Shown here piece by piece: positions 1 through 64,000 of a stretch of DNA of 64,000 nt. The stretch's first letter is position 1. Every line of letters starts with the position of its first letter. The stretch is taken from positions 1 through 64,000 of the forward strand of contig NZ_CP080439.1 of NCBI RefSeq assembly GCF_021216655.1, given 5' to 3'. Origin of the DNA: Clavibacter michiganensis (GTDB taxonomy: Bacteria > Actinomycetota > Actinomycetes > Actinomycetales > Microbacteriaceae). The notes beneath the pieces are model-generated. The model was not told the origin of the DNA. It ran no database searches and was given only the letters and a program-made list of their open reading frames with translations. Both the position numbers and the translations under genes were made by a program.

Positions 1-562
1 CCGCGCGAAGGGAGTTCCCATGTGCGATCAGCACCACTGTCCGACCCAGGCGCAGTTCGGGCAAGACCTGCGCGACGAGGAAAGGCTGCACGCGCAAGAT
101 GACGTCCGCCAGCGCCTCGGTCCGCCGCACCGCTGCCCACGGCAGATTCCGCAGAGCCGGCGTACGCCGAAGACGCATCCAGGCTGTCACCGACATCCGC
201 GGGGGTCGGCCGGTGCGGGTCCGACGCACCGCGAAGAACCGCTCCTCGCCCAGGACCGTCCGCGCATGCGCTTTGGTCATCCCGGTCAGCGCACCGTAGT
301 TGCGCTCATTCAGCTCCCACCGCTGCTCGGTCCGCACGTCCAGGCCCAGCACATCCGTCACGACCTCCGCCGTGTGGATCGAGCGCTGCAGCGTGGAGGT
401 AAGGACCAGATCCGGCCGGATCCCCTGTCTCGCCATCGCAGATCCGGCGCGGCGCGCTTCCGCCACGCCTTGCCGCGTCAACGGGACGTCCTGCAAGCCC
501 GTGAAGATCCCGGCCGCGTTCGCAGTGCTCTCCCCGTGGCGCAGAAGCACCAGCAGGCCCAT
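1..562 (-). CDS. Histidine phosphatase / phosphoglycerate mutase family protein (3' end outside window)
   Basis: Branch-1 histidine phosphatase fold. The protein starts MGLLVLLRHGES, giving the RHGE phosphohistidine motif (His9). A dPGM-like signature follows (ELNERNYGALTG, about residues 82-93), and a second catalytic histidine lies in IAHGNS near the window edge. These motifs fit 2,3-bisphosphoglycerate-dependent phosphoglycerate mutase (3-phosphoglycerate to 2-phosphoglycerate in glycolysis) more than a generic phosphatase, but inserts in the middle make the substrate uncertain. About 187 codons are visible and the C-terminus is cut by the window. The ATG overlaps the stop of the upstream stress-protein gene by one base, so the two are probably translationally coupled. 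Confidence 0.85.
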   Translation of the reverse strand, partial: MGLLVLLRHGESTANAAGIFTGLQDVPLTRQGVAEARRAGSAMARQGIRPDLVLTSTLQRSIHTAEVVTDVLGLDVRTEQRWELNERNYGALTGMTKAHARTVLGEERFFAVRRTRTGRPPRMSVTAWMRLRRTPALRNLPWAAVRRTEALADVILRVQPFLVAQVLPELRLGRTVVLIAHGNSLRA

Positions 563-1068
563 CAGAGATCCTGCTGAGGCGGTGACGCGTGAAGTCCGAT
601 CGGGTCGGTCGGGATCACGAGCACCGGACGGTGCTGGTGGTGCACCAGCTGCGCGGCGACGGATCCCGAGAAGAACTCGGCGATGCGACGCGCTCCACTT
701 CGGCTACCGATGACCAGCATCGGCGCATCCCGCTGCTCCGCAGCCCTGATGAGCGCCCGGGCTGGGTCGCCGACTCCGGCCAGGAGCTCCACGGTTACTC
801 CCGCTCGCGCGGCCACGGCCCGCACTTCCTCTTCCTCTGAGGCGGACAGCGTCCTCGGGGCGGAGTCGTCGGTGTCGGAGTCCAACGGCTCGAGCATCTC
901 GGACCCGTCGTCCCGAGTCCCGGTATCCACGAACGCAGGATCGACGCTCACGCACACTAGAGACGAACCAAGGCGTGCGGCGTACGACGCGGCGACCTCA
1001 ACGACCCCAGATACGTATCCCGGTTGCAGACCGACCACGATGGGGCCGGTACCGACAGGCTCTGACAT
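562..1068 (-). CDS. Universal stress protein (UspA family)
   Basis: 168-residue single-domain Usp. The N-terminal strand is GPIVVGLQPG, and the C-terminal nucleotide-binding loop reads VIGSRSG, then GSVAAQLVHH, close to the ATP-binding Usp consensus although one loop glycine is a serine. Usp domains are cytoplasmic stress-tolerance proteins whose biochemical role is often unknown. The ATG follows GGGAGAGCG at Shine-Dalgarno distance. The gene ends at the start codon of the histidine phosphatase, so the two form an operon. The acidic stretch around residues 55-75 is longer than in most single-domain Usp proteins. Confidence 0.88.
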   Translation of the reverse strand: MSEPVGTGPIVVGLQPGYVSGVVEVAASYAARLGSSLVCVSVDPAFVDTGTRDDGSEMLEPLDSDTDDSAPRTLSASEEEEVRAVAARAGVTVELLAGVGDPARALIRAAEQRDAPMLVIGSRSGARRIAEFFSGSVAAQLVHHQHRPVLVIPTDPIGLHASPPQQDL

Positions 1069-1262
1069 CGCTCTCCCTATCTCGGGCGCGCCTAGCGCGA
1101 CCAGCTGAGATAGGGACTGTTGTCGACGAGCGTCGAAGTTGGATCCGGCAAGCCCCTCTGCCGGGTCGTGAGACCCCTCAAGTATGCACCTCTCACCCTG
1201 CGCATGCGCTCTTCACGATCCATCTCGGAAAGCTATTGCTTTTCAAGACACCATCGCCGACA

Positions 1263-1583
1263 TCAGGCCAGGGTGAGGAACAGCTTTTCGATCTCCTCGA
1301 TGGTGAGCTTCCGCGGTGACGGGGTATCGCCGTCGCCGGCATTTGCGTCGTCGTCGACGTCGTCGACCACGAGGCACTGCTGCATGGCCGTGGAGACGAT
1401 CGCGAAGCCGGCACGGTCCAGGGCGCTAGACACGGCGGCGAGCTGCGTCACGACGTCGCGGCAGTCGCCTCCGTTCTCGACGGCGGTGATGACACCGGCG
1501 AGCTGCCCCTGGGCGCGCTTGAGCCGATTGGCGATCTTCTTCATCGCGACGGCGTCGTGGAGCTGGCCGCTGTCGTCGCTCAT
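1263..1583 (-). CDS. CsoR/CstR-family (DUF156) transcriptional repressor, CstR-like
   Basis: 106 residues, all-helical DUF156 fold (MKKIANRLKRAQGQLAGV is the family signature). Of the copper-sensing Cys-His-Cys triad the two cysteines are present (Cys41, Cys70), but the histidine position four residues before Cys70 is Ala66. Loss of that histidine is typical of CstR, which senses persulfide by forming di- or trisulfide links rather than binding Cu(I). The neighbours, two rhodanese genes and a CoA-disulfide reductase, fit sulfur rather than copper control. The start overlaps the preceding rhodanese stop (ATGA). The likely operator lies at 3572-3587 in front of the operon. The 35-residue C-terminal tail is acidic and poorly conserved. 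Confidence 0.87.
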   Translation of the reverse strand: MSDDSGQLHDAVAMKKIANRLKRAQGQLAGVITAVENGGDCRDVVTQLAAVSSALDRAGFAIVSTAMQQCLVVDDVDDDANAGDGDTPSPRKLTIEEIEKLFLTLA

Positions 1584-1879
1584 GCGCGGTCGGTGGGCAG
1601 GTCGGCGTCGATCCAGGCGGAGGTGCCGCCCGTGACGTTGACGGCTTCGATGCCCTGGGCGGTGAGGGCTTCGGTCGCGCGGGCGCTACGGCCTCCGGAC
1701 TGGCAGATGACGTGCACGGGCCGGTCGGTGGGGATCTCGTCGATGCGTGCGTCGAGCTCGGACAGGGGGACGTTGATTGCCGTACGGGCGTGGCCGTCGG
1801 CGTATTCGTCGGCCTCGCGCACGTCGATGATGGTGGCGCCCGTGGATGTGGCGAGTTCGTGGACGGTGATGTTGTTCAT
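1580..1879 (-). CDS. Single-domain rhodanese (sulfurtransferase)
   Basis: 99 residues, one rhodanese domain. The active-site loop is CQSGGR, with the catalytic cysteine carrying a persulfide, and the upstream IIDVREADEYADGH motif is the usual rhodanese N-terminal signature. It would move sulfane sulfur from persulfides or thiosulfate to an acceptor thiol. The start follows AGAGAGAA, and the stop overlaps the start of the CstR-like regulator by four bases. It lies just downstream of the CoA-disulfide reductase-rhodanese fusion, so the operon encodes two rhodanese domains plus their regulator. Confidence 0.92.
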   Translation of the reverse strand: MNNITVHELATSTGATIIDVREADEYADGHARTAINVPLSELDARIDEIPTDRPVHVICQSGGRSARATEALTAQGIEAVNVTGGTSAWIDADLPTDRA

Positions 1880-1896
1880 GGGTTCTCTCTTCTCGG

Positions 1897-3561
1897 TCAG
1901 GCCGCGACCGCGGCCGTGTCGGTGGTGATGGTGGTGGATGCGGTCCCGGCCTGCCAGGTGAGCCAGCCGCCGTCGAGGTTGCGGACGTCGTGCCCGAGCT
2001 GCGTGAGCAGGCGCGCGGCGGTGTGTCCGCGCTGTCCGACCTGGCAGTGCACGACCAGGGGGCCCGCGGGGAGCTCTTCGTGGCGTGCTCGGAGCTCGTC
2101 CAGAGGCAGAGAGACGGCGCCGGGGATCGCGGCGGTCGCGTGCTCGCCGGTCGTGCGCACGTCCACCAGGGTCGCCCCGGCGGCGACGGCGTCCTCGAGC
2201 TCGTGCCACTGGATGGAGCGGGTGGTGCCGGTGGCGGCGTTCTCGGCGACGTAGCCGAGGAGGTTCACGGGGTCCTTCGCGGATCCGTACTGCGGCGCGT
2301 ACGCCAGCTCGAGCCGCGACAGTGCGGATGCGGTGAGCCCGGCGGTCATGGCGACCGCGATCACGTCCAGGCGCTTGTCGACGCCGTCGCGGCCGATGAT
2401 CTGCGCACCGAGGATCCGGTCGTCGTCCGGGTCGACGAGGAGCTTGATCGCCATATGCTGCGCACCCGGGTAGTAGCCCGCGTGCGAGGCGGGGTGCGTG
2501 TGGATGATCCGGTGGGGCCGCCCCTCCGCGACGAGGCGCTTCTCGTTCCACCCGACGAGCCCGACGGTGAGGCCGAGGAGGCCGAGGATCGCGGTCCCGA
2601 GGGCGGGCGCGGCGTCGGTCGTCGCGGCGCCGGCGATGTCGTCGGCCGCCGCTCGCCCGTGCCGGTTGGCGAGTCCCGCCATGGTCACCAGCGTCGGGGT
2701 GCCGTCGATGTGGTCGATCTTCTCCACGCCGTCCCCGACCGCCCAGATCGACGGGTCGCTCGTGCGCTGACGAGCGTCGACGGCGATGCCGCCGCTCGGG
2801 CCGAGACGCAGACTGGCTGCCTCAGCTAAGCCTGTCTCGGGGTGGACGCCGGCGGCCTGGATCACCAGGTCGGCCCGCACGCGCGTGCCGTCGTCGAGGT
2901 CTACGTGCCCGTCCGCGGCGCCGGTGACGGTCGTGCCGGTCCGGACGTCCACGCCCGCGGCCTCCAGGGCCTCGCGGACGGGGGCGGCCATCTCCGGATC
3001 CAGCGGCGAGAGCACCTGTTGCCCGCGCTGCACGAGCGTCACGTGGACACCGCGGGCGAGGAGGTTCTCGACCCCCTCGAGCCCGATGAAACCGGCACCG
3101 ACCACGACGGCGTGCGCGTCGGTAGTAACGTTGAGGAGGGCCATGATGCGGTCCACGTCCTCCACGCTGCGCAGGGTGGAGGAGGGGACGCCGCCATCGG
3201 TCCCGCCGGGCGCGGCGCCGGCGCCCGCCGCGATGACCAGGTCGTCGTACACGACCGTGTCGACGGTGCCCGCGTCGAGATCGCGCACCGCGACGGTCTT
3301 CGCGCCCGCGTCGATGCCGACGACCTCGTGCCGCACCCGCACGTCGAGACGGAAGCGCGCCGCGAGCGACTCGGGGGTCTGCAGCAGAAGCGACGCCCTC
3401 TCCGGGATCACGCCGCCGACGTAGTACGGGAGTCCGCAGTTCGCGAACGACACGTACGCGCCGCGCTCGAACACGAGGATCTCGCGCTCCTCGTCCAGTC
3501 GACGCAGCCGCGTCGCCGCCGACATCCCGCCGGCCACTCCTCCGATGATCACTGTCCTCAT
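1897..3561 (-). CDS. cdr: CoA-disulfide reductase with C-terminal rhodanese domain
   Basis: 554 residues. The N-terminal Rossmann motif is VIIGGVAGGMSAA. The single redox cysteine is Cys42 in SFANCGLPYY, the hallmark of CoADR, NADH oxidase and persulfide reductases. A second NAD-binding motif (VVVGAGFIGLE), a dimerisation domain and a C-terminal rhodanese domain (about 450-554, loop CQVGQR) follow. Fusions of this type reduce CoA-persulfide and polysulfide with NAD(P)H. The start is the first ATG after the operator-bearing promoter. Longer reading frames upstream would translate through the palindrome and are unlikely. First gene of the sulfur operon. Confidence 0.92.
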   Translation of the reverse strand: MRTVIIGGVAGGMSAATRLRRLDEEREILVFERGAYVSFANCGLPYYVGGVIPERASLLLQTPESLAARFRLDVRVRHEVVGIDAGAKTVAVRDLDAGTVDTVVYDDLVIAAGAGAAPGGTDGGVPSSTLRSVEDVDRIMALLNVTTDAHAVVVGAGFIGLEGVENLLARGVHVTLVQRGQQVLSPLDPEMAAPVREALEAAGVDVRTGTTVTGAADGHVDLDDGTRVRADLVIQAAGVHPETGLAEAASLRLGPSGGIAVDARQRTSDPSIWAVGDGVEKIDHIDGTPTLVTMAGLANRHGRAAADDIAGAATTDAAPALGTAILGLLGLTVGLVGWNEKRLVAEGRPHRIIHTHPASHAGYYPGAQHMAIKLLVDPDDDRILGAQIIGRDGVDKRLDVIAVAMTAGLTASALSRLELAYAPQYGSAKDPVNLLGYVAENAATGTTRSIQWHELEDAVAAGATLVDVRTTGEHATAAIPGAVSLPLDELRARHEELPAGPLVVHCQVGQRGHTAARLLTQLGHDVRNLDGGWLTWQAGTASTTITTDTAAVAA

Positions 3562-3571
3562 GGCGTCAACT

Positions 3572-3587
3572 ATACCCCTGGGGGTAT
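3572..3587. promoter_or_regulatory. CsoR/CstR-type operator palindrome
   Basis: Perfect inverted repeat ATACCCC-TG-GGGGTAT, 11 bp upstream of the reductase ATG and about 50 bp upstream of the divergent small gene. The G/C-tract palindrome flanked by TA matches the operators known for CsoR and CstR repressors, and the regulator is encoded in the same operon. One bound tetramer could control both divergent transcripts. Confidence 0.85.
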
Positions 3588-3636
3588 CATTCGTAGTGTG
3601 CTGCGACTGCAGCAGGCGATGAACAGGAGGAACGAG

Positions 3637-3804
3637 ATGTGTCGACGGGTGACATGCCGAGTGTGTGGGAAGAAGGACTGGGCGGGGTGCGGCCAGCACG
3701 TCGACCAGGTCATGCGTGGAGTTCCGCGCGCCGACCGGTGCCAAGGCCACCCGAAGGCTGAGTCACGTGGCGGGTTGCTTTCAAGGCTCTTCGGCCGCGG
3801 CTAA
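3637..3804 (+). CDS. Small Cys-rich (zinc-ribbon-like) protein next to CstR operon
   Basis: 55 residues starting MCRRVTCRVCGKKDWAGCG. Five cysteines fall within the first 35 residues (C2, C7, C10, C18, then one in RCQGH), plus a conserved-looking HVDQVMRGVP segment. The spacing suggests metal or sulfur binding. I recall similar short proteins next to actinobacterial CsoR-type regulators but know of no assigned function. A perfect AGGAGG lies six bases before the ATG. Divergent from the sulfur operon and sharing its operator, so it is probably induced with it. The C-terminal 15 residues are basic and Gly-rich. Confidence 0.75.
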   Translation: MCRRVTCRVCGKKDWAGCGQHVDQVMRGVPRADRCQGHPKAESRGGLLSRLFGRG

Positions 3805-3909
3805 ACGCGCCCACTTAGCTCCGACGAGAACGCCATCGTCTGCGCAGTCCTACCCGCGCAACTGACATATGCCGCCACCAGAACACCGCCATCCAGCGGC
3901 ACGAGTCAC

Positions 3910-3938
3910 ACCACCTTCCTGAGACGCATGGATCCGCG
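3910..3938 (+). repeat. 29-bp direct repeat, left copy
   Basis: 26 of 29 bases match 63322-63350 in the same orientation: ACCACCT-N-CCTGAGACGCAT-N-G-N-TCCGCG. The right copy sits upstream of a transposon resolvase gene. The left copy lies in a 231-bp non-coding gap with no recombinase beside it. It may be a remnant res site or transposon end. Confidence 0.6.
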
Positions 3939-4035
3939 GATGGTGCCCGGCGTCTCGGTGGTCCGGGGAGGGATCGGCTATAGAGACAACTGACGTGATG
4001 AAAGTGGCGGCCAGCCGCACGATCCCAAGCGGGAG

Positions 4036-4344
4036 TTACTCTCCCCAGTGGAAGCCGCGGTACGTACTTCGTACGTTGAAGCGACGGCCGTCCTTTCGGC
4101 GTTGCATGAAGCCGGCGATCGTGTCGATGTCGTTCGGCTTCATACCCAGTTCACGGCATCTTGCGCGCAGCTGTTCGACCGTGACGCCTTGCCATCGAGT
4201 CGGTCGGTTCATCATGTCGGCCTTGAGCTTGTCTTCTTCGTTCCACTTCAGGCCGCTCGAGTTGCCGGCCGACCAGCCCGCGACGCTCTGCAAGATGGCG
4301 TCGACATCGTCGGGAAGGTCGAATGGCTCGACCGTAGGTGTCAA
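4036..4344 (-). CDS. Hypothetical protein
   Basis: About 102 residues. It ends with a Trp/Tyr/Arg-rich tail (STYRGFHWGE), and the centre (VTVEQLRARCRELGMKPND) could form a short helix-turn-helix-like hairpin. The only start in frame is a TTG with no clear ribosome site, and the frame stays open upstream to a stop near 4400, so the 5' end is doubtful. Codon bias fits a real gene. No family recognised. Confidence 0.4.
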   Translation of the reverse strand: MTPTVEPFDLPDDVDAILQSVAGWSAGNSSGLKWNEEDKLKADMMNRPTRWQGVTVEQLRARCRELGMKPNDIDTIAGFMQRRKDGRRFNVRSTYRGFHWGE

Positions 4345-4398
4345 TCCGGAGAGAACGGTCTGGTTCGGTAGAAGTAGATCGGGCGATGCCTCGATGAC

Positions 4399-4788
4399 CT
4401 AGTCGGCCGTGGAAAGTTCACCCCATTCGATGACGACCAACGCCGCAGCGTCGGCGTCCCACAGATCGTTCAGGTGCTGGCGGTCGGGCCACGCATGAAC
4501 GACTCGGCGGCCGGCCAGTGTGCCCACCGAGAGGCCGCGCCAGGTGAGGTGCGTCGTTCCGGGGGTGGTGACCGCGCGCTTCAACCACCCAGCAGGAACA
4601 TCCCGGCGCGGTGTGACGATGACCAGCGGTGCTCGGCCCTGGGCAGCGATCCAAGCCAGCGCTCTGGTGGTTTGCGCATCGCGTGAGTCGCCGTCTCCCA
4701 GCCTCGACAACGCGACCGGGTATTCGTAGGCATCAGACACGTTGCACCTCAACTCTCGTGTCAGCAGGGTACGAAGAGCCTCCGACAC
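4399..4788 (-). CDS. Hypothetical protein
   Basis: 129 residues, GTG start. The Shine-Dalgarno GGGAGGG overlaps the stop of the upstream membrane-protein gene, so the two genes are coupled. The predicted alternation of strands and helices (ARALAWIAAQGRAPLVIVTP, then LVVIEWGEL near the C-terminus) suggests a small alpha/beta domain. No catalytic motif or family recognised. Confidence 0.55.
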   Translation of the reverse strand: MSEALRTLLTRELRCNVSDAYEYPVALSRLGDGDSRDAQTTRALAWIAAQGRAPLVIVTPRRDVPAGWLKRAVTTPGTTHLTWRGLSVGTLAGRRVVHAWPDRQHLNDLWDADAAALVVIEWGELSTAD

Positions 4789-4790
4789 GC

Positions 4791-5009
4791 TTACCCTCCC
4801 TTGCCGCTGCTTGTGCTTTTACTCGCTGTGAGTCGGTCCACGATGTGACGGGCTGCCTCCGCCCGCGCGGGGCGGCCGGAGGCGAAGCAGATTGCGACCA
4901 GCCCGAAGAGAGCTATGACGACCGTCTGTCGCGAGAGCAAGAGGACGATGAGCATGATCGTCCCCGGGACGTAGGGCATGGCTGCCGTGAGCATCGACCA
5001 GAAGTTCAT
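4791..5009 (-). CDS. Small membrane protein
   Basis: 72 residues with one long or two short membrane segments (about residues 8-45, including IMLIVLLLSRQTVVIALFGL) and a basic, Ser/Lys-rich cytoplasmic tail. The ATG is followed by a normal coding start. It ends three bases before the GTG of the downstream hypothetical gene, so they share a transcript. Function unknown. Confidence 0.5.
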   Translation of the reverse strand: MNFWSMLTAAMPYVPGTIMLIVLLLSRQTVVIALFGLVAICFASGRPARAEAARHIVDRLTASKSTSSGKGG

Positions 5010-5272
5010 TTTCGCCTCCAGAACCAGACGCTGACCCCTGCGTGTCGGCGCCGATCAGGTCAGCGTTGCGAACTCATCTGGGGGTGCTGGCGCGAGGACG
5101 ACCTGTTGATGTCGAGGGACAGGCAGGGAACGCAGGTTCCATGCTTGGCCTGCGACGGGAGGTCCTGGCCTTCCGCTCTCGGCTAGTGAGCTCGAAGCGG
5201 TACCGAGGGGGTCCGGTTCCTGCATGGCAGGCTCCGTAATCGGCGTAAAACTGCGGGGGCGCCATGGCGCTC

Positions 5273-5431
5273 TTAAACCCGGATGGCAAACGCACGGCGT
5301 TCACCGGTGTCCGTGGCGGACATGCCCGTGAGGGCGACTGGCTTCTGCGTCCCGTGTCGGTTCGCTTGGCCACCCTCAGTATACCTGCGGTCGCTGTGAT
5401 CGGCCCAGTTCGAGAAGCGTGCGTGCGCCAT
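5273..5431 (-). CDS. Possible small protein
   Basis: 52 residues starting MAHARFSNWADHSDRRY and ending RRAFAIRV. Charged and Gln/Thr-rich, no membrane segment. No convincing ribosome site and no known family. It is the only plausible gene in the 508-bp gap from 5010 to 5517. The rest of that gap shows no other structure. Confidence 0.3.
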   Translation of the reverse strand: MAHARFSNWADHSDRRYTEGGQANRHGTQKPVALTGMSATDTGERRAFAIRV

Positions 5432-5517
5432 GTTCGCGAGCCGGTATCCGCTTGGTCGGCATGACGCGTGCCCGCGACGGATCCCCTGCCGGACACCCCA
5501 ATCCGTAGGCTGATGCC

Positions 5518-6513
5518 GTGCTGCACCTGCTTGTTGACACCTCCACTTACCTTGACCTTGCCAAGCGCCGAGACGGGCAACGGTGGATCGTTGCGCTGCG
5601 GGTACTGATCCATCAAGGAAAAGTGAAGCTCTTGGTCCCGCGAGTAGTCATTGAGGAGTACGACCGCAACGAAGCTCGCGTGCAGACCGCGATGACGTCG
5701 AGCATCGCGTCACGGTTCAAGGAGATTCGCCACGATCTCGTGACCTACGGCAGCGACGACGATGCTCACGCCATCGAGGTCATCGAGGACCTCAGTCGAC
5801 ACCTCCCACTCGTCGGCGCGATGACAACCAGGAACTTCGAGGAGCTGCGGGAACTCCTCATGGCCGGCCAGATCGTTGAGCCTTCGAGGGTCGAGATGAG
5901 CCGCGTCGTGGGGCGCGGATTGAAGAAGGCTGCGCCCTTCCACAGCGGGAAGAACAGCGTCGCGGACGCCGTCATCCTCGAGCTCTACCGGACTGCGACG
6001 CAGGCAGCGGACCTCGCGGTGTACCCGCACGCGTTCGTCACCACCAACCACACCGACTTCTCTCAGGCGAATGGTGATCGGCGAGAGCCACACAGCGACA
6101 TCGCGGATGCGTTCGACGAAGTGGGAAGCCGCTACGCCCTCGGGGTGGACGGCCTCGACACTGTCCTGCGCGACCACTTCGGTGAAGAGCTAGCGGAGCT
6201 CCTTGAGGAGACCGACTTCCAAGAAGAGCCCCGCCGTCTAGACGAGATCGTCACCGCAGAGACTGAGATGTTCGACCGCATCTGGTACCACCGGTCGTTG
6301 CAGCACGACTACCGTGCCGAACGGGATGGCGACGCGGCGGAGCTCCAACGCCACGGGGCCATCGCCGGCCCCGCCCGCGAGCGCGTCGAGACCGCCTACA
6401 CGGAGCCCGGGCAACTCGGCCCGTACACGGACTTCGAACTCGGCATGCTCCACGGAAAGCTCAGCGCCCTGCGATGGGTGCTCGGCAGCGAGTGGGACTT
6501 CCTGGACACCTGA
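5518..6513 (+). CDS. PIN-domain protein (DUF4935-like)
   Basis: 331 residues, GTG start. The N-terminal PIN motif LLVDTSTYLDLAKR has its first acidic residue at Asp7. Later acidic motifs are VADAVILELYR and the terminal-strand motif FVTTNHTDFS, so the metal-binding residues of a PIN ribonuclease seem present. The C-terminal 120 residues are helical and acidic with no assigned domain. PIN proteins are Mg2+-dependent ribonucleases found in toxins, RNA processing and defence. With no small antitoxin gene adjoining, a VapC-like toxin is less likely than a stand-alone or defence nuclease. The HIRAN-domain gene follows 97 bp downstream on the same strand. Confidence 0.75.
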   Translation: MLHLLVDTSTYLDLAKRRDGQRWIVALRVLIHQGKVKLLVPRVVIEEYDRNEARVQTAMTSSIASRFKEIRHDLVTYGSDDDAHAIEVIEDLSRHLPLVGAMTTRNFEELRELLMAGQIVEPSRVEMSRVVGRGLKKAAPFHSGKNSVADAVILELYRTATQAADLAVYPHAFVTTNHTDFSQANGDRREPHSDIADAFDEVGSRYALGVDGLDTVLRDHFGEELAELLEETDFQEEPRRLDEIVTAETEMFDRIWYHRSLQHDYRAERDGDAAELQRHGAIAGPARERVETAYTEPGQLGPYTDFELGMLHGKLSALRWVLGSEWDFLDT

Positions 6514-6610
6514 CCCACGCCACACGAACCGATCCCTCGCGATATGACCCTGAGGTGGTCAGTTCGCGTGGTGATGGTGCGTCCGTTGCGGGCGATGTCA
6601 TGATGAGGAA

Positions 6611-7423
6611 ATGGGATTCCTTGATCGTGTGTTCGGCCGTTCCATTGGGCAATCTGCTGTCGATGATGGCGTGGAAGGCCTGGCCAAGCTAAGTGGAACA
6701 ACTACGACGTGCCGGGCTGCCATCACTGCGCTCGTGGAGCGGCACGGCACGGCGGACGGTGGGTATCTCGAGCTACCGGCGTCGCTCCAGCGTGAGCCGA
6801 ACAACCCTGTCGACCGCAACGCGGTTGCCGTCATGGTCGAGGGGGAGCGCGTGGGGTATCTCCCCGGATTCTCGACGCCGGCGGCCCAACTCTCCACGGT
6901 CGGTTCACGGCCCGCCCGCGTGCAGATCTTCACGGAAGTGCTCCCGAAGGGTCTCCGCGCCGAGGCATGGGTGTGGATCGGCGCCCGAAGCCCTCAGTGG
7001 GACTGGTCGGAGTCGAAGCGCCCGCCGATGTCATCGAAAGCGAAGGCTGAGGCCGAGCACGCTGAACGGCGGAACTCGATCCGCGAGGGACTGAACAGTG
7101 ACGATGCCCGCGCTCAAGAGCTCCGGGCGGGCATGGTCAACGGCGTGCACTTCCTCGAACTCGTTGAACCGATCAAGCAGTTGAAGCGCGAGGGCCGCCT
7201 CGAGGAGGCGCTGGTGCTCTGCTACGCCGCGATCGAAGGCGCGGAAGGCGGGCGCGCCGGCCGGGAGCCTGCGCCCGCGTACACGGAGCACGCAGCGATC
7301 ATCCTTCGGAAGCTCGGACGCAAGGAGGAGGAAGTTCTGGTCCTGAAGCGATGGCTTGCGCTCTGCCCGCTGGAGCACCGTGACGGTAGTCGGATCGGGC
7401 AACGGCTCGCCAAGCTGGGCTGA
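6611..7423 (+). CDS. HIRAN-domain protein with TPR-like C-terminus
   Basis: 270 residues. Residues about 30-105 carry a HIRAN signature (LQREPNNPVDRNAVAV, then GERVGYLPG), a fold linked to DNA-end recognition and found fused to helicases and nucleases. After a charged linker, residues about 170-270 contain two helical pairs resembling tetratricopeptide repeats (REGRLEEALVLCYAAI, RKEEEVLVLKRWLALCP). ATG with a weak AGGA upstream. It follows the PIN-domain gene, so the pair may act on nucleic acid together; that link is inferred from position only. Confidence 0.75.
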   Translation: MGFLDRVFGRSIGQSAVDDGVEGLAKLSGTTTTCRAAITALVERHGTADGGYLELPASLQREPNNPVDRNAVAVMVEGERVGYLPGFSTPAAQLSTVGSRPARVQIFTEVLPKGLRAEAWVWIGARSPQWDWSESKRPPMSSKAKAEAEHAERRNSIREGLNSDDARAQELRAGMVNGVHFLELVEPIKQLKREGRLEEALVLCYAAIEGAEGGRAGREPAPAYTEHAAIILRKLGRKEEEVLVLKRWLALCPLEHRDGSRIGQRLAKLG

Positions 7424-7499
7424 GTGGGGTCCACGCCAGGGGAGGGCGGGCAGAACGCTCCCTGCGGCCTTCGCGTCCGGCCAAGAGCCTCAATCGGAC

Positions 7500-7513
7500 A
7501 TAATAATTATTAT
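7500..7513. repeat. AT-only perfect palindrome
   Basis: ATAATAATTATTAT, perfectly symmetric and made only of A and T in a region around 60-65% GC, followed at once by a CGGAGGT sequence. It sits in the 409-bp gap before pat-1, where I see no convincing gene. It may be a regulatory site or promoter element. Confidence 0.5.
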
Positions 7514-7832
7514 CGGAGGTTCTCTCACGTTGTCGAGTGTGGCCGCCGAGGGGCGCAAGGAGAGGCGTCGGAGGAGGGACGCACTCCATCCTGACCTTTC
7601 CGGGCCATGCCCGTTGAGATTACCCACAGGGCGTTAGCGGCACCAAGGTGCGAAGATCTCGGTTCGTTCGTAGGAGTGCCACGTCCGCTCCGTCGGTTGG
7701 AGAGTTTGGCGAGGGAGTGCCTCTATCATTATAACGTCACACGGTCTATGCCGTTTTATCGTGACGGTCTCACGCCGACCTGGGCTTGTATCTGTGGAGA
7801 GTGCACGCTCGTCGCCTGTTCCGGGCGCTACT

Positions 7833-8675
7833 ATGCAGTTCATGTCGCGCATAAACAGGATATTGTTCGTCGCTGTAGTCAGTCTTCTCAGCGTTCTCGG
7901 TTGCTGTGTCGCCGCCGCACCAGCCCAGGCTGTAGACCGTATAGCCCGTGTTTCGTTGCCTGTACGGGCGGGTACTCATCTCATCTTCAGCGACAGTCAA
8001 GGTCCTGCTCGTTCGGCGGACTACGACTGCACGGCTGGGGCTGTGCTGACGGGGTCGGGGATCCTCTCGCGAATCAGCCCATATCAACGTGCTGTCCGAT
8101 ATGTCGTTACCGCGAAGCATTGCGGCGGTCGTGGTGCGCATGTGCGCGTCGGTGACGTGCAAGTCGGCTCGGTCATTTGGGAATCGTCAGACGCCGATCT
8201 CTCGATTGTCCGGATCGAGCCCTTGCAGACGACCAGAAGAAGTTGTTATCCGACTTCGGCCGGCATACGCTGTACTCTCGTCAATGACTACGAGCCTCGG
8301 GCTAGCGGTGAGGTCTTCGGCGCAAGGAACCGATCAGGCCAGGAGTCATCCGTGCAGGTAGCCGGAACCAAAGTCCCGGCTGATCGAGAGATTTTCTGCA
8401 CTAGCGGGGCAATAACCGGAATTCTGTGTAATTGGGTATCAGCTCCACCGCCTCGAGGGCTGGAAATAGGAAGTCACCAAGTCGTAGCGGAGACCTTTTC
8501 AGCTGCGACGAGGCAAGGGGACTCGGGGGGGCCCGTTGTCAGCAGGGACATGAAAATCATCGGTGTAATATGCGACGGTGGGTTGCCAGGGTCTGGAGAC
8601 GATACCTATATGAGCTACCTTCCGATTTCGGTGCTTTTCCGCGAGCAACCGTATTACATATTAGCGACCTCCTGA
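7833..8675 (+). CDS. pat-1: Secreted chymotrypsin-like serine protease, Pat-1-like virulence factor
   Basis: 280 residues. Signal peptide at 1-33 (hydrophobic core, APAQA cleavage site), then a trypsin-fold protease: His96 in TAKHCGG, Asp122 in DADLSIVRI, Ser231 in GDSGGPVV. At least six cysteines lie in the mature part, with Cys97 beside the catalytic His. Length and sequence match my memory of Pat-1 from Clavibacter michiganensis plasmid pCM2, an extracellular protease needed for bacterial wilt of tomato. Secreted into the apoplast; substrate unknown. GC content is lower than in neighbouring genes, as for other members of that family, suggesting transfer. An internal ATG three codons later is an alternative start. 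The 3' flank is full of repeats. Confidence 0.85.
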   Translation: MQFMSRINRILFVAVVSLLSVLGCCVAAAPAQAVDRIARVSLPVRAGTHLIFSDSQGPARSADYDCTAGAVLTGSGILSRISPYQRAVRYVVTAKHCGGRGAHVRVGDVQVGSVIWESSDADLSIVRIEPLQTTRRSCYPTSAGIRCTLVNDYEPRASGEVFGARNRSGQESSVQVAGTKVPADREIFCTSGAITGILCNWVSAPPPRGLEIGSHQVVAETFSAATRQGDSGGPVVSRDMKIIGVICDGGLPGSGDDTYMSYLPISVLFREQPYYILATS

Positions 8676-8852
8676 CGCGCGCCGCGGCTCCGCGTGATCG
8701 CTGCCGAGGTGATGACCTCGCTCGTGGAGCATTGACCAGGCGAGGACACGGAGATCCTCTGGGCGGTAATAGGTCTCAGGAGTTCTGGGACAGGGGTGTA
8801 TGGGCAGCGCATGACGACGTGCCGCCCCGAAGACGACGGTGAAGTCGAGCAT
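8661..8852 (-). CDS. Short hypothetical, possibly a gene remnant
   Basis: 63 residues reading MLDFTVVFGAARRH at the start, with YYRPEDLRVLAWSMLHERGH in the middle. Composition looks protein-like but there is no Shine-Dalgarno, and its 3' end overlaps pat-1 convergently. It may be a fragment of a larger decayed gene. Function unknown. Confidence 0.25.
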   Translation of the reverse strand: MLDFTVVFGAARRHALPIHPCPRTPETYYRPEDLRVLAWSMLHERGHHLGSDHAEPRRASGGR

Positions 8853-9030
8853 TTTTAATCGGCAGCGGTGCCGCCGTGCTTCGAGGTTCGAGCCTGTGCG
8901 GCCCCGTTGACGGAGCCCCCGAACCGTTTCGTGACGTCAGGTGCCGTACCGTCGGACAATATCTTCGTTGACGTACCGCGTAATATTATTTGGTGTTTCG
9001 TTAGGCCTGGCCAGCCGTACCCCGAGAACC

Positions 9031-9045
9031 GGGGGGGGGGGGGGG
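9031..9045 (+). repeat. Poly-G tract of 15
   Basis: Fifteen consecutive G residues, 356 bp downstream of pat-1. Such a tract can slip during replication or form a G-quadruplex. No gene crosses it, so coding phase variation is not indicated. Only 17 bp separate it from the 7-mer tandem array. Confidence 0.9.
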
Positions 9046-9062
9046 CACTTGCTCGGTTGCTC

Positions 9063-9139
9063 GGTTGCCCGTTGCCGGTTGCCGGTTGCCGGTTGCCGGT
9101 TGCCGGTTGCCGGTTGCCGGTTGCCGGTTGCCGGTTGCC
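9063..9139 (+). repeat. Tandem array of 7-bp unit GGTTGCC, 11 copies
   Basis: Eleven head-to-tail 7-mers, ten identical and one CGTTGCC variant, flanked by partial CTCGGTTG units. Too short and without spacers to be CRISPR. Followed 27 bp later by a 36-nt palindrome. I recall that the non-coding 3' flank of pat-1 in Clavibacter is repeat-rich. Confidence 0.93.
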
Positions 9140-9165
9140 GGTTGCTCGGGTGCCCGGGTGCCCGG

Positions 9166-9201
9166 GTCCTCGGGAGCCCGTGTACACGGGCACCCGAGGA
9201 C
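9166..9201. repeat. 36-nt near-perfect palindrome
   Basis: Two 18-nt arms with no spacer and one mismatch: the left arm begins GTCCTCGGG and the right arm ends CCCGAGGAC, with TGTACA at the centre. As RNA it would fold into a very stable hairpin and could end transcripts from either side, although no T-run follows. It lies between pat-1 and the convergent secreted protein gene. Confidence 0.85.
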
Positions 9202-9341
9202 TTAATGTTCGACGCGGGCGCGAGGGGCGCCGCGAAGCGTGCCCTCGTACTTACTGAGCGGACCGTGCTTGTGATATGCGGCCGGGTCGGTGGGAGCGTT
9301 CGTCGCCTATGGCGAGATGGTATCGAGGCCGATGAGGGCGA

Positions 9342-9884
9342 TTATCCGCACCAAGCGTGCCAGTAGTCCGGGATGGGAATGTAGATACCCTTCTGGCCGC
9401 ACTTGGAGGTAGCGATGAGGGAGAATATTCCGCCCAGGGCGCCTCCGACTACGGTGCACGCTACGGCAGTCAAGTAGAGCTGCGAGCAAGTCACGGACCC
9501 GGCGACACCCACGGCGGTGCCTACGATAGCTCTGACGGTCAGGCCATTGAGGTGAATGGTTGCGTGGAAATGCCGGTTGAACCACCTCTTAAAAGAGCGC
9601 CAGCTCTTTGCATCGCGGAGATGCTGGCTGACGTCCTGTGGTTTCGATGCGGGACTTCTGGGCACAAATGTTGCTTGCGGGGACGTCGACGCCGGATCAG
9701 CGGTTGTTTGTGCGTCGACTGTTTTGGGTTCAGGCGGTGTGCCGTGGTGAGACACGCTGGAGTGTGGAGCCGAATCAGCCCTGGTCTCGGCACGAGCGAC
9801 GTCTGGCGTGTCGACTACGAGCGAAGCGGATAAAAGTACGATGAAGGTCAGGGCGATGGCCAGCGGGGAGCCGGTTGCTCGCAT
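9342..9884 (-). CDS. Secreted protein with basic amphipathic and two-Cys glycine-rich C-terminal domain
   Basis: 180 residues. Signal peptide (IALTFIVLLSASLVV core, cleavage near VARA), then a 60-residue Pro/Ser/Thr-rich spacer, a basic amphipathic segment (KSWRSFKRWFNRHFHA) and a Gly-rich hydrophobic stretch with two cysteines (AIVGTAVGVAGSVTC, ACTVVGGALGG). It ends in an aromatic tail with IPDYWHAWCG. The same layout recurs at 18443-19150, and the Gly/Cys block resembles the tip of the RHS protein at 48935. This suggests a membrane-active secreted protein, such as a bacteriocin-like toxin or plant-interaction factor. No family recognised. GTG 9929 is an alternative start. Confidence 0.65.
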   Translation of the reverse strand: MRATGSPLAIALTFIVLLSASLVVDTPDVARAETRADSAPHSSVSHHGTPPEPKTVDAQTTADPASTSPQATFVPRSPASKPQDVSQHLRDAKSWRSFKRWFNRHFHATIHLNGLTVRAIVGTAVGVAGSVTCSQLYLTAVACTVVGGALGGIFSLIATSKCGQKGIYIPIPDYWHAWCG

Positions 9885-10492
9885 TGTGGGAGACGTAAGA
9901 AAAGAAGATGCACGCACTGAGAGCCTCACTAATCAACGAAACGAATCCGGAATCGCTTCCCGGCAAACCGGGAGCAGTTGCCGGGCGCATTGCAGCCCGG
10001 AGAAGGCGTAGGTACAAGTTGGCGAGACGATAGGGGGTTGCCCCTCGCTGCGCAGAAGTTGTCCACAGGTTCGCTTGTGCTAAAGCCATGTGAGGTGTAG
10101 CTGATCGCGACGGCGACAGGGCTTCGCGCGAGCACGGCTCATGAAGACGAATCGCAGTCATGGGCGGTGCTAGTGCGATGCCCGTGACAGTCTTGCTGTC
10201 GCGTTTTGGGGGTGGTCAATGTCCGACCAATGAGACGCTTGGCCTAGAGCTCGGTCGCGATGCATCAGAACGACATGACGGGCGACGTGCACAGTTGGGC
10301 GTGTGCGGGCCGCACCACCGGTGCCCAACGTGAAAGGTACATTATCGGCCACTAGGGGAGAGTGTAAAACGACATCGTCCATCTCGAGTGCCGGCACCGA
10401 CCGCCCCCTCGCCGGCTAACTCTGGGGGCACCTACTCGACACCGAGCAGGCCGTGAGCCCGGTGTAAGCGGCGCCGTTGAACTCCGCGCGCC
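9885..10492. other. Non-coding stretch
   Basis: About 600 bp without a supportable gene. One exact actinobacterial-style DnaA box, TTGTCCACA, lies at 10059-10067. A single box without neighbours is not evidence for an origin. GC is slightly lower than average. Confidence 0.5.
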
Positions 10493-10693
10493 GCCAACCG
10501 TGATGCGTCACAAGCGCTCAGTTCCGTCGACCCGCCGGCCTACAGCCGGCGCGAGCTTGCCGAGCGCGAGATGCTCCGCACCGCTGGCATCGACTCCAAC
10601 GAGCGCAGCACACCGCATCGCGACTCGTCGTCGAGGAGCGCGGGATCGCACGACCCTCGCCGTGGTCGCGGGGACGACTCCCTCGAGCGATAA
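10493..10693 (+). pseudogene. Remnant of a MobF relaxase C-terminus
   Basis: The reading frame ending in TAA at 10691-10693 gives AYSRRELAEREMLRTAGI followed by DSNERST and a final GDDSLER. This aligns with the last 60 residues of the traA product (GYTSRELEERDMLRDAGI, DPDERST, GDDGLER). Similarity starts near 10493 and no start codon or upstream relaxase domain is present. It is a truncated copy of a related relaxase, a trace of an older plasmid backbone or recombination event. Confidence 0.82.
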
Positions 10694-10701
10694 TCGACGC
10701 T

Positions 10702-11037
10702 CAACGACGTCGGCTTTCCTCGATCCACGTTGAGAACGCACGGACACGCGCCCTGCTCCGCTCGAGCGCGAACCGCTGGCCCACCCGCGGCCAACTTGCC
10801 GTCGTCCATGACGACGGCACCCACGCGTACGGCCCACACCCGCGTCGACCGCACGGCCCCCTCGACTGGCGCGAAGCCCGACGCATCGTCGAGCTCGAGC
10901 GCGCAGGCACCGCCCACCGCACCGTCGCACTTCAGCCCTCCTCCCCCATCGCCGTCGAGGACATCCAGGACATCGAGGAGGTCAAGGCCGCCGAGCGTCT
11001 CCTTGTGGATCTGCTCGGGGCCGTCCGCATCGCCTGA
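10702..11037 (+). pseudogene. Truncated hypothetical plasmid protein
   Basis: An open frame without an acceptable start codon, immediately after the relaxase remnant. It encodes ENARTRALLRSSANRWPT, then GPLDWREARRIVELERAGTA and a C-terminus with EDIQDIEEVKAAERLLVDLL. Codon bias is strongly protein-like. The missing start and the context of a neighbouring fragment suggest the 5' end was lost by deletion. No family recognised. Confidence 0.5.
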
Positions 11038-11074
11038 CCTCTCAGCGCGGCCTGGTCAAGTGATGCGCGACCAG

Positions 11075-11749
11075 CTAGTCCGACAGCGAGCTGCTGCCGT
11101 TCGTTGCTCGGGGCCGTCCTCTCAGCCAGCGTGCCAGCGCCCGGCGAGGTCGTCGAGTCTGGGGTGTAACTGTTGGCGCGCCTGCGTCCGGTCGAGCGAC
11201 CGCGCTCACCGCTTCACTGCGAACGTATGCCTCGTCAATAACCCCATCGGCAAACAACTGCGCTGCTAATGTTTCGCGCTGCGCACGCGTGTTGAGCGTG
11301 CTAGCAAAAATCCTCATGGCAATAGTCAACGCAATCATGGTCGCTGCCCCGCCGAACGCGGCTGGCAAGGTGGTTCGGAATGCTTTCAGTGTTCGTGGGT
11401 TGAGATCTTCAAGAGTCCCGACAGTAAACAGTATAAAAAGCAGCACGGCGACAAGCACGGCCCAAATGATTCCCACAAATATCAGCCTGTTTCTGCGAGT
11501 GCTCTGGTCTATGTCCTTCTGTACCAGCGTCATGGCTGCAAGACGAAGCGAGTCCCGTTCGATGGACAGCTCCAAGGCCTGACGGGCGCGGCCCGCCGGC
11601 ATGGTGCCGACGAGCGCAGCCGAGGACCGCAGAGACCTCTTGAGCCGCGCAGGCTCCGAGAGCTGCAAAACCCGAGCCAATGCCGTCACTGCACTGGCGC
11701 CTCCAACAACGGTCGTGAGCACTCCGGGTAATGAGTCTGTCCATGCCAT
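11075..11749 (-). CDS. Membrane protein with two transmembrane helices
   Basis: 224 residues. A helical N-terminal region of about 85 residues precedes two membrane helices (IFVGIIWAVLVAVLLFILFT, and AAFGGAATMIALTIAMRIF) and a basic cytoplasmic tail rich in Arg and Pro. The ATG chosen gives MAWTDSLPG; an upstream in-frame start is possible. It lies in the lower-GC island and is separated from the next minus-strand membrane gene by about 100 bp. Function unknown. Confidence 0.6.
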   Translation of the reverse strand: MAWTDSLPGVLTTVVGGASAVTALARVLQLSEPARLKRSLRSSAALVGTMPAGRARQALELSIERDSLRLAAMTLVQKDIDQSTRRNRLIFVGIIWAVLVAVLLFILFTVGTLEDLNPRTLKAFRTTLPAAFGGAATMIALTIAMRIFASTLNTRAQRETLAAQLFADGVIDEAYVRSEAVSAVARPDAGAPTVTPQTRRPRRALARWLRGRPRATNGSSSLSD

Positions 11750-11856
11750 GTGCTGAGCGTACCGACGTTTCAGGAACTTACTCGGGTAGCTCGTCCTCGG
11801 CGGCGTCCTCAGCCCTCGAAACACGCCGGCAGCACCTCAACGACGCAGTTGAGCTG

Positions 11857-12231
11857 CTAGGAAAGTTGCCACACCCATGAGGCACCCGGTGTGATCGCTG
11901 GGATCAAGGCAACTAAAATGTTTACTGAAGCGAAGATTCCCATCGGTACGGCGCCGAACATCGCTACCAAGATGGCGGTAATCATAATGCTTCCGTGCAG
12001 CGTGGCCCAAAGATTGGGCCTCACCGTGAAATGAGTTGCGCAGAACGAAGCGAGTGTCACCAAAACGGGCAAAACTGCCTCAAGGGGATGCCACAAATCT
12101 CTCGGCGCGCCGACCTGCTGATATCCGTCCAGCATTCCGCATACGAACGCAAAAATCCCGAGGCAACCCACGGCCGCTGCGTAGCGTATGCGTTTTGTGG
12201 ACTGGCTTACAGCCACAGCGGATGATGTCAT
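11857..12231 (-). CDS. Four-helix membrane protein, paralogue of 44551-45030
   Basis: 124 residues with four predicted membrane helices. The first contains LGIFAFVCGMLDGYQQV, which matches LCIFAFVSGLIDGYREV in the protein encoded at 44551-45030. Spacing of the later helices, including the HG motif between helices 2 and 3, is also shared. No catalytic motif. GC is low compared with the plasmid backbone. It may be a small transport, immunity or anchoring protein. The 5' leader contains a C-rich/G-rich hairpin around 12276-12298. Confidence 0.6.
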   Translation of the reverse strand: MTSSAVAVSQSTKRIRYAAAVGCLGIFAFVCGMLDGYQQVGAPRDLWHPLEAVLPVLVTLASFCATHFTVRPNLWATLHGSIMITAILVAMFGAVPMGIFASVNILVALIPAITPGASWVWQLS

Positions 12232-12406
12232 CTGGCGATCGTACGGTGATGCTCTTGGTCGGCTCGGCTCTCGGACCTCCCCCCTTTCGGGAGGGGGTTG
12301 ATCGAGCGGGCATGCCCTTGCCGCCGGACGCCGGCGGAACAGACGAGCGAGGGCGTAGCTGCTCCAGGAGCCGCGACGCGGCGCTGAACCCTCGGACGGT
12401 GCCGCT

Positions 12407-12772
12407 ATGCGGCGCTGTGGGCTGCCGACGTGCTTCACGCCGTGGACCGCGCTCCCGTTCAAGGCACTGATCACTGGCGCGGACCTGCCGAACGCGTTCC
12501 AGTACTTCATCGCCATCGAGCGCCTGCTCGACGCCGAGGTCACTCCCGGGGAGGGGCTCCTCGTGCTCGCCGGTTACGCGATCATCTACTAGTTGCCGTG
12601 CCTCGTTCTCCTCGCGGTCGGGATCCTCGCCGGCCGGCGGACGCGCGCGCTGTCGACTCGTGTCACGACGCGCTTCGGCACCGGCGAGGTGAGGGAACCT
12701 TCAGTGGTGGCGGTGCCGCTGATGCTGCTCGGACTGCTCATCGCCCTGCTGCCCTTCTGGCTGCTGCGCTGA
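12407..12772 (+). pseudogene. C-terminal fragment of a multi-helix membrane protein, with in-frame stop
   Basis: One continuous frame, interrupted by TAG at 12590-12592, encodes LPFKALITGADLPNAF, GEGLLVLAGYAIIY, stop, LPCLVLLAVGILAGRR and finally LMLLGLLIALLPFWLLR. The layout of hydrophobic segments resembles the C-terminal half of GAP/Sap-type (LysE-like) transport proteins. Lack of the N-terminal half and the nonsense codon indicate decay. Confidence 0.6.
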
Positions 12773-12959
12773 CCTTCGCGTTCGCAGCGGTCCGGGTAGG
12801 AATTCCCTGATGCGACTGCCGTGATGCGTCGCTTGCCGTCCTCGACTGGACAGTCGATCAGGACGAGAGTGAACGGCCGAGCGTGACATAACGTCCCTTA
12901 GCGGTGCGCGAGTCGAAGCGGCGAGAGGGGCAATCAACCGCCTTCAACAACTGCGCGCG

Positions 12960-13904
12960 TCACGCGTCCTCGCGAGGATCTGTCCCCTCGCCTGCGACCC
13001 AGGTCGACGTGGCCGGATCCCAACGCCCCTCGGTGATGGTTCCGTCGAGGACGGGATCGAGGAACGAGGAGACGAGCTCGACCGCATCCTCGATCCGAGG
13101 ACAGTGATCTGCGAGCGGCGTCGTCGCTGCCATGCGTCGATATGCGAGGCCCCAGTGCTCGGGGGCGGTAAGGTGATCGACCGGCTCGAGGGAGCGAAGC
13201 AGGAACTCCTGGCTGACGGCGACCCGGAGCTCGGTCGCGTCGACGGTCTCGAAGGACGCGATCATGGCGAGGTCCACGAGGTCCTTCTCCCGCGACGACG
13301 GCCGGCCTTCTGGGCCGTACACCTGGATCGTGGCGCAGAGCTTGTCGCTGACCTGGTCGACGAGCGGGTACAAAAGGTAGTCGTACGTGCGGAACTTGAG
13401 CTGCGTCAGGCGGTTGGCCGGCGCTCGACGCTCAGGTTTTGCCGTGGGCATGTGTCCCACGGCCAGGTCGATTCCGATCTTGCCGTGCGAGGTCACTCCG
13501 AGGTACGCGTCGAATGTGACCCGGCATCCGCTCGTGTACGGCTGGTTCTCGCCGGTGAGCAGCTCTGTCCGCGATTTGTAGACGAAGCGGAAGTGATCGC
13601 CGAGATCCCGTGATGCGCATTCGACGAGCTCGTCGACGGCGGCGTCGAGCGCGCCTTCCGTTGCCGCCAGGTCGATGTCGAGCGTCGAACGGCTGCGCGG
13701 CATGCGCGCCAGCATGCCCGTCCCTCCCTTCAGCACGAACATGGGCTCGTCGTCGGCGAACACGCGGCAGAGGAAGCGATCGAACATCGTCTGCTTGATG
13801 AGATCGCCCACGGAGGGCGATGCCCCTTGCGCGGCCTTCTGCGCGGCCGTCTTGATCGCGGCCCTGGCTGCGGGACCCGAGCTGTAGCCCAGCGGGTCAG
13901 GCAC
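12960..13904 (-). CDS. abiEii: Nucleotidyltransferase toxin, AbiEii family
   Basis: 314 residues. Near residue 59 it has the AbiEii/DUF1814 nucleotidyltransferase motif FVLKGGTGMLARMPRSRS followed by TLDIDLA (Asp76, Asp78), the metal-binding pair. Later conserved blocks include VSDKLCATIQ and SREKDLVDLAMI. These toxins transfer nucleotides to RNA targets and act in abortive infection and plasmid maintenance. GTG start with GAGGGA seven bases upstream. It overlaps the end of the antitoxin gene by eight bases, as expected for the pair. Confidence 0.9.
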   Translation of the reverse strand: MPDPLGYSSGPAARAAIKTAAQKAAQGASPSVGDLIKQTMFDRFLCRVFADDEPMFVLKGGTGMLARMPRSRSTLDIDLAATEGALDAAVDELVECASRDLGDHFRFVYKSRTELLTGENQPYTSGCRVTFDAYLGVTSHGKIGIDLAVGHMPTAKPERRAPANRLTQLKFRTYDYLLYPLVDQVSDKLCATIQVYGPEGRPSSREKDLVDLAMIASFETVDATELRVAVSQEFLLRSLEPVDHLTAPEHWGLAYRRMAATTPLADHCPRIEDAVELVSSFLDPVLDGTITEGRWDPATSTWVAGEGTDPREDA

Positions 13905-14901
13905 CGGAGTCCCTCGTCGCGCTCTCGCGCGCTCTGCTCTGTTTGGAGCGATCGGTGATGCGTTGCGTTCGCACGGGGATGCCGCGGATCTCGTTGAGGA
14001 GCATCTCCGAAATGTAGCCAGTCTGCGGCCTGAGGGCACGGGCGACCGACTCGCTGACGATCTCCGGGACGCCGATCCGTCCGATCGCCGCGGATGCGAT
14101 CCGAGAGATGTCCGGCAGGGCGCCTGACGTCTCAAGGATCGAGCGGGAGAGCGACTTCGCGATTTCCTCGCCGATCCTGACCTGTATCGCATTGAATGCC
14201 GTCGTGTTGCCTCGGGATGCACCCTCGAGAGCCCGCTGGAGCCGAGAGGCGGCGTCCACTCCCCCGAGCTCGAGGAGCTGGCGGAGGAACCCGGCTCCAT
14301 CATCGGCTGGCCGGCCGGGGCGCCGGGCGGCCGGCTCGAGAAGATCGGCGAGGCGGTCGAGGTCGATGGACTCAGCGCGGACAGCGTCGGCGAGCACGTC
14401 CGCGACCAGGCTGAGGTCCTGGTCCTCGAGGACGAGGTCGGCGATGGTGCGTTCGATGGCTGTCGTCGGGAGCCCGGCGACGATCGTCACGTCATGTGGG
14501 TCGAGCTGATCCTGCCGGTAGCGGACGTCGCTCCGTTGCGACTGGCGGCGCTTCGAGGTGATGAAGTCGTAGGGCTCCGGCTGCAGGTCGCCATAGCCGT
14601 GGAGGTGAGCCGCCGTGCTACCGCCGACCACAGCGCGAGGGTCACCCGATGTGATGCGTTCCTCTGCCGTCCTACGTGAGTCGGTGCTGATCCATGCTGC
14701 TCGGATCGGGTCCCACTCTCCCGGCGCGCTGCCGGCATCGCGGTACACGCCGTGTGCCATCCGCTCGAGCAGGCCGCGCTGAGCCAGTCGTGACAGCTGC
14801 AGGCGGGACACCCCGACGGCCTCGGCCTGGGCTGTGGTGACCATGCCCCACTGCCCTGCGGTGAGTTCCGCCAGGAGAGGAAGGGCGTCAAGGGACTTCA
14901 T
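13897..14901 (-). CDS. abiEi: AbiEi-type antitoxin / transcriptional autorepressor
   Basis: 334 residues. The N-terminal 55 form the AbiEi winged helix (TTAQAEAVGVSRLQLSRLAQ, then GLLERMAHGVYRDAG). The middle is the AbiEi core (PRAVVGGSTAAHLHGYGDL). Antitoxins of this class neutralise the nucleotidyltransferase toxin and repress their own promoter by bending DNA at inverted repeats. Such a repeat lies eight bases before the ATG (14909-14931). The upstream in-frame extension would translate through that operator and the remains of another gene, so the ATG giving MKSLDALP is preferred. Confidence 0.88.
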   Translation of the reverse strand: MKSLDALPLLAELTAGQWGMVTTAQAEAVGVSRLQLSRLAQRGLLERMAHGVYRDAGSAPGEWDPIRAAWISTDSRRTAEERITSGDPRAVVGGSTAAHLHGYGDLQPEPYDFITSKRRQSQRSDVRYRQDQLDPHDVTIVAGLPTTAIERTIADLVLEDQDLSLVADVLADAVRAESIDLDRLADLLEPAARRPGRPADDGAGFLRQLLELGGVDAASRLQRALEGASRGNTTAFNAIQVRIGEEIAKSLSRSILETSGALPDISRIASAAIGRIGVPEIVSESVARALRPQTGYISEMLLNEIRGIPVRTQRITDRSKQSRARESATRDSGA

Positions 14902-14908
14902 GTGACGA

Positions 14909-14931
14909 TTGTATCTCCCAAAGAGATACAA
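14909..14931. promoter_or_regulatory. AbiEi operator, 23-bp inverted repeat
   Basis: Perfect 9-bp arms TTGTATCTC and GAGATACAA around a five-base spacer CCAAA, immediately upstream of the abiEi start. Position and symmetry fit negative autoregulation by the winged-helix domain of the antitoxin. Confidence 0.8.
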
Positions 14932-15017
14932 ACCAAGCAGTTTCTCGTCTCCGGAGTCGCAACGGCTCTGGCTTTGAGGCGCCTCCCGGTCCTGGAGGTG
15001 GCCTGCGCCGGCTGTCG

Positions 15018-15288
15018 TCAGAGCGCGCCTGTGCGCCCCATCGACAGTGTCCTCAGCATCGCATTCACGCGAGCGCGGTCCTCCAGGTACCGCCGCGGCT
15101 TCCTGTTCGGCTTCGACCGCGGCGGGTCGAGCAGGACGACCCCAAGGTCCTCGAGGGCATAAGAGGTGCATGGCCATCATCGAGCTCGACACCCCGAGAG
15201 CGCGCGCCAGTTGGGGAGGCGTCATGGGATCGTGCGTCAGTCGGTGGCGGATGGCCGCGACGCGGATCCGACTACCGAGTGCGTCCAT
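15018..15288 (-). pseudogene. Frameshifted ArsR-like winged-helix regulator
   Basis: The first frame gives MDALGSRIRVAAIRHRLTHD then TPPQLARALGVSSSMMAMHL. Continuing in the +1 frame gives ALEDLGVVLLDPPRSK, RRYLEDRARVNAMLRTL and a stop. Together they make one normal winged-helix protein of about 89 residues. An extra base near 15174 separates the halves. Helix, turn and wing order is that of ArsR-type regulators. A sequencing error cannot be excluded. Confidence 0.65.
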
Positions 15289-15478
15289 GCTCCGCTCGAG
15301 CTCGACGGGAAGCGGCGGTCGGCCGATGACTGTGCGGCCTCGATCTCAAAGGGCGGCGTCGGCCGCGGAGCTTCCGCCCGCCGACGAGGCGGGAAGACTG
15401 GCGCCTCGGCTGAGGTGGCCTTCGTGCAGGGCTTGGACTGCATGGCGGTACGCCCTCGTCACGTGCCCGTGGACGCGG

Positions 15479-15769
15479 TACTACCTCAGCCCCGAGCGCG
15501 ACGTCGTGCTCGCGCTGTTCGGGACCCGCACCGGGTGGCACATCGGAGACCACATCGCTGCGGCACCGGGAACGGGCCGCGGCCGTGCGCTGCGGGTCCT
15601 CCTGCTGCCCGAGCTGCTGCCCGTCGCGGACGCCCGGCGCGTGACGATCCACGCGACGGCCGCGTCACCCGAGCTGGCCGCGCTCTACATGGCCGAGCTC
15701 CCGGGCCCGGTCGACGTCGGCGGAGGCATGTTCCGCGGCCGTCGTCTCCGCCGGCCCCCGGCTGCCTGA
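15479..15769 (+). pseudogene. Probable C-terminal fragment of a small alpha/beta protein
   Basis: Open frame with protein-like codon bias but no sensible start: YYLSPERDVVLALFGTRT, GRGRALRVLLLPELL, VTIHATAASPELAALYMAEL. The GxGxxL helix start followed by a strand-helix pattern recalls GNAT acetyltransferases, but the assignment is weak. It overlaps the 3' end of the next minus-strand gene. Confidence 0.35.
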
Positions 15770-16072
15770 GCGCGAGCACGCCGCGAACGCGATCAGCTCG
15801 GCGCTGTGCTGCACCATCCACGCCACGGCCGTGTTCAACGAGTGCTCGCGGCGGATCCAGATGCGCTGGCCCTGGTCGTTGCGGGCGTCGGCGTAGAGCT
15901 CGAAGGTAAACGGGTCTCCGAGCTCCGCCCGGTGCCGGATCACGTACCCGAGCACGGGCCGGTCCTCGACCTGGATCCGCCAGTAGCCGGCCTCGAGGTG
16001 CGCCCAGGGGTGCGCGCCGACGTCGCGCACGAGGCTGTCGATGCCGTCGAGCTTGCTCTTGACCTTGCTCAC
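15665..16072 (-). CDS. Conserved hypothetical, paralogue of 48287-48622
   Basis: 135 residues, GTG start after GGAGAG. The core HPWAHLEAGYWRIQVED, ELGDPFTFELYADARN and GQRIWIRREHSLNTAVAWM matches the product at 48287 at most positions. DNA similarity continues about 60 bp upstream of both GTG codons, covering the ribosome site. No known domain. The 35-residue C-terminal tail is not shared. Duplication across the plasmid suggests two backbones once recombined. Confidence 0.65.
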   Translation of the reverse strand: MSKVKSKLDGIDSLVRDVGAHPWAHLEAGYWRIQVEDRPVLGYVIRHRAELGDPFTFELYADARNDQGQRIWIRREHSLNTAVAWMVQHSAELIAFAACSRSGSRGPAETTAAEHASADVDRARELGHVERGQLG

Positions 16073-16219
16073 CGGGTGCTCTCCTCCGTCGATGCGATCG
16101 AGTGGGAGCGTCCGGCCGCGCTCGTCGGCAAGCGTACGAGCGTACGAGCGGCCACCGGCCATCGGCCGGAACATGGAGTAGGACCACGAGCGCCGGTCAC
16201 TGGGCGTGCGGCGGTAGAC

Positions 16220-16290
16220 GTCTTAGTCTTCGTCTTGGTGGGCGTCTTGCTCTTCGTCTTGCTGTGCGTTTTGCTGATCGTCTTGCTCAT
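16220..16290 (-). repeat. Low-complexity repeat coding Ser/Thr-Lys-Thr triplets
   Basis: A run of degenerate 9-12-bp units of the type GTCTTGCTCTTC. On the minus strand it reads SKTISKTHSKTKSKTPTK in one frame. No ribosome site makes a gene convincing. A very similar Ser-Lys-Thr repeat forms the tail of the protein encoded at 55663-56667. Confidence 0.5.
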
Positions 16291-16391
16291 CGTTCTTGGA
16301 TGTCATAGCTTTGACATGCCTCCCGTTACGACGGGTCAGGAAGAAGACCTTGGAACCCCAGCCGGACGACTGGATCTAGGGTCTTTCGCTT

Positions 16392-16982
16392 TTAAGGGTC
16401 CAGCGAGTCCGTCGTGCGAGCCTCGATGAGCAGCGTCGACCGGAGCTCGTCGTAGTGATCCGTGTTGCCGAGGTGAGCGGCGTTGATGGAGCCCAGGACG
16501 GCGTCCGCGATCCACAGCAACGGCTCGTCTCCGCCGCGCTGGTGGCCGATGCGGAGCCGCCGGTCGAGCCCCTGGGACTGCAACCCCACGATGTGGGCCC
16601 GGTCAGCCTTGTCCTGGCCATCGGACCGGCACTCCAGGGTCAAGTCGAACGTCTCCATCGTGACGAGCTCGTGATAGAGCGTCTCGAGGCTCTTGCGCCG
16701 GTACCGCTCGACCTTCCTTCGGTACGTGTCCAGGTGGGAGACGACGATGTTCATGGGCCCGAGCTCGACGATGCGAGACACGATGTCGCGATGGCGCCGG
16801 TCGCTCTCGTCCGTCCAGTGCAGCTTGATCTGGCCTGGCAGCAGCAGCGGCCGCAACTGCTCGCGAATGCTGTCGCAGTCCGCCTCGTCGATGAGCGCCG
16901 CGCAGACCAGGTACTCCTGCCGCTCATCGCCCCGGCTCGCCGTTGACTCGTCGAGGAAGGCACGGAAGGCGGAGGGGGGCAC
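16392..16982 (-). CDS. DUF3800-like protein
   Basis: 196 residues. It opens with FRAFLDESTASRG, the F-x-D-E-S motif characteristic of DUF3800, a predicted RNase H-like fold found near defence and mobile genes. Further acidic positions lie in MNIVVSHLDTYRRK and in ADAVLGSINAAHLG. GTG start with a G-rich upstream sequence. The 339-bp gap before the next gene carries no recognisable gene; one TACAACA half-site of the transfer operator occurs at 17118-17124. Confidence 0.65.
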   Translation of the reverse strand: MPPSAFRAFLDESTASRGDERQEYLVCAALIDEADCDSIREQLRPLLLPGQIKLHWTDESDRRHRDIVSRIVELGPMNIVVSHLDTYRRKVERYRRKSLETLYHELVTMETFDLTLECRSDGQDKADRAHIVGLQSQGLDRRLRIGHQRGGDEPLLWIADAVLGSINAAHLGNTDHYDELRSTLLIEARTTDSLDP

Positions 16983-17321
16983 TCCCCCACGCTAGCCACC
17001 CGCGCGCCAGCACTTGGCCGCGCGGTGTGCGTCGCGATCGGGCCGGGTCCGCGAGCACAGCGAGAGGGCGTCGGGCTAGGACTGCGGATCGTTACGGAAC
17101 CACAACATGTGGGGGTCTACAACAGACTCGCTGGGTAGATGTCGTACCTCGCCTGTAGAATTAGGGGCGGAACGTAGTACGACCCCGCACCCGTCGGGGA
17201 AGCCGAGCGGTACGGGGCCGATTCACCAGTTTCCAGGCCGGTTCATCGACCTTAACACCGTCGCGAGGGGCGCTACCCGAGTGCCTTCGGCCCACACGCT
17301 GCGCGTTCCAGGAAGAAGCCC

Positions 17322-17489
17322 ATGGCCACGAACACCGGACGCGGATCCCGCGTCGGCGCCGTCCGAGGACGGTCGCAGACCCACAACCCGAAGACCGACA
17401 CCTACGTGAAGCGCGACACCTCATCGGGACGCTTCATGGACGGCAAGTCGGACGGGACGCCCTTCAAGGGCGTCTGGAAGGAGAAGTAG
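17322..17489 (+). CDS. Small conserved hypothetical protein
   Basis: 55 residues: MATNTGRGSRVGAVRGRSQ, then NPKTDTYVKRDTSSGRFMD and GTPFKGVWKEK. This Gly/Lys-rich pattern is one I recognise as widespread in bacterial genomes and plasmids, usually annotated as hypothetical. Highly basic and hydrophilic, possibly nucleic-acid binding. AGGAAG upstream. Two bases separate it from the DUF2188 gene, so they form an operon. Confidence 0.8.
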   Translation: MATNTGRGSRVGAVRGRSQTHNPKTDTYVKRDTSSGRFMDGKSDGTPFKGVWKEK

Positions 17490-17491
17490 AG

Positions 17492-17713
17492 ATGGCTCGC
17501 AAGCGATATGACGTCGTGTACAAGCTCTCCGTCTGGACGGTGACCCATGCGGGGTCGACCGTCTCGACGCACAGTACCAAGCAGTACGCGATCGACGCTG
17601 GGGTAGCTCTGGCCCGGGCCAATCAGCCCAGCCAGCTCATTATCCATCAGTCGGATGGAACAATCGAGGACGAGCGCACGTACGGGAACGACCCCTTCCC
17701 GCCTCGGGGATAG
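17492..17713 (+). CDS. DUF2188-domain protein
   Basis: 73 residues ending in the family hallmark TYGNDPFPPRG, with AIDAGVALARANQPSQLIIH in the middle. DUF2188 proteins are small single-domain proteins of unknown role, common on mobile elements. The Shine-Dalgarno AAGGAGA overlaps the end of the previous gene, indicating coupling. Confidence 0.85.
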   Translation: MARKRYDVVYKLSVWTVTHAGSTVSTHSTKQYAIDAGVALARANQPSQLIIHQSDGTIEDERTYGNDPFPPRG

Positions 17714-17779
17714 CACCGCACGAGCGGCCGGCACCTTCCGGTGTCGGCCGCTTCTTTAGCTGCCGCCGGTGGCTACGGC

Positions 17780-17965
17780 TCAGCCGCGCCGGAGACGGGT
17801 ACGTCCGGCGTAGGTCCCCGAGATCACCTGATCACCCATCCGCTGGGCATCGGACTGGTTCTCGTAGCCCTGGCTCCCGTAGGTCGCGATGACCTAACCG
17901 TTGTCCGCGGTCAACTGCCATGCCCATCGCCCGTCGGTTCGCTTGTAAGTCAGCTGCGTTGCCAT
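17780..17965 (-). pseudogene. DUF1508-like small protein with in-frame stop
   Basis: Start ATG after GAGGAGC. The frame gives MATQLTYKRTDGRWAWQLTA DNG, a TAG at 17894-17896, then VIATYGSQGYENQSDAQRM and a stop 37 codons later. Both halves fit the DUF1508 (YegP-like) fold, where an acidic or Gln residue normally stands at the interrupted position, so one base change explains the stop. Confidence 0.6.
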
Positions 17966-17977
17966 CTCTGCTCCTCG

Positions 17978-18244
17978 TCGTTGACGGCGCTTGCGCAGAT
18001 GGAGCTCGAGATCAAGCGGGAGCGGATAACGGACTCGGTGTCGAAGCGGCGGGCTGCGGGCAAGGACCTGGGCGGCCGGCGCCAGGCCTTCACCGACAGC
18101 CAGGTCAAGAACGCGGCCCGACTGATCGATGCCGGAGAGTCGTCCGCTCAGGTCGCGCGCGACATGGGCATGTCGAGAGCGACGCTATACCGGCGACTTC
18201 GGGCCATCGAGCGGGCCGAGGCAATCGCCGCGGCGTCGAACTAA
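17978..18244 (+). pseudogene. C-terminal fragment of a serine recombinase
   Basis: 88 codons encoding ALAQMELEIKRERITDSV, the end of the long helix of resolvases, then the helix-turn-helix SSAQVARDMGMSRATLYRRL. The catalytic serine domain is missing and the frame starts within the ribosome-site region of the neighbouring decayed gene. It is the tail of a Tn3/invertase-type recombinase truncated by rearrangement. Confidence 0.75.
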
Positions 18245-18442
18245 GAGGACGGGGAGGGCTCTGCAACAGCCGTGCCCACCGCCCTGTTTCAGTGAGACAT
18301 GCGACCGCCGAGAGGGCGCGGTTGTATGGCGGCCACCTAGCGCGTCTACTGTGCCCGATCCGTGTGCATCCGGAACCGTGAGACCGTTTCGTCGACCTGA
18401 GCGGGCGAGGGTGGTAATGGGTGCTTTGGTGGGGTTCTTGCT

Positions 18443-19150
18443 TTAGTTGCCGCAGTGACTGTTTCCGAGGTCGGGGAACTTGATGTAGAGGTACTTCAGG
18501 TGCCTGGTGTTGCAGCTCAACGAGACTGACCCCAGGGTGATGAACGGGACGGCACCGATACTGACGAAGATTGCGGAGGCGAGCAACCCGAACGCTCCCG
18601 CAACAATCGCTGCAATGCCCGCCGCTGTTCCGCCTCCGAGGAGGGCACCTCCAGTGGGAGCGGTGATCCTGACGGTAGCCCAGTGGTGGAACAGGCGCTT
18701 GAACTTATGCCACAGCGATAGCTGCGTGCCGACCTGCGCGTCGGGCGCGGGGGTGGCCGTCTCCTGCAGGACCTGGGCTTGATTCTGGCTCCTGTCGCTG
18801 CCCGACTCTCCCCAAGCGGCGACGCTGCCGGTACTGCGAAGCTCCTCCACCTCGGCCGCCATGCCTCGCGCCATGGTCGCTCGGTCCAAAGCGGGGGCTC
18901 CTTGCGCGCGCCCGGCAACACTCGCGTCGACGAGCTGGTCGACGGTGATGCGCCCATCGACCACATCCTGCAGGAACGACCCGTCCTGCACGGCGATGGC
19001 GACCGACTTCTCAGCAGCATTCGCTGCCGGGACCCCCGTCAGGAGAGACCCGACGATGCCGAGCATCGCGACCGTGGCAAGAATGGGCCAACTCCGATGA
19101 CGGTGGTCCTGGAGGGTCGAAGAGAAGTGTGATGAGACTGAGTGCTGCAT
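18443..19150 (-). CDS. Secreted protein, second copy of the amphipathic/Gly-rich architecture
   Basis: 235 residues. Signal peptide with core ILATVAMLGIVGSLLTGV and cleavage near ANA-AE. A helical spacer of about 115 residues precedes the basic segment LWHKFKRLFHHWATVRI, a Gly/Ala-rich hydrophobic stretch (GGALLGGGTAAGIAAIVAGA, then ASAIFVSIGAVPFITLG), and a tail with one Cys in SLSCNTR and a final YIKFPDLGNSHCGN. The order matches 9342-9884, including FKR-x-F, an internal Cys near the aromatic segment and terminal Cys-Gly. Probably secreted and membrane-active. No immunity-like gene adjoins. Confidence 0.65.
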   Translation of the reverse strand: MQHSVSSHFSSTLQDHRHRSWPILATVAMLGIVGSLLTGVPAANAAEKSVAIAVQDGSFLQDVVDGRITVDQLVDASVAGRAQGAPALDRATMARGMAAEVEELRSTGSVAAWGESGSDRSQNQAQVLQETATPAPDAQVGTQLSLWHKFKRLFHHWATVRITAPTGGALLGGGTAAGIAAIVAGAFGLLASAIFVSIGAVPFITLGSVSLSCNTRHLKYLYIKFPDLGNSHCGN

Positions 19151-19518
19151 GGGAGCCTGTTCGGTCGGGCAAAACCGGATGGGTAAGCACACAAGCTACG
19201 AGGCGGCCGGCATCCTTTGGCTAGTTCTGCACAGGCAGGTGCTCCTCGACGACGCGCCTGTCGCAGCCAACCGGTTTCGCGGCGCAGTGTGGACTGACGG
19301 GCAACGTGCCGCAGGGATCAGGTACATGGTCCCTTCGGCGGACCAGTGCCCGTACCACTTACCTGAGGCGCACGTTCCGCGACGCTGCGGTAGTCCGGTA
19401 AGGGATCCCTCGATGAGACGTAATCCTCGTGCTCGGGTGCATCACTCCCCATGTCATCGCCATATAGTTGTGTGGTACAGAAGTGGCGCAGAGAGGTGTT
19501 GTGTGGCACAATAGTCAT
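19151..19518. promoter_or_regulatory. Intergenic region with duplicated 13-bp element before a toxin-antitoxin-like pair
   Basis: Within this gap, GTTGTGTGG-Y-ACA occurs at 19468-19480 and 19499-19511, start to start 31 bp or about three helical turns. The second copy also contains the palindrome TTGTG-TGG-CACAA. It ends seven bases before the first gene, a position expected for an autoregulatory ribbon-helix-helix operator. TATAGT at 19464-19469 could serve as a -10 box. The remainder shows nothing else. Confidence 0.55.
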
Positions 19519-19791
19519 ATGGGCATCGACTTCACGCGCAGCGCAGGCAAGCACCACATCCCCGGGCCCGACGCGCTGCATGCGATCAAGAACGCGGTGT
19601 GGAGCTCCACACAGGTGAAGGTGAACGAGGGTGACCCGCGTAGCCAGCGGCGGGTGTTCGTTGGCCCGCAGCACGCGCAGACGGATCGGCTCATTGAAGT
19701 GCTCGTGGAGCTCAAGCCCGGCGGGTTCGTGGTCTACCACGTGATGGAGCTTGGCTCGTACTACCGAAAGCTGATGGAGGAGGAGAAGTGA
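19519..19791 (+). CDS. BrnT-like putative toxin
   Basis: 90 residues: MGIDFTRSAGKHHIPGPDAL, VFVGPQHAQTDRLIEVLVEL, VVYHVMELGSYYRKL. The N-terminal histidines followed by a beta-sheet with a conserved-looking TDR and a final aromatic helix resembles small BrnT/RelE-like toxin folds. I recognise this short protein as commonly paired with a CopG-type gene. It overlaps the next gene by four bases (ATGA). No clear Shine-Dalgarno; it may be translated from a short leader. Confidence 0.6.
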   Translation: MGIDFTRSAGKHHIPGPDALHAIKNAVWSSTQVKVNEGDPRSQRRVFVGPQHAQTDRLIEVLVELKPGGFVVYHVMELGSYYRKLMEEEK

Positions 19792-20162
19792 CACTCTCGA
19801 AGAAGGACCAGGACCGCTACGACCGCATGGCGGCAATCGAGGAGACGTCGACGGGTGCGACGCTGCCCGGCGATAGCGCGCACGGCGCTGACGCTGCCGA
19901 GATCGGGGCGCAGCTGCTCCTCGACGCGCTCGGCAGCGAGGCGGCCGTCTCCAAGGCAATCGGCCGGCCGAAGCTGGGTGGCGCGGCGCCGGACGGCGAG
20001 CACTCGCCAACCATCCACGTCCGCCTTCCCCGGGACCGCAAGGACCGTCTGGAGCAGCTGCGAATCGTGCAGCGCCGCAAGTACGCAGCAGATCTGGTCC
20101 GGGACGCGATCGACGAGTACCTCGATCGGCACAAGGACGACCTGCACCGCGTCGCGGGCTGA
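19788..20162 (+). CDS. CopG/ribbon-helix-helix putative antitoxin
   Basis: 124 residues. The C-terminal 45 residues (TIHVRLPRDRKDRLEQLRI, then KYAADLVRDAIDEYLDRH) form a ribbon-helix-helix, the DNA-binding domain of many antitoxins. The N-terminal 75 residues are charged and would contact the toxin. The start lies inside the upstream stop, so the toxin-like gene is first, an inverted order compared with most such pairs. Likely binds the duplicated element before the operon. Confidence 0.68.
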   Translation: MTLSKKDQDRYDRMAAIEETSTGATLPGDSAHGADAAEIGAQLLLDALGSEAAVSKAIGRPKLGGAAPDGEHSPTIHVRLPRDRKDRLEQLRIVQRRKYAADLVRDAIDEYLDRHKDDLHRVAG

Positions 20163-20400
20163 GAAACGCGGGCGGTCGCCCGAACAACCCCCGCCACGCC
20201 TGATGTCGAGTCGTGATCGAGGGGGTCTAGTCGCGCATCGAGGCGCCGCGGCTTCGTTCCGCTGCGCTCCACGAACCCGCGCCCATGAACTGTGTGGGGT
20301 GCGCTCAGGAGGCGGCGGGTGCTGTGGCATCGTGACCGCGAGCCCTCGCCTGGTCATGGCTACCGTGCTGATCCTGGCGAGCCGCGAAGGATGTGACGGG

Positions 20401-21066
20401 GTGCGGCCTGTGGTTCTCGTTCGGGTCCGACATGACGACTTCACCGACGACGACCTGGCATCGAAGAGAGTGAGGGCAGCAGGCGTGCGAGCGTGGTTTG
20501 AGCAGGCGAAGGTGACGACCAACGGACGCCGTGGGCTCGTGGTGTTCCTGAGCTACCTGTTCGTGCTGCCTGTGACGCTCCTTGTGGCAGAGGTCGCGCT
20601 GCTCATCGGTGCGACAACGCTCGCGGGTGCAAGCGCTGTCATCACCTTCGGGCTAGGTCTCTTCACCGTCCCCATGGCCGCGGTCGCGCAGGGCTACGGC
20701 CGCGCACCAGACGCGCTGTCGCCAACCACGGGGGTGGTCTGGCATCTCACGTCGCAGCTCTGGGACGTCGGGGACAGGGTTGTCCTCGAGCGGCACCGGT
20801 GCCGTTTGCGGTCCTGCATGCAGCGATCGGATCGGCCGTTCGCCCGTCCGCGTCGCGCGGTGTTCGTCTTCACGGCAGATCCGGCGGATGCGCACGTGCG
20901 AGGGAACGTGACCCGGAGCCGGGCCCGCTACCTCTACCGACTGGACATCAGCGAGACGCACGGGCAGGTCTTTCAGCGCGGCATCGCGGTCGCTATCGCG
21001 GGCGATGTTCACGCCACCGTCTCGGCACGTAGAACCCTCACCGCGACCGACGTACCGACGCTCTAA
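20401..21066 (+). CDS. Hypothetical membrane protein
   Basis: About 221 residues with two membrane helices (LVVFLSYLFVLPVTLLVAEV and the following AGASAVITFGLGLFTVPMA). The remainder is soluble, basic and strand-rich (AVFVFTADPADAHV, ARYLYRLDIS). GTG 20401 has AAGGA nine bases upstream; ATG 20356 is an alternative. It precedes the relaxosome genes but on the opposite strand. Role unknown. Confidence 0.45.
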   Translation: MRPVVLVRVRHDDFTDDDLASKRVRAAGVRAWFEQAKVTTNGRRGLVVFLSYLFVLPVTLLVAEVALLIGATTLAGASAVITFGLGLFTVPMAAVAQGYGRAPDALSPTTGVVWHLTSQLWDVGDRVVLERHRCRLRSCMQRSDRPFARPRRAVFVFTADPADAHVRGNVTRSRARYLYRLDISETHGQVFQRGIAVAIAGDVHATVSARRTLTATDVPTL

Positions 21067-21094
21067 CGAGCAAGCCGCGCAGTGCGGCCGGTCC

Positions 21095-21535
21095 TCACCA
21101 CGTCGGCGGGGTGCGGTATCTCCGTGGGTCGTCGATCGGCCGAGTCGTGTCCTCCACGGGAGCAACGACCATGCCGGGGAGTCGGGAGGCGAGCTTCACG
21201 AACAGCTGCCCGGACTGCTCGTTGGGCGACTCCACCGTCCACGTCCGGCCGGGGTAAAGCTCGATGAGCGCGCGCACCATCGCGTCGGCCCAGCCATCGC
21301 GGCGCCGCGCGGCCTGGACGACGATGTTCGTCACGAGCCCCTGATCGGTGTCGTGGAACACCTTGAATCGCATCTCGGTGTCCCTCGTCTCCGCGCGCCG
21401 ATACCAGCCGTTCGGATGTGACCTGTGTCGGGGCACCGGGTGCAGGAAGGCAACGAGCGTGAATTCGTCCTCGGTCTGTTCTGTGACTCGGAACCGACGT
21501 CCATCGAGCGTCACGTCACGGTGCGACCGCGCCAC
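21095..21535 (-). CDS. Hypothetical protein of the mobilisation region
   Basis: 146 residues, GTG start one base after the stop of the upstream coiled-coil gene. Mainly beta-strand: RDVTLDGRRFRVTEQTED, EFTLVAFLHPVPRH, MRFKVFHDTDQGLVT, ending VVAPVEDTTRPIDDPRRY. No family recognised. Translational coupling to a DNA-binding-type gene beside the relaxase suggests an accessory role in DNA transfer; that is inference from position. Confidence 0.6.
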   Translation of the reverse strand: MARSHRDVTLDGRRFRVTEQTEDEFTLVAFLHPVPRHRSHPNGWYRRAETRDTEMRFKVFHDTDQGLVTNIVVQAARRRDGWADAMVRALIELYPGRTWTVESPNEQSGQLFVKLASRLPGMVVAPVEDTTRPIDDPRRYRTPPTW

Positions 21536-21536
21536 C

Positions 21537-21956
21537 TTAGGCCTCGGAGGGGGCGTAATCCTCGCGGCGAGCGTCCTCGTCCTGGACGGCGGCTGCTGCG
21601 TCGCCGATGGCGCTCGGGGCGGATGAGGGGGTGCCTCGGGTGGCCTTTCTGACCTCGCGCGCGGTGATGCCGAGGCGTGCCGCGACTTCGGCCGGGTTGG
21701 CGCCGGCGTCGAGCATGCGTGCGATGACCTGCTCGGCGTCGTCGCGTGCCTTTCGCGTCTGCTGCTCCGCCCGCTCCCGGAGCTTCGCGATCTCACGCTC
21801 GGTCTCGTCGTTCGTTGCGTCCACGGAGTCGATGGCCACGAAGTAGTCGGCCGCGAGCTGTTCGAGCTTGTCTTGCAGCTCGCGGAACTGCGCCGCCATC
21901 TCTCGTGCTCGACGCCGTGCGTCGGTCTGCTTTGCGGACTTGCGGAGTTCGGCCAT
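21537..21956 (-). CDS. Coiled-coil protein with HTH, probable relaxosome accessory factor
   Basis: 139 residues. Residues about 15-80 are an unbroken charged coiled coil (REMAAQFRELQDKLEQLAAD, EREIAKLRERAEQQTRKARD). A helix-turn-helix follows (GANPAEVAARLGITAREVRKA), then an acidic Ala-rich tail. AGGGGGA precedes the ATG. Divergent from the relaxase gene with the candidate oriT between them, typical of proteins that bind oriT and assist the relaxase. Confidence 0.7.
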   Translation of the reverse strand: MAELRKSAKQTDARRRAREMAAQFRELQDKLEQLAADYFVAIDSVDATNDETEREIAKLRERAEQQTRKARDDAEQVIARMLDAGANPAEVAARLGITAREVRKATRGTPSSAPSAIGDAAAAVQDEDARREDYAPSEA

Positions 21957-22097
21957 GTGGGTCCCCCTTGCTCGATGACCGGACCAGTATGCACGGCCCG
22001 CCCCCGCGCGTCCCACGGGGCGGCACAAGGCGGCGGGGCCTCGACTTCGGGGGAGTGGGCGAGGCTGGCTCGGCTGTTGCTTCTCGACACGCTGACG

Positions 22098-22276
22098 GGC
22101 GTGCTCCTCGTTCCTCGTCGCTCACCCGTGCGGTCTCAAAGCACAGCCGCATGAGCGTTGCTCATGGCCGATCTTCTCTCCCTTCGTCCAACGGTGAGCA
22201 CGCTCGTTCCTCGCCTGCTCACCGCAGTCCTCCGGTCATCAGTTCGTCACACCTCAGGCATTACAAATGAATGAGG
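22098..22276. other. Candidate origin of transfer (oriT)
   Basis: The divergent gap before traA contains CATGAGC-GTT-GCTCATG (22150-22166), GGTGAGCA with TGCTCACC (22193-22200 and 22216-22223), and a repeated CGTTCCTCG followed by GCTCACC, once near 22110 and again near 22205. CCTCAGGCATT-ACA-AATGAATGAGG (22252-22276, 9 of 11 pairs) overlaps the traA start region. Clustered inverted and direct repeats between a relaxase and an accessory gene are what oriT regions look like. The nic site cannot be read. Confidence 0.5.
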
Positions 22277-22291
22277 TACCCTGACCGCGTG

Positions 22292-25200
22292 ATGACGATG
22301 CATATCCTCTCCGCGGGGGACGGGTATGCGTACTACACGAGCGAGGTCGCCACCGGCGACGCGAAGCGCGACCGGGACCGTGATCTCGGCGACTACTACA
22401 CCGTTGACGGCAACCCGCCGGGCCGCTGGATGGGCCGCGGGGCCGACGTCCTGGGCGTCTCCGGGACGGTCACCGAGGACCAGATGAAGGCCCTCTACGG
22501 TGAGGGGCTGCACCCGGACGCGGACCGCATTATCGCCGACGCTCTCGGCGAAGGTGTCTCCGCGAAGGAGGCGCAGCAGCGCGCCAAGCTCGGCCGCTCG
22601 TACTACGCCTACCGTGCAGGACCCGCCACTCTGCAGGGGCGGATCCAGGCCGGCTACGACACGTTCCAGCGCCTCAACGGCCACGAGCCCGACGCCGAGG
22701 AACGCCGCCTCATCCGCGCCCGCGAGGGCGCGCAGGCGTTCCGCGACGCGAAGGGACGGGAGCCGGCGGACAAGGAGGAGCTCGGGAAGTTCATCACCGC
22801 CGCTACCCGCCCCGACCAGACTGCGGTCGCCGGGTTCGACCTCGTGTGCTCCCCGTCGAAGAGCATCTCCGTGCTCTGGGCACTCGGCGACGCTGAGACC
22901 CGGAAGGCCATCGAGGCCGCCCAGGAGCAGGCCGTGCGCGACACGGTCGGCTACCTCGAGCGCGAGGCGATCGCCACCCGTGCCGGTACCAACGGGGTCG
23001 CGCAGATCGAGGTCGAGGGAGGCATCGCGGCGACCGTGTTCCGTCACTACGACTCCCGGAACGGGGACCCGCAGCTGCACGACCACGTCGTGGTCGCGAA
23101 CAAGGTCAAGGGCGTCGACGGCAAGTGGCGCACCATCGACTCCAAGCTCCTGCACCGCATGAACGTGCCCGCGTCGGAGTTCTACAACGCCGCCGTCATG
23201 TCCGAGGTGTGCCGCCGCCTCGGCGTCACCACGACCGCCCGGGTCCCCTCCCCCGGCAAGCGGCCGGTGATGGAGATCGCGGGCGTCGACCCGGACCTGA
23301 TCGACACGTTCTCCTCCCGCTCCACCTCCATCCGCGCGACGACCGGGCGGCTCGTCGAGGAGTACCAGCGCGACCACGGCCGCGCGCCAGACGCGAAGAC
23401 CCTCATCGCCATCGCGCAGCAGGCGACCCTGGAGACCCGGCCGCAGAAGGACCACGTCCGCTCCCCCCAGGCCATCCACGAGGCCGCCGTCGCGCGCGTC
23501 GGCATCGACCGCGCCGCCGGCCTCGTCGACGCCGCGCGCGCCCTCTCGCCCACGAACAAGGAGGCCGCGAGCGTCGACGTCGACGAGATCACCGCGCAGG
23601 TGCTCCGCACGGTTGAAGAGCACCACGCGGTGTGGGGCGCGCACGTCATCGAGGCCGAAGCACGCCGGCACCTCGCCGCCCGCATCCCCGACCAGAGCGT
23701 CGCGGAACCCCTCGTGCAGCAGGTCACCCGTGCCGCCCTGGGCGGATCGGTGACACTCACTCCCCCGTCCCCGCACGGCGCCTTCACACCGCTCACGCGG
23801 TCGGACGGGTCGAGCATCTACGACCACAAGGGCAAGACCCTGTTCACGTCGACGCGGATCCTCGACGCCGAGGACCAGCTCCTCGACGCCGCCCGCACCC
23901 GCACCGTCTCCCCCATCAACCGAGACATGTTCGAGCGCACAGCCGCCCAGCACACCGGCCCGCTCGACGCCGGCCAACGGGATCTCGCGCGCGAATTCGC
24001 GACCTCGGACCGCGAGCTCGTGGTCGGCATCGGCCCCGCCGGCGCCGGCAAGACGACCGCGCTGCGCCTGGCCGCGACCGCGCTCGAGGACGGCGGCCGC
24101 CGCATGATCGGCCTCGCCCCCTCCGCCCCCGCGGCGTCCGTGATCGCGGAAGCGGTCGGCATCGAGGCGACCACCATCCACGGGTTCCTGACCGCCCACG
24201 CGCAGGCGGAGCTGCCGGCGAAGTACGAGATCCGCGCCGGCGACGTCCTGGTCGTCGACGAGGCCGGCATGGCCGGCACCCAGCGCCTCGCCGCCCTGCA
24301 CACCATCGCCCGCGAGTACGGCGCGCACCTGCGCCTCATCGGCGACGACCGCCAGCTGTCTGCCGTTGAGGCCGGTGGGGCGCTGCGCCTGATCGACCGC
24401 GAGCTGGGGTCCGTGCGCCTCGAGCACGTCCACCGCTTCCAGGACGCCGACGAGGCAGAGGCGTCCTTGCACCTGCGCGACCCGCTGCGCCCCGGCGACC
24501 CGTTCGCCTGGTACCAGGCCAACGATCGCATCATCGGCGGCGACGTCGACCGGATGACCGACGCCGTGTTCGCCGGCTGGCAGACCGACACCGATGCCGG
24601 TCTCCGCTCGCTCATGCTCGCCCCCACCGGCGCCACCGTCACCGAGCTCAACGCCCGCGCCCAGGCCCACCGCATCGCCGCCGGCACCGTCACCGGCACC
24701 CACTCGGTGAAGCTCCGCGACGACCTCTCCGCGCACGTCGGCGACGTCATCGCTACCCGCCGCAACGAGTCGCTCCTGCGGATCCAGAACGGCCGCGACC
24801 GCGTCAAGAACGGAGACCTCTGGCAGGTCACCCGCATTGGCGCCGACGGATCCCTCGACGTCGTCCACCGCGACCACGCCGCGCCCGTCACGCTCCCTGC
24901 CGGCTACGTGCGCGAGCACGTCGAGCTCGGCTACGCCCGCACCATCAGCCGCTCCCAGGGACTCACCGCCGACACCAGCCACGTCCTCGGCGACGAGAGC
25001 ATGACCCGCGAGACCGCCTACACCGGCCTCACCCGCGGCAAGCAGTCCAACCGCCTCTACCTCGACGTTGCCGACGGCGCCACCGTCGACGACGCGCTCG
25101 AGCAGATCGCCGCCCGCTCCGACGCGATGCTCTCCGCGCACGAGACCATCCGTGCCGAGCAGGACCGCGTCGACGACCTGGTCACCCTCATCGACCAGCA

Positions 25201-26776
25201 CGCCGATGTCGCCGAGCGCGCCGGCGAGATCCGCTACGGACGGATTGCCGAGGCCGCCCTCGGCACCAGCCTCGCCACCACCCTGCAGTCGCAGGAGAGC
25301 TGGGGCGCCGTCGCGGCCGCGCTCCGGCACGCCGAGGACTACGGATTCAGCCCCGTCGGCACCCTCCGCGTCGCCTACGAGCAGCGCGAGCTGGGGACGG
25401 CCGACGATGTGCCGGCGGTGCTGTCGTGGCGCATCGAACGCGCACTCGAGAAGATCGACGCCCCCAGGCGCTCCGTCATGGATCTGCCCGACGTCGACGG
25501 CGTCGCCGCGTGGATCGCGGACGCTCGCCTGCAGGACAACGACCTGGTGCCCGAGGACTGGCGCGAGCACCTGCACGAGCGCCACCACTACATCGGCGTC
25601 CGCCTCAAGGAGCGCGGCGCCGCCCTCGCGGCCGAGCGCCCCGCCTGGACCGACGCGCTCGGCGCCGTCCCCTCGCACCCCAAGCGGATGGTCGCCTGGC
25701 ATCAGCTCGCCGCCGAGGTCGACGTCCTCCGCACCAAGTACCGCGTCGACCCGGCCGAGCCGCTGGCCATCCCGGCGACGCTGCGCGGGAACGAGATCGC
25801 CGACCGGCTGCAGCAGCGCGTCACGGCCATGCACAAGGCGTCCCTGCTCCTCACGGCCGAACCGATCGCCCTGGACACCCGCCAGCGGTACGCGGCGCAC
25901 TTCACCGCCCGCGTCGACGACGTCCGTGCGACGCTCGCCACGCCGGTAGCCCTCACCGCGGCCGCGGCCGCGATCGCGCAGCAGGCTCCCGCCGTGGTAG
26001 CGACGACGACAGCCGTGGCCACAGAGCTCGCCACGGAGCCCACTCCGCAGGCGCCCACCGTCGAGACCGCACCTGCGGCCACGACCGATACCGAGACCAC
26101 GAGCGTGGCCACGGCGTCCCCAACCACCGAACAGGAAGGAACCACCATGAGCGACCCACTCGACGAGACCCTCGAACACGTTGGCCGGCACGTGGGACGA
26201 ACCACGCAGACCGTCACCTCGGAGATCAGCCGGCAGATCCAGCGCGCCAACGACGAACGGCGCCGGCAGCTGCAGGACGCCCAGCGCAAGGCAGAGCGCG
26301 ACCGCGAACAGGCGGTCCGCGAGGCCGAGCGCAAGGCCGAACGGGTGCGGGAGAAGGCAGAGCAGGCCGCGGCGCGGGAGCAGGAGCGCGCCGATCGGCT
26401 CGAGGCCCGCTACGGCCGCCCCGAGGACGGGCTCGAGGGGGCTGCTGCCCTCGCGGCCATCGACGAGGTTGAAGTCGCGATCGTCGCCGCCGGCCGCGAT
26501 GACGTCGCAGGTATCGAGGACCGGACGGCGACCGACGCGGCGGCGATCACCTCCGACGGCCGCGATGCGACGCAGGCGGAGACGGAGGCGATCGAATCCG
26601 ATGCGCAGGGCGACGGCGCCGGGTACACGAGCCGCGAGCTCGAGGAGCGCGACATGCTCCGTGATGCCGGCATCGACCCCGACGAGCGGTCCACCGACGT
26701 CGGCGCCGACAGCTCGTGGACGGACCAGCCGGCGGCACCGGAGATCTCGCGCGGTGACGACGGCCTGGAGCGCTGA
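22292..26776 (+). CDS. traA: MobF-family conjugative relaxase-helicase TraA
   Basis: About 1494 residues. The TrwC-type relaxase domain (1-330) has N-terminal tyrosines (Tyr14, Tyr15 of YAYYTSEV) and the three-histidine cluster (His252 in FRHYDS; His263 and His265 in LHDHVVVAN). A RecD/TraI-like helicase follows, Walker A GPAGAGKTT at 581-589 and Walker B VVDEAGM near 652. The C-terminus is Ala/Thr-rich, then coiled-coil. It would nick and unwind plasmid DNA at oriT. ATG 22292 (or GTG 22289) is preferred because ATG 22271 lies in an inverted repeat. A strong ribosome site with ATG 26147 lies inside the gene. Confidence 0.93.
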   Translation: MTMHILSAGDGYAYYTSEVATGDAKRDRDRDLGDYYTVDGNPPGRWMGRGADVLGVSGTVTEDQMKALYGEGLHPDADRIIADALGEGVSAKEAQQRAKLGRSYYAYRAGPATLQGRIQAGYDTFQRLNGHEPDAEERRLIRAREGAQAFRDAKGREPADKEELGKFITAATRPDQTAVAGFDLVCSPSKSISVLWALGDAETRKAIEAAQEQAVRDTVGYLEREAIATRAGTNGVAQIEVEGGIAATVFRHYDSRNGDPQLHDHVVVANKVKGVDGKWRTIDSKLLHRMNVPASEFYNAAVMSEVCRRLGVTTTARVPSPGKRPVMEIAGVDPDLIDTFSSRSTSIRATTGRLVEEYQRDHGRAPDAKTLIAIAQQATLETRPQKDHVRSPQAIHEAAVARVGIDRAAGLVDAARALSPTNKEAASVDVDEITAQVLRTVEEHHAVWGAHVIEAEARRHLAARIPDQSVAEPLVQQVTRAALGGSVTLTPPSPHGAFTPLTRSDGSSIYDHKGKTLFTSTRILDAEDQLLDAARTRTVSPINRDMFERTAAQHTGPLDAGQRDLAREFATSDRELVVGIGPAGAGKTTALRLAATALEDGGRRMIGLAPSAPAASVIAEAVGIEATTIHGFLTAHAQAELPAKYEIRAGDVLVVDEAGMAGTQRLAALHTIAREYGAHLRLIGDDRQLSAVEAGGALRLIDRELGSVRLEHVHRFQDADEAEASLHLRDPLRPGDPFAWYQANDRIIGGDVDRMTDAVFAGWQTDTDAGLRSLMLAPTGATVTELNARAQAHRIAAGTVTGTHSVKLRDDLSAHVGDVIATRRNESLLRIQNGRDRVKNGDLWQVTRIGADGSLDVVHRDHAAPVTLPAGYVREHVELGYARTISRSQGLTADTSHVLGDESMTRETAYTGLTRGKQSNRLYLDVADGATVDDALEQIAARSDAMLSAHETIRAEQDRVDDLVTLIDQHADVAERAGEIRYGRIAEAALGTSLATTLQSQESWGAVAAALRHAEDYGFSPVGTLRVAYEQRELGTADDVPAVLSWRIERALEKIDAPRRSVMDLPDVDGVAAWIADARLQDNDLVPEDWREHLHERHHYIGVRLKERGAALAAERPAWTDALGAVPSHPKRMVAWHQLAAEVDVLRTKYRVDPAEPLAIPATLRGNEIADRLQQRVTAMHKASLLLTAEPIALDTRQRYAAHFTARVDDVRATLATPVALTAAAAAIAQQAPAVVATTTAVATELATEPTPQAPTVETAPAATTDTETTSVATASPTTEQEGTTMSDPLDETLEHVGRHVGRTTQTVTSEISRQIQRANDERRRQLQDAQRKAERDREQAVREAERKAERVREKAEQAAAREQERADRLEARYGRPEDGLEGAAALAAIDEVEVAIVAAGRDDVAGIEDRTATDAAAITSDGRDATQAETEAIESDAQGDGAGYTSRELEERDMLRDAGIDPDERSTDVGADSSWTDQPAAPEISRGDDGLER
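26147..26776 (+). CDS. Possible internal translation product of traA (coiled-coil C-terminal protein)
   Basis: Within traA, GGAAGGA stands about seven bases before ATG 26147 in the same frame. The product would be 209 residues: MSDPLDETLEHVGRHVGRTT, a long charged coiled coil (about 40-90), and an acidic tail ending GDDGLER. The sequence upstream of this site is a low-complexity Ala/Thr linker, a natural domain border. A separately translated C-terminal protein is plausible, as for other dual-product relaxases, but needs N-terminal evidence. Confidence 0.35.
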   Translation: MSDPLDETLEHVGRHVGRTTQTVTSEISRQIQRANDERRRQLQDAQRKAERDREQAVREAERKAERVREKAEQAAAREQERADRLEARYGRPEDGLEGAAALAAIDEVEVAIVAAGRDDVAGIEDRTATDAAAITSDGRDATQAETEAIESDAQGDGAGYTSRELEERDMLRDAGIDPDERSTDVGADSSWTDQPAAPEISRGDDGLER

Positions 26777-26837
26777 CGCGGGCACGGAGAAGGCCGGGCA
26801 CCCTTGGGGTGCCCGGCCTTCTCCGTGCCCGCGTCAG
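26773..26837. terminator. Bidirectional terminator, 31-bp perfect stem
   Basis: A perfect inverted repeat with 31-nt arms and a three-base TTG loop. The left arm starts CTGACGCGGGCACGG at the traA stop, and the right arm ends CCGTGCCCGCGTCAG at the stop of the convergent DUF4913 gene. Both stop codons are inside the stem. No U-tract. A stem this long would halt or protect both mRNAs. Confidence 0.9.
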
Positions 26838-27391
26838 ATGAGGGGGACGTCCGCGGGCGGCATCTCCGGCACGATCGTGAGCGGCTCGCCGTTGTTGTCG
26901 GCGAGGTGCCCCGCGGCGTTGCAGGCCCGGAAGGGGCCGTAGGTCTTGTCGAAGATGATGCGGGCGTGGTGATCCCAGTGCTGCACCCACCATGCCGACT
27001 GCGCGAGCCGGTCGTCCGGCATGCGTTTCGTTGCCTCGAGGTAGCCCTTCCACGACACGTAGAACCGCTCGACGACTTCCGGGTGCTTCCACCACTCCGG
27101 GCACCACCCCGGCTTCTGCCGTACCGGCGCCCCGAACGCCTCGACACGGCTCAGCTGCAGCGCGACCCACTCGAGGAACAGCGTCCGGTCGTCCTTCTTC
27201 GGCTTCTTCGGCCGCGGTGGCGCCTTCTGCTCCTCTGCGTCGACCACCTCGCCGGTCGACCCGTCCGCAGGCGGCATGCCCTCGTCATCGGGGGGCGGGG
27301 GTGCGTCGTGATCGTCCAGAGGCGGCGGATCGTCGGCCCAGTCCGGCTCGGGCACCTCGGGCCACCGTGTCGGGTCAAACGGCGTCGACAT
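26834..27391 (-). CDS. DUF4913-domain protein
   Basis: 185 residues. The first 65 are Pro/Asp-rich and disordered. The rest matches DUF4913: LFLEWVALQLSRVEAF, WCPEWWKHPEVVERF, WWVQHWDHHARIIFDKTYGP. The Trp-rich domain is common on actinobacterial plasmids and phages with no assigned role. Its start overlaps the end of the coupling-protein gene by 17 bases, so it is the last gene of the transfer operon. Confidence 0.82.
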   Translation of the reverse strand: MSTPFDPTRWPEVPEPDWADDPPPLDDHDAPPPPDDEGMPPADGSTGEVVDAEEQKAPPRPKKPKKDDRTLFLEWVALQLSRVEAFGAPVRQKPGWCPEWWKHPEVVERFYVSWKGYLEATKRMPDDRLAQSAWWVQHWDHHARIIFDKTYGPFRACNAAGHLADNNGEPLTIVPEMPPADVPLI

Positions 27392-29012
27392 GCTCGGACC
27401 TCTCCGTGATCGCCTCCGGCTCAGCCGCCGACCTCTTCGCCTTCTTCGGCTTCACGATCTTGCCGTTGACCACCTCCTGCCCGTTGATCATGGCCATGAG
27501 TACCTTGTCCTCGAAGCACGGCCGGATGCGAACGAGAACCGGTCCGACGTCAGAGGCGTCGAACACGGCCCGCCACTTCGGCAGGTGCGCCAACACGTCT
27601 GCCGGCAGGATCGGCTTCGACCTGGACGTGCGCGACTTCGTGCTGCCGTTGCGGCCGGAGGAGGTGTTCGTCGTCCACTCCTCATAGTTGCCGATGCTCT
27701 CGCTGAACCGCTTGAGGAACGGCGACTGGGTGGACTCGCCGCCCCCGTAGACGCGGATCGAGGACGTGCTCCACAGCGCGTCGGCGCCGTCGTTGCCGAA
27801 CGTGCGGACGATCTGGCCCCACGACTGGAAGTACATGCCGAGGATGAGGCCCAGGGAGCCGTAGAACGACACCAGCTCCGGCAGTTCCGGCCATCGGACG
27901 ATGTTCGCGACCTCGTCGAGCTCGAACACGACAGGGACGCGGATCCGCCCCCCGTCCGCGGACGCGGCGCGCTCCCCCGCGCGCGCGATCGACCTCACGA
28001 GAGCGGCCACGAATGCGCCACCGGATCCCGCGCCATTGCGGGAAATCAGCACGGCCGTATCGTTGCTGCGCACGAACGCGTCCGCGTCGAACCTCCGCAC
28101 TCCCGGCGCGTTGGTCCAGGCGAGCAGCTTGTCGTTGGCGAAGGCCGACGCCATGCGCTGCGCGGTGGCGTAGACGCTGCCGCGCGTCTTGTCCGGCTGC
28201 CCCTGCAGCCCGAGCAGTGCCGCGGCCGGCCCCGACTGCCCGTGCTTCTGCATGACCGCGCGGAGCTCGTCGTGCTCCTGCTGCGTGATCCACGTGTACA
28301 CCTGGGCGTCGCCCTTGCCCTCGAGCTTCGCGGCGAGCAGCGCGTAGGCGAACAGGTCGCGACCCTGTGAGTCGAACTGCGCGTCGCTCTTGCTATCGCC
28401 GTCCTTCGTGCTGGCCTCGAAGATCGCCGCGATCTCCTGCGCGGTCGTGAGGTCGGTGACGTCGTCCAGCGGGTCGTAGACGAAGTCTGGCCGCGCGTCC
28501 TGCCGGTAGACCTGCATCGGGTCGTACACCCACTGCTCGCCCGCGCGCTGGCGGCCGGCGAGGACCTCCTTCACTCCGTCGACCTTGTTCGACGTCATCA
28601 CCGCCGCACCGGGCGCCTCGAGCATGTGGCGGACCACGGATCCGGTGGTCTTCCCGCGGCCGGGCCCGAAGATGTAGATCGCGACGTCACGCCATCCCTG
28701 CCACACCCACGTCGCGCCGGCGCCGACGAGCGTCCCGATCTTCTGCCCGGGCGGGAGATCCTCGACTCGGGGATGGAGGTCCTTCCGTGTGGCCTTCAAC
28801 CGCGCCGGGTACAACACCGGGGCGAGTCGGTTGCCGGCACGGAGGTGGCGCTGCATCCGGTCCACGGGATGGCTTCCGTGCATCCGGATCAGAGCGAACA
28901 CGGCGGACGCGAGGACCAGCACCACCAGGACGATGAGCAGCGGTGTCCCCCACCACGGCCACTGGAACTGCTCGAATGCCGTCTGGATGGGGTCGGGCGC
29001 GGGCGTGTTCAT
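27375..29012 (-). CDS. Type IV coupling protein (TraD/VirD4-like ATPase)
   Basis: 545 residues. One membrane helix at 23-43, Walker A FGPGRGKTTG at 115-124, Walker B within VPVVFELDEVANI, and a C-terminal TraG/TraM-recognition-type region. Coupling proteins form hexamers that pass the relaxase-DNA complex to the secretion channel. The ATG overlaps the stop of the upstream 70-residue gene (ATGA). Only one N-terminal membrane helix is visible, as in many actinobacterial members. Confidence 0.9.
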   Translation of the reverse strand: MNTPAPDPIQTAFEQFQWPWWGTPLLIVLVVLVLASAVFALIRMHGSHPVDRMQRHLRAGNRLAPVLYPARLKATRKDLHPRVEDLPPGQKIGTLVGAGATWVWQGWRDVAIYIFGPGRGKTTGSVVRHMLEAPGAAVMTSNKVDGVKEVLAGRQRAGEQWVYDPMQVYRQDARPDFVYDPLDDVTDLTTAQEIAAIFEASTKDGDSKSDAQFDSQGRDLFAYALLAAKLEGKGDAQVYTWITQQEHDELRAVMQKHGQSGPAAALLGLQGQPDKTRGSVYATAQRMASAFANDKLLAWTNAPGVRRFDADAFVRSNDTAVLISRNGAGSGGAFVAALVRSIARAGERAASADGGRIRVPVVFELDEVANIVRWPELPELVSFYGSLGLILGMYFQSWGQIVRTFGNDGADALWSTSSIRVYGGGESTQSPFLKRFSESIGNYEEWTTNTSSGRNGSTKSRTSRSKPILPADVLAHLPKWRAVFDASDVGPVLVRIRPCFEDKVLMAMINGQEVVNGKIVKPKKAKRSAAEPEAITERSEHVDAV

Positions 29013-29224
29013 CAGTGGTTCTCCTGTCGGGCGTGGGCTTCGTCAAGGAGCTGCCGTACGCGGCGCCGCGAGAGCCCTGCCGCTTCCGCGGCGCCCTTCT
29101 GCCCGAGGACGGCGACGGAGGCGACGATCGCTTCGTCTCGCTCCCGGCGGGCGGTCCGGTAGGCGTCGGCGACTTCCTGGACGGACTCCGCTGTTGTGGT
29201 GATCGCGCGGCCGATCCGGGCCAT
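29012..29224 (-). CDS. Small HTH-containing protein in transfer operon
   Basis: 70 residues: a helical N-terminal half (ESVQEVADAYRTARRERDEA) and a Fis-like helix-turn-helix (GAAEAAGLSRRRVRQLLDEA). The start lies two bases after the upstream stop and its own stop overlaps the coupling-protein ATG. It may bind DNA near the coupling protein or regulate the operon. No family assigned. Confidence 0.6.
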   Translation of the reverse strand: MARIGRAITTTAESVQEVADAYRTARRERDEAIVASVAVLGQKGAAEAAGLSRRRVRQLLDEAHARQENH

Positions 29225-29226
29225 GG

Positions 29227-29556
29227 TCACCACGTCCGCCGGGTCCGCGTCGACGACGTGCGCTGCAGCTGGTCCATCTGCCACCAGATCGCGATCGTCA
29301 CGAGCGCGCAGGTGCCGGCGAGGAGCGTTCCGGTGAACACGTACCCGGAGGGCGTCCACGCGGCTTCCCAGGCGCCTGCTGCCGCCTCAGGGCCCATGTC
29401 CGGTACGACGAATGAGACGGCACTGGCGAACAGCAGGGCGAGGATCCACAGCACCACCCCGAGGAGGAACCCAGCGGCGGTGTTGCGGATCAGGAGAAGG
29501 CCCCGCCGGCGCCACCGCCGCGGAGGCGCGTTCGTGTGCAGTCGTCCATCGCTCAT
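29227..29556 (-). CDS. Two-helix membrane protein of transfer operon
   Basis: 109 residues with a basic N-terminus and two membrane helices (TAAGFLLGVVLWILALLFAS and FTGTLLAGTCALVTIAIWW), followed by a short basic tail. Tight spacing to neighbours places it in the transfer operon. Size and topology fit a channel accessory protein. No family recognised. Confidence 0.6.
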   Translation of the reverse strand: MSDGRLHTNAPPRRWRRRGLLLIRNTAAGFLLGVVLWILALLFASAVSFVVPDMGPEAAAGAWEAAWTPSGYVFTGTLLAGTCALVTIAIWWQMDQLQRTSSTRTRRTW

Positions 29557-29591
29557 CGTGTGCTCCTTCGTTCGGTAGGTGGTGCTGATGG

Positions 29592-30641
29592 TCAGAGGCC
29601 GTCAACGGGACGCCACACCTCGGCGTTCGGGGTGCCCCAGACGGTCTGGATCTTCACGACGTCGCCGACCTTGGGCGCGGCGATCATCATGTTCCCGCCG
29701 AGGCTGATGCCGACGTGCCACGCGTCGTTGCCGCCCCAGAAGATGAGGTCTCCGGGCTGGACCTCGGACAGCGGGTGCATCTCGCCGCGCGCGATGCCGT
29801 TTCGCCACTGCGTCGTCGACGAGTGCCCGTCGTCGATGTCGATGCCGACCTGTGCGTAGGCGACCTTCGTGAGCCCGGAGCAGTCCCAGACGTTGGGGCC
29901 CGCTCCCCCGAGGACATAGGACTTCCCGAGCTGCTGCTTCGCGAACGCGATGACCTGGTTGATCTCGGCCGCATGCGGGCCGCGCGCGGGCTGCTCGCCG
30001 TCCGCGAGCTCGCCGCTCCCGGTGCTTCCTGCGCGCGAGCAGGCGAGGCCTTCATCTGTGCTCGAGACGGGCACGACGGTCGTCCCTGAGAGCGCGTTCA
30101 TCACCTGTGCTGCCTCGGGGAGGTGGGTGGCGTACCGGTCCGGGAACGCCGAGCGCTCCACCGCCTGTGCGGCGTCGCCGGGCTCTTTGCTCTCCCACCC
30201 GGGGACCTGCGTGAGCCGCTCGTAGAACAGGTTGATCGCGTACCCCGTGTCTGTGATCTGCGCGAGCGTGCCCCAGCCCTGTGAGGGGCGCATCTGGAAG
30301 AGGCCGGCGGAATCGCGATCGCCTCCGCCGAGGTTGCGGAGCCCTGACTCGGTCATCGCGGCGATCAACGCCACCTGCTGCGCGTGCTGGTTGAGACCGC
30401 GCTGCTTGCCGATGGTGAGGATCGAGGCCGCGTTCGCGACCTGCTCGCCGGAGTACGCACCCACCTCGGCCGGGAGCTGACCGGACTCCACGGCGATCGC
30501 TGGCCCCCCGGTGCCGCAGCCAGCGGCCGACGCCCCATCGCTTCCGCCGCCGACGATGACCGTGAAGATCACCACGACCACCGCGACGATTCCGATGACC
30601 GGCGCCGCGACCAGAATCCCGAGCATGCTGCCCTTGCTCAC
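29592..30641 (-). CDS. Membrane-anchored peptidoglycan hydrolase: lytic transglycosylase plus NlpC/P60
   Basis: 349 residues. Membrane anchor at 8-30. Residues 80-190 are a lytic transglycosylase-like domain (Glu98 in AAMTESGL, then AGLFQMRPSQGWG). After a linker, an NlpC/P60 endopeptidase has Cys254 in VWDCSGLTK, His309 in AWHVGISLG and the PGDLIFWG strand. The same two-domain layout is known from cell-wall hydrolases of Gram-positive conjugation systems (Tn916 Orf14, TcpG), which open the wall for the channel. GTG start overlapping the upstream stop by four bases. Confidence 0.88.
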   Translation of the reverse strand: MSKGSMLGILVAAPVIGIVAVVVVIFTVIVGGGSDGASAAGCGTGGPAIAVESGQLPAEVGAYSGEQVANAASILTIGKQRGLNQHAQQVALIAAMTESGLRNLGGGDRDSAGLFQMRPSQGWGTLAQITDTGYAINLFYERLTQVPGWESKEPGDAAQAVERSAFPDRYATHLPEAAQVMNALSGTTVVPVSSTDEGLACSRAGSTGSGELADGEQPARGPHAAEINQVIAFAKQQLGKSYVLGGAGPNVWDCSGLTKVAYAQVGIDIDDGHSSTTQWRNGIARGEMHPLSEVQPGDLIFWGGNDAWHVGISLGGNMMIAAPKVGDVVKIQTVWGTPNAEVWRPVDGL

Positions 30642-31123
30642 GGCGCATATCCGGTGGGATTGACATAGGACACCAGCCACACGGCTGCCGTCGAGTCCCG
30701 GTGCAGGGTCACCGTCACAGGCCCGCCCACGGCAGCGTCGAACTGCCACGCCGCATCCGTCGACGTCTGCTGATCGCCGACCGGACCCCCTACGTCACGC
30801 ACGTCCTCACAGGGGACGTTCGCCGGCGCCGTCGCGGCGTAGAGGGCGCGTGCGTCGTCGGTGAGGTACGGGTCCAGCGTCCGCTGCCACGTCCCGGAGT
30901 CGACGTCGGGGCGGCAGAACGCGGCCGCGGCCGCGAACGCCTGCGCGCGGTCAGCAGGCTCATCAGGGCTCGTCGACGGCGAGGGAGCCGCGGCATCGGG
31001 CATCGGAGCGGCCGGGGTGGCGGCCTGCGGCGTCGGCACGCTGCGCGCTGCGAGCACCAGACCCACGATCACCGAGAGCACGACGAGCACGCCGAGGGCC
31101 GTCAGGACGGTCTTCCTGGACAT
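30638..31123 (-). CDS. Membrane-anchored transfer protein of unknown fold
   Basis: 161 residues. Membrane anchor at 6-26 (LTALGVLVVLSVIVGLVLAA), a Pro/Ala/Ser-rich linker, then an extracytoplasmic domain of about 95 residues with two cysteines (AAAFCRPDVD, ANVPCEDVRD) and a strand-rich C-terminus. Its size could fit a small NTF2-like domain of the VirB8/TcpC kind, but similarity is not evident. Coupled to the hydrolase gene. Confidence 0.6.
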   Translation of the reverse strand: MSRKTVLTALGVLVVLSVIVGLVLAARSVPTPQAATPAAPMPDAAAPSPSTSPDEPADRAQAFAAAAAFCRPDVDSGTWQRTLDPYLTDDARALYAATAPANVPCEDVRDVGGPVGDQQTSTDAAWQFDAAVGGPVTVTLHRDSTAAVWLVSYVNPTGYAP

Positions 31124-31132
31124 CAGCGGGCT

Positions 31133-32383
31133 CTACCGGTATCCGTCGACGATGGCGGCCGCGATGCGCATCCACGCCAGCCTCGTTGCCGGCGACACCC
31201 GCTCCGGGACGATCTGCACGCCCCCGGCGGCGGCACGGTCGCGCGGGACCTGGATGAGCTGCGCTGACGACACCTCGAGGAACCGCGCGATGGCCGCGCG
31301 GTCGACCTCTTCGGGGACGTCCGCCATGTCGGTGATGACGACGATGGCGGATTCGGCGAGGTGCGTGTACCCGTGCTCGCGCAGCCAGCCGATGGCGCGG
31401 GCGGCGCGGTCGGCCGCCGAGACCGCCCAGTCCGTCACGATCACGACGTTGGAGACGCTGCGGAGGATGCCCGCCATCGCCGGGTGGGAGACACCCGTGC
31501 CGCAGTCGGTGAGCACCACGCTGTAGTAGCGAGCCACGAGCGCCTGGACGCGGGCGTGGTCGTCGGCGGTGAGCGCGTCGGACACCTCGGGATCCTGCTC
31601 GCCGGCGATGACGTGCAGCCGGTTCGCGTGGTGCATGTACCGCCCGAGCTCGGTGAGAGATCCGATCGCCTCTGCGTCACGGACGACGTCGGTCACCGTC
31701 GGCGCCGTCGCCACGTCGTAGGCCGCCTCGCCGACGACGCGCTCGGCGAGATCCCCGGAGTCCGGGTTCATGTCCACCGCGCACGGCGGGTCGCCGCGGT
31801 ACTCGGCAAGCATCATCCCGACGCCGCCGGTCGTTGACGTCTTCCCGACGCCGCCCTTCAAGGAGAGGATCGCCGTGGAGTGGCTGCCGGTCAGCTTCCG
31901 GCTGATCCGTCTCGCGAGTTCATCGGTCTCCCGCTCGAGCGCGGACTGGCCGAGGTTCACCACTCCCCCGGTCGCGGCGTACACGGCTGCGCGCAGCCCG
32001 GTCCGCGGCCGCGGTTTGGCCGGTTTCACGAAGCGCACATCCGCCCGACGTGGCAGCGGATCGACAGCCACCGGTGCGGGAGCCGTCGTCGACCGCGACA
32101 CAGCGGTGGTCGGCGCCGGCGCCGGCGCCGCGCGCTCGGGCGACGGCGATGAGGGGCCAGCGGGGTGAACGGAGCCGTCGTGATCGACCGAGAACCAGCT
32201 CTCCTGGCCCGACGGCCTCTCGACGCTGTGCACCAGCACCGGGGCGCCCTGCGACCGCGCTTGGCGGCTCAACCACTCCAGAACGTCGGGGTACGAGCTG
32301 TCACCCGTGAAGGTGACGTCCGCGATCCGCAGCTCGCCGCCCGTGGAGAGCAGCTCGAGCGCTGCGAGGGGTGTTGTAGTCAC
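31133..32383 (-). CDS. MinD/ParA-like ATPase of the transfer operon
   Basis: 416 residues. After a 130-residue N-terminal region with its own strand-rich head and a Pro/Ala linker, the ATPase begins at TAILSLKGGVGKTSTTGG (deviant Walker A, about 171-187), then PCAVDMNPDSGDL and VVLTDCGTGVS. Such MinD-like proteins are frequent in actinobacterial secretion and conjugation loci, perhaps positioning the machine. It is distinct from the partition ParA at 46796. Ten bases separate its start from the VirB4-like gene. Confidence 0.85.
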   Translation of the reverse strand: MTTTPLAALELLSTGGELRIADVTFTGDSSYPDVLEWLSRQARSQGAPVLVHSVERPSGQESWFSVDHDGSVHPAGPSSPSPERAAPAPAPTTAVSRSTTAPAPVAVDPLPRRADVRFVKPAKPRPRTGLRAAVYAATGGVVNLGQSALERETDELARRISRKLTGSHSTAILSLKGGVGKTSTTGGVGMMLAEYRGDPPCAVDMNPDSGDLAERVVGEAAYDVATAPTVTDVVRDAEAIGSLTELGRYMHHANRLHVIAGEQDPEVSDALTADDHARVQALVARYYSVVLTDCGTGVSHPAMAGILRSVSNVVIVTDWAVSAADRAARAIGWLREHGYTHLAESAIVVITDMADVPEEVDRAAIARFLEVSSAQLIQVPRDRAAAGGVQIVPERVSPATRLAWMRIAAAIVDGYR

Positions 32384-32392
32384 GTGGTCCTC

Positions 32393-33898
32393 CTACTGCC
32401 GGTATCGCTCATCGGTGACGTGGAGCTGCTGCTGCACATCGGTCTGGAACATCTGCACGGTGATCCCTGCCCGCTCCGGCAGCTTCAACATGACCCGGCC
32501 GGCACCAGGAGGGGCGCCCTTCTCGCCCTTGCGGCGAGGGGGCATTTTCCATGACGGGGCGGCGTTGAAGCTTGCGACGCGGTTTATTTCCTTTGTAGTC
32601 AGCCGACGGATACCGCTCAGTGATTCCAAATCGTCCCGCGTGAGAGCCATGAGATAGACAAGCCCGGAGCGTTCTACGAAACCGCGAGCCTTTTCGCGGT
32701 CTGCCGGGTTCGGAAGGGAGATAAGGTCCTTTGGTGAATGTGTGACCTTCAGTTCCGCTACGCCCTTGCTGCGATTTGTTCGGATCAGCGCGTCGTAGCG
32801 GTCGACGATTCCCTCGCAGGCTCGCAGCGGGTACCAGCACTCATCCATAAGGGACGTGTATCCCGACCACGTGACCTTGGGCACGTACATCTCACCCGCG
32901 AGAGCTGCCTCCTCCACGAGGCGCTGTTCATGCTGCGCGATCTCCCAGTGCGCGTCGATCGCGTCCATCCCGAGTGACCAGGTAGAGAGCATCGCCGCCG
33001 ACAACAGCCGAGTGTTGGAGGGGTCGATGCTCGATGTGTCGAAGCAGAAGCCCCCGGGGTTGCCTGGGTCGAACTCGACGGAGTCCACTCCGCTGAGCAT
33101 CTGGCCCATCTCTCCCGAGATCATGGAGCGGAGCGTCTCCCCAAGGCGAGCGAAACGAGCGCGAAACGAGTCCGCATCCCGCTGTCCCGTCACATGCAGC
33201 ATCCGGTCCGAGACGGCGTCGAACACCGTCACGAGATCCCGCGTTACCGGTCGCGAGGTGCGTTCGCGCAGGGAGTCCACGATCGCTTCAAGAGCGGTGT
33301 CCTCGATGTCGTCCAGAGGGTGGCCGCGGCTCACGCGAGCATTGAGCTGGACCAGGGCGACCGCCTTGTCCCGAGCCAGCTGCGCGAGCTCCTCGCCGAC
33401 GTGTCCGCCGATTCTGGCTGCGGCGGCACCGAGTGGGCCGGGCGACACGATGTTGAGCTTGTCGCGCCCCGCTCCTGGACCGATGGAGAATACCTGCCCG
33501 CCCACCGCCCTGATCATCGGCACGTGCTCGCCCTTGATCGGGTCGAACACCGCTGGGGTGAGCCCGCGCCCCATCTGGCCAAGCAGGATCGTCTGGGCAG
33601 TGGTCGACTTCCCTACCCCGTTGATACCGAACAGGATTCCGGTAGGTGATGAGATGACGTTCGCTCGGTACAGGGCCTCGTGATCTGTGCACACGGCGGT
33701 GTGAGTGTCGACGTCTCGGCCGAGCGGGGCACCATCGGTAGGGCGCCCGGTGCCGACGCCGAAGGGGTAGATCCCGCAACCCTGCACTGACGTGGAGAAC
33801 CACATGGGGGCCTGCGGCACGCGAGACCACATACCGCCGCCATGCCCGAGAAATCCCATCGGGGTCCGGGTGAGCCGCCGCGTCATCGTGCCGCCCAT
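32393..33898 (-). CDS. VirB4/TraC-like conjugation ATPase
   Basis: 501 residues. Walker A FGINGVGKSTTAQ at 90-102, the following TPAVFDPIKGEHVPMIRAVG segment, and the acidic ARLVEEAALAGEM-type Walker B region (HEQRLVEEAALAGEMYVP). It represents the C-terminal ATPase half of VirB4; the preceding SCO6880-like gene may supply the missing part. VirB4 powers assembly of the transfer channel. The ATG overlaps the upstream TAA by one base. A longer upstream start would enter the neighbouring gene. Confidence 0.83.
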   Translation of the reverse strand: MGGTMTRRLTRTPMGFLGHGGGMWSRVPQAPMWFSTSVQGCGIYPFGVGTGRPTDGAPLGRDVDTHTAVCTDHEALYRANVISSPTGILFGINGVGKSTTAQTILLGQMGRGLTPAVFDPIKGEHVPMIRAVGGQVFSIGPGAGRDKLNIVSPGPLGAAAARIGGHVGEELAQLARDKAVALVQLNARVSRGHPLDDIEDTALEAIVDSLRERTSRPVTRDLVTVFDAVSDRMLHVTGQRDADSFRARFARLGETLRSMISGEMGQMLSGVDSVEFDPGNPGGFCFDTSSIDPSNTRLLSAAMLSTWSLGMDAIDAHWEIAQHEQRLVEEAALAGEMYVPKVTWSGYTSLMDECWYPLRACEGIVDRYDALIRTNRSKGVAELKVTHSPKDLISLPNPADREKARGFVERSGLVYLMALTRDDLESLSGIRRLTTKEINRVASFNAAPSWKMPPRRKGEKGAPPGAGRVMLKLPERAGITVQMFQTDVQQQLHVTDERYRQ

Positions 33899-35427
33899 TA
33901 GTTTCCGCCTTCTGCCAGGTGTTGCATGAAGGTCTCGTACTGCCACGGCAGCAGACCCAGGGGCAAGGTGGAGTGGAACCCTGCTGCTGTATTGGTCTCG
34001 ATAAAGCGCCAGGTGAGATCCGTCGCGGCGAGCAGACCCTTCAGCTTCTGCAGCGCGTCGCGCTGCGCACGAGGATTCGCCTCGAAGGTGACAGTGACCT
34101 CAATCGCGAATCGAGTCATCGACGCGCCTGTCACGAGATCGACTTCTGTTTGATCGGCAAAGGCCACCATCTTCGCATCGAGGCTTGACGCCTTTGCCTT
34201 CGAGGTCGCCGCAACACCTGTACTCCGACGAAGCTCCGCCGCACGACGAACAGCTTCTCCCGGAGTAAGTGGTCGCCAGAACACGGCCACGCGCTTGCGG
34301 AGGAACTTGTCCTGCGGATAGAACAGGGCGTTCATGCTGTCCTCAGTAATGAGTTTCTGGGGCGGCGCAAGCATCATCACCGTCACCGAGGCAACTCCGT
34401 CGTGGTAGCAGATACGCCGCGCACTGTCATCGAATTCGTCCGGACCCGCGTCAGAAACGCGGAGCGTGAACGGGCACCCGGCGAGTTCATCGAGCGCGAT
34501 CTCCTGCTCGCGATCGGGCCGATACGCGATGCGCACTGAGCGGGCAAGATCCTCGCTCGTGGCAACGAAGGGCCGCCCCGCGCCCGCGTTGGCCAGGGCT
34601 GCGCGATGATCCGGCAGCCGGGCGGCAACCTCGGCGGCCGCATCCTCGACGGTGTCACCGAGTTCCTTCCTTGCCCACGCAACGGTCGCGAACACCTCGA
34701 CCGATGAGGAGCGCGCCGGCAGCCGTCTTGCCCCCTCGAGCAGGGCCCGCTTAGCGAGGTCCGGAGCGGACGGCGATACCCCAGCCGTGATCTTCTCGAC
34801 GAGAGGTGCAGACGATGCGAGCGAGGAGTCCACGACGATGACAGCGCCCTCGATCGCCTCGTCCGTGGACAGTGAGGCGATCCAGCCCCCGAACTCCACG
34901 ACCTGATTGTCGACAGCTTCCTGAGGGAGCATTGATGTGCCATCTGGGTTGCAGACGAATGTCGCAGTCAGCGTAGGTGTCGATGAGTTCTTCATGTGGT
35001 GGAGGAGGACGAACGGTGCGCCCTCGCCGTCCACGCCGTCGATCTCTTCGAGCGTCGACAAGGGTCCCGGTAGTGCCAGGAGCGCATCATCGGGCAGAGC
35101 AGTAAACAAGCCTGTCCTGTAAACCGTGCTCCCGGCCGAATTCCTTGACCTGTGTGACAGCCTGTCTGCGCATCGCGCGGCGATGGTGCGACCCGCGTTC
35201 GGTAATCCGAATCGGAGGACGAACAGCAGTTCCCACAGAAGGGCGAGAGCGAGAATCCACAGGCCGAATGCCCATGCCCCGAAGGTGACGGCGATAAGCA
35301 TCAGGAAGATCGACGACAGAAGCACACCCCACCCGCCGATTCTGGTCAGACCCCCGAAGGTGGGCTTCGCCGTCGGCAACCAGTTCCCGAACTTGACGCG
35401 TTCGGTCGTCTTTAGTGTTTCACTCAC
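33898..35427 (-). CDS. SCO6880-like conjugation membrane protein
   Basis: 509 residues. Two adjacent membrane helices at about 30-75 (GWGVLLSSIFLMLIAVTFGA, GLWILALALLWELLFVL) are followed by a long cytoplasmic alpha/beta region. The N-terminal pair resembles PrgI-type membrane modules, and the whole resembles the SCO6880 family found immediately before VirB4-like ATPases in actinobacterial mobile elements. It overlaps the VirB6-like gene by eight bases upstream and the ATPase by one base downstream. Confidence 0.75.
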   Translation of the reverse strand: MSETLKTTERVKFGNWLPTAKPTFGGLTRIGGWGVLLSSIFLMLIAVTFGAWAFGLWILALALLWELLFVLRFGLPNAGRTIAARCADRLSHRSRNSAGSTVYRTGLFTALPDDALLALPGPLSTLEEIDGVDGEGAPFVLLHHMKNSSTPTLTATFVCNPDGTSMLPQEAVDNQVVEFGGWIASLSTDEAIEGAVIVVDSSLASSAPLVEKITAGVSPSAPDLAKRALLEGARRLPARSSSVEVFATVAWARKELGDTVEDAAAEVAARLPDHRAALANAGAGRPFVATSEDLARSVRIAYRPDREQEIALDELAGCPFTLRVSDAGPDEFDDSARRICYHDGVASVTVMMLAPPQKLITEDSMNALFYPQDKFLRKRVAVFWRPLTPGEAVRRAAELRRSTGVAATSKAKASSLDAKMVAFADQTEVDLVTGASMTRFAIEVTVTFEANPRAQRDALQKLKGLLAATDLTWRFIETNTAAGFHSTLPLGLLPWQYETFMQHLAEGGN

Positions 35428-36709
35428 CGATCATTCCTTCCGCTGTCCCGCCGCGTGACGCTCCGCTGTCGACCAGGCTTTGAGCTGCCGCCCACCCAGC
35501 TCGTGAGCCACTTGACGATGATCCGGACGATCCGGATGCAACCGGTCCCCCCGAACTGTCTGACGCGTCGCCTCCGTCCGCACCTGCTGTAGATGAGCCG
35601 CCGCCGCCGCCAGCCGCGTCGGCGCCGGTCGTGGTTCCGCCGCCGACCGCACCGCCGATCCCGCTCGAGGTATCCGCTCCGGTGGGGGCCGCGGCCGTCC
35701 CAACTTCTCCTCCGGCTGCCGTTCCAGCAGTGCCGGTGCTGGATGCCGCGCCCGATCCTGCTGCTGCCGAGCCACCGCCGGTCGCCACCGCAGCACCAAC
35801 CGCGACACCGGCCGATACCGCAGCTGCAATGGCGCCGAGTGCCATCGTGCCGCCGGACGCTCTGCCGACAGCAGAGACGGCCGGCACCAGTAGGCGCATA
35901 AGGGCGGGAAGAGTGAGAACGGCAAGGCCAATCAGTGTCAGGCCGGTCAGCACTCCCCCGGGCCCGTCATCTCCGCTCTTCAACCTCCATGCGTAAGCGT
36001 AAATAGCGGCGGCGATGGGGCTGTAGATAAGGAAGGCAATGATCCAGGAGGTCACTTTCTCAAATGCCTGCTGCCCTCTTTCGAATAGTGATCCTGCCGC
36101 AGCGGAGGGCCAAAATGCGTTCAGGAGAGGCAGTGTGGCATCACGAACAATCATGATGATCCATTGGCACGCTACTGCAAGAATCCCAACCAATCCGAAT
36201 ATGAGAGCAAGAGCGGGAAAATTCGACGCGAATGACATGATAAGCGCTGAGCCGCCCGCGTTCACGCCCGACACCTGCAAGATGTATTGTGAGTAGGCAT
36301 CGGAGCCCCACGCAAAGACTTTGATGGCCGCTGCTCCCGCCGTCGTAATAGCGAGAACGCGTATAACGCCACTTACGGCGTCCTTGAGTGGCTCACCTCG
36401 CACTGACAGCATGATGCGGATCCCGGCAACTATAAGACCCAGTGTGAATAAGGACACGTTAAGGGGCAAATTCGTGTCGCGAAACCACTGGCTTGCTCCG
36501 CCTTCGATATCCACGATGAAGGAGTGCCCAGTCCAGGATGTAAGAAAGCCCTTGGTTATCGAGTCGAAGCCGTCGAACATCTGATCCGCGGTGTCTTGGA
36601 ATGCACCGTTGGCGGCGCTGTGCACTGCGCTCTTCGCAAGGCCGCAGGGTGCGATGAGGCCACACGCGGCGTTAGCCGCAGCATCGCTAGCCGCATCGAG
36701 CGGGTGCAT
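35420..36709 (-). CDS. VirB6/TrbL-like polytopic membrane protein
   Basis: 429 residues. About six membrane helices between 60 and 300 (VSLFTLGLIVAGIRIMLSV, SNFPALALIFGLVGILAVAC, VTSWIIAFLIYSPIAAAIYA, VLTGLTLIGLAVLTLPALM), then a 130-residue Gly/Ser/Ala/Thr tail. Size, topology and place before SCO6880 and VirB4 fit the inner channel component VirB6/TrbL. It starts two bases after the upstream stop. The helix region is less GC-rich than the tail. Confidence 0.75.
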   Translation of the reverse strand: MHPLDAASDAAANAACGLIAPCGLAKSAVHSAANGAFQDTADQMFDGFDSITKGFLTSWTGHSFIVDIEGGASQWFRDTNLPLNVSLFTLGLIVAGIRIMLSVRGEPLKDAVSGVIRVLAITTAGAAAIKVFAWGSDAYSQYILQVSGVNAGGSALIMSFASNFPALALIFGLVGILAVACQWIIMIVRDATLPLLNAFWPSAAAGSLFERGQQAFEKVTSWIIAFLIYSPIAAAIYAYAWRLKSGDDGPGGVLTGLTLIGLAVLTLPALMRLLVPAVSAVGRASGGTMALGAIAAAVSAGVAVGAAVATGGGSAAAGSGAASSTGTAGTAAGGEVGTAAAPTGADTSSGIGGAVGGGTTTGADAAGGGGGSSTAGADGGDASDSSGGPVASGSSGSSSSGSRAGWAAAQSLVDSGASRGGTAEGMIGE

Positions 36710-36711
36710 GA

Positions 36712-37497
36712 TCACGACTTGCCACCTGTCCACGGCACAAAATCACCTTTGCTGGGAGTTGTCGCCTGCCCTGCGGAAAGTTCACCGTTGTCAAGCACGA
36801 TAAGCTTCCAATCGCGGTCAATCCAGGCCACCGTGCACGGAATACCGCCGTAGCCTGTCGGGCTAGAAGGGAACGTGTACACGAGTGTGATCTGCGCCTG
36901 ATCCGGACTGAATGCGTCGACAACAAAGCCTGCTGAAGTCATTCCTGCCGAAATCATCTTCGACGGATCCGAACCCTTCGCGGTCTGCGTGACCGCGATC
37001 TGCTTACCAGGTGAATTGGCGATGTAGAAGTTCAGAGCATCGGTGATCGCGTGCCGCGTGTCGTACTGGCTGTACACGGCGGTTACTGCGGCTAGCGCAG
37101 CCCCGACGCGGGATCGCGCGAAGCACGCGTCGAACCCGTCCACGGTCTTCGTCGGTCCCGCTGACGCCGAGACCGGCCACGTCAGCCCTTCGGCGCCGGT
37201 CTGGTACCTGAGGTCTGCGGGCGTTGTCGGGGGCAGGGACGAGTCACCCGGCACGTCCGGGCACCCCCCGTCGGGTGCAGCCGCCGCCGTCTGAGGAGCT
37301 GCAGACCCGCCCACCACTGGCGCGGACGCTCCAGCGTCCTCCGTGCTCTGATTCTTCGGCGAGACGATCCCGAGGACCGTCACGAGGATCACTACGGCAA
37401 GCCCGGCTCCAAGGATGATGAACGCACCCCACATCGCCTGCCTTGAATGCCAGGCCCGCGAAAGCCGCCCTCTGCCTGTGGAATGTTGTGTATTCAT
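36712..37497 (-). CDS. Membrane-anchored transfer protein
   Basis: 261 residues. Cytoplasmic basic N-terminus, one membrane helix (AMWGAFIILGAGLAVVILVT), a Ser/Ala/Pro linker and a C-terminal domain with three cysteines (GGCPDVPGD, FDACFARS, IPCTVAWIDRD). The last 150 residues, ending in a beta-rich segment, could be an NTF2-like VirB8-type domain. It overlaps the upstream gene by four bases. Confidence 0.65.
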   Translation of the reverse strand: MNTQHSTGRGRLSRAWHSRQAMWGAFIILGAGLAVVILVTVLGIVSPKNQSTEDAGASAPVVGGSAAPQTAAAAPDGGCPDVPGDSSLPPTTPADLRYQTGAEGLTWPVSASAGPTKTVDGFDACFARSRVGAALAAVTAVYSQYDTRHAITDALNFYIANSPGKQIAVTQTAKGSDPSKMISAGMTSAGFVVDAFSPDQAQITLVYTFPSSPTGYGGIPCTVAWIDRDWKLIVLDNGELSAGQATTPSKGDFVPWTGGKS

Positions 37498-37844
37498 GTC
37501 GGGATCGGAGTGCAGGCGGTTGAAATGGCACCGAGGAAGGCCGTCGCAATTCCGCCGGCTCCCGCTACTATGACCGCTCCGAGGATCCAGCGAGACAACG
37601 TCTTAAACATCGCTCCACCGTCATGGTGCTGTGTCTGGAACCACATTCCCATACCAATCATCACCAACGAGCACACGGCGGCAAAGACTGCGGCGATCGC
37701 CAGCCAAAGCTTCCCGGTGTCCATGCCATCCTGCGCCGCGCCCGGCAGGCAGTACGCCTGGGCAACGACATATCCAGCTCCATTAGCTGCAGCTGCGATA
37801 TGAGGGGCTCTTACGATGGCCGCGTATGCTACTTCGCTTATCAT
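37494..37844 (-). CDS. VirB2/TrbC-like small membrane protein
   Basis: 116 residues with two or three membrane helices (IAAAANGAGYVVAQAYCLPG, LWLAIAAVFAAVCSLVMIGM, ILGAVIVAGAGGIATAFLGA). Short two-helix proteins at this position commonly act as the pilin or channel subunit in conjugation operons. Identity with VirB2 is inferred from size, topology and neighbours. Confidence 0.6.
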   Translation of the reverse strand: MISEVAYAAIVRAPHIAAAANGAGYVVAQAYCLPGAAQDGMDTGKLWLAIAAVFAAVCSLVMIGMGMWFQTQHHDGGAMFKTLSRWILGAVIVAGAGGIATAFLGAISTACTPIPT

Positions 37845-38575
37845 CAGTTCTTGTCCATTTCCTCGTAGATGACCTTTGTGGCGGCTTGGTTTACTCGCGC
37901 GGCGACGCGCGCCAGGCGCCCCGTGGCCGGATTAGGAATCTGCAAAGCGCCGCGTAGCGCGGCCACCCATGGGACGCGTATGTCGGGAGCCGCCCCAGCC
38001 ACGACCTTCTGCTCGCGCATTGCCGCTGCGATCGGGCGACCGGGCGCGTCTGCGACGACGAGCACCGCCGCGACGCGATCTCGTCCCAGATCCCGGATCG
38101 CGTACTTCACCTGCGCCAGGCCCGCCGGGACGGACCGGCACACCAGGAGTACGCGTTCGGTCGGAAGCAGGGGCTTGTCGAACTCCGTCTCTCGGAGGTG
38201 GAGGAGCTGGGCCCACGTAGTCGCGCCGGAAAGGGGGTGCGCACCGACGATCGCGACTTGTGGCGGCGCTGCAGGGGCTTCGCTCGGGCCTGCCCAGAGG
38301 TTTGCGTCGTCCCCCTCCGCGACCGAACTGCCGTCTGGGCGCAGCACGACGCGCGTGGTGCGAGGGCCGTCGGTGATCGTCGCTCGGACCAGGCCAGCGA
38401 AGTCGACCCGCCGGGGGACTGCGTCGAGGACTGTGCGGCGGAGGTTCTCCCCCGCGTTGACGGTGACGACGTGGCCGTTAACTGCCCACAGCGGGCCGAG
38501 GATGTGCGTCACCTCGTGCTCGTGCTCCGGGCCGGGAGGGTCTGCGCTCAGGTCAGCACTGCTCGCGATGCTCAT
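37844..38575 (-). CDS. First gene of the transfer operon: degenerate ParA/MinD-like protein
   Basis: 243 residues. The C-terminal half looks like a MinD fold, but the P-loop reads VAIVGAHPLSGATTWAQLL, with Ala in place of the P-loop lysine, so ATP hydrolysis is doubtful. Strands ERVLLVCRSVP and VAAVLVVADAPG follow as in P-loop proteins. The N-terminal 100 residues resemble a small strand-rich head. It may be a structural partner of the active MinD-like ATPase at 31133. The operator at 38584-38601 lies eight bases before its ATG. Confidence 0.65.
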   Translation of the reverse strand: MSIASSADLSADPPGPEHEHEVTHILGPLWAVNGHVVTVNAGENLRRTVLDAVPRRVDFAGLVRATITDGPRTTRVVLRPDGSSVAEGDDANLWAGPSEAPAAPPQVAIVGAHPLSGATTWAQLLHLRETEFDKPLLPTERVLLVCRSVPAGLAQVKYAIRDLGRDRVAAVLVVADAPGRPIAAAMREQKVVAGAAPDIRVPWVAALRGALQIPNPATGRLARVAARVNQAATKVIYEEMDKN

Positions 38576-38583
38576 GCGAGAAG

Positions 38584-38601
38584 TGTTGCAGCTCTACAAC
38601 A
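38584..38601. promoter_or_regulatory. Transfer-operon operator
   Basis: TGTTGCA-GCTC-TACAACA, an 18-bp imperfect palindrome with arms identical to those at 41943-41960 before the HTH repressor gene. A further half-site TGCAACA lies at 38615-38621. The site is between the hydrolase gene and the first transfer gene, so close to the start codon that repressor binding would block initiation. Confidence 0.75.
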
Positions 38602-38631
38602 TATGACGCAAGCGTGCAACACGCCAAGAGG

Positions 38632-39768
38632 CTATGCGGGCCGGTGCGGTGCGTCCGGTAGTAGGTGCGCAGAGAGCCAGGACGACGTCGAGCGCCGGAA
38701 CCGCTGCGGATCGGCATTCCACTCCATCGCATGGGGGCTCTCGGGGAACTCGTCGAGAGTCACGTTTGGCGAACTGCGCGACATGGCTTCGGAGGCCGCG
38801 AACGGTGTCGTGGCGTCGCCGCGGGAGTGGATGATTAAGGTCGGGATTGACACCGTCGGGATGCTCTCCGGGAGCGTCAACGCAGACTTCAACCCAAGGC
38901 TCCGCGCGACTACTCGTGTGGAGAGGGCTTTGATCGTCGCATCCGCAAGCCACTGGGGTACGCGCTGGCGAGTCATGCCGAAGCGGATCGTGCGCGCCCA
39001 GCTGATGGCCGGGGACACGAGCACGAGGCCGTCGACGGCATCGCGGTCGTTCCCTCGTCTGAGCGCCTCGAGCGCGATCGTGGCTCCGAGCGACCATCCG
39101 ACGACGGCGATCCGCTCAGCGCCCTGAGCGCGGGCGAAGCGGATGGCTGCGTCTAGGTCGCGCCACTCCTCCTGGCCCAGCGCCGAAGGCAGCGGATCCT
39201 CGGCTTCGGCCTCCCCATCGCCGCGATACGAGATGACGAGGGAGGTGAATCCCGTGCCGTCCAACGCATGCACGCTGCGGAGCGCCGAATCCCGCCCCGC
39301 GAGCATCCCGTGCACGTGGATCACCCACACCGACGCTTGCTTCCCGTCCCCGGCGTAGAGCCAGGCGGGCTGTCGGGCCGCCTCCGCCACGACGTCGACG
39401 TCCACAGGCGCAGCGGCAACGACGGTCGAGGCGCAGAAGACGTTCCCACAGGCTCGACCCAGGGTCCCGGGCTCGATACGCGCCGGCTGCGCTAAGCGAC
39501 GAACAACGGCATCCGGCGTAGGCGCAAGTTCCACGCCGGGAGAAAGGACCGCCAGCTGCGTTTCGTTCGAGTACAGGAGCCCGATAGTCCCGGTAAAACT
39601 TGTCAATAGCGTCTTTGACAGTGTGATGCGGTCGGGAACTCGTACCTCGACTATTTGTGTTGGGCGGGAGCGCTGTGGGTACACCACCGCGCGCGCCAAG
39701 ATCACGACTGGGGCCGCGACCGCGGTTGCGCACATCAGGGCGACTGCTACTACGACGAGCGGGATCAT
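38632..39768 (-). CDS. Membrane-anchored alpha/beta hydrolase of the regulatory module
   Basis: 378 residues. Membrane helix at 3-28, then an alpha/beta hydrolase: oxyanion region VWVIHVHGMLAG, nucleophile elbow VVGWSLGAT (Ser226), acid Asp318 in IIHSRGDATTP, base His346 in PESPHAMEW. All three catalytic residues are present, so it is likely an active esterase, lipase or peptidase facing outside or the membrane. The start overlaps the stop of the 7-helix protein gene by four bases. Last gene before the transfer operon. Substrate unknown; a role in making or removing a signal is inferred only from context. Confidence 0.8.
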   Translation of the reverse strand: MIPLVVVAVALMCATAVAAPVVILARAVVYPQRSRPTQIVEVRVPDRITLSKTLLTSFTGTIGLLYSNETQLAVLSPGVELAPTPDAVVRRLAQPARIEPGTLGRACGNVFCASTVVAAAPVDVDVVAEAARQPAWLYAGDGKQASVWVIHVHGMLAGRDSALRSVHALDGTGFTSLVISYRGDGEAEAEDPLPSALGQEEWRDLDAAIRFARAQGAERIAVVGWSLGATIALEALRRGNDRDAVDGLVLVSPAISWARTIRFGMTRQRVPQWLADATIKALSTRVVARSLGLKSALTLPESIPTVSIPTLIIHSRGDATTPFAASEAMSRSSPNVTLDEFPESPHAMEWNADPQRFRRSTSSWLSAHLLPDAPHRPA

Positions 39769-40682
39769 GACGGTACCAGTTCAATCTTCTTGGACAGAGC
39801 CCGTTCCACAGCCGCGAATACATGCCTGTCGGGGCCAGACAGCGTGTCGGGGTTGAGCTTGACGCGGTCTCGGATGTTCGCCGCTGAATCAAATGCTAGC
39901 TGCCGATCGGACCAGCCCCTCGATTTGGTGAGGGCGAGCCGTAGTTCCGTGAATTCTGGGCCCTGTCCGCGAGCATCGACACGAACGGCCCACCTCGCCG
40001 CGCTCCACCAGAATGCCCTCGCGGCCAAAAGCCACATGAACCCCGCTCCGATGAACAGAACGCCCGAGAAGAACGGAAGCTCCGCGACGTAGTAGTAATG
40101 GACCTTGAACTCAACCGAAACTGGGGCGAAGTGGGCGATGGCGAGATACGTGAGTTCGAGGACGTCGCTCACTATCATGAGGCCGAACCCGGCCACCCAC
40201 ATAACGGAAAGAATGGTGCGCTTCTCGGAGAGAGTGCGAATGATAAGGCCGGCCACGGTGCCCATGTATGCCGTGTACAGCGACGCAAATATCCAGACCG
40301 GTGTTTGGTCGAGGCGGTCAAGAACGAAGGCTCGTGATGTTTCTCCGGGACTGTGGATGAGTGAGAATGGGACTGCGACGCTGAGTGCGGCAGCGAGGAG
40401 CGACCACCAGGGCAATCTCCGACTGAGCCGCCCTCGCTCTCGCACGACCGCGTTGTGGAAGGACCACATTGCTGCCAGGGCCGTCAGATCGCGGACGAGG
40501 GTCAGGGTGTTGCGGTCTCCTAGGACTCGATCCAGATCGGCAGGGCCGGCGCCGACGACTCCGTAGGTCATGACAGACACCATGCCGAAGACGGTGCCCC
40601 ACCAGGCGGCCTTTCGGTATGAACGGCGCGCGCGCAGCGCCACCACGACGAACAGCACGGCAAGACAAAGGCTTTCCATCAT
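39765..40682 (-). CDS. Seven-helix membrane protein (MAB_1171c/DUF6545-like)
   Basis: 305 residues. Seven predicted membrane helices in the first 210 residues (CLAVLFVVVALRARR, GTVFGMVSVMTYGVVGAG, LLAAALSVAVPFSLI, and others) and a cytoplasmic C-terminal tail of about 75 residues. It resembles the MAB_1171c-type membrane proteins, which I recall beside ImmA-like peptidase and HTH genes in actinobacteria. With 7 helices and a soluble tail it could be a sensor as well as a transporter. Overlaps both neighbours by four bases. Confidence 0.75.
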   Translation of the reverse strand: MMESLCLAVLFVVVALRARRSYRKAAWWGTVFGMVSVMTYGVVGAGPADLDRVLGDRNTLTLVRDLTALAAMWSFHNAVVRERGRLSRRLPWWSLLAAALSVAVPFSLIHSPGETSRAFVLDRLDQTPVWIFASLYTAYMGTVAGLIIRTLSEKRTILSVMWVAGFGLMIVSDVLELTYLAIAHFAPVSVEFKVHYYYVAELPFFSGVLFIGAGFMWLLAARAFWWSAARWAVRVDARGQGPEFTELRLALTKSRGWSDRQLAFDSAANIRDRVKLNPDTLSGPDRHVFAAVERALSKKIELVPS

Positions 40683-41206
40683 GCGAAGTGTTCCTCTTCC
40701 GTGGTGTCGGCGTAGATGGCCAACCGTCGCATGAATGCTCTCGCCATTGCCTCAACCACCAGTTCTTCATACACCGAATCGGCGTCATTGGACTCGGTGC
40801 TATTGCGTGGGCAAAGCCGAAGGAACTGACGCGAATTGGTCAGCGGCTGCCGCGGCCTCGGTGCGTCGCCCGAAAACCATGAGTCGGGGGCGCTGCGGAT
40901 GATGAGGTGGCACAATTCGTGCACCTTACTCAATAGGCAGTAATAACCACTGTCGTGTGCGGGAACTAGTATTCCGGTAAACGTTTCTGCTTCAAACAGG
41001 ACACCTGTAGTCGCACGTAGGGAGGTGTCGCGTATTTCATCGAACACCAAGCGGCGCCCATGCAGCTCTGATACCGCATGGCGGAGATCGTTAAAGTCAG
41101 CATCCTTAGGAAGCGGCGTCTTCCAGACGAGGGCGTGGGTCATGGACGAGATGGAATCGTTTGCAAGATGACGTGTGCGGCGACGGCGCATCATGTGTCC
41201 CATCAT
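40679..41206 (-). CDS. ImmA/IrrE-like metallopeptidase
   Basis: About 175 residues. The zinc motif is SKVHELCHLI (His96, Glu97, His100 from ATG 41206), preceded by the strand FTGILVPAHDSGYYCLL as in ImmA/IrrE peptidases. In ICEBs1 the homologue ImmA cleaves the repressor ImmR and activates transfer. Here the gene directly follows the HTH regulator and is followed by the membrane and hydrolase genes. The start is uncertain because several ATG codons (41206, 41203, 41194, 41191) are in frame. Confidence 0.85.
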   Translation of the reverse strand: MMGHMMRRRRTRHLANDSISSMTHALVWKTPLPKDADFNDLRHAVSELHGRRLVFDEIRDTSLRATTGVLFEAETFTGILVPAHDSGYYCLLSKVHELCHLIIRSAPDSWFSGDAPRPRQPLTNSRQFLRLCPRNSTESNDADSVYEELVVEAMARAFMRRLAIYADTTEEEHFA

Positions 41207-41229
41207 TTCAGCTGCGCGCAACGCAGCTT

Positions 41230-41898
41230 TCAGTCGTTATTTGACGGCTCTTCTTTCGCGATAAGGTCGCGAATCGCGGAATCTACTACGGCAATCTCGT
41301 CCGGCTCCAGCTCATCAAGCGAACGTGCGGCGAGCTTCGTCACGCCGACTGCGCGCATGGACGCTGCTAGCCGTAGCTGTGAGTCAATGCGCTGTGCCTC
41401 ATCATCCGGCGATGTGCCAAGGAGATAATCTGTCGGCACCTCAAGGAACTCCGACAGGGCATTGACCAAGGAGTGAGAGCCAGCGCCGTCGACGAACGCG
41501 CGCCATTCCCGCAGGGACAGGATGTTGCCGCTGCTCGCGAGCGCGGCGCGTGCCTTCGTGTAGGCGGCCTCTGAATCGGCCCTCAAGCCGGCGGCCTCGA
41601 GGGCAAGCCTTGCTCGGTCCGCGCGGACCACCTCATGGGCGTCATCTCCAGTCGTGATGCCGGCTCGCCGGGCTGCGCGCGACACGAGATCGAGGGGGTC
41701 ATCCCCCACGGTCCGGCACAACATGACGAGCTCGACCACGGTGACGGGGCGCTTGCCGTTGAGGATCCGGTAGAGCATGTCGTGGGTGATCGACGACCGT
41801 TCCGCCCAAGTGCGCACGCTGAGGCGGGACGCGCCCTGCGCTGCGCGAAGTTCGGTGGCAAGAGCCTCGTGCAGGGCTCGTGCAGAGGTCTCGCTCAT
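41230..41898 (-). CDS. XRE-family repressor with two HTH regions (ImmR-like)
   Basis: 222 residues. N-terminal HTH about 25-75 (SVRTWAERSSITHDMLYRIL, NGKRPVTVVELVMLCRTVG). A second HTH-like region lies near 140-170 (SLREWRAFVDGAG, LSEFLEVPTDYLLGTSPD). The C-terminal 50 residues are helical and acidic. ATG 41898 has GGGTGGA upstream; GTG 41907 is an alternative. Its promoter carries the operator at 41943-41960, and the same arms occur before the transfer operon, so it probably represses itself and transfer until ImmA-like cleavage. Confidence 0.85.
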   Translation of the reverse strand: MSETSARALHEALATELRAAQGASRLSVRTWAERSSITHDMLYRILNGKRPVTVVELVMLCRTVGDDPLDLVSRAARRAGITTGDDAHEVVRADRARLALEAAGLRADSEAAYTKARAALASSGNILSLREWRAFVDGAGSHSLVNALSEFLEVPTDYLLGTSPDDEAQRIDSQLRLAASMRAVGVTKLAARSLDELEPDEIAVVDSAIRDLIAKEEPSNND

Positions 41899-41942
41899 CT
41901 GATCCACCCAAAAACGCTAGCAGGCGCCTTGCCCGCAGTCTG

Positions 41943-41960
41943 TGTTGCAAATTTACAACA
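41943..41960. promoter_or_regulatory. Autoregulatory operator of the HTH repressor
   Basis: TGTTGCA-AATT-TACAACA, 45 bp upstream of the repressor ATG. Arms are identical to 38584-38601; only the 4-bp centre differs. A second TTGCAAC half-site follows at 41972-41978. Only one mismatch breaks the symmetry. Confidence 0.8.
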
Positions 41961-41997
41961 GACTGGCTACTTTGCAACCATGCCACCAGCTGTCCCC

Positions 41998-42162
41998 TCA
42001 CGCAGTCAGCGCGAAGACGAGCGCGTTGGCGACACCAACAGCTGCAGCGCCCGCGAGGATGACCCAGACCCAGCCTCGACGAGGGCGAGCAGGTCTAGGA
42101 GCGATCGGGGACGCGCGCGTAGCCCGTGGTCGGGCGGCCTGTTCGGTGCGCATGAGATCCAC
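41998..42162 (-). CDS. Small single-helix membrane protein
   Basis: 54 residues from GTG 42162 (GGAGG upstream) or 51 from ATG 42153. A basic Pro/Arg-rich N-terminus is followed by one C-terminal membrane helix, WVWVILAGAAAVGVANALVF, ending almost at the last residue. It lies between the repressor operator and the divergent ribbon-helix-helix gene. It could be a tail-anchored small protein. Function unknown. Confidence 0.4.
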   Translation of the reverse strand: MDLMRTEQAARPRATRASPIAPRPARPRRGWVWVILAGAAAVGVANALVFALTA

Positions 42163-42255
42163 TGTGCCTCCACGGGCGCGGCCGCCGCGCGCAGTGCGCA
42201 CAGGCGGGCCGAGCTCGCCGTGAGGGTCGATCGGTCCGACACACCGCGCCGCATC

Positions 42256-42272
42256 CCTGAATCTGATTCAGG
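42256..42272. promoter_or_regulatory. Perfect 17-bp palindrome before ribbon-helix-helix gene
   Basis: CCTGAATC-T-GATTCAGG, 20 bp upstream of the ATG at 42292. Position and symmetry suggest the operator of the small DNA-binding protein encoded next. Confidence 0.65.
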
Positions 42273-42291
42273 TTCACGGGAGGATCGCGTC

Positions 42292-42510
42292 ATGCCACAG
42301 ATCAGCAAGGGTGCCCGGGAGCTGCTCGTCACGCGACCGAACACGAGTGTCGTTACTGCCGCCCGCCGGCGTGTTGACGATCTCGGCTACAAGTCGATGA
42401 GCGACTACCTCGCAGCTCTCATCGCGCGCGATGTTCAGATGCCCGACCTGGCGCCCTTGCCTGTCGACCGATCCACTCGCCAGGAGCTGCCCATCGCAGA
42501 CGTCGCTTAA
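42292..42510 (+). CDS. Small ribbon-helix-helix-type DNA-binding protein
   Basis: 72 residues: MPQISKGARELLVTRPNTSV, VDDLGYKSMSDYLAALIARDV, then a Pro-rich tail. The strand-helix-helix order and the SxSDYLAALI helix are those of CopG-type proteins that control plasmid copy number or act as antitoxins. No toxin gene adjoins. GGAGGA precedes the ATG. It sits immediately before rep, so replication control is plausible. Confidence 0.65.
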   Translation: MPQISKGARELLVTRPNTSVVTAARRRVDDLGYKSMSDYLAALIARDVQMPDLAPLPVDRSTRQELPIADVA

Positions 42511-42515
42511 ACGAA

Positions 42516-42543
42516 GGAGCCCGCCGCTTCCGCGACGGGCTCC
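42516..42543 (+). terminator. Hairpin terminator
   Basis: GGAGCCCG pairs with CGGGCTCC around a 12-nt loop, six bases after the stop of the ribbon-helix-helix gene. A U-tract is absent. Confidence 0.6.
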
Positions 42544-42549
42544 TGCACG

Positions 42550-42567
42550 TGTTGTAGCTCTAACCCT
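42550..42567. promoter_or_regulatory. Degenerate copy of the transfer operator before rep
   Basis: TGTTGTA-GCTC-TAACCCT shares 12 of its first 13 bases with 38584-38596 (TGTTGCA-GCTC-TA) but its right arm has decayed. It lies 66 bp upstream of the rep ATG and might let the same repressor weakly influence replication. Confidence 0.4.
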
Positions 42568-42632
42568 CATCGCTGCCAGGCCAGGAGGTTCGAGCTAAGG
42601 AAGTTCCACCAGCCCTCACGGGAGGCTTCGCT

Positions 42633-44594
42633 ATGTCCGCCACTGTACCGCACGATGCGGTATTTGCACCCGCGCGCGCCCAATTCGGGCAGGCGTGGGA
42701 GCTCACGCGCCGCCTGAGCCCGCGCGACCAGGTACGCGCGATGATCCGCGACGCCTACGGCCGGCTCGACGGGAACAGCTACCCCCGGCTGCACCGGCTC
42801 GGCGCCGTGGCGCCGTCGACGCCGTGGGCGATCCGCCTGGCGGACTCCGCCGGCCGGTACCGGCTGCTGTGCTTCGACTTCGACGGCAAGGACAGCACGG
42901 GCGTGGTCCCGGAGCTGATGGAGCAGGCGCAGGACCAGGCGGCGGTGCTCTCGCGCACGCTCGACGAGCTCGCGATCGCGCACGTCCTCTGCCGGTCTTC
43001 CGGCGCCGGCGGTCGCCACGTGTGGGTCGCCGTGGCCGGCGGCGCCGAGGCTGCCCAGGTCGGCGCCCTCGCGGCGGCCGCGCACGCGTGCTTCCGCACG
43101 CTGGACCACGGGATGCTCCGCAACCCGGCTGAGGGTGCCGCCCGTCCCCCGCTGTCCCCGCACCGCGACGGCTCGTCGTCGACGATCCTCGCCGGCGACG
43201 TCGACGTGCTCCTGGCGCCGTCGACGACGCCGGCAGACCTGGACGCGCTCACCGCGCTCCTCCTCGAGCGCGCGCCGGCGCCGCGCGCGGCCGACAGCGC
43301 CCCGTCGGGCCCTGTCGACGTCCGCCACCGCGCGCACCGCGAGCTCAGCCGCGCGGGAGCGGCGCACATGGCTACGATCGACGGCGGTGGGAACCCGTCG
43401 TGGACGGGTTTCATGTGCCTCCTGGCGGCCGCGAACGCCGGCTGGACCTTCGGCGACGTCGAGCATGCGGCCCGGACGGCGCCGGGGATGGAGCACTACC
43501 GGACCAAGAACACCGGCCGTGGCGGCCGCCGCGCCCGCAGCGCCGCTGAGGCACGGGAGCGCCTGGAGCGGCAGTGGTCCCACGCCCAGCAGTACGCGGC
43601 CGTCCAGCGGCCGCTCCCGGCCCGCCGCGAGCCGCAGGACCTCACGGAGCTCCACGCGATCGTCGCCGACGTCGACGCCATCCTCACGTCCTTCCGCGTC
43701 ACCCCCGGCCGGTGGGGCCGCAGCGAGGCAGACGCCTCCCGGCGCTCAATCCTCACCGCGCTCACCTACCTCACGCTCCAGACCGGGAAGCGGACCGTGG
43801 CGGCCTCGATCCGGGATCTCGCCCTCATGGCAGGCCTTGGCCGCAGCACCGCGCAGCGGGCCCTCCAGGCCCTCACGGAGGCCGGCTTCGTCGTCCGCGT
43901 CGCCACCGCAGACGGCGGCAACGCCGCGGAATGGCGGGTGACCTGGCGACTTTCCACAGCACACGGTGCAGTTGGGTCACAACCACTAAATAACCCCCGC
44001 CCCCCTGCCGAACTGTTCGCGCATCGCGCCGAGCTTGTTGCTCTCCTCGAGCACGAACTCGTCGACCAGCGACACGACCTGTTCACCCGGCCGGGCCTCG
44101 GACACCTCGCCGGCAGGCTCTACGCCACGCTCGGCCAGCACACCGCTCTCACCGTCGACGGTGCCGCCCGGATCCTCGGCATGAGCAGCCGCCACACCGC
44201 GACGATCCTCAGCCGGCTCCGCCAGCATCGCCTCATCAAGATCCATAGAGACGGGTGGGCGCGAGCTGTGCGGGATCTCCGGGACGCCGCGGCCCGCGTC
44301 GTAGACGTCGCTGGGATCCTCGTCGACCGGGCGCACCGGTACCAGGCGGAGCGGGAGGTCTGGGCCTGGTGGAACGCCGAGCTCACGACGATGCACACCA
44401 CTCCCCGAGCCCGACCCCGACGTCCCACCGTGTCGAGCCGGCCCCTATTCGCGGCGCCGACCGCGGGCGAGCGCGTCTGGCCCCGCTACCCGCGAGCGGC
44501 GACCCGTGCGGACCATCGTGCAGCTCGAGCGCTCGTCCTTGCCGGCGCCCTCAACCCGGAGGCCCGCTGGCAGTACCTCGGCGAGGCCGCGTAA
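42633..44594 (+). CDS. rep: Plasmid replication initiator with primase-like (AEP) domain and winged helices
   Basis: 653 residues. The N-terminal half carries archaeo-eukaryotic primase-type motifs: Asp82 and Asp84 in LLCFDFDGKD, His129 in GAGGRHVWVAV, His177 in PLSPHRDGSSS. The C-terminal half holds winged-helix segments (VAASIRDLALMAGLGRSTAQ, DGAARILGMSSRHTATILS). Prim-Pol type Rep proteins start replication of actinobacterial plasmids. GGGAGG precedes the ATG. The C-terminal 40 residues are repeated in decayed form at 46518-46634. The gene end overlaps the convergent membrane-protein gene by 44 bp. Confidence 0.82.
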   Translation: MSATVPHDAVFAPARAQFGQAWELTRRLSPRDQVRAMIRDAYGRLDGNSYPRLHRLGAVAPSTPWAIRLADSAGRYRLLCFDFDGKDSTGVVPELMEQAQDQAAVLSRTLDELAIAHVLCRSSGAGGRHVWVAVAGGAEAAQVGALAAAAHACFRTLDHGMLRNPAEGAARPPLSPHRDGSSSTILAGDVDVLLAPSTTPADLDALTALLLERAPAPRAADSAPSGPVDVRHRAHRELSRAGAAHMATIDGGGNPSWTGFMCLLAAANAGWTFGDVEHAARTAPGMEHYRTKNTGRGGRRARSAAEARERLERQWSHAQQYAAVQRPLPARREPQDLTELHAIVADVDAILTSFRVTPGRWGRSEADASRRSILTALTYLTLQTGKRTVAASIRDLALMAGLGRSTAQRALQALTEAGFVVRVATADGGNAAEWRVTWRLSTAHGAVGSQPLNNPRPPAELFAHRAELVALLEHELVDQRHDLFTRPGLGHLAGRLYATLGQHTALTVDGAARILGMSSRHTATILSRLRQHRLIKIHRDGWARAVRDLRDAAARVVDVAGILVDRAHRYQAEREVWAWWNAELTTMHTTPRARPRRPTVSSRPLFAAPTAGERVWPRYPRAATRADHRAARALVLAGALNPEARWQYLGEAA

Positions 44595-45030
44595 CTACCG
44601 TGACTCTCTGCGGAGCCGGTGCAGTCGTGGCCGAGGCCGCATTGGTCCTGGGGAGGGTCCAAATTGGTACCGCGCTTCTCAGCGCCATGGGCAATACGTT
44701 GCCCGCCAATATCGCCACCGTCCACAGAGGTGACGCCGTCGCCAGATATGCCGCTGCGATTGCTACGCCTAAGACAGCGCCATGAATTAGTGCGCCCATG
44801 TTTCTATGGCGCGTGTAGCGCGTTGCTGTGAAGACTGCGAGCCCGGGTAATACCGCTAGTGCTCCGGTGGCGGGATCAAGAATCGCGTCTTGAGATGTCC
44901 CTACAACTTCCCTATATCCGTCTATTAACCCTGAAACGAACGCGAAGATGCATAGGAATGCGACAGTCACAATTCCGTGGGTCAGTTTCTCACGAAGGGG
45001 TGCGACTGCATCCGCGGACGAGTTGCTCAT
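44551..45030 (-). CDS. Four-helix membrane protein, paralogue of 11857-12231
   Basis: 159 residues. Four membrane helices; helix 1 (LCIFAFVSGLIDGYREV) matches the paralogue, and HG in GALIHGAVLG aligns with its LHGS. The last 35 residues are a basic Pro/Thr/Ala tail encoded across the end of rep, perhaps the result of read-in after a rearrangement. Lower GC than rep. Function unknown. Confidence 0.6.
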   Translation of the reverse strand: MSNSSADAVAPLREKLTHGIVTVAFLCIFAFVSGLIDGYREVVGTSQDAILDPATGALAVLPGLAVFTATRYTRHRNMGALIHGAVLGVAIAAAYLATASPLWTVAILAGNVLPMALRSAVPIWTLPRTNAASATTAPAPQRVTVVTRPRRGTASGPPG

Positions 45031-45414
45031 GTAGCCGATCGTAGGGTCTGCTGCAAGCGCTTGCCGCCGTGCTGCGACCCCTGTTCGGGACTGTTCCCGC
45101 ACCTGTGGGCGCTCCTACGCCGGCCGGGCCGGCGGGTGAAGCCGTGCCGGCCCCGGGTGCCGCTGCGCAGCGCCGTCATGGCCCTGGCGGGCCCTCTGTT
45201 TTGCCGTCAAGCCTTCGGCAGCATACGGGCGTCTGGCGTCCGCGCAAGCGACTGCGCCGCCGTCTCCGCCGACATTTCCGGGACGCGGTCGCGCGCTCCC
45301 TTATTTCGCCCCGGAAAGCTCTCCCCCACCGCCCTAAGGGTTCCGCTCCACCCGGTCGCCATAGCGGCGACAAGCGCCTTCACGGCAAAACAACGAGTGG
45401 AAGGGAGAACACAA
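45031..45414. other. Non-coding stretch between membrane-protein gene and DUF3560 remnant
   Basis: 384 bp, GC-rich, with short inverted G/C repeats (for example GCCGGCCGGGCCGGC at 45118-45132) but no iterons, DnaA-box clusters or convincing gene. Its place next to rep would suit an origin, yet the sequence gives no positive signal. Confidence 0.4.
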
Positions 45415-46399
45415 GTGAATGTCACCGAGAAAACCATCAGTCCCAGCGGATCCGCCGAGTCGAGCCCGCTCACGATTACCCGGACCCACGAGGAGGGCAC
45501 GAGCTGCGGGGACGGCACCGCGGAGATCCTCAAGCGCGAGGGCTGGCGCTGGGGGCGGAGCAGCGGATCCTGGTACGTCTCGCGCAGCCGCGACAGGCTG
45601 CCGAACCCCTGGAAGATTCAGCGCATCGTCGCCGCTCTCGGCGCCGCCGGCTTCGCCGTCGACGCCGAGGTGAGCACCGACATCCGGCCGGTGGCCGAGG
45701 TCGAGGCCGCGAAGATCGAGCGGCAGGCCGACCGCGTCGACGCGCTGGACGCGAAGGCCGAGCGGAAGGCGATCGCGGAGGTCGAGGCCGGCGGAGCGCG
45801 CCGCGGCCGCGCTCCGCCGGCTCCGCGAGGGCGGCGAGCCGATCAAGGTCGGGCAGCACGCCGCAGGACGTCACCGGAACGCGATCGACAAGGCCCACGC
45901 CGCCCTCGGCCGGTCCGTCGAGGCCGGCCGCGACGCCGAGCGCGCCCGCGGCCGCGCGGACGCGGCACGCATCACCACCGATGCGCGCTACTCCCCCGTC
46001 ACCGTCACCGTCACCGTCGCCAACCGCATCGAGAGGCTCGGCGCCGCGCTCCGCAAGCTCGAACGCAGGCTCGCCGAGGACGTCTAGGACTCCGAGTGCG
46101 GCTACCGCCCCGCCACGGCCAAGGAGCAGGCGCGCCGCGCCGAGGGCGTCGCCCCGTACCTCGAGGAGAAGCCCGACCAAGTCGCCGACTGGAAGGGCGT
46201 GCGCGTTGGGCAGATCGCCACCGGGCGCGCGGCCGGGTACGACCGGACCAACGTGCAGAAGGGCGAGCACGTCAAGATCCGCGGCGCCTGGCGCCGCGTC
46301 GTCTGCGTCAACCTCAAGACGGTGAGCCTGGAGACCGGCTACACCTGGACCGACACCACGCCCTATGCGGAGATCCAGGAACTCCTCCGGCCCGCGTAG
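45415..46399 (+). pseudogene. DUF3560-domain protein, frameshifted and with in-frame stop
   Basis: GTG start after GGGAGAA. The first frame encodes LTITRTHEEGTSCGDGTAEI and REGWRWGRSSGSWYVSRSRD, typical of DUF3560. Near 45800 the reading must shift to the next frame, which continues GGEPIKVGQHAAGRHRNAI and VTVANRIERLGAALRKLERR, meets TAG at 46085-46087, then resumes GEHVKIRGAWRRVVCVNLKT to 46399. Two independent lesions indicate decay. Such proteins sit beside rep on many actinobacterial plasmids. Confidence 0.8.
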
Positions 46400-46517
46400 A
46401 CCCGCGGCCCGGGATCTTCTTCGACGCAGGCGGGGATCCCGGGCGCCTCTCCCCCGGACAGGCCCTCCAAGCTGTTATGTGGCCGCGCGCGGGGCCTGGA
46501 GCGGGTCAGGCTTCACG

Positions 46518-46634
46518 CTCACCACGATCAGCATGACTCCCGGGGCGCGCCGACGCCCGTCCCTGTTGAGCCGGCCTCTCCGCGCCGAACTGGCCGTGGG
46601 CGAGCGCGTCTGGCACCGGTAGCCACGGGCATGC
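46518..46634 (+). pseudogene. Remnant of a rep C-terminus
   Basis: The frame LTTISMTPGARRRPSLLSRP, then GERVWHR, TAG, PRA aligns with LTTMHTTPRARPRRPTVSSRP, GERVWPRYPRA at the end of the intact Rep. Only about 38 codons remain and the tyrosine codon has become a stop. It shows that another rep gene once ended here. Confidence 0.7.
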
Positions 46635-46678
46635 AGCCGTGCCGGCCTCCGTGTAGCTCCAGCTGCCGCCGGCTATGG

Positions 46679-46791
46679 CTAGCTAGATAGCTAGATAGAC
46701 GACTCCCTAGATAGAGAGCTAGCGGTATATCTGTATAGGTAGCTAGCTCTCTAGCTAGGTTGCTAGATAGCTCTCTAGCTAGCTATACTAG
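46679..46791. repeat. CTAG-repeat centromere-like site (parS candidate)
   Basis: Twelve CTAG tetramers in 113 bp, mostly as GCTAG or CTAGATAG units, ending 5 bp before the parA ATG. CTAG is otherwise rare in this window. The pattern TCTAGCTAGATAG returns at the stop codon of the second partition gene (47925-47936). Clustered short repeats overlapping the par promoter are expected for a type Ib centromere and operator. Confidence 0.8.
46760..46789 (+). promoter_or_regulatory. parA promoter within the CTAG array
   Basis: -35 TTGCTA (46760-46765), 18-bp spacer, -10 TATACT (46784-46789). The start of transcription would fall at or next to the ATG at 46796, so the parA mRNA may be leaderless. Both boxes lie inside repeats, which would give autoregulation. 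Confidence 0.6.
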
Positions 46792-46795
46792 AAGC

Positions 46796-47569
46796 ATGGA
46801 AGCGATCATGGTCTACAGCGAGTCAGGCGGGGTCTCGAAGACCACGACCGCGGTGTCACTCGCCACTGTTGCCGCCATTGGCGGTCGGAGGGTCACCCTT
46901 GTCGATCTTGACCCTCGAGCCGCGGCCAGTCGATGGCTTGGAGTAGAACCCAAGGAACCCGGACTCGACGTTGGCGCCATTCTCGCCGATCCTGAGCCAA
47001 ACGGGTGGATGGACGACATGGCCGTACCCTCCCGGTGGCATCCCAATCTCAGCGTGCTGCCATCTAGCCGCAGCGTCTCCATTCGAGAAGGGGAGCAGGC
47101 CGACTACGCCGAGCTCCGGTTGAAGGCATCTCTTGAGGGAACGACCGCCGACCTTGTGATCTTCGATTGCCCCAATCGGCAGGGCGGTCCTCTGACCCTG
47201 TCGGCGCTGAACGCGTCGGACGCAGTCGTCTACGCGGCGAAGGCCGACGAAGATGGTGTCAGCGGAGTAGAAGGGGCGATGGTCAGCGTGCAGCGGTTCC
47301 GCGACTCGCGCAGGCTCCTTGGTGCGACGGACAAACTCCGGGAAGCCGGGATCGTTGTAGGGGCGTTTCGGGGTATGACGGTAATGCGGCGTATCGAACA
47401 ATATGCGCTCGATGAGCTTGGGGGACTGGGGTCAGTGCTGTACCCGCTTGTTCCAGACCGCGCTGTTGTTCAAGACGTTCGCGCCACTCACGAGTGGTAC
47501 GGAGACTTTCGGAAGGGTCAGCCTGTCGTAGACGCCTACTCGGAGATCTTGACAAAGGTTGTCTCATGA
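46796..47569 (+). CDS. parA: Partition ATPase ParA
   Basis: 257 residues. Deviant Walker A in MVYSESGGVSKTTTAVSL, Walker A' VTLVDLDPRAAASRWLG, Walker B LVIFDCPNRQGG. No N-terminal DNA-binding domain, so a small type Ib ParA, which moves plasmids over the nucleoid. Starts at ATG 46796 (possibly leaderless) or ATG 46808 with GGAAG upstream. Its stop overlaps the next gene by four bases. Confidence 0.9.
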   Translation: MEAIMVYSESGGVSKTTTAVSLATVAAIGGRRVTLVDLDPRAAASRWLGVEPKEPGLDVGAILADPEPNGWMDDMAVPSRWHPNLSVLPSSRSVSIREGEQADYAELRLKASLEGTTADLVIFDCPNRQGGPLTLSALNASDAVVYAAKADEDGVSGVEGAMVSVQRFRDSRRLLGATDKLREAGIVVGAFRGMTVMRRIEQYALDELGGLGSVLYPLVPDRAVVQDVRATHEWYGDFRKGQPVVDAYSEILTKVVS

Positions 47570-47931
47570 CCGACGAGAAGAGGGAGCGTCCGACCTTCCC
47601 CATGCGCCGCACACCGCGGCCTGCTCCCGACCTCGGCAGGGACCCGATCGACGTCCCGCCATCGCGAACCGTGACCGCAGATATGCCGCAGGGGACCGAA
47701 GTGCAGTCCGGTCCGGCTCCGGCGGCTGCTCAGTCACCTAATCGGAGCGTGACAGTGCAGCTGCCCAAGCGGGACGTGACGGTGCAACTGGGTACCCGCG
47801 TCGGAGTGCGCACCAAGGACCTCCTGGACTACGTGAAGGCGACGCAGGACCAAGACATTCGGGTGTCCATCGAGCTTGCGGTCGAGGCGATGTTCGGCCA
47901 CCTCCTCCCGACAGACGAGTCGTCTAGCTAG
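47566..47931 (+). CDS. Partition adaptor, ParB-like with ribbon-helix-helix C-terminus
   Basis: 121 residues. The N-terminal 60 are Pro/Arg-rich and unstructured, as needed to stimulate ParA. A strand motif is repeated (RSVTVQLP, RDVTVQL), then GVRTKDLLDYVKATQ and RVSIELAVEAMFGHLL, consistent with a ribbon-helix-helix DNA binder. Start and ParA stop overlap (ATGA). The stop codon itself lies in a CTAGCTAG repeat. Confidence 0.78.
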   Translation: MTDEKRERPTFPMRRTPRPAPDLGRDPIDVPPSRTVTADMPQGTEVQSGPAPAAAQSPNRSVTVQLPKRDVTVQLGTRVGVRTKDLLDYVKATQDQDIRVSIELAVEAMFGHLLPTDESSS

Positions 47932-48079
47932 ATAGCACCTTGCTCCATGGCCCGGATGCCCGCCGCGGCGGGACCGGGACCGGGACCCGGACAGGTTCTC
48001 GGCGAGGACCGACCAGTAGGGGACTACGACGCCAGCAGGTGAGGGTGGTCGCCCCACGCAGCTCGAGCGCCTCCAAGCT

Positions 48080-48118
48080 CGCCCCCGGCCCTTCTCTCTC
48101 TTCCGGCCGGGGGCGTTT
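48080..48118 (+). terminator. Rho-independent-like terminator
   Basis: CGCCCCCGGCC and GGCCGGGGGCG form a perfect 11-bp stem with a 14-nt pyrimidine loop, followed by TTT. About 150 bp after the partition operon. Confidence 0.75.
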
Positions 48119-48140
48119 GGCGTCCGCGCATACTGGGTAG

Positions 48141-48290
48141 ATGACCTACGAGCTTGCGCACCGGCCCCGCACGGAGAGCGGTGCGAAGCTCGTCACCGTC
48201 GAAGCCCCGTCGAGCTGGGCGGCCATCGAGCAGCTCAAGGCGAAGATCCCAGACGGGCACGTCGTCCTCTACGTCCGGCCCCTCGGCTAG
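48141..48290 (+). CDS. Small hypothetical protein
   Basis: 49 residues: MTYELAHRPRTESGAKLVTV, SWAAIEQLKAKIPDGHVVLYV. A beta-alpha-beta pattern with good codon bias. Its stop TAG shares the palindrome CTAG with the stop of the convergent gene. No clear ribosome site; family unknown. Confidence 0.5.
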   Translation: MTYELAHRPRTESGAKLVTVEAPSSWAAIEQLKAKIPDGHVVLYVRPLG

Positions 48291-48622
48291 ACGCCGGCAT
48301 CGGCGTCCTCGTCGACGTCCGCCGGCGCTGCGTGCCGTGCAGCGAACGCCACGAGCCGGTCCGAGCGCTGCATCATCCACGCCACGGCCGCGTTCAAGGA
48401 CGCCTCTCGATGGACCCAGATCCTTTGTCCCCGCTCGTTGCGGGCGTCGGCGTAGACCTCGTACGTGAACGGGTCTCCGAGCTCGGCCCGGACCCGCATC
48501 ACGTAGCCGAGCACGGGGGAGTCCTCGACCTGGACGCGCCAGTAGCCGGCCTCCTGGTGAGCCCATGGGTGCGTCTCGACGCCGCGCACCAGACGTGTGA
48601 CGTCGCCATTCACCTTGTTCAC
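48287..48622 (-). CDS. Conserved hypothetical, paralogue of 15665-16072
   Basis: 111 residues from GTG after GGAGA. HPWAHQEAGYWRVQVED, ELGDPFTYEVYADARN, GQRIWVHREASLNAAVAWM align with the first copy without gaps. Similarity at DNA level continues about 60 bp upstream, including the ribosome site. Domain unknown. This copy lacks the long tail of the other. Confidence 0.65.
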   Translation of the reverse strand: MNKVNGDVTRLVRGVETHPWAHQEAGYWRVQVEDSPVLGYVMRVRAELGDPFTYEVYADARNERGQRIWVHREASLNAAVAWMMQRSDRLVAFAARHAAPADVDEDADAGV

Positions 48623-48709
48623 CGGGGGTCTCCTTCGTCGATCGAGTCGATGTAGGAGCATCCGGCCTTGCTCGTTGAGGAGAGTACGGACAGCCTGCGA
48701 CATGCCGAA

Positions 48710-48751
48710 AACGGTGCAGCCCACGTACTGATGTACGTGGGCTGCACCGTT
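48710..48751. terminator. Perfect 19-bp hairpin, bidirectional terminator
   Basis: AACGGTGCAGCCCACGTAC, loop TGAT, and the exact complement. It lies between the 48287 gene and the small gene downstream of the RHS gene; with A-rich and T-flanked ends it can act in both directions. The neighbouring GACATGCCGAAAACG also occurs before the gene at 59545. Confidence 0.85.
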
Positions 48752-48758
48752 CTATGCG

Positions 48759-48878
48759 TTACAGCTTTGGATCATCCTTCCGCCGCGCGCGCGCGAGATA
48801 AATTGTGACGGCAATTACGGCAACTAGGATGCCGACGAGTACGCCGATTACTGCAGAGTCAGAGAATATGTCACCCAT
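48759..48878 (-). CDS. 39-residue single-helix membrane peptide, possible RHS immunity protein
   Basis: MGDIFSDSAVIGVLVGILVA continues as a single membrane helix to about residue 27, then ARARRKDDPKL on the cytoplasmic side. ATG preceded by GGTGAG. It starts 57 bp after the stop of the secreted RHS gene on the same strand, before a strong terminator, exactly where immunity genes of RHS toxins are found. The toxin tip is hydrophobic and Gly-rich, so a membrane immunity peptide would make sense; that role is inference. Confidence 0.5.
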   Translation of the reverse strand: MGDIFSDSAVIGVLVGILVAVIAVTIYLARARRKDDPKL

Positions 48879-48934
48879 TTACTCACCAATCCTTGTATGT
48901 CTTCACTGGGGCGCAGGGATACTGCACATGTTGA

Positions 48935-51900
48935 TTAACGGAGCGCCTGTGACGTGAGGTCACCCACGTAACCGCCCGCAATTCCAGAGACGGCTCCAAC
49001 AGCGCCTCCGGCCAGGCAGCCTGCGGGTCCGGCAATGACTGCAGCGATGCATCCGGTCACGAATCCTCCTGCCCCGGCTCCGAGGCCAACGATGGCCGCT
49101 TCTCGCCAGTCGATGTCATCGAGGCCTGTGGGGTCCAGGTTTGTGATGGGGTTTCCCGTGGCGTAGGAGTACGGGTTAGCTTCCTGGCCGGACGGGTCGA
49201 CCTGCGTGAATCGGCCCGTGGTGGCGTCGTAGTAGCGTGCGCCGAGCTTGTACAGGTTCTCCGACTCCATGTATCCGCCAATGTAGCGCAGCGAGTTCAG
49301 CGAGATGGGTGAGGCGTCGGTGACGCCGCGGGTCTCACCGTACGGGCTGTACGAGTAGCCGCCTTCCCAGATGCCGGCGCCGGAGAACATCCCGATGACG
49401 GAACCGAGGAGATCGGTGACGTAGTAGTGGCTCGAGGAGATCCGGAAGCCGACGGCCTCTCCGGTGTCGGTGCGTGCGTAGTTCTGGACGACGTTGGTGG
49501 AGGAGTTCGTCTGGCGGGACAGGCCGAGGAGCGAGTTGGAGAACGATCGTCCTCCGGTTGCGCTCTGCGTGTCGGTGTTGCCCTCGCCGAAGGCGGCGAA
49601 GCTGGTGTCTCCGATGGACTGCACCTGGGCGCGGTCACCGAAGGTCGCAACGACACCAGAGATGCCGTTCTTGATCTGGTTGCCGGCTGCGTCGTAGACC
49701 CACGCGGTGGTGTCCTTGGTGGTCTTCGTGAGCTGGTTTGCGCCGTTGTAGGTGTAGCCGATCGTGCCTGCGTCGGCGCCGGTGTTCCCGGCACGCGTCT
49801 GGCTCGTGCGGTTGCCCGCAGCGTCGTAGGCGTAGGCCCATGAGGCGTTCACTGTGGAGCCAGCCTTCTCCTCCGCCTTCGTGATGCGGTCCATGGAGTC
49901 GTACTGGTAGGCCGTGACGGCGCCCGCGGGGATGCCCTCTTCCTTCGTGCTCGTGCGGGTCTGGATGTTGGTGGTGTCGGTGCCGTTCTTGGCGAAGGAG
50001 TAGGCGACCTCGGCGGTGACGTTCCCGGCCGCGTTCTTGGCCTGCACCTGGGTGGGGCGGCTGGACTTGTCCAGCGTCGTCACGACCTGCGCGCCGGCGG
50101 GGAAGATTCGCTTGGTCTCGGCCCCGTTCCTGTCGTACTCGAACAGCGTGCAGCCGCTATTCGCGGCAGGCGTTCCGCTGGTGGGGCAGACGCCTCCGGG
50201 CTCGCGCTGGCTGGTGAGCTCGTTGGCGGCGTTGTAGGTGTTGGTCGTGATGCCGCTGGTGTCCTCGAAGGTGAGGATGTTGCCGACTGCGTCGTGCGTG
50301 TACTTCTGGTTCAGGCCGGCGAGCGAGCCGATCTGCTGGGTGGTGCGGCCGAGGGTGTCGTACTCGAACTGCTTGGTCCCGGCGAAGCTGTCGGAGTCGA
50401 ACTGGACGAGCCCGTTGGGGTAGTAGGTCTTCGCGAGGGTGCCACCGTTGTCGAAGGTGACGAGGGTCTGGCGGTCGCGGACGTCGTAGGCGTACTTGGT
50501 GATGTCGCCCTTGCCGTCGGTGACGCTGGTGACGCGGGAGAGAGCGTCGTACGTGTACGTCGTGGCGCCCTGGGGTGCCGGCGGGGTGACCTTGATCAGG
50601 TTCCCGACCTTGTCGTAGTTGTACTTGGTGGTGTTGCCGTTGCCGTCCTTGGCAGAGCAGAGCTGTCCAGCCCAGCCGCCGCAGATGGTGCGGTCCCAGT
50701 TGTCGTAGCTGCGCTCGAACTCGACCGCGCCGGTTCCGCCGGCGGTGGTGTCCTTCTTCTTGGTGGGGTTGCCGGCCGCGTCGTAGTCGAAGCTCGCGGT
50801 GTTACCGCTGGCGTCGGTGGAGCACTTCACCTGGAAGGCGTCGCCACCGGTGGAGGCACAGCCCGCGCCGGCGGTGTAAACCGCGGAGGCCGCAGCGCCG
50901 GTGGGCAGCTCGGTCTTCGTGGCGTTGTTGAGGCCGTCGTACTGGAACTTGGTCTCGTTGCCCGGCGTGCTGCCGGATCCGAGCGCGTCGGTCGAGGTCT
51001 GGACGTCGCTGTTCGCGGTCCAGGTCTGCGCCTTCGTGCGGTTCAGGGGATCCTTGGTGGAGGTGACTCGGCCCTGGTTGTCGTAGGCGTAGGTCGAGGC
51101 CTTCCCGTTCGGGTTGGTGACGACGGTGTTGCCGCTGTTGTAGGCGAAGTTCGTTACGACGTCGGCCTTGTTCCCGTGGGTCGGGGACGTGGACTTCTGC
51201 GTGATCTTGGTGATCTTGTGCGTGGTGTTGTAGCCGAACGTGATGGTCGTCGTGCCGGGCGCGGACGGCACGGTCAGGGTCGCGAGGCGGCCCGTGGTGT
51301 CGTACGTCATGGCGGTGACGGCGCCGCCGGGCTTCTCGACCTTGGTGAGCTGGCCGGCGCCGTTGCGCGTGTACGTGGTGGTGCGGTTCGTGGAGTCGAC
51401 GATCGAGGTGATCTTCTGGTCCGTGCCCGTGGTGTGGTTCACGCGGGTGAAGCGACCGGAGGTGTCCTTGACCGTGTAGGTCGTGGCGGACGTGGTCCAG
51501 TCGTTGCTGAGGCCGATGCCGTTGCGGTCGACGTGGTTGACCAGGCGCTTGAGGTTGAGATCGAAGGTGAAGAACTCACCCGTCTCCTTGTAGGTGAGCT
51601 TCCACGTCTCGCCCTTGCTCAGGGTGGCGTTGAAGCCGGCCGGCGCGACCCAGTCGGTGCCGCTCTTGGTGAACTTGGCCTGGAAGCCGGACGGTCCGAC
51701 GAACGTGGCCTTGGTCTCGCCGCTGTTGACGGTGAGGCCGAAGTCGGCGTAGCTCATGGTGGAGGACCAGCCGCCGCCGAGGGCGCCTGCGGAGCTTGAG
51801 AGGCCGTTGTAGTAGCGGTCGGCGCGGACGCCGATGCCGGCGGCGGAGCTCGTGCCGTCGTTGGCGGTGAGGAGCAGGTTGCCGTTGGCGAGGTTGACGC

Positions 51901-52342
51901 GGGCGACGGTGTCGTCGGAGAGCGTGATGTCCTCGAAGGACATGTAGGGGAGCGCGCCGAGGCCCGGAGCGCCGACCGGCGTGCCGGCGGGGACGCGCTG
52001 CGTGGACGCGGCCTGGCCGAGCTTGCGGTCCGCTTCCGGGACCTTCCACTCAGTGGGCTCCTCCGCGGGCTTGTCCGCGTCAGCGGGCTCAGCGGGGATG
52101 CTCTCGGGCGTCCACACGGCGTCCTTGGCGGCCTTGTGGGCCTCGTCCTGCATCTTCTTGTTGACCTGCGCAGGGTCCTGCGTCTGGTCTTCGAACTGCA
52201 CCGGGCCGGCCGCGGCCGTCTCGGCGGAGGCCGGCATCGCGCCGAGCCCTGTGATCATCACGGCACTGGTCGCGAAGATCGCGAGCGTGCACCTAACTTG
52301 ACGAGCGAAGCTCGTCCCCTCACCGCGCTTTGTGACGCGCAT
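48935..52342 (-). CDS. Secreted RHS/YD-repeat protein with glycine-rich C-terminal tip
   Basis: 1135 residues. Signal peptide (core LAIFATSAVMITGLGAM, cleavage after PASA), a 150-residue lead region, then about 850 residues of YD repeats (TYTYDALSRVTSVTDGKGD type), and the RHS core LGARYYDATTGRFTQVDPSG ending NLDPTGLD. The remaining 58 residues contain WREAAIVGLGAGAGGFVTGC and GCLAGGAVGAVSGIAGG. RHS shells carry variable C-terminal toxins; this tip looks like a membrane-inserting glycine zipper. GAGGGGAA precedes the ATG. No secretion-system partner adjoins, so Sec export is likely. Confidence 0.85.
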   Translation of the reverse strand: MRVTKRGEGTSFARQVRCTLAIFATSAVMITGLGAMPASAETAAAGPVQFEDQTQDPAQVNKKMQDEAHKAAKDAVWTPESIPAEPADADKPAEEPTEWKVPEADRKLGQAASTQRVPAGTPVGAPGLGALPYMSFEDITLSDDTVARVNLANGNLLLTANDGTSSAAGIGVRADRYYNGLSSSAGALGGGWSSTMSYADFGLTVNSGETKATFVGPSGFQAKFTKSGTDWVAPAGFNATLSKGETWKLTYKETGEFFTFDLNLKRLVNHVDRNGIGLSNDWTTSATTYTVKDTSGRFTRVNHTTGTDQKITSIVDSTNRTTTYTRNGAGQLTKVEKPGGAVTAMTYDTTGRLATLTVPSAPGTTTITFGYNTTHKITKITQKSTSPTHGNKADVVTNFAYNSGNTVVTNPNGKASTYAYDNQGRVTSTKDPLNRTKAQTWTANSDVQTSTDALGSGSTPGNETKFQYDGLNNATKTELPTGAAASAVYTAGAGCASTGGDAFQVKCSTDASGNTASFDYDAAGNPTKKKDTTAGGTGAVEFERSYDNWDRTICGGWAGQLCSAKDGNGNTTKYNYDKVGNLIKVTPPAPQGATTYTYDALSRVTSVTDGKGDITKYAYDVRDRQTLVTFDNGGTLAKTYYPNGLVQFDSDSFAGTKQFEYDTLGRTTQQIGSLAGLNQKYTHDAVGNILTFEDTSGITTNTYNAANELTSQREPGGVCPTSGTPAANSGCTLFEYDRNGAETKRIFPAGAQVVTTLDKSSRPTQVQAKNAAGNVTAEVAYSFAKNGTDTTNIQTRTSTKEEGIPAGAVTAYQYDSMDRITKAEEKAGSTVNASWAYAYDAAGNRTSQTRAGNTGADAGTIGYTYNGANQLTKTTKDTTAWVYDAAGNQIKNGISGVVATFGDRAQVQSIGDTSFAAFGEGNTDTQSATGGRSFSNSLLGLSRQTNSSTNVVQNYARTDTGEAVGFRISSSHYYVTDLLGSVIGMFSGAGIWEGGYSYSPYGETRGVTDASPISLNSLRYIGGYMESENLYKLGARYYDATTGRFTQVDPSGQEANPYSYATGNPITNLDPTGLDDIDWREAAIVGLGAGAGGFVTGCIAAVIAGPAGCLAGGAVGAVSGIAGGYVGDLTSQALR

Positions 52343-52757
52343 GTCGTTCCCCTCAGGTTTTTGACACAGGCTTTTGTGCCAATTCGAAGCTACGTGGAGC
52401 ACGAACGAACTCGACACGATGAAGTGCTTTAACCCCCCGGTCTGGGGTCGCGGACCTGGAATAATATTGGAGCATGCGGAACAGCGAGAGCAGTCGCTGG
52501 TCATGAATGCAAGTCCTCATATATGCGGACATGAGCGAGATGTGATGTAACCGATAACCCAATGTGCCCCCACGCCCCCGATCCCTGTAGTTACGGGGTA
52601 AGCCGAGTCGTAGCGTCACTCAAGAGCGTGCTTCATATCACGCGCACGCTAAGGCGCCGGAGTGGCGCAATCTGTGCTACTCGGCACCGCCTGCGGAGTC
52701 GTCATGATGCCGACCGTTCTCCAAATCGTGTTGGTGGAGCGACGCATAGCGCTGCTA
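52343..52757. other. Intergenic region between RHS gene and MFS gene
   Basis: Divergent promoters are expected here. AATAATATT at 52451-52459 and the short imperfect inverted repeat around 52361-52380 are the only structures seen. No gene. Confidence 0.4.
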
Positions 52758-53990
52758 ATGTCCGCGTTCATGAACCTGGCCCAGGATCCCTCAGAGGCTG
52801 ACGGCCCCACATTCTCACGACGCTTCGTACGGAGCGTCACCCTAGTCAGCGGCGCCGGGCAGGTCGCGGACTTCGTGCTGCCCCTGTTCGCCGGCGCCGT
52901 GCTCGGCCTCACGGCCACTCAGACCGGCGCGCTCCTCGCCGCGGGGCTCGCGACGTCGTTCCTGCTCCGCCCCCTCGGTGGCGTCGCTGCGGACCGGTAC
53001 GACCGGACCGCGATCGCCGCGGCCTCCGCCCTCGCGCTCGGCGCCAGCTACGCGCTCGTCGCCGCCACCACCACCTTCTCCGTCGTCCTCGCAGGCGTGC
53101 TCGTCTCCCGGGTCGGCGGAGCGTTCCTGTGGGTTGCGCTGCGCGCGACCGCCGGCGCCCGGCACCAGGTGGATCCGCGAGCGTTCTCCCGGCTCATGTC
53201 GGCGGAGGAGCTGGGGTCGTGGGTCGTCCTCGCGCCGGCGATCGGCCTCCTCGCGGCCGCCGGCTACCCGCTCACCTTCGCCGCGGCCGCGGCGTGCGCG
53301 ATCGTCGCGGGCGTGCTGCTCGCCTCGAGCCGGCGTCGGGCGTCGACGCGGGGCAGTGGCGACGTCGACGCCCCTCGAACGGCGCCGCCCGTCGACGCCG
53401 GCCGCACCGTCGTGCGCGAGCTCGCGGCCCGGCTGCGCCCGCTCCTGGCCGTGGTGACGGTCATCGGGACCGCCGAGGCCGCGGTCGGGCTGCTCCTGGT
53501 GCTGCACCTGCAACGCGAGCTCGCCCTCGGACCTCTCGCCATCGCGTGGGTGTCGCTCCCGGGCGGGATCGCCCTCGCGGTCGCCCCACCCCACATGCAC
53601 CGGCTCACCGTCCGGTACGGACGCACGCGCGTCCTCGTCGCCGCGGCCATCGCCGGCGCCGCATTCGCCGGCGGGCTCGCGCTCGCCCGGGATCCCGTGA
53701 CGATCGCCGTCCTCTGGATCCTGTCCGCGCTCGCGCTTGCCGCGATCCTGCCGATCGAGCAAGCCGCCCTCACCGAGGCCGCCGGCCCCGCCCGCATCGG
53801 CCGCGCACTGGGCCTCTACGAGGCCACCACGCTCCTCGCGGCCGCCCTCGGGAGCCTCGACGCGGGGATCCTCTACGACGCCGTGCCGTGGGAGGCCGCG
53901 TGCGCGACGTCAGCCGCCGTGATCCTCGCCGGCGGGCTCGTGCTCCCGCAGGTCATCCGTCAACTCGCACCCATGCAGGCAGTCGGCTGA
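52758..53990 (+). CDS. Major facilitator superfamily transporter
   Basis: About 410 residues, 10-12 membrane helices. The MFS cytoplasmic loop motif is seen as GGVAADRYDRTAI after helix 2, and a second pseudo-repeat as RYGRTRVLVAAAIAG after helix 8. Long central loop (about 195-235) with basic residues. Probably a proton-driven exporter; substrate unknown. ATG 52758 or 52770 both possible. Very high GC. Confidence 0.82.
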   Translation: MSAFMNLAQDPSEADGPTFSRRFVRSVTLVSGAGQVADFVLPLFAGAVLGLTATQTGALLAAGLATSFLLRPLGGVAADRYDRTAIAAASALALGASYALVAATTTFSVVLAGVLVSRVGGAFLWVALRATAGARHQVDPRAFSRLMSAEELGSWVVLAPAIGLLAAAGYPLTFAAAAACAIVAGVLLASSRRRASTRGSGDVDAPRTAPPVDAGRTVVRELAARLRPLLAVVTVIGTAEAAVGLLLVLHLQRELALGPLAIAWVSLPGGIALAVAPPHMHRLTVRYGRTRVLVAAAIAGAAFAGGLALARDPVTIAVLWILSALALAAILPIEQAALTEAAGPARIGRALGLYEATTLLAAALGSLDAGILYDAVPWEAACATSAAVILAGGLVLPQVIRQLAPMQAVG

Positions 53991-54058
53991 GACACCGGCT
54001 GATCCGCCCCGGCCCGGCCGCGGTCAGCGCACGCGCCAGCAGGTGGAGACTTGACGCG

Positions 54059-54406
54059 TCAGCGGTCCCGGAACAGGGCCATCAGCTCCGCGGAGATCCG
54101 GCCGCGCACGCCGACCTTGTGCCCGTTGTCGCGGAGCCAGGCGCGCGCCTCGCTGCGCTCGGCCGCGTCGCCACTGGTCGCGGCCTTTGACAGTGGCCGC
54201 GGCGCCGGACCGCGGCGACCGCCGGCGGCCTTCCGGCCGGCGTCGATGTACGGCGCGAACGCCTCGCGCAGCTCGTCCGCGTGCCCCTGGCCCAGGTCGA
54301 TCAGGTAGTCCACGCCGTCGACGGAGAACGAGACGGTCGTACCGTCATGGCCGAGGACGGTGCCGTCGATGTCGTCGACGAGCTGTGTGGTGGTCTTCTT
54401 CGCCAT
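54059..54406 (-). CDS. lsr2: Lsr2 nucleoid-associated protein
   Basis: 115 residues. The N-terminal oligomerisation domain is MAKKTTTQLVDDIDGT through VDGVDYLIDLGQGHADEL; the C-terminal DNA-binding domain ends ARAWLRDNGHKVGVRGRISA, with the RGR core that enters the minor groove of AT-rich DNA. Lsr2 silences foreign AT-rich genes in actinobacteria. A plasmid copy could keep low-GC cargo such as the pat-1 island quiet or reduce fitness cost. Confidence 0.93.
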   Translation of the reverse strand: MAKKTTTQLVDDIDGTVLGHDGTTVSFSVDGVDYLIDLGQGHADELREAFAPYIDAGRKAAGGRRGPAPRPLSKAATSGDAAERSEARAWLRDNGHKVGVRGRISAELMALFRDR

Positions 54407-54468
54407 GCGTGCCCCCCGGCAGTAGATAGGTCTGCTCGGAGTCTAGGGAGCCGGGGAAATCCGCCAGG

Positions 54469-55158
54469 TCAGGCCGGGAGCGGGTCGACGAGATCCGGGC
54501 GGTTGTTCCGGACGCTGTTCACGTCCCGGGATACCTCGTAGTGCTCCAGGTCGTGCGCGACCTGGTGTGACTCGCGGTCGAGGAGCTTGAGCAGATCCTC
54601 CGCCGGCAGGTGGTCGCCGAGCCAGTCGTCGTACGCGTCCGGCGTCAGGCACGCCGGCATCCGGTCGTGAACCTCGCCCGGCGCCACGTGCGCGTCGCGG
54701 GTGATGATCGCCATCGAGAGCCGCCACTTGTCAGGGTCGTCCTCCTCCTTGGTCGGATCCGGCCACGCAGAGACGATGCCGGCCATCGCGATCGCGGCGC
54801 CCGGCTGGTGGATGAAGTGGGGTTGCTTGCCTGTCTCGGTGACGACCCACTCGTAGTAGCCGGCCGCGGGGATGATCGCCCGCGCGGTCGCGAACGACTT
54901 GCGGAACATGGGCGACGTCGAGACGGTCTCGATGCGGGCGTTGATCGGCTGCGGCCGCTGCTTCTTGAAGTCCTTCGCCCACCCGGGCACGAACCCCCAG
55001 TGCACAGCCGGCATCGACCGCTCCCCGTCGCGCTCGCGCACGAGGGACACGTCGCGGGTCGGCGCGACGTTGAAGTCATCCCGCAACGGATCGAACGCAT
55101 CCAGCAGATCGGGCAAGAGATCCCCGGAGGCACGGGTCACGACGAAGCGTCCACACAT
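54469..55158 (-). CDS. SRAP-family protein (HMCES/YedK-like)
   Basis: 229 residues. Catalytic Cys2 in MCGRFVVT after removal of Met1, Asn30 in FNVAPT, Asn73/Arg75/Glu77 in PINARIET, Glu103 in AGYYEWVV, and His in EVHDRMP. SRAP proteins form covalent links to abasic sites in single-stranded DNA and protect them. Their role in SOS response or in the single-stranded phase of plasmid entry is plausible. Full-length. Confidence 0.93.
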   Translation of the reverse strand: MCGRFVVTRASGDLLPDLLDAFDPLRDDFNVAPTRDVSLVRERDGERSMPAVHWGFVPGWAKDFKKQRPQPINARIETVSTSPMFRKSFATARAIIPAAGYYEWVVTETGKQPHFIHQPGAAIAMAGIVSAWPDPTKEEDDPDKWRLSMAIITRDAHVAPGEVHDRMPACLTPDAYDDWLGDHLPAEDLLKLLDRESHQVAHDLEHYEVSRDVNSVRNNRPDLVDPLPA

Positions 55159-55173
55159 GCGCTCAGCCTCGTC

Positions 55174-55407
55174 TCATTCGCCGGTGCGCGCGAGGCGGCG
55201 CAGCTTGACGGCCTCGATGGTGCCGAGGGCGACCATGAGCACCGCGGCGGCGAGCAGGATGACCCACCCGACGAGGACGCCGCCGCCGGCTGTGAAGGCG
55301 GCGTGGGTGCGCCCCCCGGCGAAGCCGACGAAGAACACAGCGAGGCCGAACCACACCATCGCGTTGGTGATGCGAGCAGTGCGGCTGAGGTTCTCCCTGC
55401 GAAACAT
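55174..55407 (-). CDS. Small two-helix membrane protein
   Basis: 77 residues, helices at ITNAMVWFGLAVFFVGFAG and GGVLVGWVILLAAAVLMVAL, then a basic tail VKLRRLART. Located 15 bp upstream of the SRAP gene on the same strand. Unknown function. Confidence 0.6.
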   Translation of the reverse strand: MFRRENLSRTARITNAMVWFGLAVFFVGFAGGRTHAAFTAGGGVLVGWVILLAAAVLMVALGTIEAVKLRRLARTGE

Positions 55408-55459
55408 GGGACCACCATCACACGGCGTCTAGACGTACGCGCCCTCGTACAGTGAGGAC

Positions 55460-55666
55460 ATGAGCGGCAGATTCGACGTAGAGCGGGTAGGTCAGAGCGA
55501 CTGGTGGGAGCTCTGGTACGGAGCACGTACCGATGACGGCGACGCGGGTCGTGTGCATCGAACGCCAGCAGGGTACGTCGCCTGGGGCCGAGGGGACGTC
55601 AGCTCGAATCTCGGCACCTTCCCCACTCTGGAAGAAGCAGTGTCAGCGCTGGAGGCGAACTACTAG
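55460..55666 (+). CDS. Small hypothetical protein
   Basis: 68 residues: MSGRFDVERVGQSDWWELWY, GYVAWGRGDVSSNLGTFPTL, EEAVSALEANY. Beta-strands followed by one helix, similar in size to DUF2188-like proteins. GTGAGGA upstream of the ATG. Its stop overlaps the convergent gene by four bases. Confidence 0.6.
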   Translation: MSGRFDVERVGQSDWWELWYGARTDDGDAGRVHRTPAGYVAWGRGDVSSNLGTFPTLEEAVSALEANY

Positions 55667-56667
55667 TCCTGGACGGGGTGTCTAGACGCTCCTGATCTGG
55701 TTTTCCCCGCTCTGCTCGTCTCACTGACCTTGCTCGTCGTGCCGGTCTTGCTGGTCTTGCTGGTCTTGCTGGTCTTGCTGATCGAGCTGGCCGCGCTGGT
55801 CTTGCTGGCCTTGCTGGCCTTGCTGATCGAGCTGGCCGAAGCAGGCGTGTCAGTTGAGGGCGTTGAGGCCGGGGTGATCGAGGACGTCGATTGCTCGGCG
55901 CCGGGCTCGGCAGGTACCTCTCGAGGGGGCACCTGGCGGAATGCTTCCTCGACTGTGTAGATGTTGCGCCGGGCCATGCGGAACGTCGTGAGGTTGACGG
56001 TCTCTTCGACCTTGACGGTGAGGACGTCATGCTTCACGAGCTCGGCTAGGCCTCGCTTCCGGCTGGAGCGCGAGATGCCGAAGCGGGAGTCGAAGAACTC
56101 ACCTGCGAGGAAGAAGCTGGGATCGTCGTGTCGTGTCATGCATAGGGACACCAGGTACATGGCGATGCCGGCTCCAGAGAGATCGCCCGCGAGTCCACTG
56201 CTCCAGAAGCTTCGTGGGACGGAGAGATAGGGCTCAAGGTCGTAGGGAGGTAGATACGGGACCGGCTTCGCAGCTCCGGCGCTGGTCTCCATGTGGAGTG
56301 CAATTTCGATGCGTGATCCTCGCGCGGCGAGGGTGATCAGCCCTCGATCGTTGAGCTCGTGAAGGCAGTCGCGGATGGCGCGTGCTCCTTCATCGGTGGG
56401 ATCGGGCCGGCCCAGGAGCTCCGCCCAATAGGGAGCGACGCGGCTAGTCGTGTAGGGCTCCTTCGAGCAGACCCACATCAAGCTCAGCAGTAGCGACAGT
56501 CGGAGGCCGGCCCCTCGCCCTCCGACTTCGCCCTGCGTGCGAAGGAGTCGCGCCATCGGCGTGAGCGAGTTGTCGCCCTCGTTGCGCTGAACGAAGGATC
56601 GACGTACGGGGCAAGCGTCGCGGCGAACTTCGGCTGCCAAATTGTCGAACTTTGAAATTTGTACCAT
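55663..56667 (-). CDS. Winged-helix plasmid protein with Ser-Lys-Thr repeat tail
   Basis: 334 residues. Residues 30-220 have two winged-helix-like regions (AIRDCLHELNDRGLITLAA, and RFGISRSSRKRGLAELVKHD followed by VLTVKVEE). The last 75 residues are a low-complexity tail with units SKASKASKTS and SKTSKTSKTSKT. Proteins of this type lie beside replication and partition genes of actinobacterial plasmids and might be replication initiators of a second replicon. ATG 56667 is the first reasonable start. Confidence 0.5.
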   Translation of the reverse strand: MVQISKFDNLAAEVRRDACPVRRSFVQRNEGDNSLTPMARLLRTQGEVGGRGAGLRLSLLLSLMWVCSKEPYTTSRVAPYWAELLGRPDPTDEGARAIRDCLHELNDRGLITLAARGSRIEIALHMETSAGAAKPVPYLPPYDLEPYLSVPRSFWSSGLAGDLSGAGIAMYLVSLCMTRHDDPSFFLAGEFFDSRFGISRSSRKRGLAELVKHDVLTVKVEETVNLTTFRMARRNIYTVEEAFRQVPPREVPAEPGAEQSTSSITPASTPSTDTPASASSISKASKASKTSAASSISKTSKTSKTSKTGTTSKVSETSRAGKTRSGASRHPVQD

Positions 56668-57040
56668 TTGTTGCCCAACATTGATGAGGTCACTATGCTC
56701 GACGAGTACTGACGCGATCAGAGGGAGCTCCTGGATAGGGGTCCCGATAAGGCAACCTAACAGGTCCGGTACGGGAGAGCAACAGGGGTCCGTCTCTTGA
56801 CAGTAGCCAGAATGCGGCTCTCCTGCTAGTATCCCTCTCGTGGTGAAACTCCACACTGTCCTTCGGGCCCCTGGCCTCCAGCTTCCAAACCTGTAAAGGT
56901 GCGGGGCCTGGTTGATCAAGCCCGAGCCGTCTTTTGACGCGACTCTCGGGCTCAACCCGGTGAAGGCCAGCGCCCGATCCCCAACGAGGTTCCAAACTCC
57001 GCGGGGGTCGGGTCACCTCGTTAACGAAGCATGTAGCTGT
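56668..57040. ncRNA. Intergenic region with a hairpin, possible antisense or leader RNA
   Basis: 373 bp between two minus-strand genes. AGCCCGAG (56919-56926) pairs with CTCGGGCT (56945-56952) around an 18-nt loop containing CTTTTGAC. The surrounding CAAACCTGTAAAGGTGCGGG suggests further pairing. If the next gene is a replication protein this could be a copy-control RNA. No direct evidence of transcription. Confidence 0.25.
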
Positions 57041-58270
57041 TCACGCGACGCCTAATGCGGCTCGCTCTCGGAAGTTGCTTGCGACGCGGTGAAGGCTCGC
57101 GAACGTGTCTGTCGGAAGCTTCCTCGTCTCGCCGGCCTTCGTGAGGACCTCATTCGCAGTGTGTGCGATAGACGAGGCCCGCTGAGCGCTCCGCTCGACG
57201 CTGTGGAGGCGCCATGCCAGCGACCGGGGCATGGTCTCGAGCTCCTGTAGCTCCCGTGCCCGCTCACGGATGGTGTGGGGGCGCCACTTCTCGATCATGC
57301 TGGTGGATCCCTCGGGGCAGCATCCGTTGTCCGGAGAGCAGACCAGAGAGCCAGCAAGTTGCTCGTTCTCAAGGAGGACCTTGCCTACGTTGCGGGACAC
57401 GCTGCGACCGAACTGGTGGAGGTAGACGTACGCCTGACCCTTCGGGCTTGACTCGCCATCCCTGGTCTTGGGTCGCTTGTCAGCGGCCAGCTTCACGTAG
57501 TGAAGCGACTCGCGGGCGCCGATGCCCGTCTCATAGCCACCGGCCCCAACAGTCGCCATCGCTGTGCCGTACAGCCCTGCCCGCCATCCAATGACGCTCG
57601 TCCGGCGAGCTGCGTGCTCGGTAACTCCAAGGAGGAGCGAAAGCTTCGCCTCGTTCGACTTGGAAGCGTCGTTCCAGGACCACGAGAGAGCCACGGTCTC
57701 AGTGTTGAGCTCCTTCGTGGCATCGAGGTATGCATCAACCCGCTCCCAGGCGGCCTGCGGGCCGTACTCGGTCAGGGACGCTGCGAGGACGGGGATCACG
57801 GGAAGGCTGACGTTCTCCTGGTTGAGGTACTCGGCGGTTGCGCGCAGTATGCGGAGGTTGGCTTGCCACCACTGATCCCCTCTCTTCGCGGAGAAGAAGT
57901 AGGGAGGGATGAGGTGCGTCGCGCCGTGTTCGCGCTGGTAGTTAATGACGGTCTCGACGATGTGGTGCAGGGCGTAGTCGTCCAAGCGGTCGAGCGGCAT
58001 CGGCTCGGGCCGGGCGAAGGGGAGTGATGCCCAGTTGTCTGTCGCGAGCTGCTCAGTCTGAAAGAGGGGGGTGAGGGGGTCGATCAGGAAGGGAACCCCG
58101 GCGTCACGAGTGAGCCGAGCGAGCTGGCGCCGCTCGCCGGCCACGTTCGCGTCGGCCACAACGGCCCCGATGGGCTGACGCCTCATCGCCAGCGGGCCGG
58201 CGCTCGTTGGCGCGAGGAACTGCTCGATGACGGTGTGGTCGTTCCGGCTCGCTCGGACAAGAAGGTCCAT
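57041..58270 (-). CDS. Large protein divergent from Res-Xre pair, possible TIM barrel
   Basis: 409 residues; AGAGGAA before the ATG. Strand-helix alternation over 30-280 (IGAVVADANVAGERRQLARL, ATHLIPPYFFSAKRG, LPVIPVLAAS, TEVALSWSW-like TVALSWSWND, TSVIGWRAGLYG) suggests a TIM barrel, followed by YVYLHQFGRS and a pair of cysteines in DNGCCPEGS, then a helical C-terminus. No catalytic family recognised. I recall similar genes next to Res-Xre-like pairs in actinobacteria but not a name. Confidence 0.55.
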   Translation of the reverse strand: MDLLVRASRNDHTVIEQFLAPTSAGPLAMRRQPIGAVVADANVAGERRQLARLTRDAGVPFLIDPLTPLFQTEQLATDNWASLPFARPEPMPLDRLDDYALHHIVETVINYQREHGATHLIPPYFFSAKRGDQWWQANLRILRATAEYLNQENVSLPVIPVLAASLTEYGPQAAWERVDAYLDATKELNTETVALSWSWNDASKSNEAKLSLLLGVTEHAARRTSVIGWRAGLYGTAMATVGAGGYETGIGARESLHYVKLAADKRPKTRDGESSPKGQAYVYLHQFGRSVSRNVGKVLLENEQLAGSLVCSPDNGCCPEGSTSMIEKWRPHTIRERARELQELETMPRSLAWRLHSVERSAQRASSIAHTANEVLTKAGETRKLPTDTFASLHRVASNFRERAALGVA

Positions 58271-58436
58271 GGCAGTTCCTCTGCTCGAAGTGCATGCATC
58301 ACGCACGCTACTACGCAATCAAAGCGCAGTCAAACATGCAGCTCGGCGTGCAGCGAAGTGTGTACTCTTGGGGCATCACCGATCGCCTCGCACACCCACT
58401 ACTCACCCCTCCCATCGAGCCGAGAAGACACGGATC

Positions 58437-58796
58437 ATGACCCTCGCCGCAACCGCCCACGACAGCTCCCCTCTCTACCGCCGCGTCGTCGCTGACGCCC
58501 GAAATGCCCTCTCTGTGTCAGAGATCGCGGACGTGACTGGCGTCCAGCCCCGCTCTGTCCAGAACTGGGCCGCAGGCAGCACTCGCCCCGAAGGCCAGCA
58601 GAGGGAGCGACTGCTCGAGCTCAACTACGTGATCGAGCAGCTCGCAGACGTGTACGAGGCAGAAGGGATCGAGATCTGGCTCCACAGTCCTCAGCGCGCT
58701 CTCGGCCACCGCAAGCCAGTTGATGCCCTCCGTGCCGGCGAGTTCTCAGATGTCCTCAACCTGATCGACCGCCTCGCCGGCGGACCCCGCCGCTAA
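58437..58796 (+). CDS. Xre/MbcA-type antitoxin
   Basis: 119 residues. N-terminal HTH (ALSVSEIADVTGVQPRSVQN WAAG) and a C-terminal DUF2384-like toxin-binding part (EIWLHSPQRALGHRKPVDAL, FSDVLNLIDRL). This two-part layout is that of ParS/MbcA/Xre antitoxins which block Res toxins. The stop is followed within ten bases by the toxin ATG. Confidence 0.85.
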   Translation: MTLAATAHDSSPLYRRVVADARNALSVSEIADVTGVQPRSVQNWAAGSTRPEGQQRERLLELNYVIEQLADVYEAEGIEIWLHSPQRALGHRKPVDALRAGEFSDVLNLIDRLAGGPRR

Positions 58797-58805
58797 GGAG
58801 CTCCG

Positions 58806-59360
58806 ATGTCGAACCGATCTATGACCGAACGAGTCGCCACAGTCGGTTCGATAGACGTCACCGGCACGTTCTACCGGCACGCTGCCCGTGGGCGCGATGC
58901 GTTCGCGGGTGGCCCCGGCGGCCGCTGGGGCGCCACGTTCCCGGTGATCTATCTCGGAAGACCGCAAGCAAGCATCGTCGTGGAGGCCTACCGTCACCTT
59001 GTCGAGGAGGCTGGAGTCCCGGCGCATTTGGTGAAGCCACGCACGGAGTACGTCGTTCCCGTGGCGGTCACCCGAATCCTCGATCTGCGCAACTCAGTTC
59101 ATCTGGCTCTGGTCGGACTGGCCGACGACGATGTGCACAGCCTGGTCGATGACTATGACGCATGCCAGGCCGTTGCCGCTGCTGCCCACCAGCTTCGCCT
59201 ACACGGAGTTCTTGCGCCCGCAGCCACGGGCCTGGGCGAGACACTGGCCCTCTTCCGCGAGCGTCTTCCGGCGGGAGAGCTTCCGGTTCCGTCCGAGGAG
59301 AGGCAGTGGGAGCAGCTCCCGGCTGACCCTCGGTCTCTGCGTCACGCGGCATCGTCGTAG
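58806..59360 (+). CDS. RES-domain toxin (NAD+-degrading, Res/MbcT type)
   Basis: 184 residues. The RES signature is present: TFYRHAARGRDAF (Arg24), GGRWG (Arg40), FPVIYLG (Tyr49), and IVVEAYRHL (Glu60). RES toxins degrade NAD+ and so stop growth; the Arg/Tyr/Glu set is the catalytic core. GGAG lies seven bases before the ATG. Paired with the Xre gene, it would stabilise the plasmid. Confidence 0.87.
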   Translation: MSNRSMTERVATVGSIDVTGTFYRHAARGRDAFAGGPGGRWGATFPVIYLGRPQASIVVEAYRHLVEEAGVPAHLVKPRTEYVVPVAVTRILDLRNSVHLALVGLADDDVHSLVDDYDACQAVAAAAHQLRLHGVLAPAATGLGETLALFRERLPAGELPVPSEERQWEQLPADPRSLRHAASS

Positions 59361-59544
59361 CGACCACGGTTGTCCCCCTGATCGTCTCGATCCACCTCGT
59401 CTGACGAACCCGTCCCGAAACCCGCCGGTGGCGGGCTCGGCATCCTCTGTCGAACTCGCCGGCCGAGACGTCGGAGGCCGCCGTCAGGGAGCCCGTCCTG
59501 CTGAGCCTGATGTGTGCGCTCGCGTAGAGGTGCCGGCGGCGACG

Positions 59545-60786
59545 TCAGCGTGCCGTAGGTGTGAGGAAAGGCGCGAGCAACGGACCGGGGCGGCCTTCCA
59601 GCGCGGCGTCGATGTCCTCGATTTTGAGCCGGATGTGTCGTGGCAGGCGCTCAGGAGAGGGAATCGGGAAGTTGTCGAAGTCGACAGGTTCCTGCTCTCC
59701 GCGTGCGGCTGCGTCACGGTAGGCCGCAATCCATGGTTGGACGCTTGGGTGATCGAACGCTTCGTGTGCCAATGGCGCGATCACATGGTGGTACTGCTCG
59801 AGGGTGCCGTAGAGCAGTCGGGCGCCCGAGAAGCCGAGTGCTCGGCGCCCGTGGGCGTTGCGGATGACCTCGGCAACGACTTCGCGGCGAGCTTCTGCGC
59901 GAGTGAGTCGATCGCGGTAGGAGGCCAGGAACGCGTCGCGGCCCCTAGCTGCTAATGCCTCGTCCGCCTCGACACGCTTGAGGTCGCGCCGGGCCTCGTG
60001 GATCTGCGCGTCGATCTTCGTGCGCAGCGCGATGAGGTCCGCACCGTGAGCGAGCTCCGTGAGTAGCTCCTGGATGTAGGCGGCCTCAGCGGCGAGTGCG
60101 TAGGCGGCATGTACCCAGCGCACGGCGTGAATCTCCGCGTCTGCGTCGCTCTCGTCTGCGTGAGTTGTGAGCGAGCTGATGGCAGCGTGAACGCCAGCAC
60201 CGAGGTGCATGGTCTGGTGTATCAGGTCCCGGTCGCGTTCTTCGTGCCAGAGCGCGTACGGCTCTTGCAGGGTGTCGACGAGCAACATCAAGCTGGCGCC
60301 GACGGTGTGCTGGATCTCGAGAGAGAACGTCCGTGCTTCAAGTGCAGTGGGTCCCGGCGTGACGACGGAACATCCAGAGGCGGCGTTGCCGCGCTTCAGC
60401 AGGGGCTCGGGCATACGTCGCGCGAGGACCGTGTCACGAACTTCGAGTGAGGCGACCCCGCCGTCCCAGCCCGGAGTGTCCATCCAGGAACGAGGCTCCT
60501 GGCGGTATTCGTAGCCCGTTGCTGCCTGCACAGCGTCCAAGACGATCCCCCCGTGGGGCGCGTCGATGTTGAACCGATAGCCGCCCCCATCGCAGGCGAC
60601 GACGAGGCCGGACTCCACGAGGACAGCCGTGGCACGGTTCGCCGTGGCATACGACAGGCCAGCGATCCGCCCTGCACCGGCGATGTCGATTCCGTGAGCG
60701 CCGAACCGCACATACTGCGCAAGCATCAGGCCGGGCTTGCCCGTCAGCGGGAACAGTCTCTCCAGAGCGGAGTAAGTCTTGGACAT
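59545..60786 (-). CDS. Winged-helix regulator-like plasmid protein
   Basis: 413 residues. Residues 15-80 form a winged helix (IAGAGRIAGLSYATANRATA, VLVESGLVVACDGGGYRFN). The rest is helical with a predicted coiled coil (RTKIDAQIHEARRDLKRVEA) and ends in a proline-rich tail. Its promoter holds a perfect 19-bp palindrome, so autoregulation is likely. It could be a plasmid maintenance or copy-control protein. No named family. Confidence 0.6.
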   Translation of the reverse strand: MSKTYSALERLFPLTGKPGLMLAQYVRFGAHGIDIAGAGRIAGLSYATANRATAVLVESGLVVACDGGGYRFNIDAPHGGIVLDAVQAATGYEYRQEPRSWMDTPGWDGGVASLEVRDTVLARRMPEPLLKRGNAASGCSVVTPGPTALEARTFSLEIQHTVGASLMLLVDTLQEPYALWHEERDRDLIHQTMHLGAGVHAAISSLTTHADESDADAEIHAVRWVHAAYALAAEAAYIQELLTELAHGADLIALRTKIDAQIHEARRDLKRVEADEALAARGRDAFLASYRDRLTRAEARREVVAEVIRNAHGRRALGFSGARLLYGTLEQYHHVIAPLAHEAFDHPSVQPWIAAYRDAAARGEQEPVDFDNFPIPSPERLPRHIRLKIEDIDAALEGRPGPLLAPFLTPTAR

Positions 60787-60804
60787 GCCGAAAACGTAGC
60801 TGCA

Positions 60805-60823
60805 GGTTGCATAAAGTGCAACC
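60805..60823. promoter_or_regulatory. Perfect 19-bp palindrome upstream of 59545 gene
   Basis: GGTTGCA-TAAAG-TGCAACC, 18 bp from the ATG. The TTGCA core resembles the transfer operator, but spacer length and outer bases differ, so it is probably the site of the adjacent winged-helix protein. The gap onward to 61275 (about 450 bp) holds no clear gene. Confidence 0.7.
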
Positions 60824-61275
60824 ATAGTTAGCGGATTGTGAAGATCCGGCGGCAAGGGTGCCGAGCGCCGGCTCAGTGGAGATTCAGGCGGAGTACCTGA
60901 GTCTGTCCTGTAACCCTTGGGTTACGGGACGTCCCGTGTGAGGGCGGAGCGTCGCGCGAAGTGCCGTGGTCGGGATCGTCCTGCAACCATGTCCCGCAAG
61001 TGCTGCTGGTCCGCATCATCGCATCCCAGGATGCGAGACGTGCCTGCTCTCTGCGACGTGTTCTCGGTCGGCACTGGGTTCGCTGACGGTCGGCACCGGT
61101 TCAGGACGACGGCCGCCGACGGCCGAACAGCCTTCTCGGACCATCAGGACGGGCCGGGTGAAGCGAGCTCGACCGGGGCCGCGGCGCGAGGCGTGAGCCT
61201 CTGGTGCGGTGAGCGCTTCACGCGCATCCGGAGCCCGAGGTGCACACTGCTGTACACACACGAGGGGAGCGGGGC

Positions 61276-61887
61276 ATGCACTTTGAGCGCGTACCGGAAG
61301 ATGTCGAGTGGCCGGCGGAGATGGAGCTGACGATCACGGAGTTCCCGCGTCCGCTGATGGAGCTGCTGTACGTGAAGCACGCGTGGGAGCTCTCGCCCTG
61401 GATCCAGATCCCGGATCTGGATCCTGAACCCCCGGTGGGGGCGTCTCGGCGGCCGGCGCACTGGGACCTTCCGGCCCTCGAGCTCCGGTGGGCGGAGGTC
61501 TGGCGGGCGAACATCTACTGGAACGCTCGCTCGCAGGGCGACTACAGCGACAAGACCGACCTTGCACAGCACTTCGGCATCACCGGACCGGTGTGGTGGA
61601 GTCGAGAGCACGGGTGGGACGGCATAGACCAGGCTGCGTTCTCCGAGTGGATGGCGACCCTCGATGGCCTGAAGACCGCCACCGTGTTCGAGTCTCCCGA
61701 GCGCCGGGCGCTGCCGGCCACCGTGGCCGCGTGGCGGCACGGCCTCCGGCAGATCTTCGTCATGCCGTACAAGCCCTCCGGCGGAGCCGAGTGGAACGGG
61801 CCGGAGTTCATGACCGTTGCCGCCGGAACGCGGAAGGATCCAGATGTGTACCCCTCCGCGCTCCGTGCCGGTCTCTCGATGAGCTGA
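61276..61887 (+). CDS. Hypothetical protein
   Basis: 203 residues: MHFERVPEDVEWPAEMELTI, WELSPWIQIPDLDPEPP, then Trp-rich central part (YWNARSQGDYSDKTDLAQHF) and AAWRHGLRQIFVMPYKP. Soluble, acidic, without recognised motifs. GAGGGGAGC upstream of the ATG. Convergent with the secreted-protein gene. Confidence 0.55.
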   Translation: MHFERVPEDVEWPAEMELTITEFPRPLMELLYVKHAWELSPWIQIPDLDPEPPVGASRRPAHWDLPALELRWAEVWRANIYWNARSQGDYSDKTDLAQHFGITGPVWWSREHGWDGIDQAAFSEWMATLDGLKTATVFESPERRALPATVAAWRHGLRQIFVMPYKPSGGAEWNGPEFMTVAAGTRKDPDVYPSALRAGLSMS

Positions 61888-61900
61888 CCAGGCCGCAGTC

Positions 61901-62512
61901 CTAGAAGACGTCGATGGGTCCTCCGGAGTAGCAGACGAAGCCACCGAGGAGCACGGCGTGCGAGCCGAGGGTCACCTGTGTGCTGCCGCCCTGCTGTGTG
62001 TCGCGGATCGCCGGCGAGATCTGGGGATCGCTCGTCCAGCTGAGCCGGCCGGTACTCAGGCCTGAGAAGTTGAACTGATGAACCTTTGTGCCGGTGGCGA
62101 TGAGGGACTCGTCCACGAACCAGGCGTGGTCGACCGCGGGCGCCTTCACGACGTAGCTCGTGACGACGCGAATCGTGTTCCCTCCGTTGTAGACGGCGGT
62201 CACGGTTGACGAGCCGCAGTTGCCCTCTACAGTGCCGTCCGGGTGGACGACGGCCGCGTTCTCCGCGGAGGCCTCGGCCCACTTCTTCTTGGCGTCGTCG
62301 GTGACGGGGACGGGGACGGTGCGCCCATTGACGGTCTGCAACTCGAAGCCCTGGGCTTTCGCGGCTGCCGCGTCGTAGCCGCCGAAGCTCATCGGCGTCA
62401 CGACCGTTCTAGTCGTGCTGGCAAGGGCCGCCTGCGAGGGGACAGCGGCTACCAGGAGGAGTGCTGCGGCGCCGATGGTGGCTAGCGCGTGGTGGTTCCG
62501 GATGTGACGCAT
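61901..62512 (-). CDS. Secreted protein of unknown function
   Basis: 203 residues. Signal peptide ATIGAAALLLVAAVPSQA (cleavage near ALA-ST). Mature part with two cysteines (VEGNCGSSTVTAVYNGG, GGFVCYSGG) and mostly beta-strands (TIRVVTSYVVKAPAVDHAWF). GGAAGG seven bases before the ATG. Ends PIDVF. Possibly an adhesin-like or plant-interaction protein. No family recognised. Confidence 0.65.
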   Translation of the reverse strand: MRHIRNHHALATIGAAALLLVAAVPSQAALASTTRTVVTPMSFGGYDAAAAKAQGFELQTVNGRTVPVPVTDDAKKKWAEASAENAAVVHPDGTVEGNCGSSTVTAVYNGGNTIRVVTSYVVKAPAVDHAWFVDESLIATGTKVHQFNFSGLSTGRLSWTSDPQISPAIRDTQQGGSTQVTLGSHAVLLGGFVCYSGGPIDVF

Positions 62513-62648
62513 GTGTACACCTTCCGATTGCCAGACCGCGGCTGATGCGGCGCGTCCGGGCCGCCTCTCGGCGACGATCTGAGGTGTACTCCTTCGAGGG
62601 TCTGACGCGGTCGGGTTGTGCACCGTCGAGCTACAGCCGCGGATGCGC

Positions 62649-63275
62649 CTACTTCTCCGGGTCGTCGTCGACGCGGGGGAGCGTGACCTGTCCGCTCTCC
62701 TGGATGGGGTGTCGATCGACGGCGCGGTAGACAGTGGCGCGGCCGATCGAGAACAGGTCGCAGAGCTCGCTGATCGAGTGGTCGCCGGCCCGATACAGCG
62801 CGACGAGGTGCCGTTCGGCGGCGGGGGAGAGTTTGGGCTTGCCGCCCTTGAGCTTGCCCTTCTTCGCGGCGACCTTCATGCCCTCGCGGGTGCGCGCACG
62901 GATGAGGTCGGATTCGAACTCGGCGAACATCGCGAGCATGTTGAACAGGAGCCGCCCGGTCGGGTCGGTCGGGTCGTGCACGGATCCGCCGATGCTCAGC
63001 GCGACGCCCTTGGCCGCGAGCTCGTCGGCGATGGTGCGGGCGTCGCTGATCGACCGGGCGAGCCGGTCGAGCTTCGTGACGACGAACGTGTCTCCGGCCC
63101 AGCACGCCTCGAGCGCATTCCCGAGCGCCGGACGATTCCGGTTCGTGCCCGTGAGGCCGTGGTCGACGTAGATCCGATCCGACGTGATGCCGAGCGCGGT
63201 CAGGGCGTCGCGCTGCGCGGTGACGTCCTGTTCGTCGGTCGAGACGCGGGCGTATCCGATGAGCTGTCCAGCCAT
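62649..63275 (-). CDS. Serine resolvase (Tn3/TniR type)
   Basis: 208 residues. Catalytic Ser12 in YARVSTDEQD, arginines in KLDRLARSISD, the conserved LLFNMLAMFAEFE helix with DLIRARTREG, and a C-terminal HTH (SISELCDLFSIGRATVYRAV). All key residues are present, so active site-specific recombination is likely. No clear ribosome site; the ATG follows an inverted repeat. It lies between the TniB/IstB-like gene and the secreted-protein gene, so it probably resolves transposon cointegrates. Confidence 0.93.
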   Translation of the reverse strand: MAGQLIGYARVSTDEQDVTAQRDALTALGITSDRIYVDHGLTGTNRNRPALGNALEACWAGDTFVVTKLDRLARSISDARTIADELAAKGVALSIGGSVHDPTDPTGRLLFNMLAMFAEFESDLIRARTREGMKVAAKKGKLKGGKPKLSPAAERHLVALYRAGDHSISELCDLFSIGRATVYRAVDRHPIQESGQVTLPRVDDDPEK

Positions 63276-63282
63276 GAGTCAA

Positions 63283-63350
63283 GTGTCTCATGTGAGGCAC
63301 CCTCACCGGAACACTGGCCGGACCACCTACCTGAGACGCATAGTTCCGCG
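63283..63350. repeat. Candidate res site with right copy of the 29-bp repeat
   Basis: GTGTCTCA-TG-TGAGGCAC (63283-63300, one mismatch in 8-bp arms) starts eight bases upstream of the resolvase ATG. The 29-bp repeat (63322-63350) follows and contains another CTGAGAC. Dimeric subsites sharing TGAGRC in front of a resolvase are what a res site looks like. Confidence 0.65.
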
Positions 63351-63405
63351 ACCGACGTGTGGGCGGTGCCGCTTCATGGCGCGGTTCTGTTGCCGTTCGG
63401 TGTCG

Positions 63406-64000
63406 TCATCCGGTGACGAGGATGCTGGCGGCGGCTTCGACGACGTCGTCGGTGATGGTCTCGAGCTGGTTGATCTTGAGGACGCGCTGGATCTGCGGGA
63501 AGAGCCGTTCGAGGAGTCGGAAGTTGCCGCGGGTGATGCGTTGGATCGCGGCGATGGCTTGCGCGTCGGTGAAGTCGTCGGGGTTCAGGGTGTGGCCGAG
63601 GCGCTTCCAGTGGCGGTCGAGAACGAAGAGGAGCTCGTCTTGGCCGAGGGCGCGGTAGCGGTGGGCGAAGCCGAGGCGGCTGTAGAGCTGGGGGTAGTGG
63701 CGGAAGCGCTGGTCGATGCCGGGCATGCCGATGAGGATGATCGCGAGGTGCTCGCGGTCGTGCCGATCGCGGAGGAGCTCGAGCGCGGTGGGCGTGAGCC
63801 GTTCCGCTTCGTCGATGATCAGCAGCTCGACCCACCGGCGCGCATCGCCGGCGGTGCCGGTGATCTTCCCGATCGTGCGCTGGTGATCCTCGATCCTGAT
63901 GCCGAGGTCGACCGTCCAGCGGTCCAGCTCCCGCATGAGGTCCTTCGGCCGGGGCAGGACGTCGGGCGTGTAGAACACCGCCCGTGTGAGCAGCCTCGCT
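63406..64000 (-). CDS. Transposition ATPase TniB/IstB-like, 5' end outside window
   Basis: About 198 residues visible. AAA+ features: Walker B LLIIDEAERLTPTALELL, sensor strand LAIILIGMPGIDQRF, and YSRLGFAHRYRALG, with an arginine-finger-type region. The P-loop lies beyond the window edge, where the frame remains open. Similar to TniB of Tn5053/Tn402 elements and IstB of IS21. With a resolvase downstream, the Tn5053-like tniABQR plan is more likely than IS21. These ATPases choose target DNA for the transposase. Confidence 0.85.
   Translation of the reverse strand, partial: ARLLTRAVFYTPDVLPRPKDLMRELDRWTVDLGIRIEDHQRTIGKITGTAGDARRWVELLIIDEAERLTPTALELLRDRHDREHLAIILIGMPGIDQRFRHYPQLYSRLGFAHRYRALGQDELLFVLDRHWKRLGHTLNPDDFTDAQAIAAIQRITRGNFRLLERLFPQIQRVLKINQLETITDDVVEAAASILVTG

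What the first reader, a model, noticed from the sequence alone, without database searches (positions are those of the whole stretch)
38584..42567. One operator sequence links an ImmR/ImmA-like switch to the transfer operon and perhaps rep
TGTTGCA-N4-TACAACA occurs at 41943 before the HTH repressor gene and at 38584, eight bases before the first transfer gene. A half-decayed copy (TGTTGTA-GCTC-TA) lies 66 bp before rep. The repressor is followed by an HExxH metallopeptidase, as in ICEBs1, where ImmA destroys ImmR to start transfer. Here the switch would govern conjugation, itself and perhaps replication of a plasmid. Seen: operators and gene order. Known: ImmR/ImmA biology. Inferred: the regulon.
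Basis: partly seen in the sequence, partly recalled or inferred. Interest (0 to 1): 0.85.

Follow-up and report, generated by a model that had tools for sequence, protein, structure and literature searches.

The report
Swappable repressor-protease switch for plasmid transfer
A plasmid of the tomato bacterium Clavibacter carries the same DNA motif in front of a repressor-protease gene set and in front of its DNA-transfer genes, so the repressor would likely hold transfer off until the predicted protease cuts it; a related plasmid with near-identical flanking DNA has a different version of the gene set there and lacks both motif sites.

The parts
41230..41907 (-). XRE-type repressor gene (225 aa from GTG 41907; 222 aa from ATG 41898)
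   Evidence: Pfam HTH_31 27.7 bits, cut-off 27; model residues 7-85 match XRE DNA-binding domains; 19-sequence alignment
40679..41221 (-). HExxH metallopeptidase gene, ImmA/IrrE-like; HELCH at residues 101-105, likely third zinc ligand E157
39765..40682 (-). multi-pass membrane protein gene (305 aa), start overlaps the peptidase stop
   Evidence: 5 hydrophobic segments in a simple scan; overlap coordinates
38632..39768 (-). alpha/beta hydrolase gene (378 aa) with an N-terminal hydrophobic stretch, start overlaps the membrane-protein stop
   Evidence: Pfam Hydrolase_4 6.5e-14; S226, D318, H346 invariant in 18 of 18
41943..41960 (.). operator-like site at the repressor promoter (exact copy)
   Evidence: conserved in relatives
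41962..41979 (.). second, weaker copy upstream of the repressor promoter (GGTTGCA-N4-AGCCAGT on the - strand)
   Evidence: in Curtobacterium L016-L018 the aligned place reads GGTTGCAAATTAGCAAC plus C, G or T
38584..38601 (.). operator-like site at the transfer-operon promoter (exact copy)
   Evidence: 14 of 14 arm bases kept in pCM2, pCM-NP1 and C. nebraskensis pCM2L
38604..38621 (.). second, weaker copy at the transfer promoter
37844..38575 (-). first gene of the transfer operon by gene order (243 aa, no family match)
   Evidence: matches in 33 plasmid records
37494..37844 (-). TrbC/VirB2-like gene (weak match, below cut-off)
   Evidence: E 0.0023
33898..35427 (-). SCO6880-family transfer gene
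   Evidence: E 6.2e-120
27375..29012 (-). TraG/TraD-type coupling protein gene, downstream on the transfer strand
   Evidence: E 4.9e-27
42550..42565 (.). rep-proximal word TGTTGTAGCTCTAACC; sequence gives no support for it as an operator of this repressor

Best explanation
Plasmid transfer is likely switched by a four-gene cassette whose repressor is predicted to bind the one motif that stands at both the cassette's own promoter and the transfer-operon promoter, and whose ImmA/IrrE-like metallopeptidase would release both by cutting the repressor. The motif at both promoters, its tandem arrangement, its conservation in other genera and its absence where the repressor differs are shown by sequence. 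Inferred: repression by covering the start region of each promoter; negative autoregulation; cleavage by the peptidase; and that the multi-pass membrane protein and the hydrolase of the same operon supply the signal that turns the peptidase on. The sequence gives no support for the replication gene as a member of this regulon.
For: (1) Two exact copies, only at these promoters in 3.38 Mb. (2) A weight matrix from 6 Clavibacter sites puts the transfer promoter and the repressor promoter at ranks 1 and 2 in 5 of 5 held-out loci (L016-L020), above the best of 30 Markov shuffles of each locus. (3) In those five genomes (3.8-3.9 Mb each) a core pattern taken from the sites, up to 1 mismatch, gives 13 rows, all at these two promoters. 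(4) Transfer-site arms are 14 of 14 identical between the window and pCM-NP1 or C. nebraskensis, with spacers 3/4 and 1/4 and flanks of 62-77%. (5) Replacement: pCI2 is 96% identical up to window base 38497 and 91% from 42482; between them both sites are missing and the four genes are a diverged version. (6) Other cassette versions have their own motif: CTACGC-N5-GCGTAG with up to 1 mismatch three times in 84,281 bp, once at the regulator operon and twice before the first transfer gene, control 0; TGNCCATATGGNCA exactly twice per genome in 2 of 2 genomes searched, both in the divergent region between the cassette and an operon with transfer-gene relatives. (7) Peptidase model nearest to IrrE, PprI, CapP and a mycobacterial regulator. 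(8) In L019 the same cassette and site precede a much different operon with a SCO6880-family gene.
Confidence: 0.66

Rival explanations
1. The HTH protein is mainly an activator of its own operon (lambda CI-like, recalled comparison) and a repressor only of the transfer operon; the peptidase then lowers both its own expression and the block on transfer.
For: At the repressor promoter the exact site lies 35-44 bp upstream of the start; the box CTGCTAGC[GT]TTTT next to the start is kept in 9 of 9 loci printed, with no clear -35 by eye. At the transfer promoter the site lies only 8 bp before the start codon.
Against: A TTGCA[AG]-N16-TANNTT arrangement lies inside the two sites in 8 of 9 repressor promoters printed (L019 deviates) and would be blocked by binding. 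The simple sigma-70 scan found no promoter in the region.
Confidence: 0.2
2. The HTH-peptidase pair is a toxin-antitoxin or defence-type module that merely autoregulates; the site before the transfer operon only keeps read-through from the upstream operon low.
For: [quoted passage not shown] L051 has the cassette without transfer genes detected in reach.
Against: The cassette sits beside transfer genes in the 8 other window-type loci and in 4 of 5 Rathayibacter-type loci; in the window type the motif heads the transfer operon in each of the 9 loci.
Confidence: 0.1
3. The motif is a promoter element of a shared sigma factor kept by common ancestry, not an operator.
For: TGCAACACT stands 6-7 bp before the start codon (starts read by eye) in 9 of 9 transfer promoters printed, as a -10 element might.
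Against: The motif is missing from pCI2 although its transfer genes are about 96% identical in DNA, is not found elsewhere in the genomes searched, is palindromic and tandem, and other regulators come with other motifs.
Confidence: 0.05

Closest known systems
ImmR/ImmA of ICEBs1 and TnSmu1
   Same: XRE-type repressor followed by an HExxH peptidase in one operon of a conjugative element; repression of transfer genes and release by proteolysis (review PMC6540685 and PMC10233336, passages; cleavage in TnSmu1 is that paper's prediction).
   Different: Peptidase has no Pfam match; the operon adds a membrane protein and a hydrolase; the element is a plasmid of the order Micrococcales. RapI/PhrI was not looked for.
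DdrO/IrrE (PprI) of Deinococcus
   Different: DdrO/IrrE regulates a DNA damage response (passage), not conjugation.
CapH/CapP of CBASS
   Different: CapH/CapP regulates an anti-phage system.
PrgX of pCF10 and Rco of pLS20
   Same: Transfer repressors that use two operators; Rco also regulates its own promoter (PMC6540685, passages).
   Different: They are relieved by a peptide pheromone or a Rap-Phr module, not by a peptidase of the same operon.
MAB_1171c family (NF042915)
   Same: The membrane protein in the matching position of Frondihabitans plasmid 3 matches it (E 1.1e-17, 64.1 bits).
   Different: That match is below the curated cut-off of 100 bits, and the window's own membrane protein has no match at E up to 0.01.

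Membership tests
ImmR/ImmA-type repressor-peptidase switch | XRE/HTH repressor | tested here: met
ImmR/ImmA-type repressor-peptidase switch | peptidase with HExxH encoded next to the repressor | tested here: met
   H101, E102, H105 invariant in 14 of 14 aligned; adjacent genes
ImmR/ImmA-type repressor-peptidase switch | peptidase belongs to Pfam Peptidase_M78 (IrrE N-terminal-like) | tested here: not met
   0 of 14 members match any Pfam family at E up to 10; only the remote Frondihabitans plasmid peptidase matches weakly, E 0.021, below cut-off. I therefore call it ImmA-like, not ImmA.
ImmR/ImmA-type repressor-peptidase switch | IrrE-like fold of the peptidase | tested here: met
ImmR/ImmA-type repressor-peptidase switch | one operator motif at the repressor promoter and the transfer promoter | tested here: met
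   (sequence only; binding not tested)
ImmR/ImmA-type repressor-peptidase switch | peptidase cuts the repressor on a signal | not testable with these tools
   needs a biochemical assay
MAB_1171c membrane protein family | match to NF042915 at its cut-off | tested here: not met
   no match for the window protein at E up to 0.01; 64.1 of 100 bits for the Frondihabitans plasmid protein
alpha/beta hydrolase fold enzymes | GxSxG nucleophile with Asp and His | tested here: met
   Pfam; S226, D318, H346 invariant in 18 of 18

The most novel reading that the evidence does not exclude
A four-part signalling cassette for conjugation: a membrane-anchored hydrolase makes or removes a diffusible signal, a multi-pass membrane receptor senses it and turns on an ImmA-like peptidase, which cuts the repressor and opens transfer. 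Because each cassette carries its own operator at both ends, plasmids exchange whole signal-and-operator cassettes and so change which signal opens their transfer genes.
Probability: 0.33. Interest if true: 0.83.

Novelty: new variant of a known kind. Interest (0 to 1): 0.62.

Why it matters
To my knowledge (recall) the control of conjugation in plasmids of this bacterial family is little described. My searches for Clavibacter + pCM2 + conjugation and for Clavibacter + conjugative + repressor + metalloprotease listed no report of such a switch in the held library. Here the likely operators, the repressor and the likely proteolytic trigger can be named, and a natural replacement suggests that cassette and operators move together. 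The repressor-operator pairing can be tested in vitro, and the membrane protein and hydrolase pose the question of what signal opens transfer.

Tried and rejected
Rep as a target: not supported. The word TGTTGTAGCTCT[AC]ACC is in 8 of 9 plasmid loci scanned (L022 lacks it), including four (L006, L007, L008, L009) without this repressor, and scores below the shuffle maximum in those four.

Operator of the pCI2/pMSF2 cassette: searched for words shared between the two promoters and for inverted repeats; nothing stood above shuffled sequence or recurred at both promoters. Frondihabitans plasmid 3 (L023): none found either; its shuffle control was skipped for length.

Sequence search of the PDB with the peptidase profile gave only chance-level matches. 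Foldseek alone gave nothing with E <= 0.001 for either model. The simple sigma-70 scan found no promoter in the region, so the promoter elements I name are read by eye.

Profile comparisons between cassette versions were made between single sequences or small groups without a background database; their probabilities are rough. Membrane proteins of L021, L022 and L023 were not linked to the window's by that test.

Rows dropped: of 15 peptidase relatives found 13 were aligned with the window's (P0007 and P0020 left out); of 22 repressor relatives 18 were aligned (P0021, P0035, P0041, P0042 left out). One search printed only BLAST pieces over 60 bp.

Full report
What the window is. The window is bases 1-64000 of a 73,132-bp contig of a 3.38 Mb, three-contig genome. 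It is a pCM2-type plasmid of Clavibacter michiganensis: plasmid record NZ_CP076353.1 matches the region at 100% over 7,883 bp and pCM2 itself (NC_009479.1) at 94%. Transfer genes are recognisable: a SCO6880-family protein, a TraG/TraD coupling protein at 27375-29012 and an NlpC/P60 protein at 29592-30749, all on the - strand downstream of 38575, and a TrwC-type relaxase at 22271-26776 on the + strand.

The observation. Both copies of TGTTGCA-N4-TACAACA are exact and placed as described. Seven matches with up to 3 mismatches stand against 0.88 expected, with 0 of 100 shuffles reaching seven. In the whole genome the relaxed pattern with up to 1 mismatch is found only at these two places, both perfect; the reversed control also had two chance matches per strand, so the perfect copies carry the weight. 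A weaker second copy lies 19-20 bp upstream (in transcription sense) of each exact copy: 38604-38621, and GGTTGCA-N4-AGCCAGT at 41962-41979, which in Curtobacterium L016-L018 reads GGTTGCAAATTAGCAAC plus one variable base. Tandem sites suggest cooperative binding (inference).

Conservation. The same four genes in the same order lie beside transfer genes in pCM2, pCM-NP1, C. nebraskensis pCM2L and four Curtobacterium loci, and in Frondihabitans L019 before an operon with a SCO6880-family gene that shares little with the window's. The peptidase profile is rare: 9 of 398 genomes drawn from the family, the window's own included, and none of the nine same-genus genomes listed. I trained a matrix on six sites of the four Clavibacter plasmids and scanned five loci of other genera. 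In 5 of 5 the transfer-promoter site and a repressor-promoter site are ranks 1 and 2, above the best of 30 shuffles of that locus. Other words also passed the shuffle maximum: one inside the fourth transfer gene in L016, L017 and L020, and one at the end of the hydrolase gene in L016. Four plasmid loci with other regulators (L006, L007, L008, L009) gave no site above their shuffle maximum. A core pattern drawn from the sites, at up to 1 mismatch, gave 13 rows in the five whole genomes, all at the two promoters; the reversed control gave 0-2 per strand. At the transfer promoters of the other genera the 5' half is degenerate and the 3' half is kept.

Replacement of cassette and operators. pCI2 is 96% identical to the window at 34706-38497 and 91% at 42482-44596. 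In between, among BLAST pieces over 60 bp, only 119 bp of the hydrolase gene align. That gap holds both operators and all four genes; pCI2 has instead a diverged set (repressor 27% over a part, hydrolase 35%, membrane protein and peptidase linked by profile comparison) and no such motif. pCM-NP1 shows the reverse: the cassette with both operators is 89% identical at 38420-44593, and the transfer proteins tested beyond are 44-55% identical. There the operator arms are 14 of 14 identical while flanks are 62-63%. That these are exchanges of one cassette is my inference from these boundaries.

Other cassettes, other motifs. A C. flaccumfaciens plasmid (L021) has peptidase (HEHGH), membrane protein and HTH gene before a homologous transfer operon; CTACGC-N5-GCGTAG with up to 1 mismatch occurs 3 times in its 84,281 bp, once at the regulator operon and twice before the first transfer gene. 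In Rathayibacter-type loci (L024, L050, L052, L053) the four genes are divergent from an operon with relatives of the window's third transfer gene (28-30% identity); the shared intergenic region has two sites 23 bp apart, and in 2 of 2 genomes searched TGNCCATATGGNCA occurs exactly twice, both there. L051 has cassette and sites without detected transfer genes. For pCI2/pMSF2 and L023 I found no shared operator.

The rep copy. TGTTGTAGCTCT[AC]ACC is in 8 of 9 plasmid loci, four of which lack the repressor. It looks like a conserved part of the rep leader; its presence is no evidence of a repressor site.

Mechanism. Shown: one motif at both promoters, its conservation, and its absence where the repressor differs. 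Inferred: binding, repression, autoregulation, cleavage by the peptidase, and signal input by the membrane protein and hydrolase. Whether the repressor promoter is blocked or helped by binding is open, as a conserved CTGCTAGC box close to the start codon (9 of 9 loci) and a TTGCA[AG]-N16-TANNTT arrangement inside the sites (8 of 9) both could be the promoter (read by eye).

Known work. ImmR/ImmA control of ICEBs1 and TnSmu1, DdrO/IrrE and CapH/CapP were read as passages in PMC6540685 and PMC10233336. A Clavibacter comparison paper (PMC4059874, passages) calls pCM1 and pCM2 virulence plasmids, cites their transfer between strains, and its main text holds no occurrence of 'repressor'. Searches for Clavibacter + pCM2 + conjugation, conjugative + Microbacteriaceae + type IV secretion + repressor, SCO6880 + conjugation and Clavibacter + conjugative + repressor + metalloprotease listed no title or abstract start describing this switch; of those papers I read passages of PMC4059874 only.

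Noticed in passing
window 12960-15288, - strand: AbiEi/AbiEii-type pair (AbiEii 2.4e-26, AbiEi_4 1.3e-13), a type IV toxin-antitoxin candidate.
   Followed up: no
window 48935-52504, - strand: RHS-repeat protein of 1189 aa.
   Followed up: no
window 41920-41936, - strand: A terminator-like hairpin followed by a T run lies between the repressor operator and the repressor start; the stem is not conserved by eye, but CTGCTAGC[GT]TTTT is.
   Followed up: partly
L016:12761, L017:12758, L020:12802: Operator-like word TGGTGTCGCTCGACAACA inside the fourth transfer gene in Curtobacterium, above the shuffle maximum.
   Followed up: no
L022:5247-6695 (Clavibacter californiensis pCCa): A simpler regulator pair (HTH-like protein plus membrane protein, no peptidase seen) divergent from the transfer operon; the capsici and A6099 plasmids are annotated with two genes of similar length in the same positions, not compared by sequence.
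   Followed up: partly
L051 (G268:C1:70000-82500): A cassette with its operators on a 527 kb contig with no transfer genes detected nearby, perhaps an orphan copy on a chromosome.
   Followed up: partly
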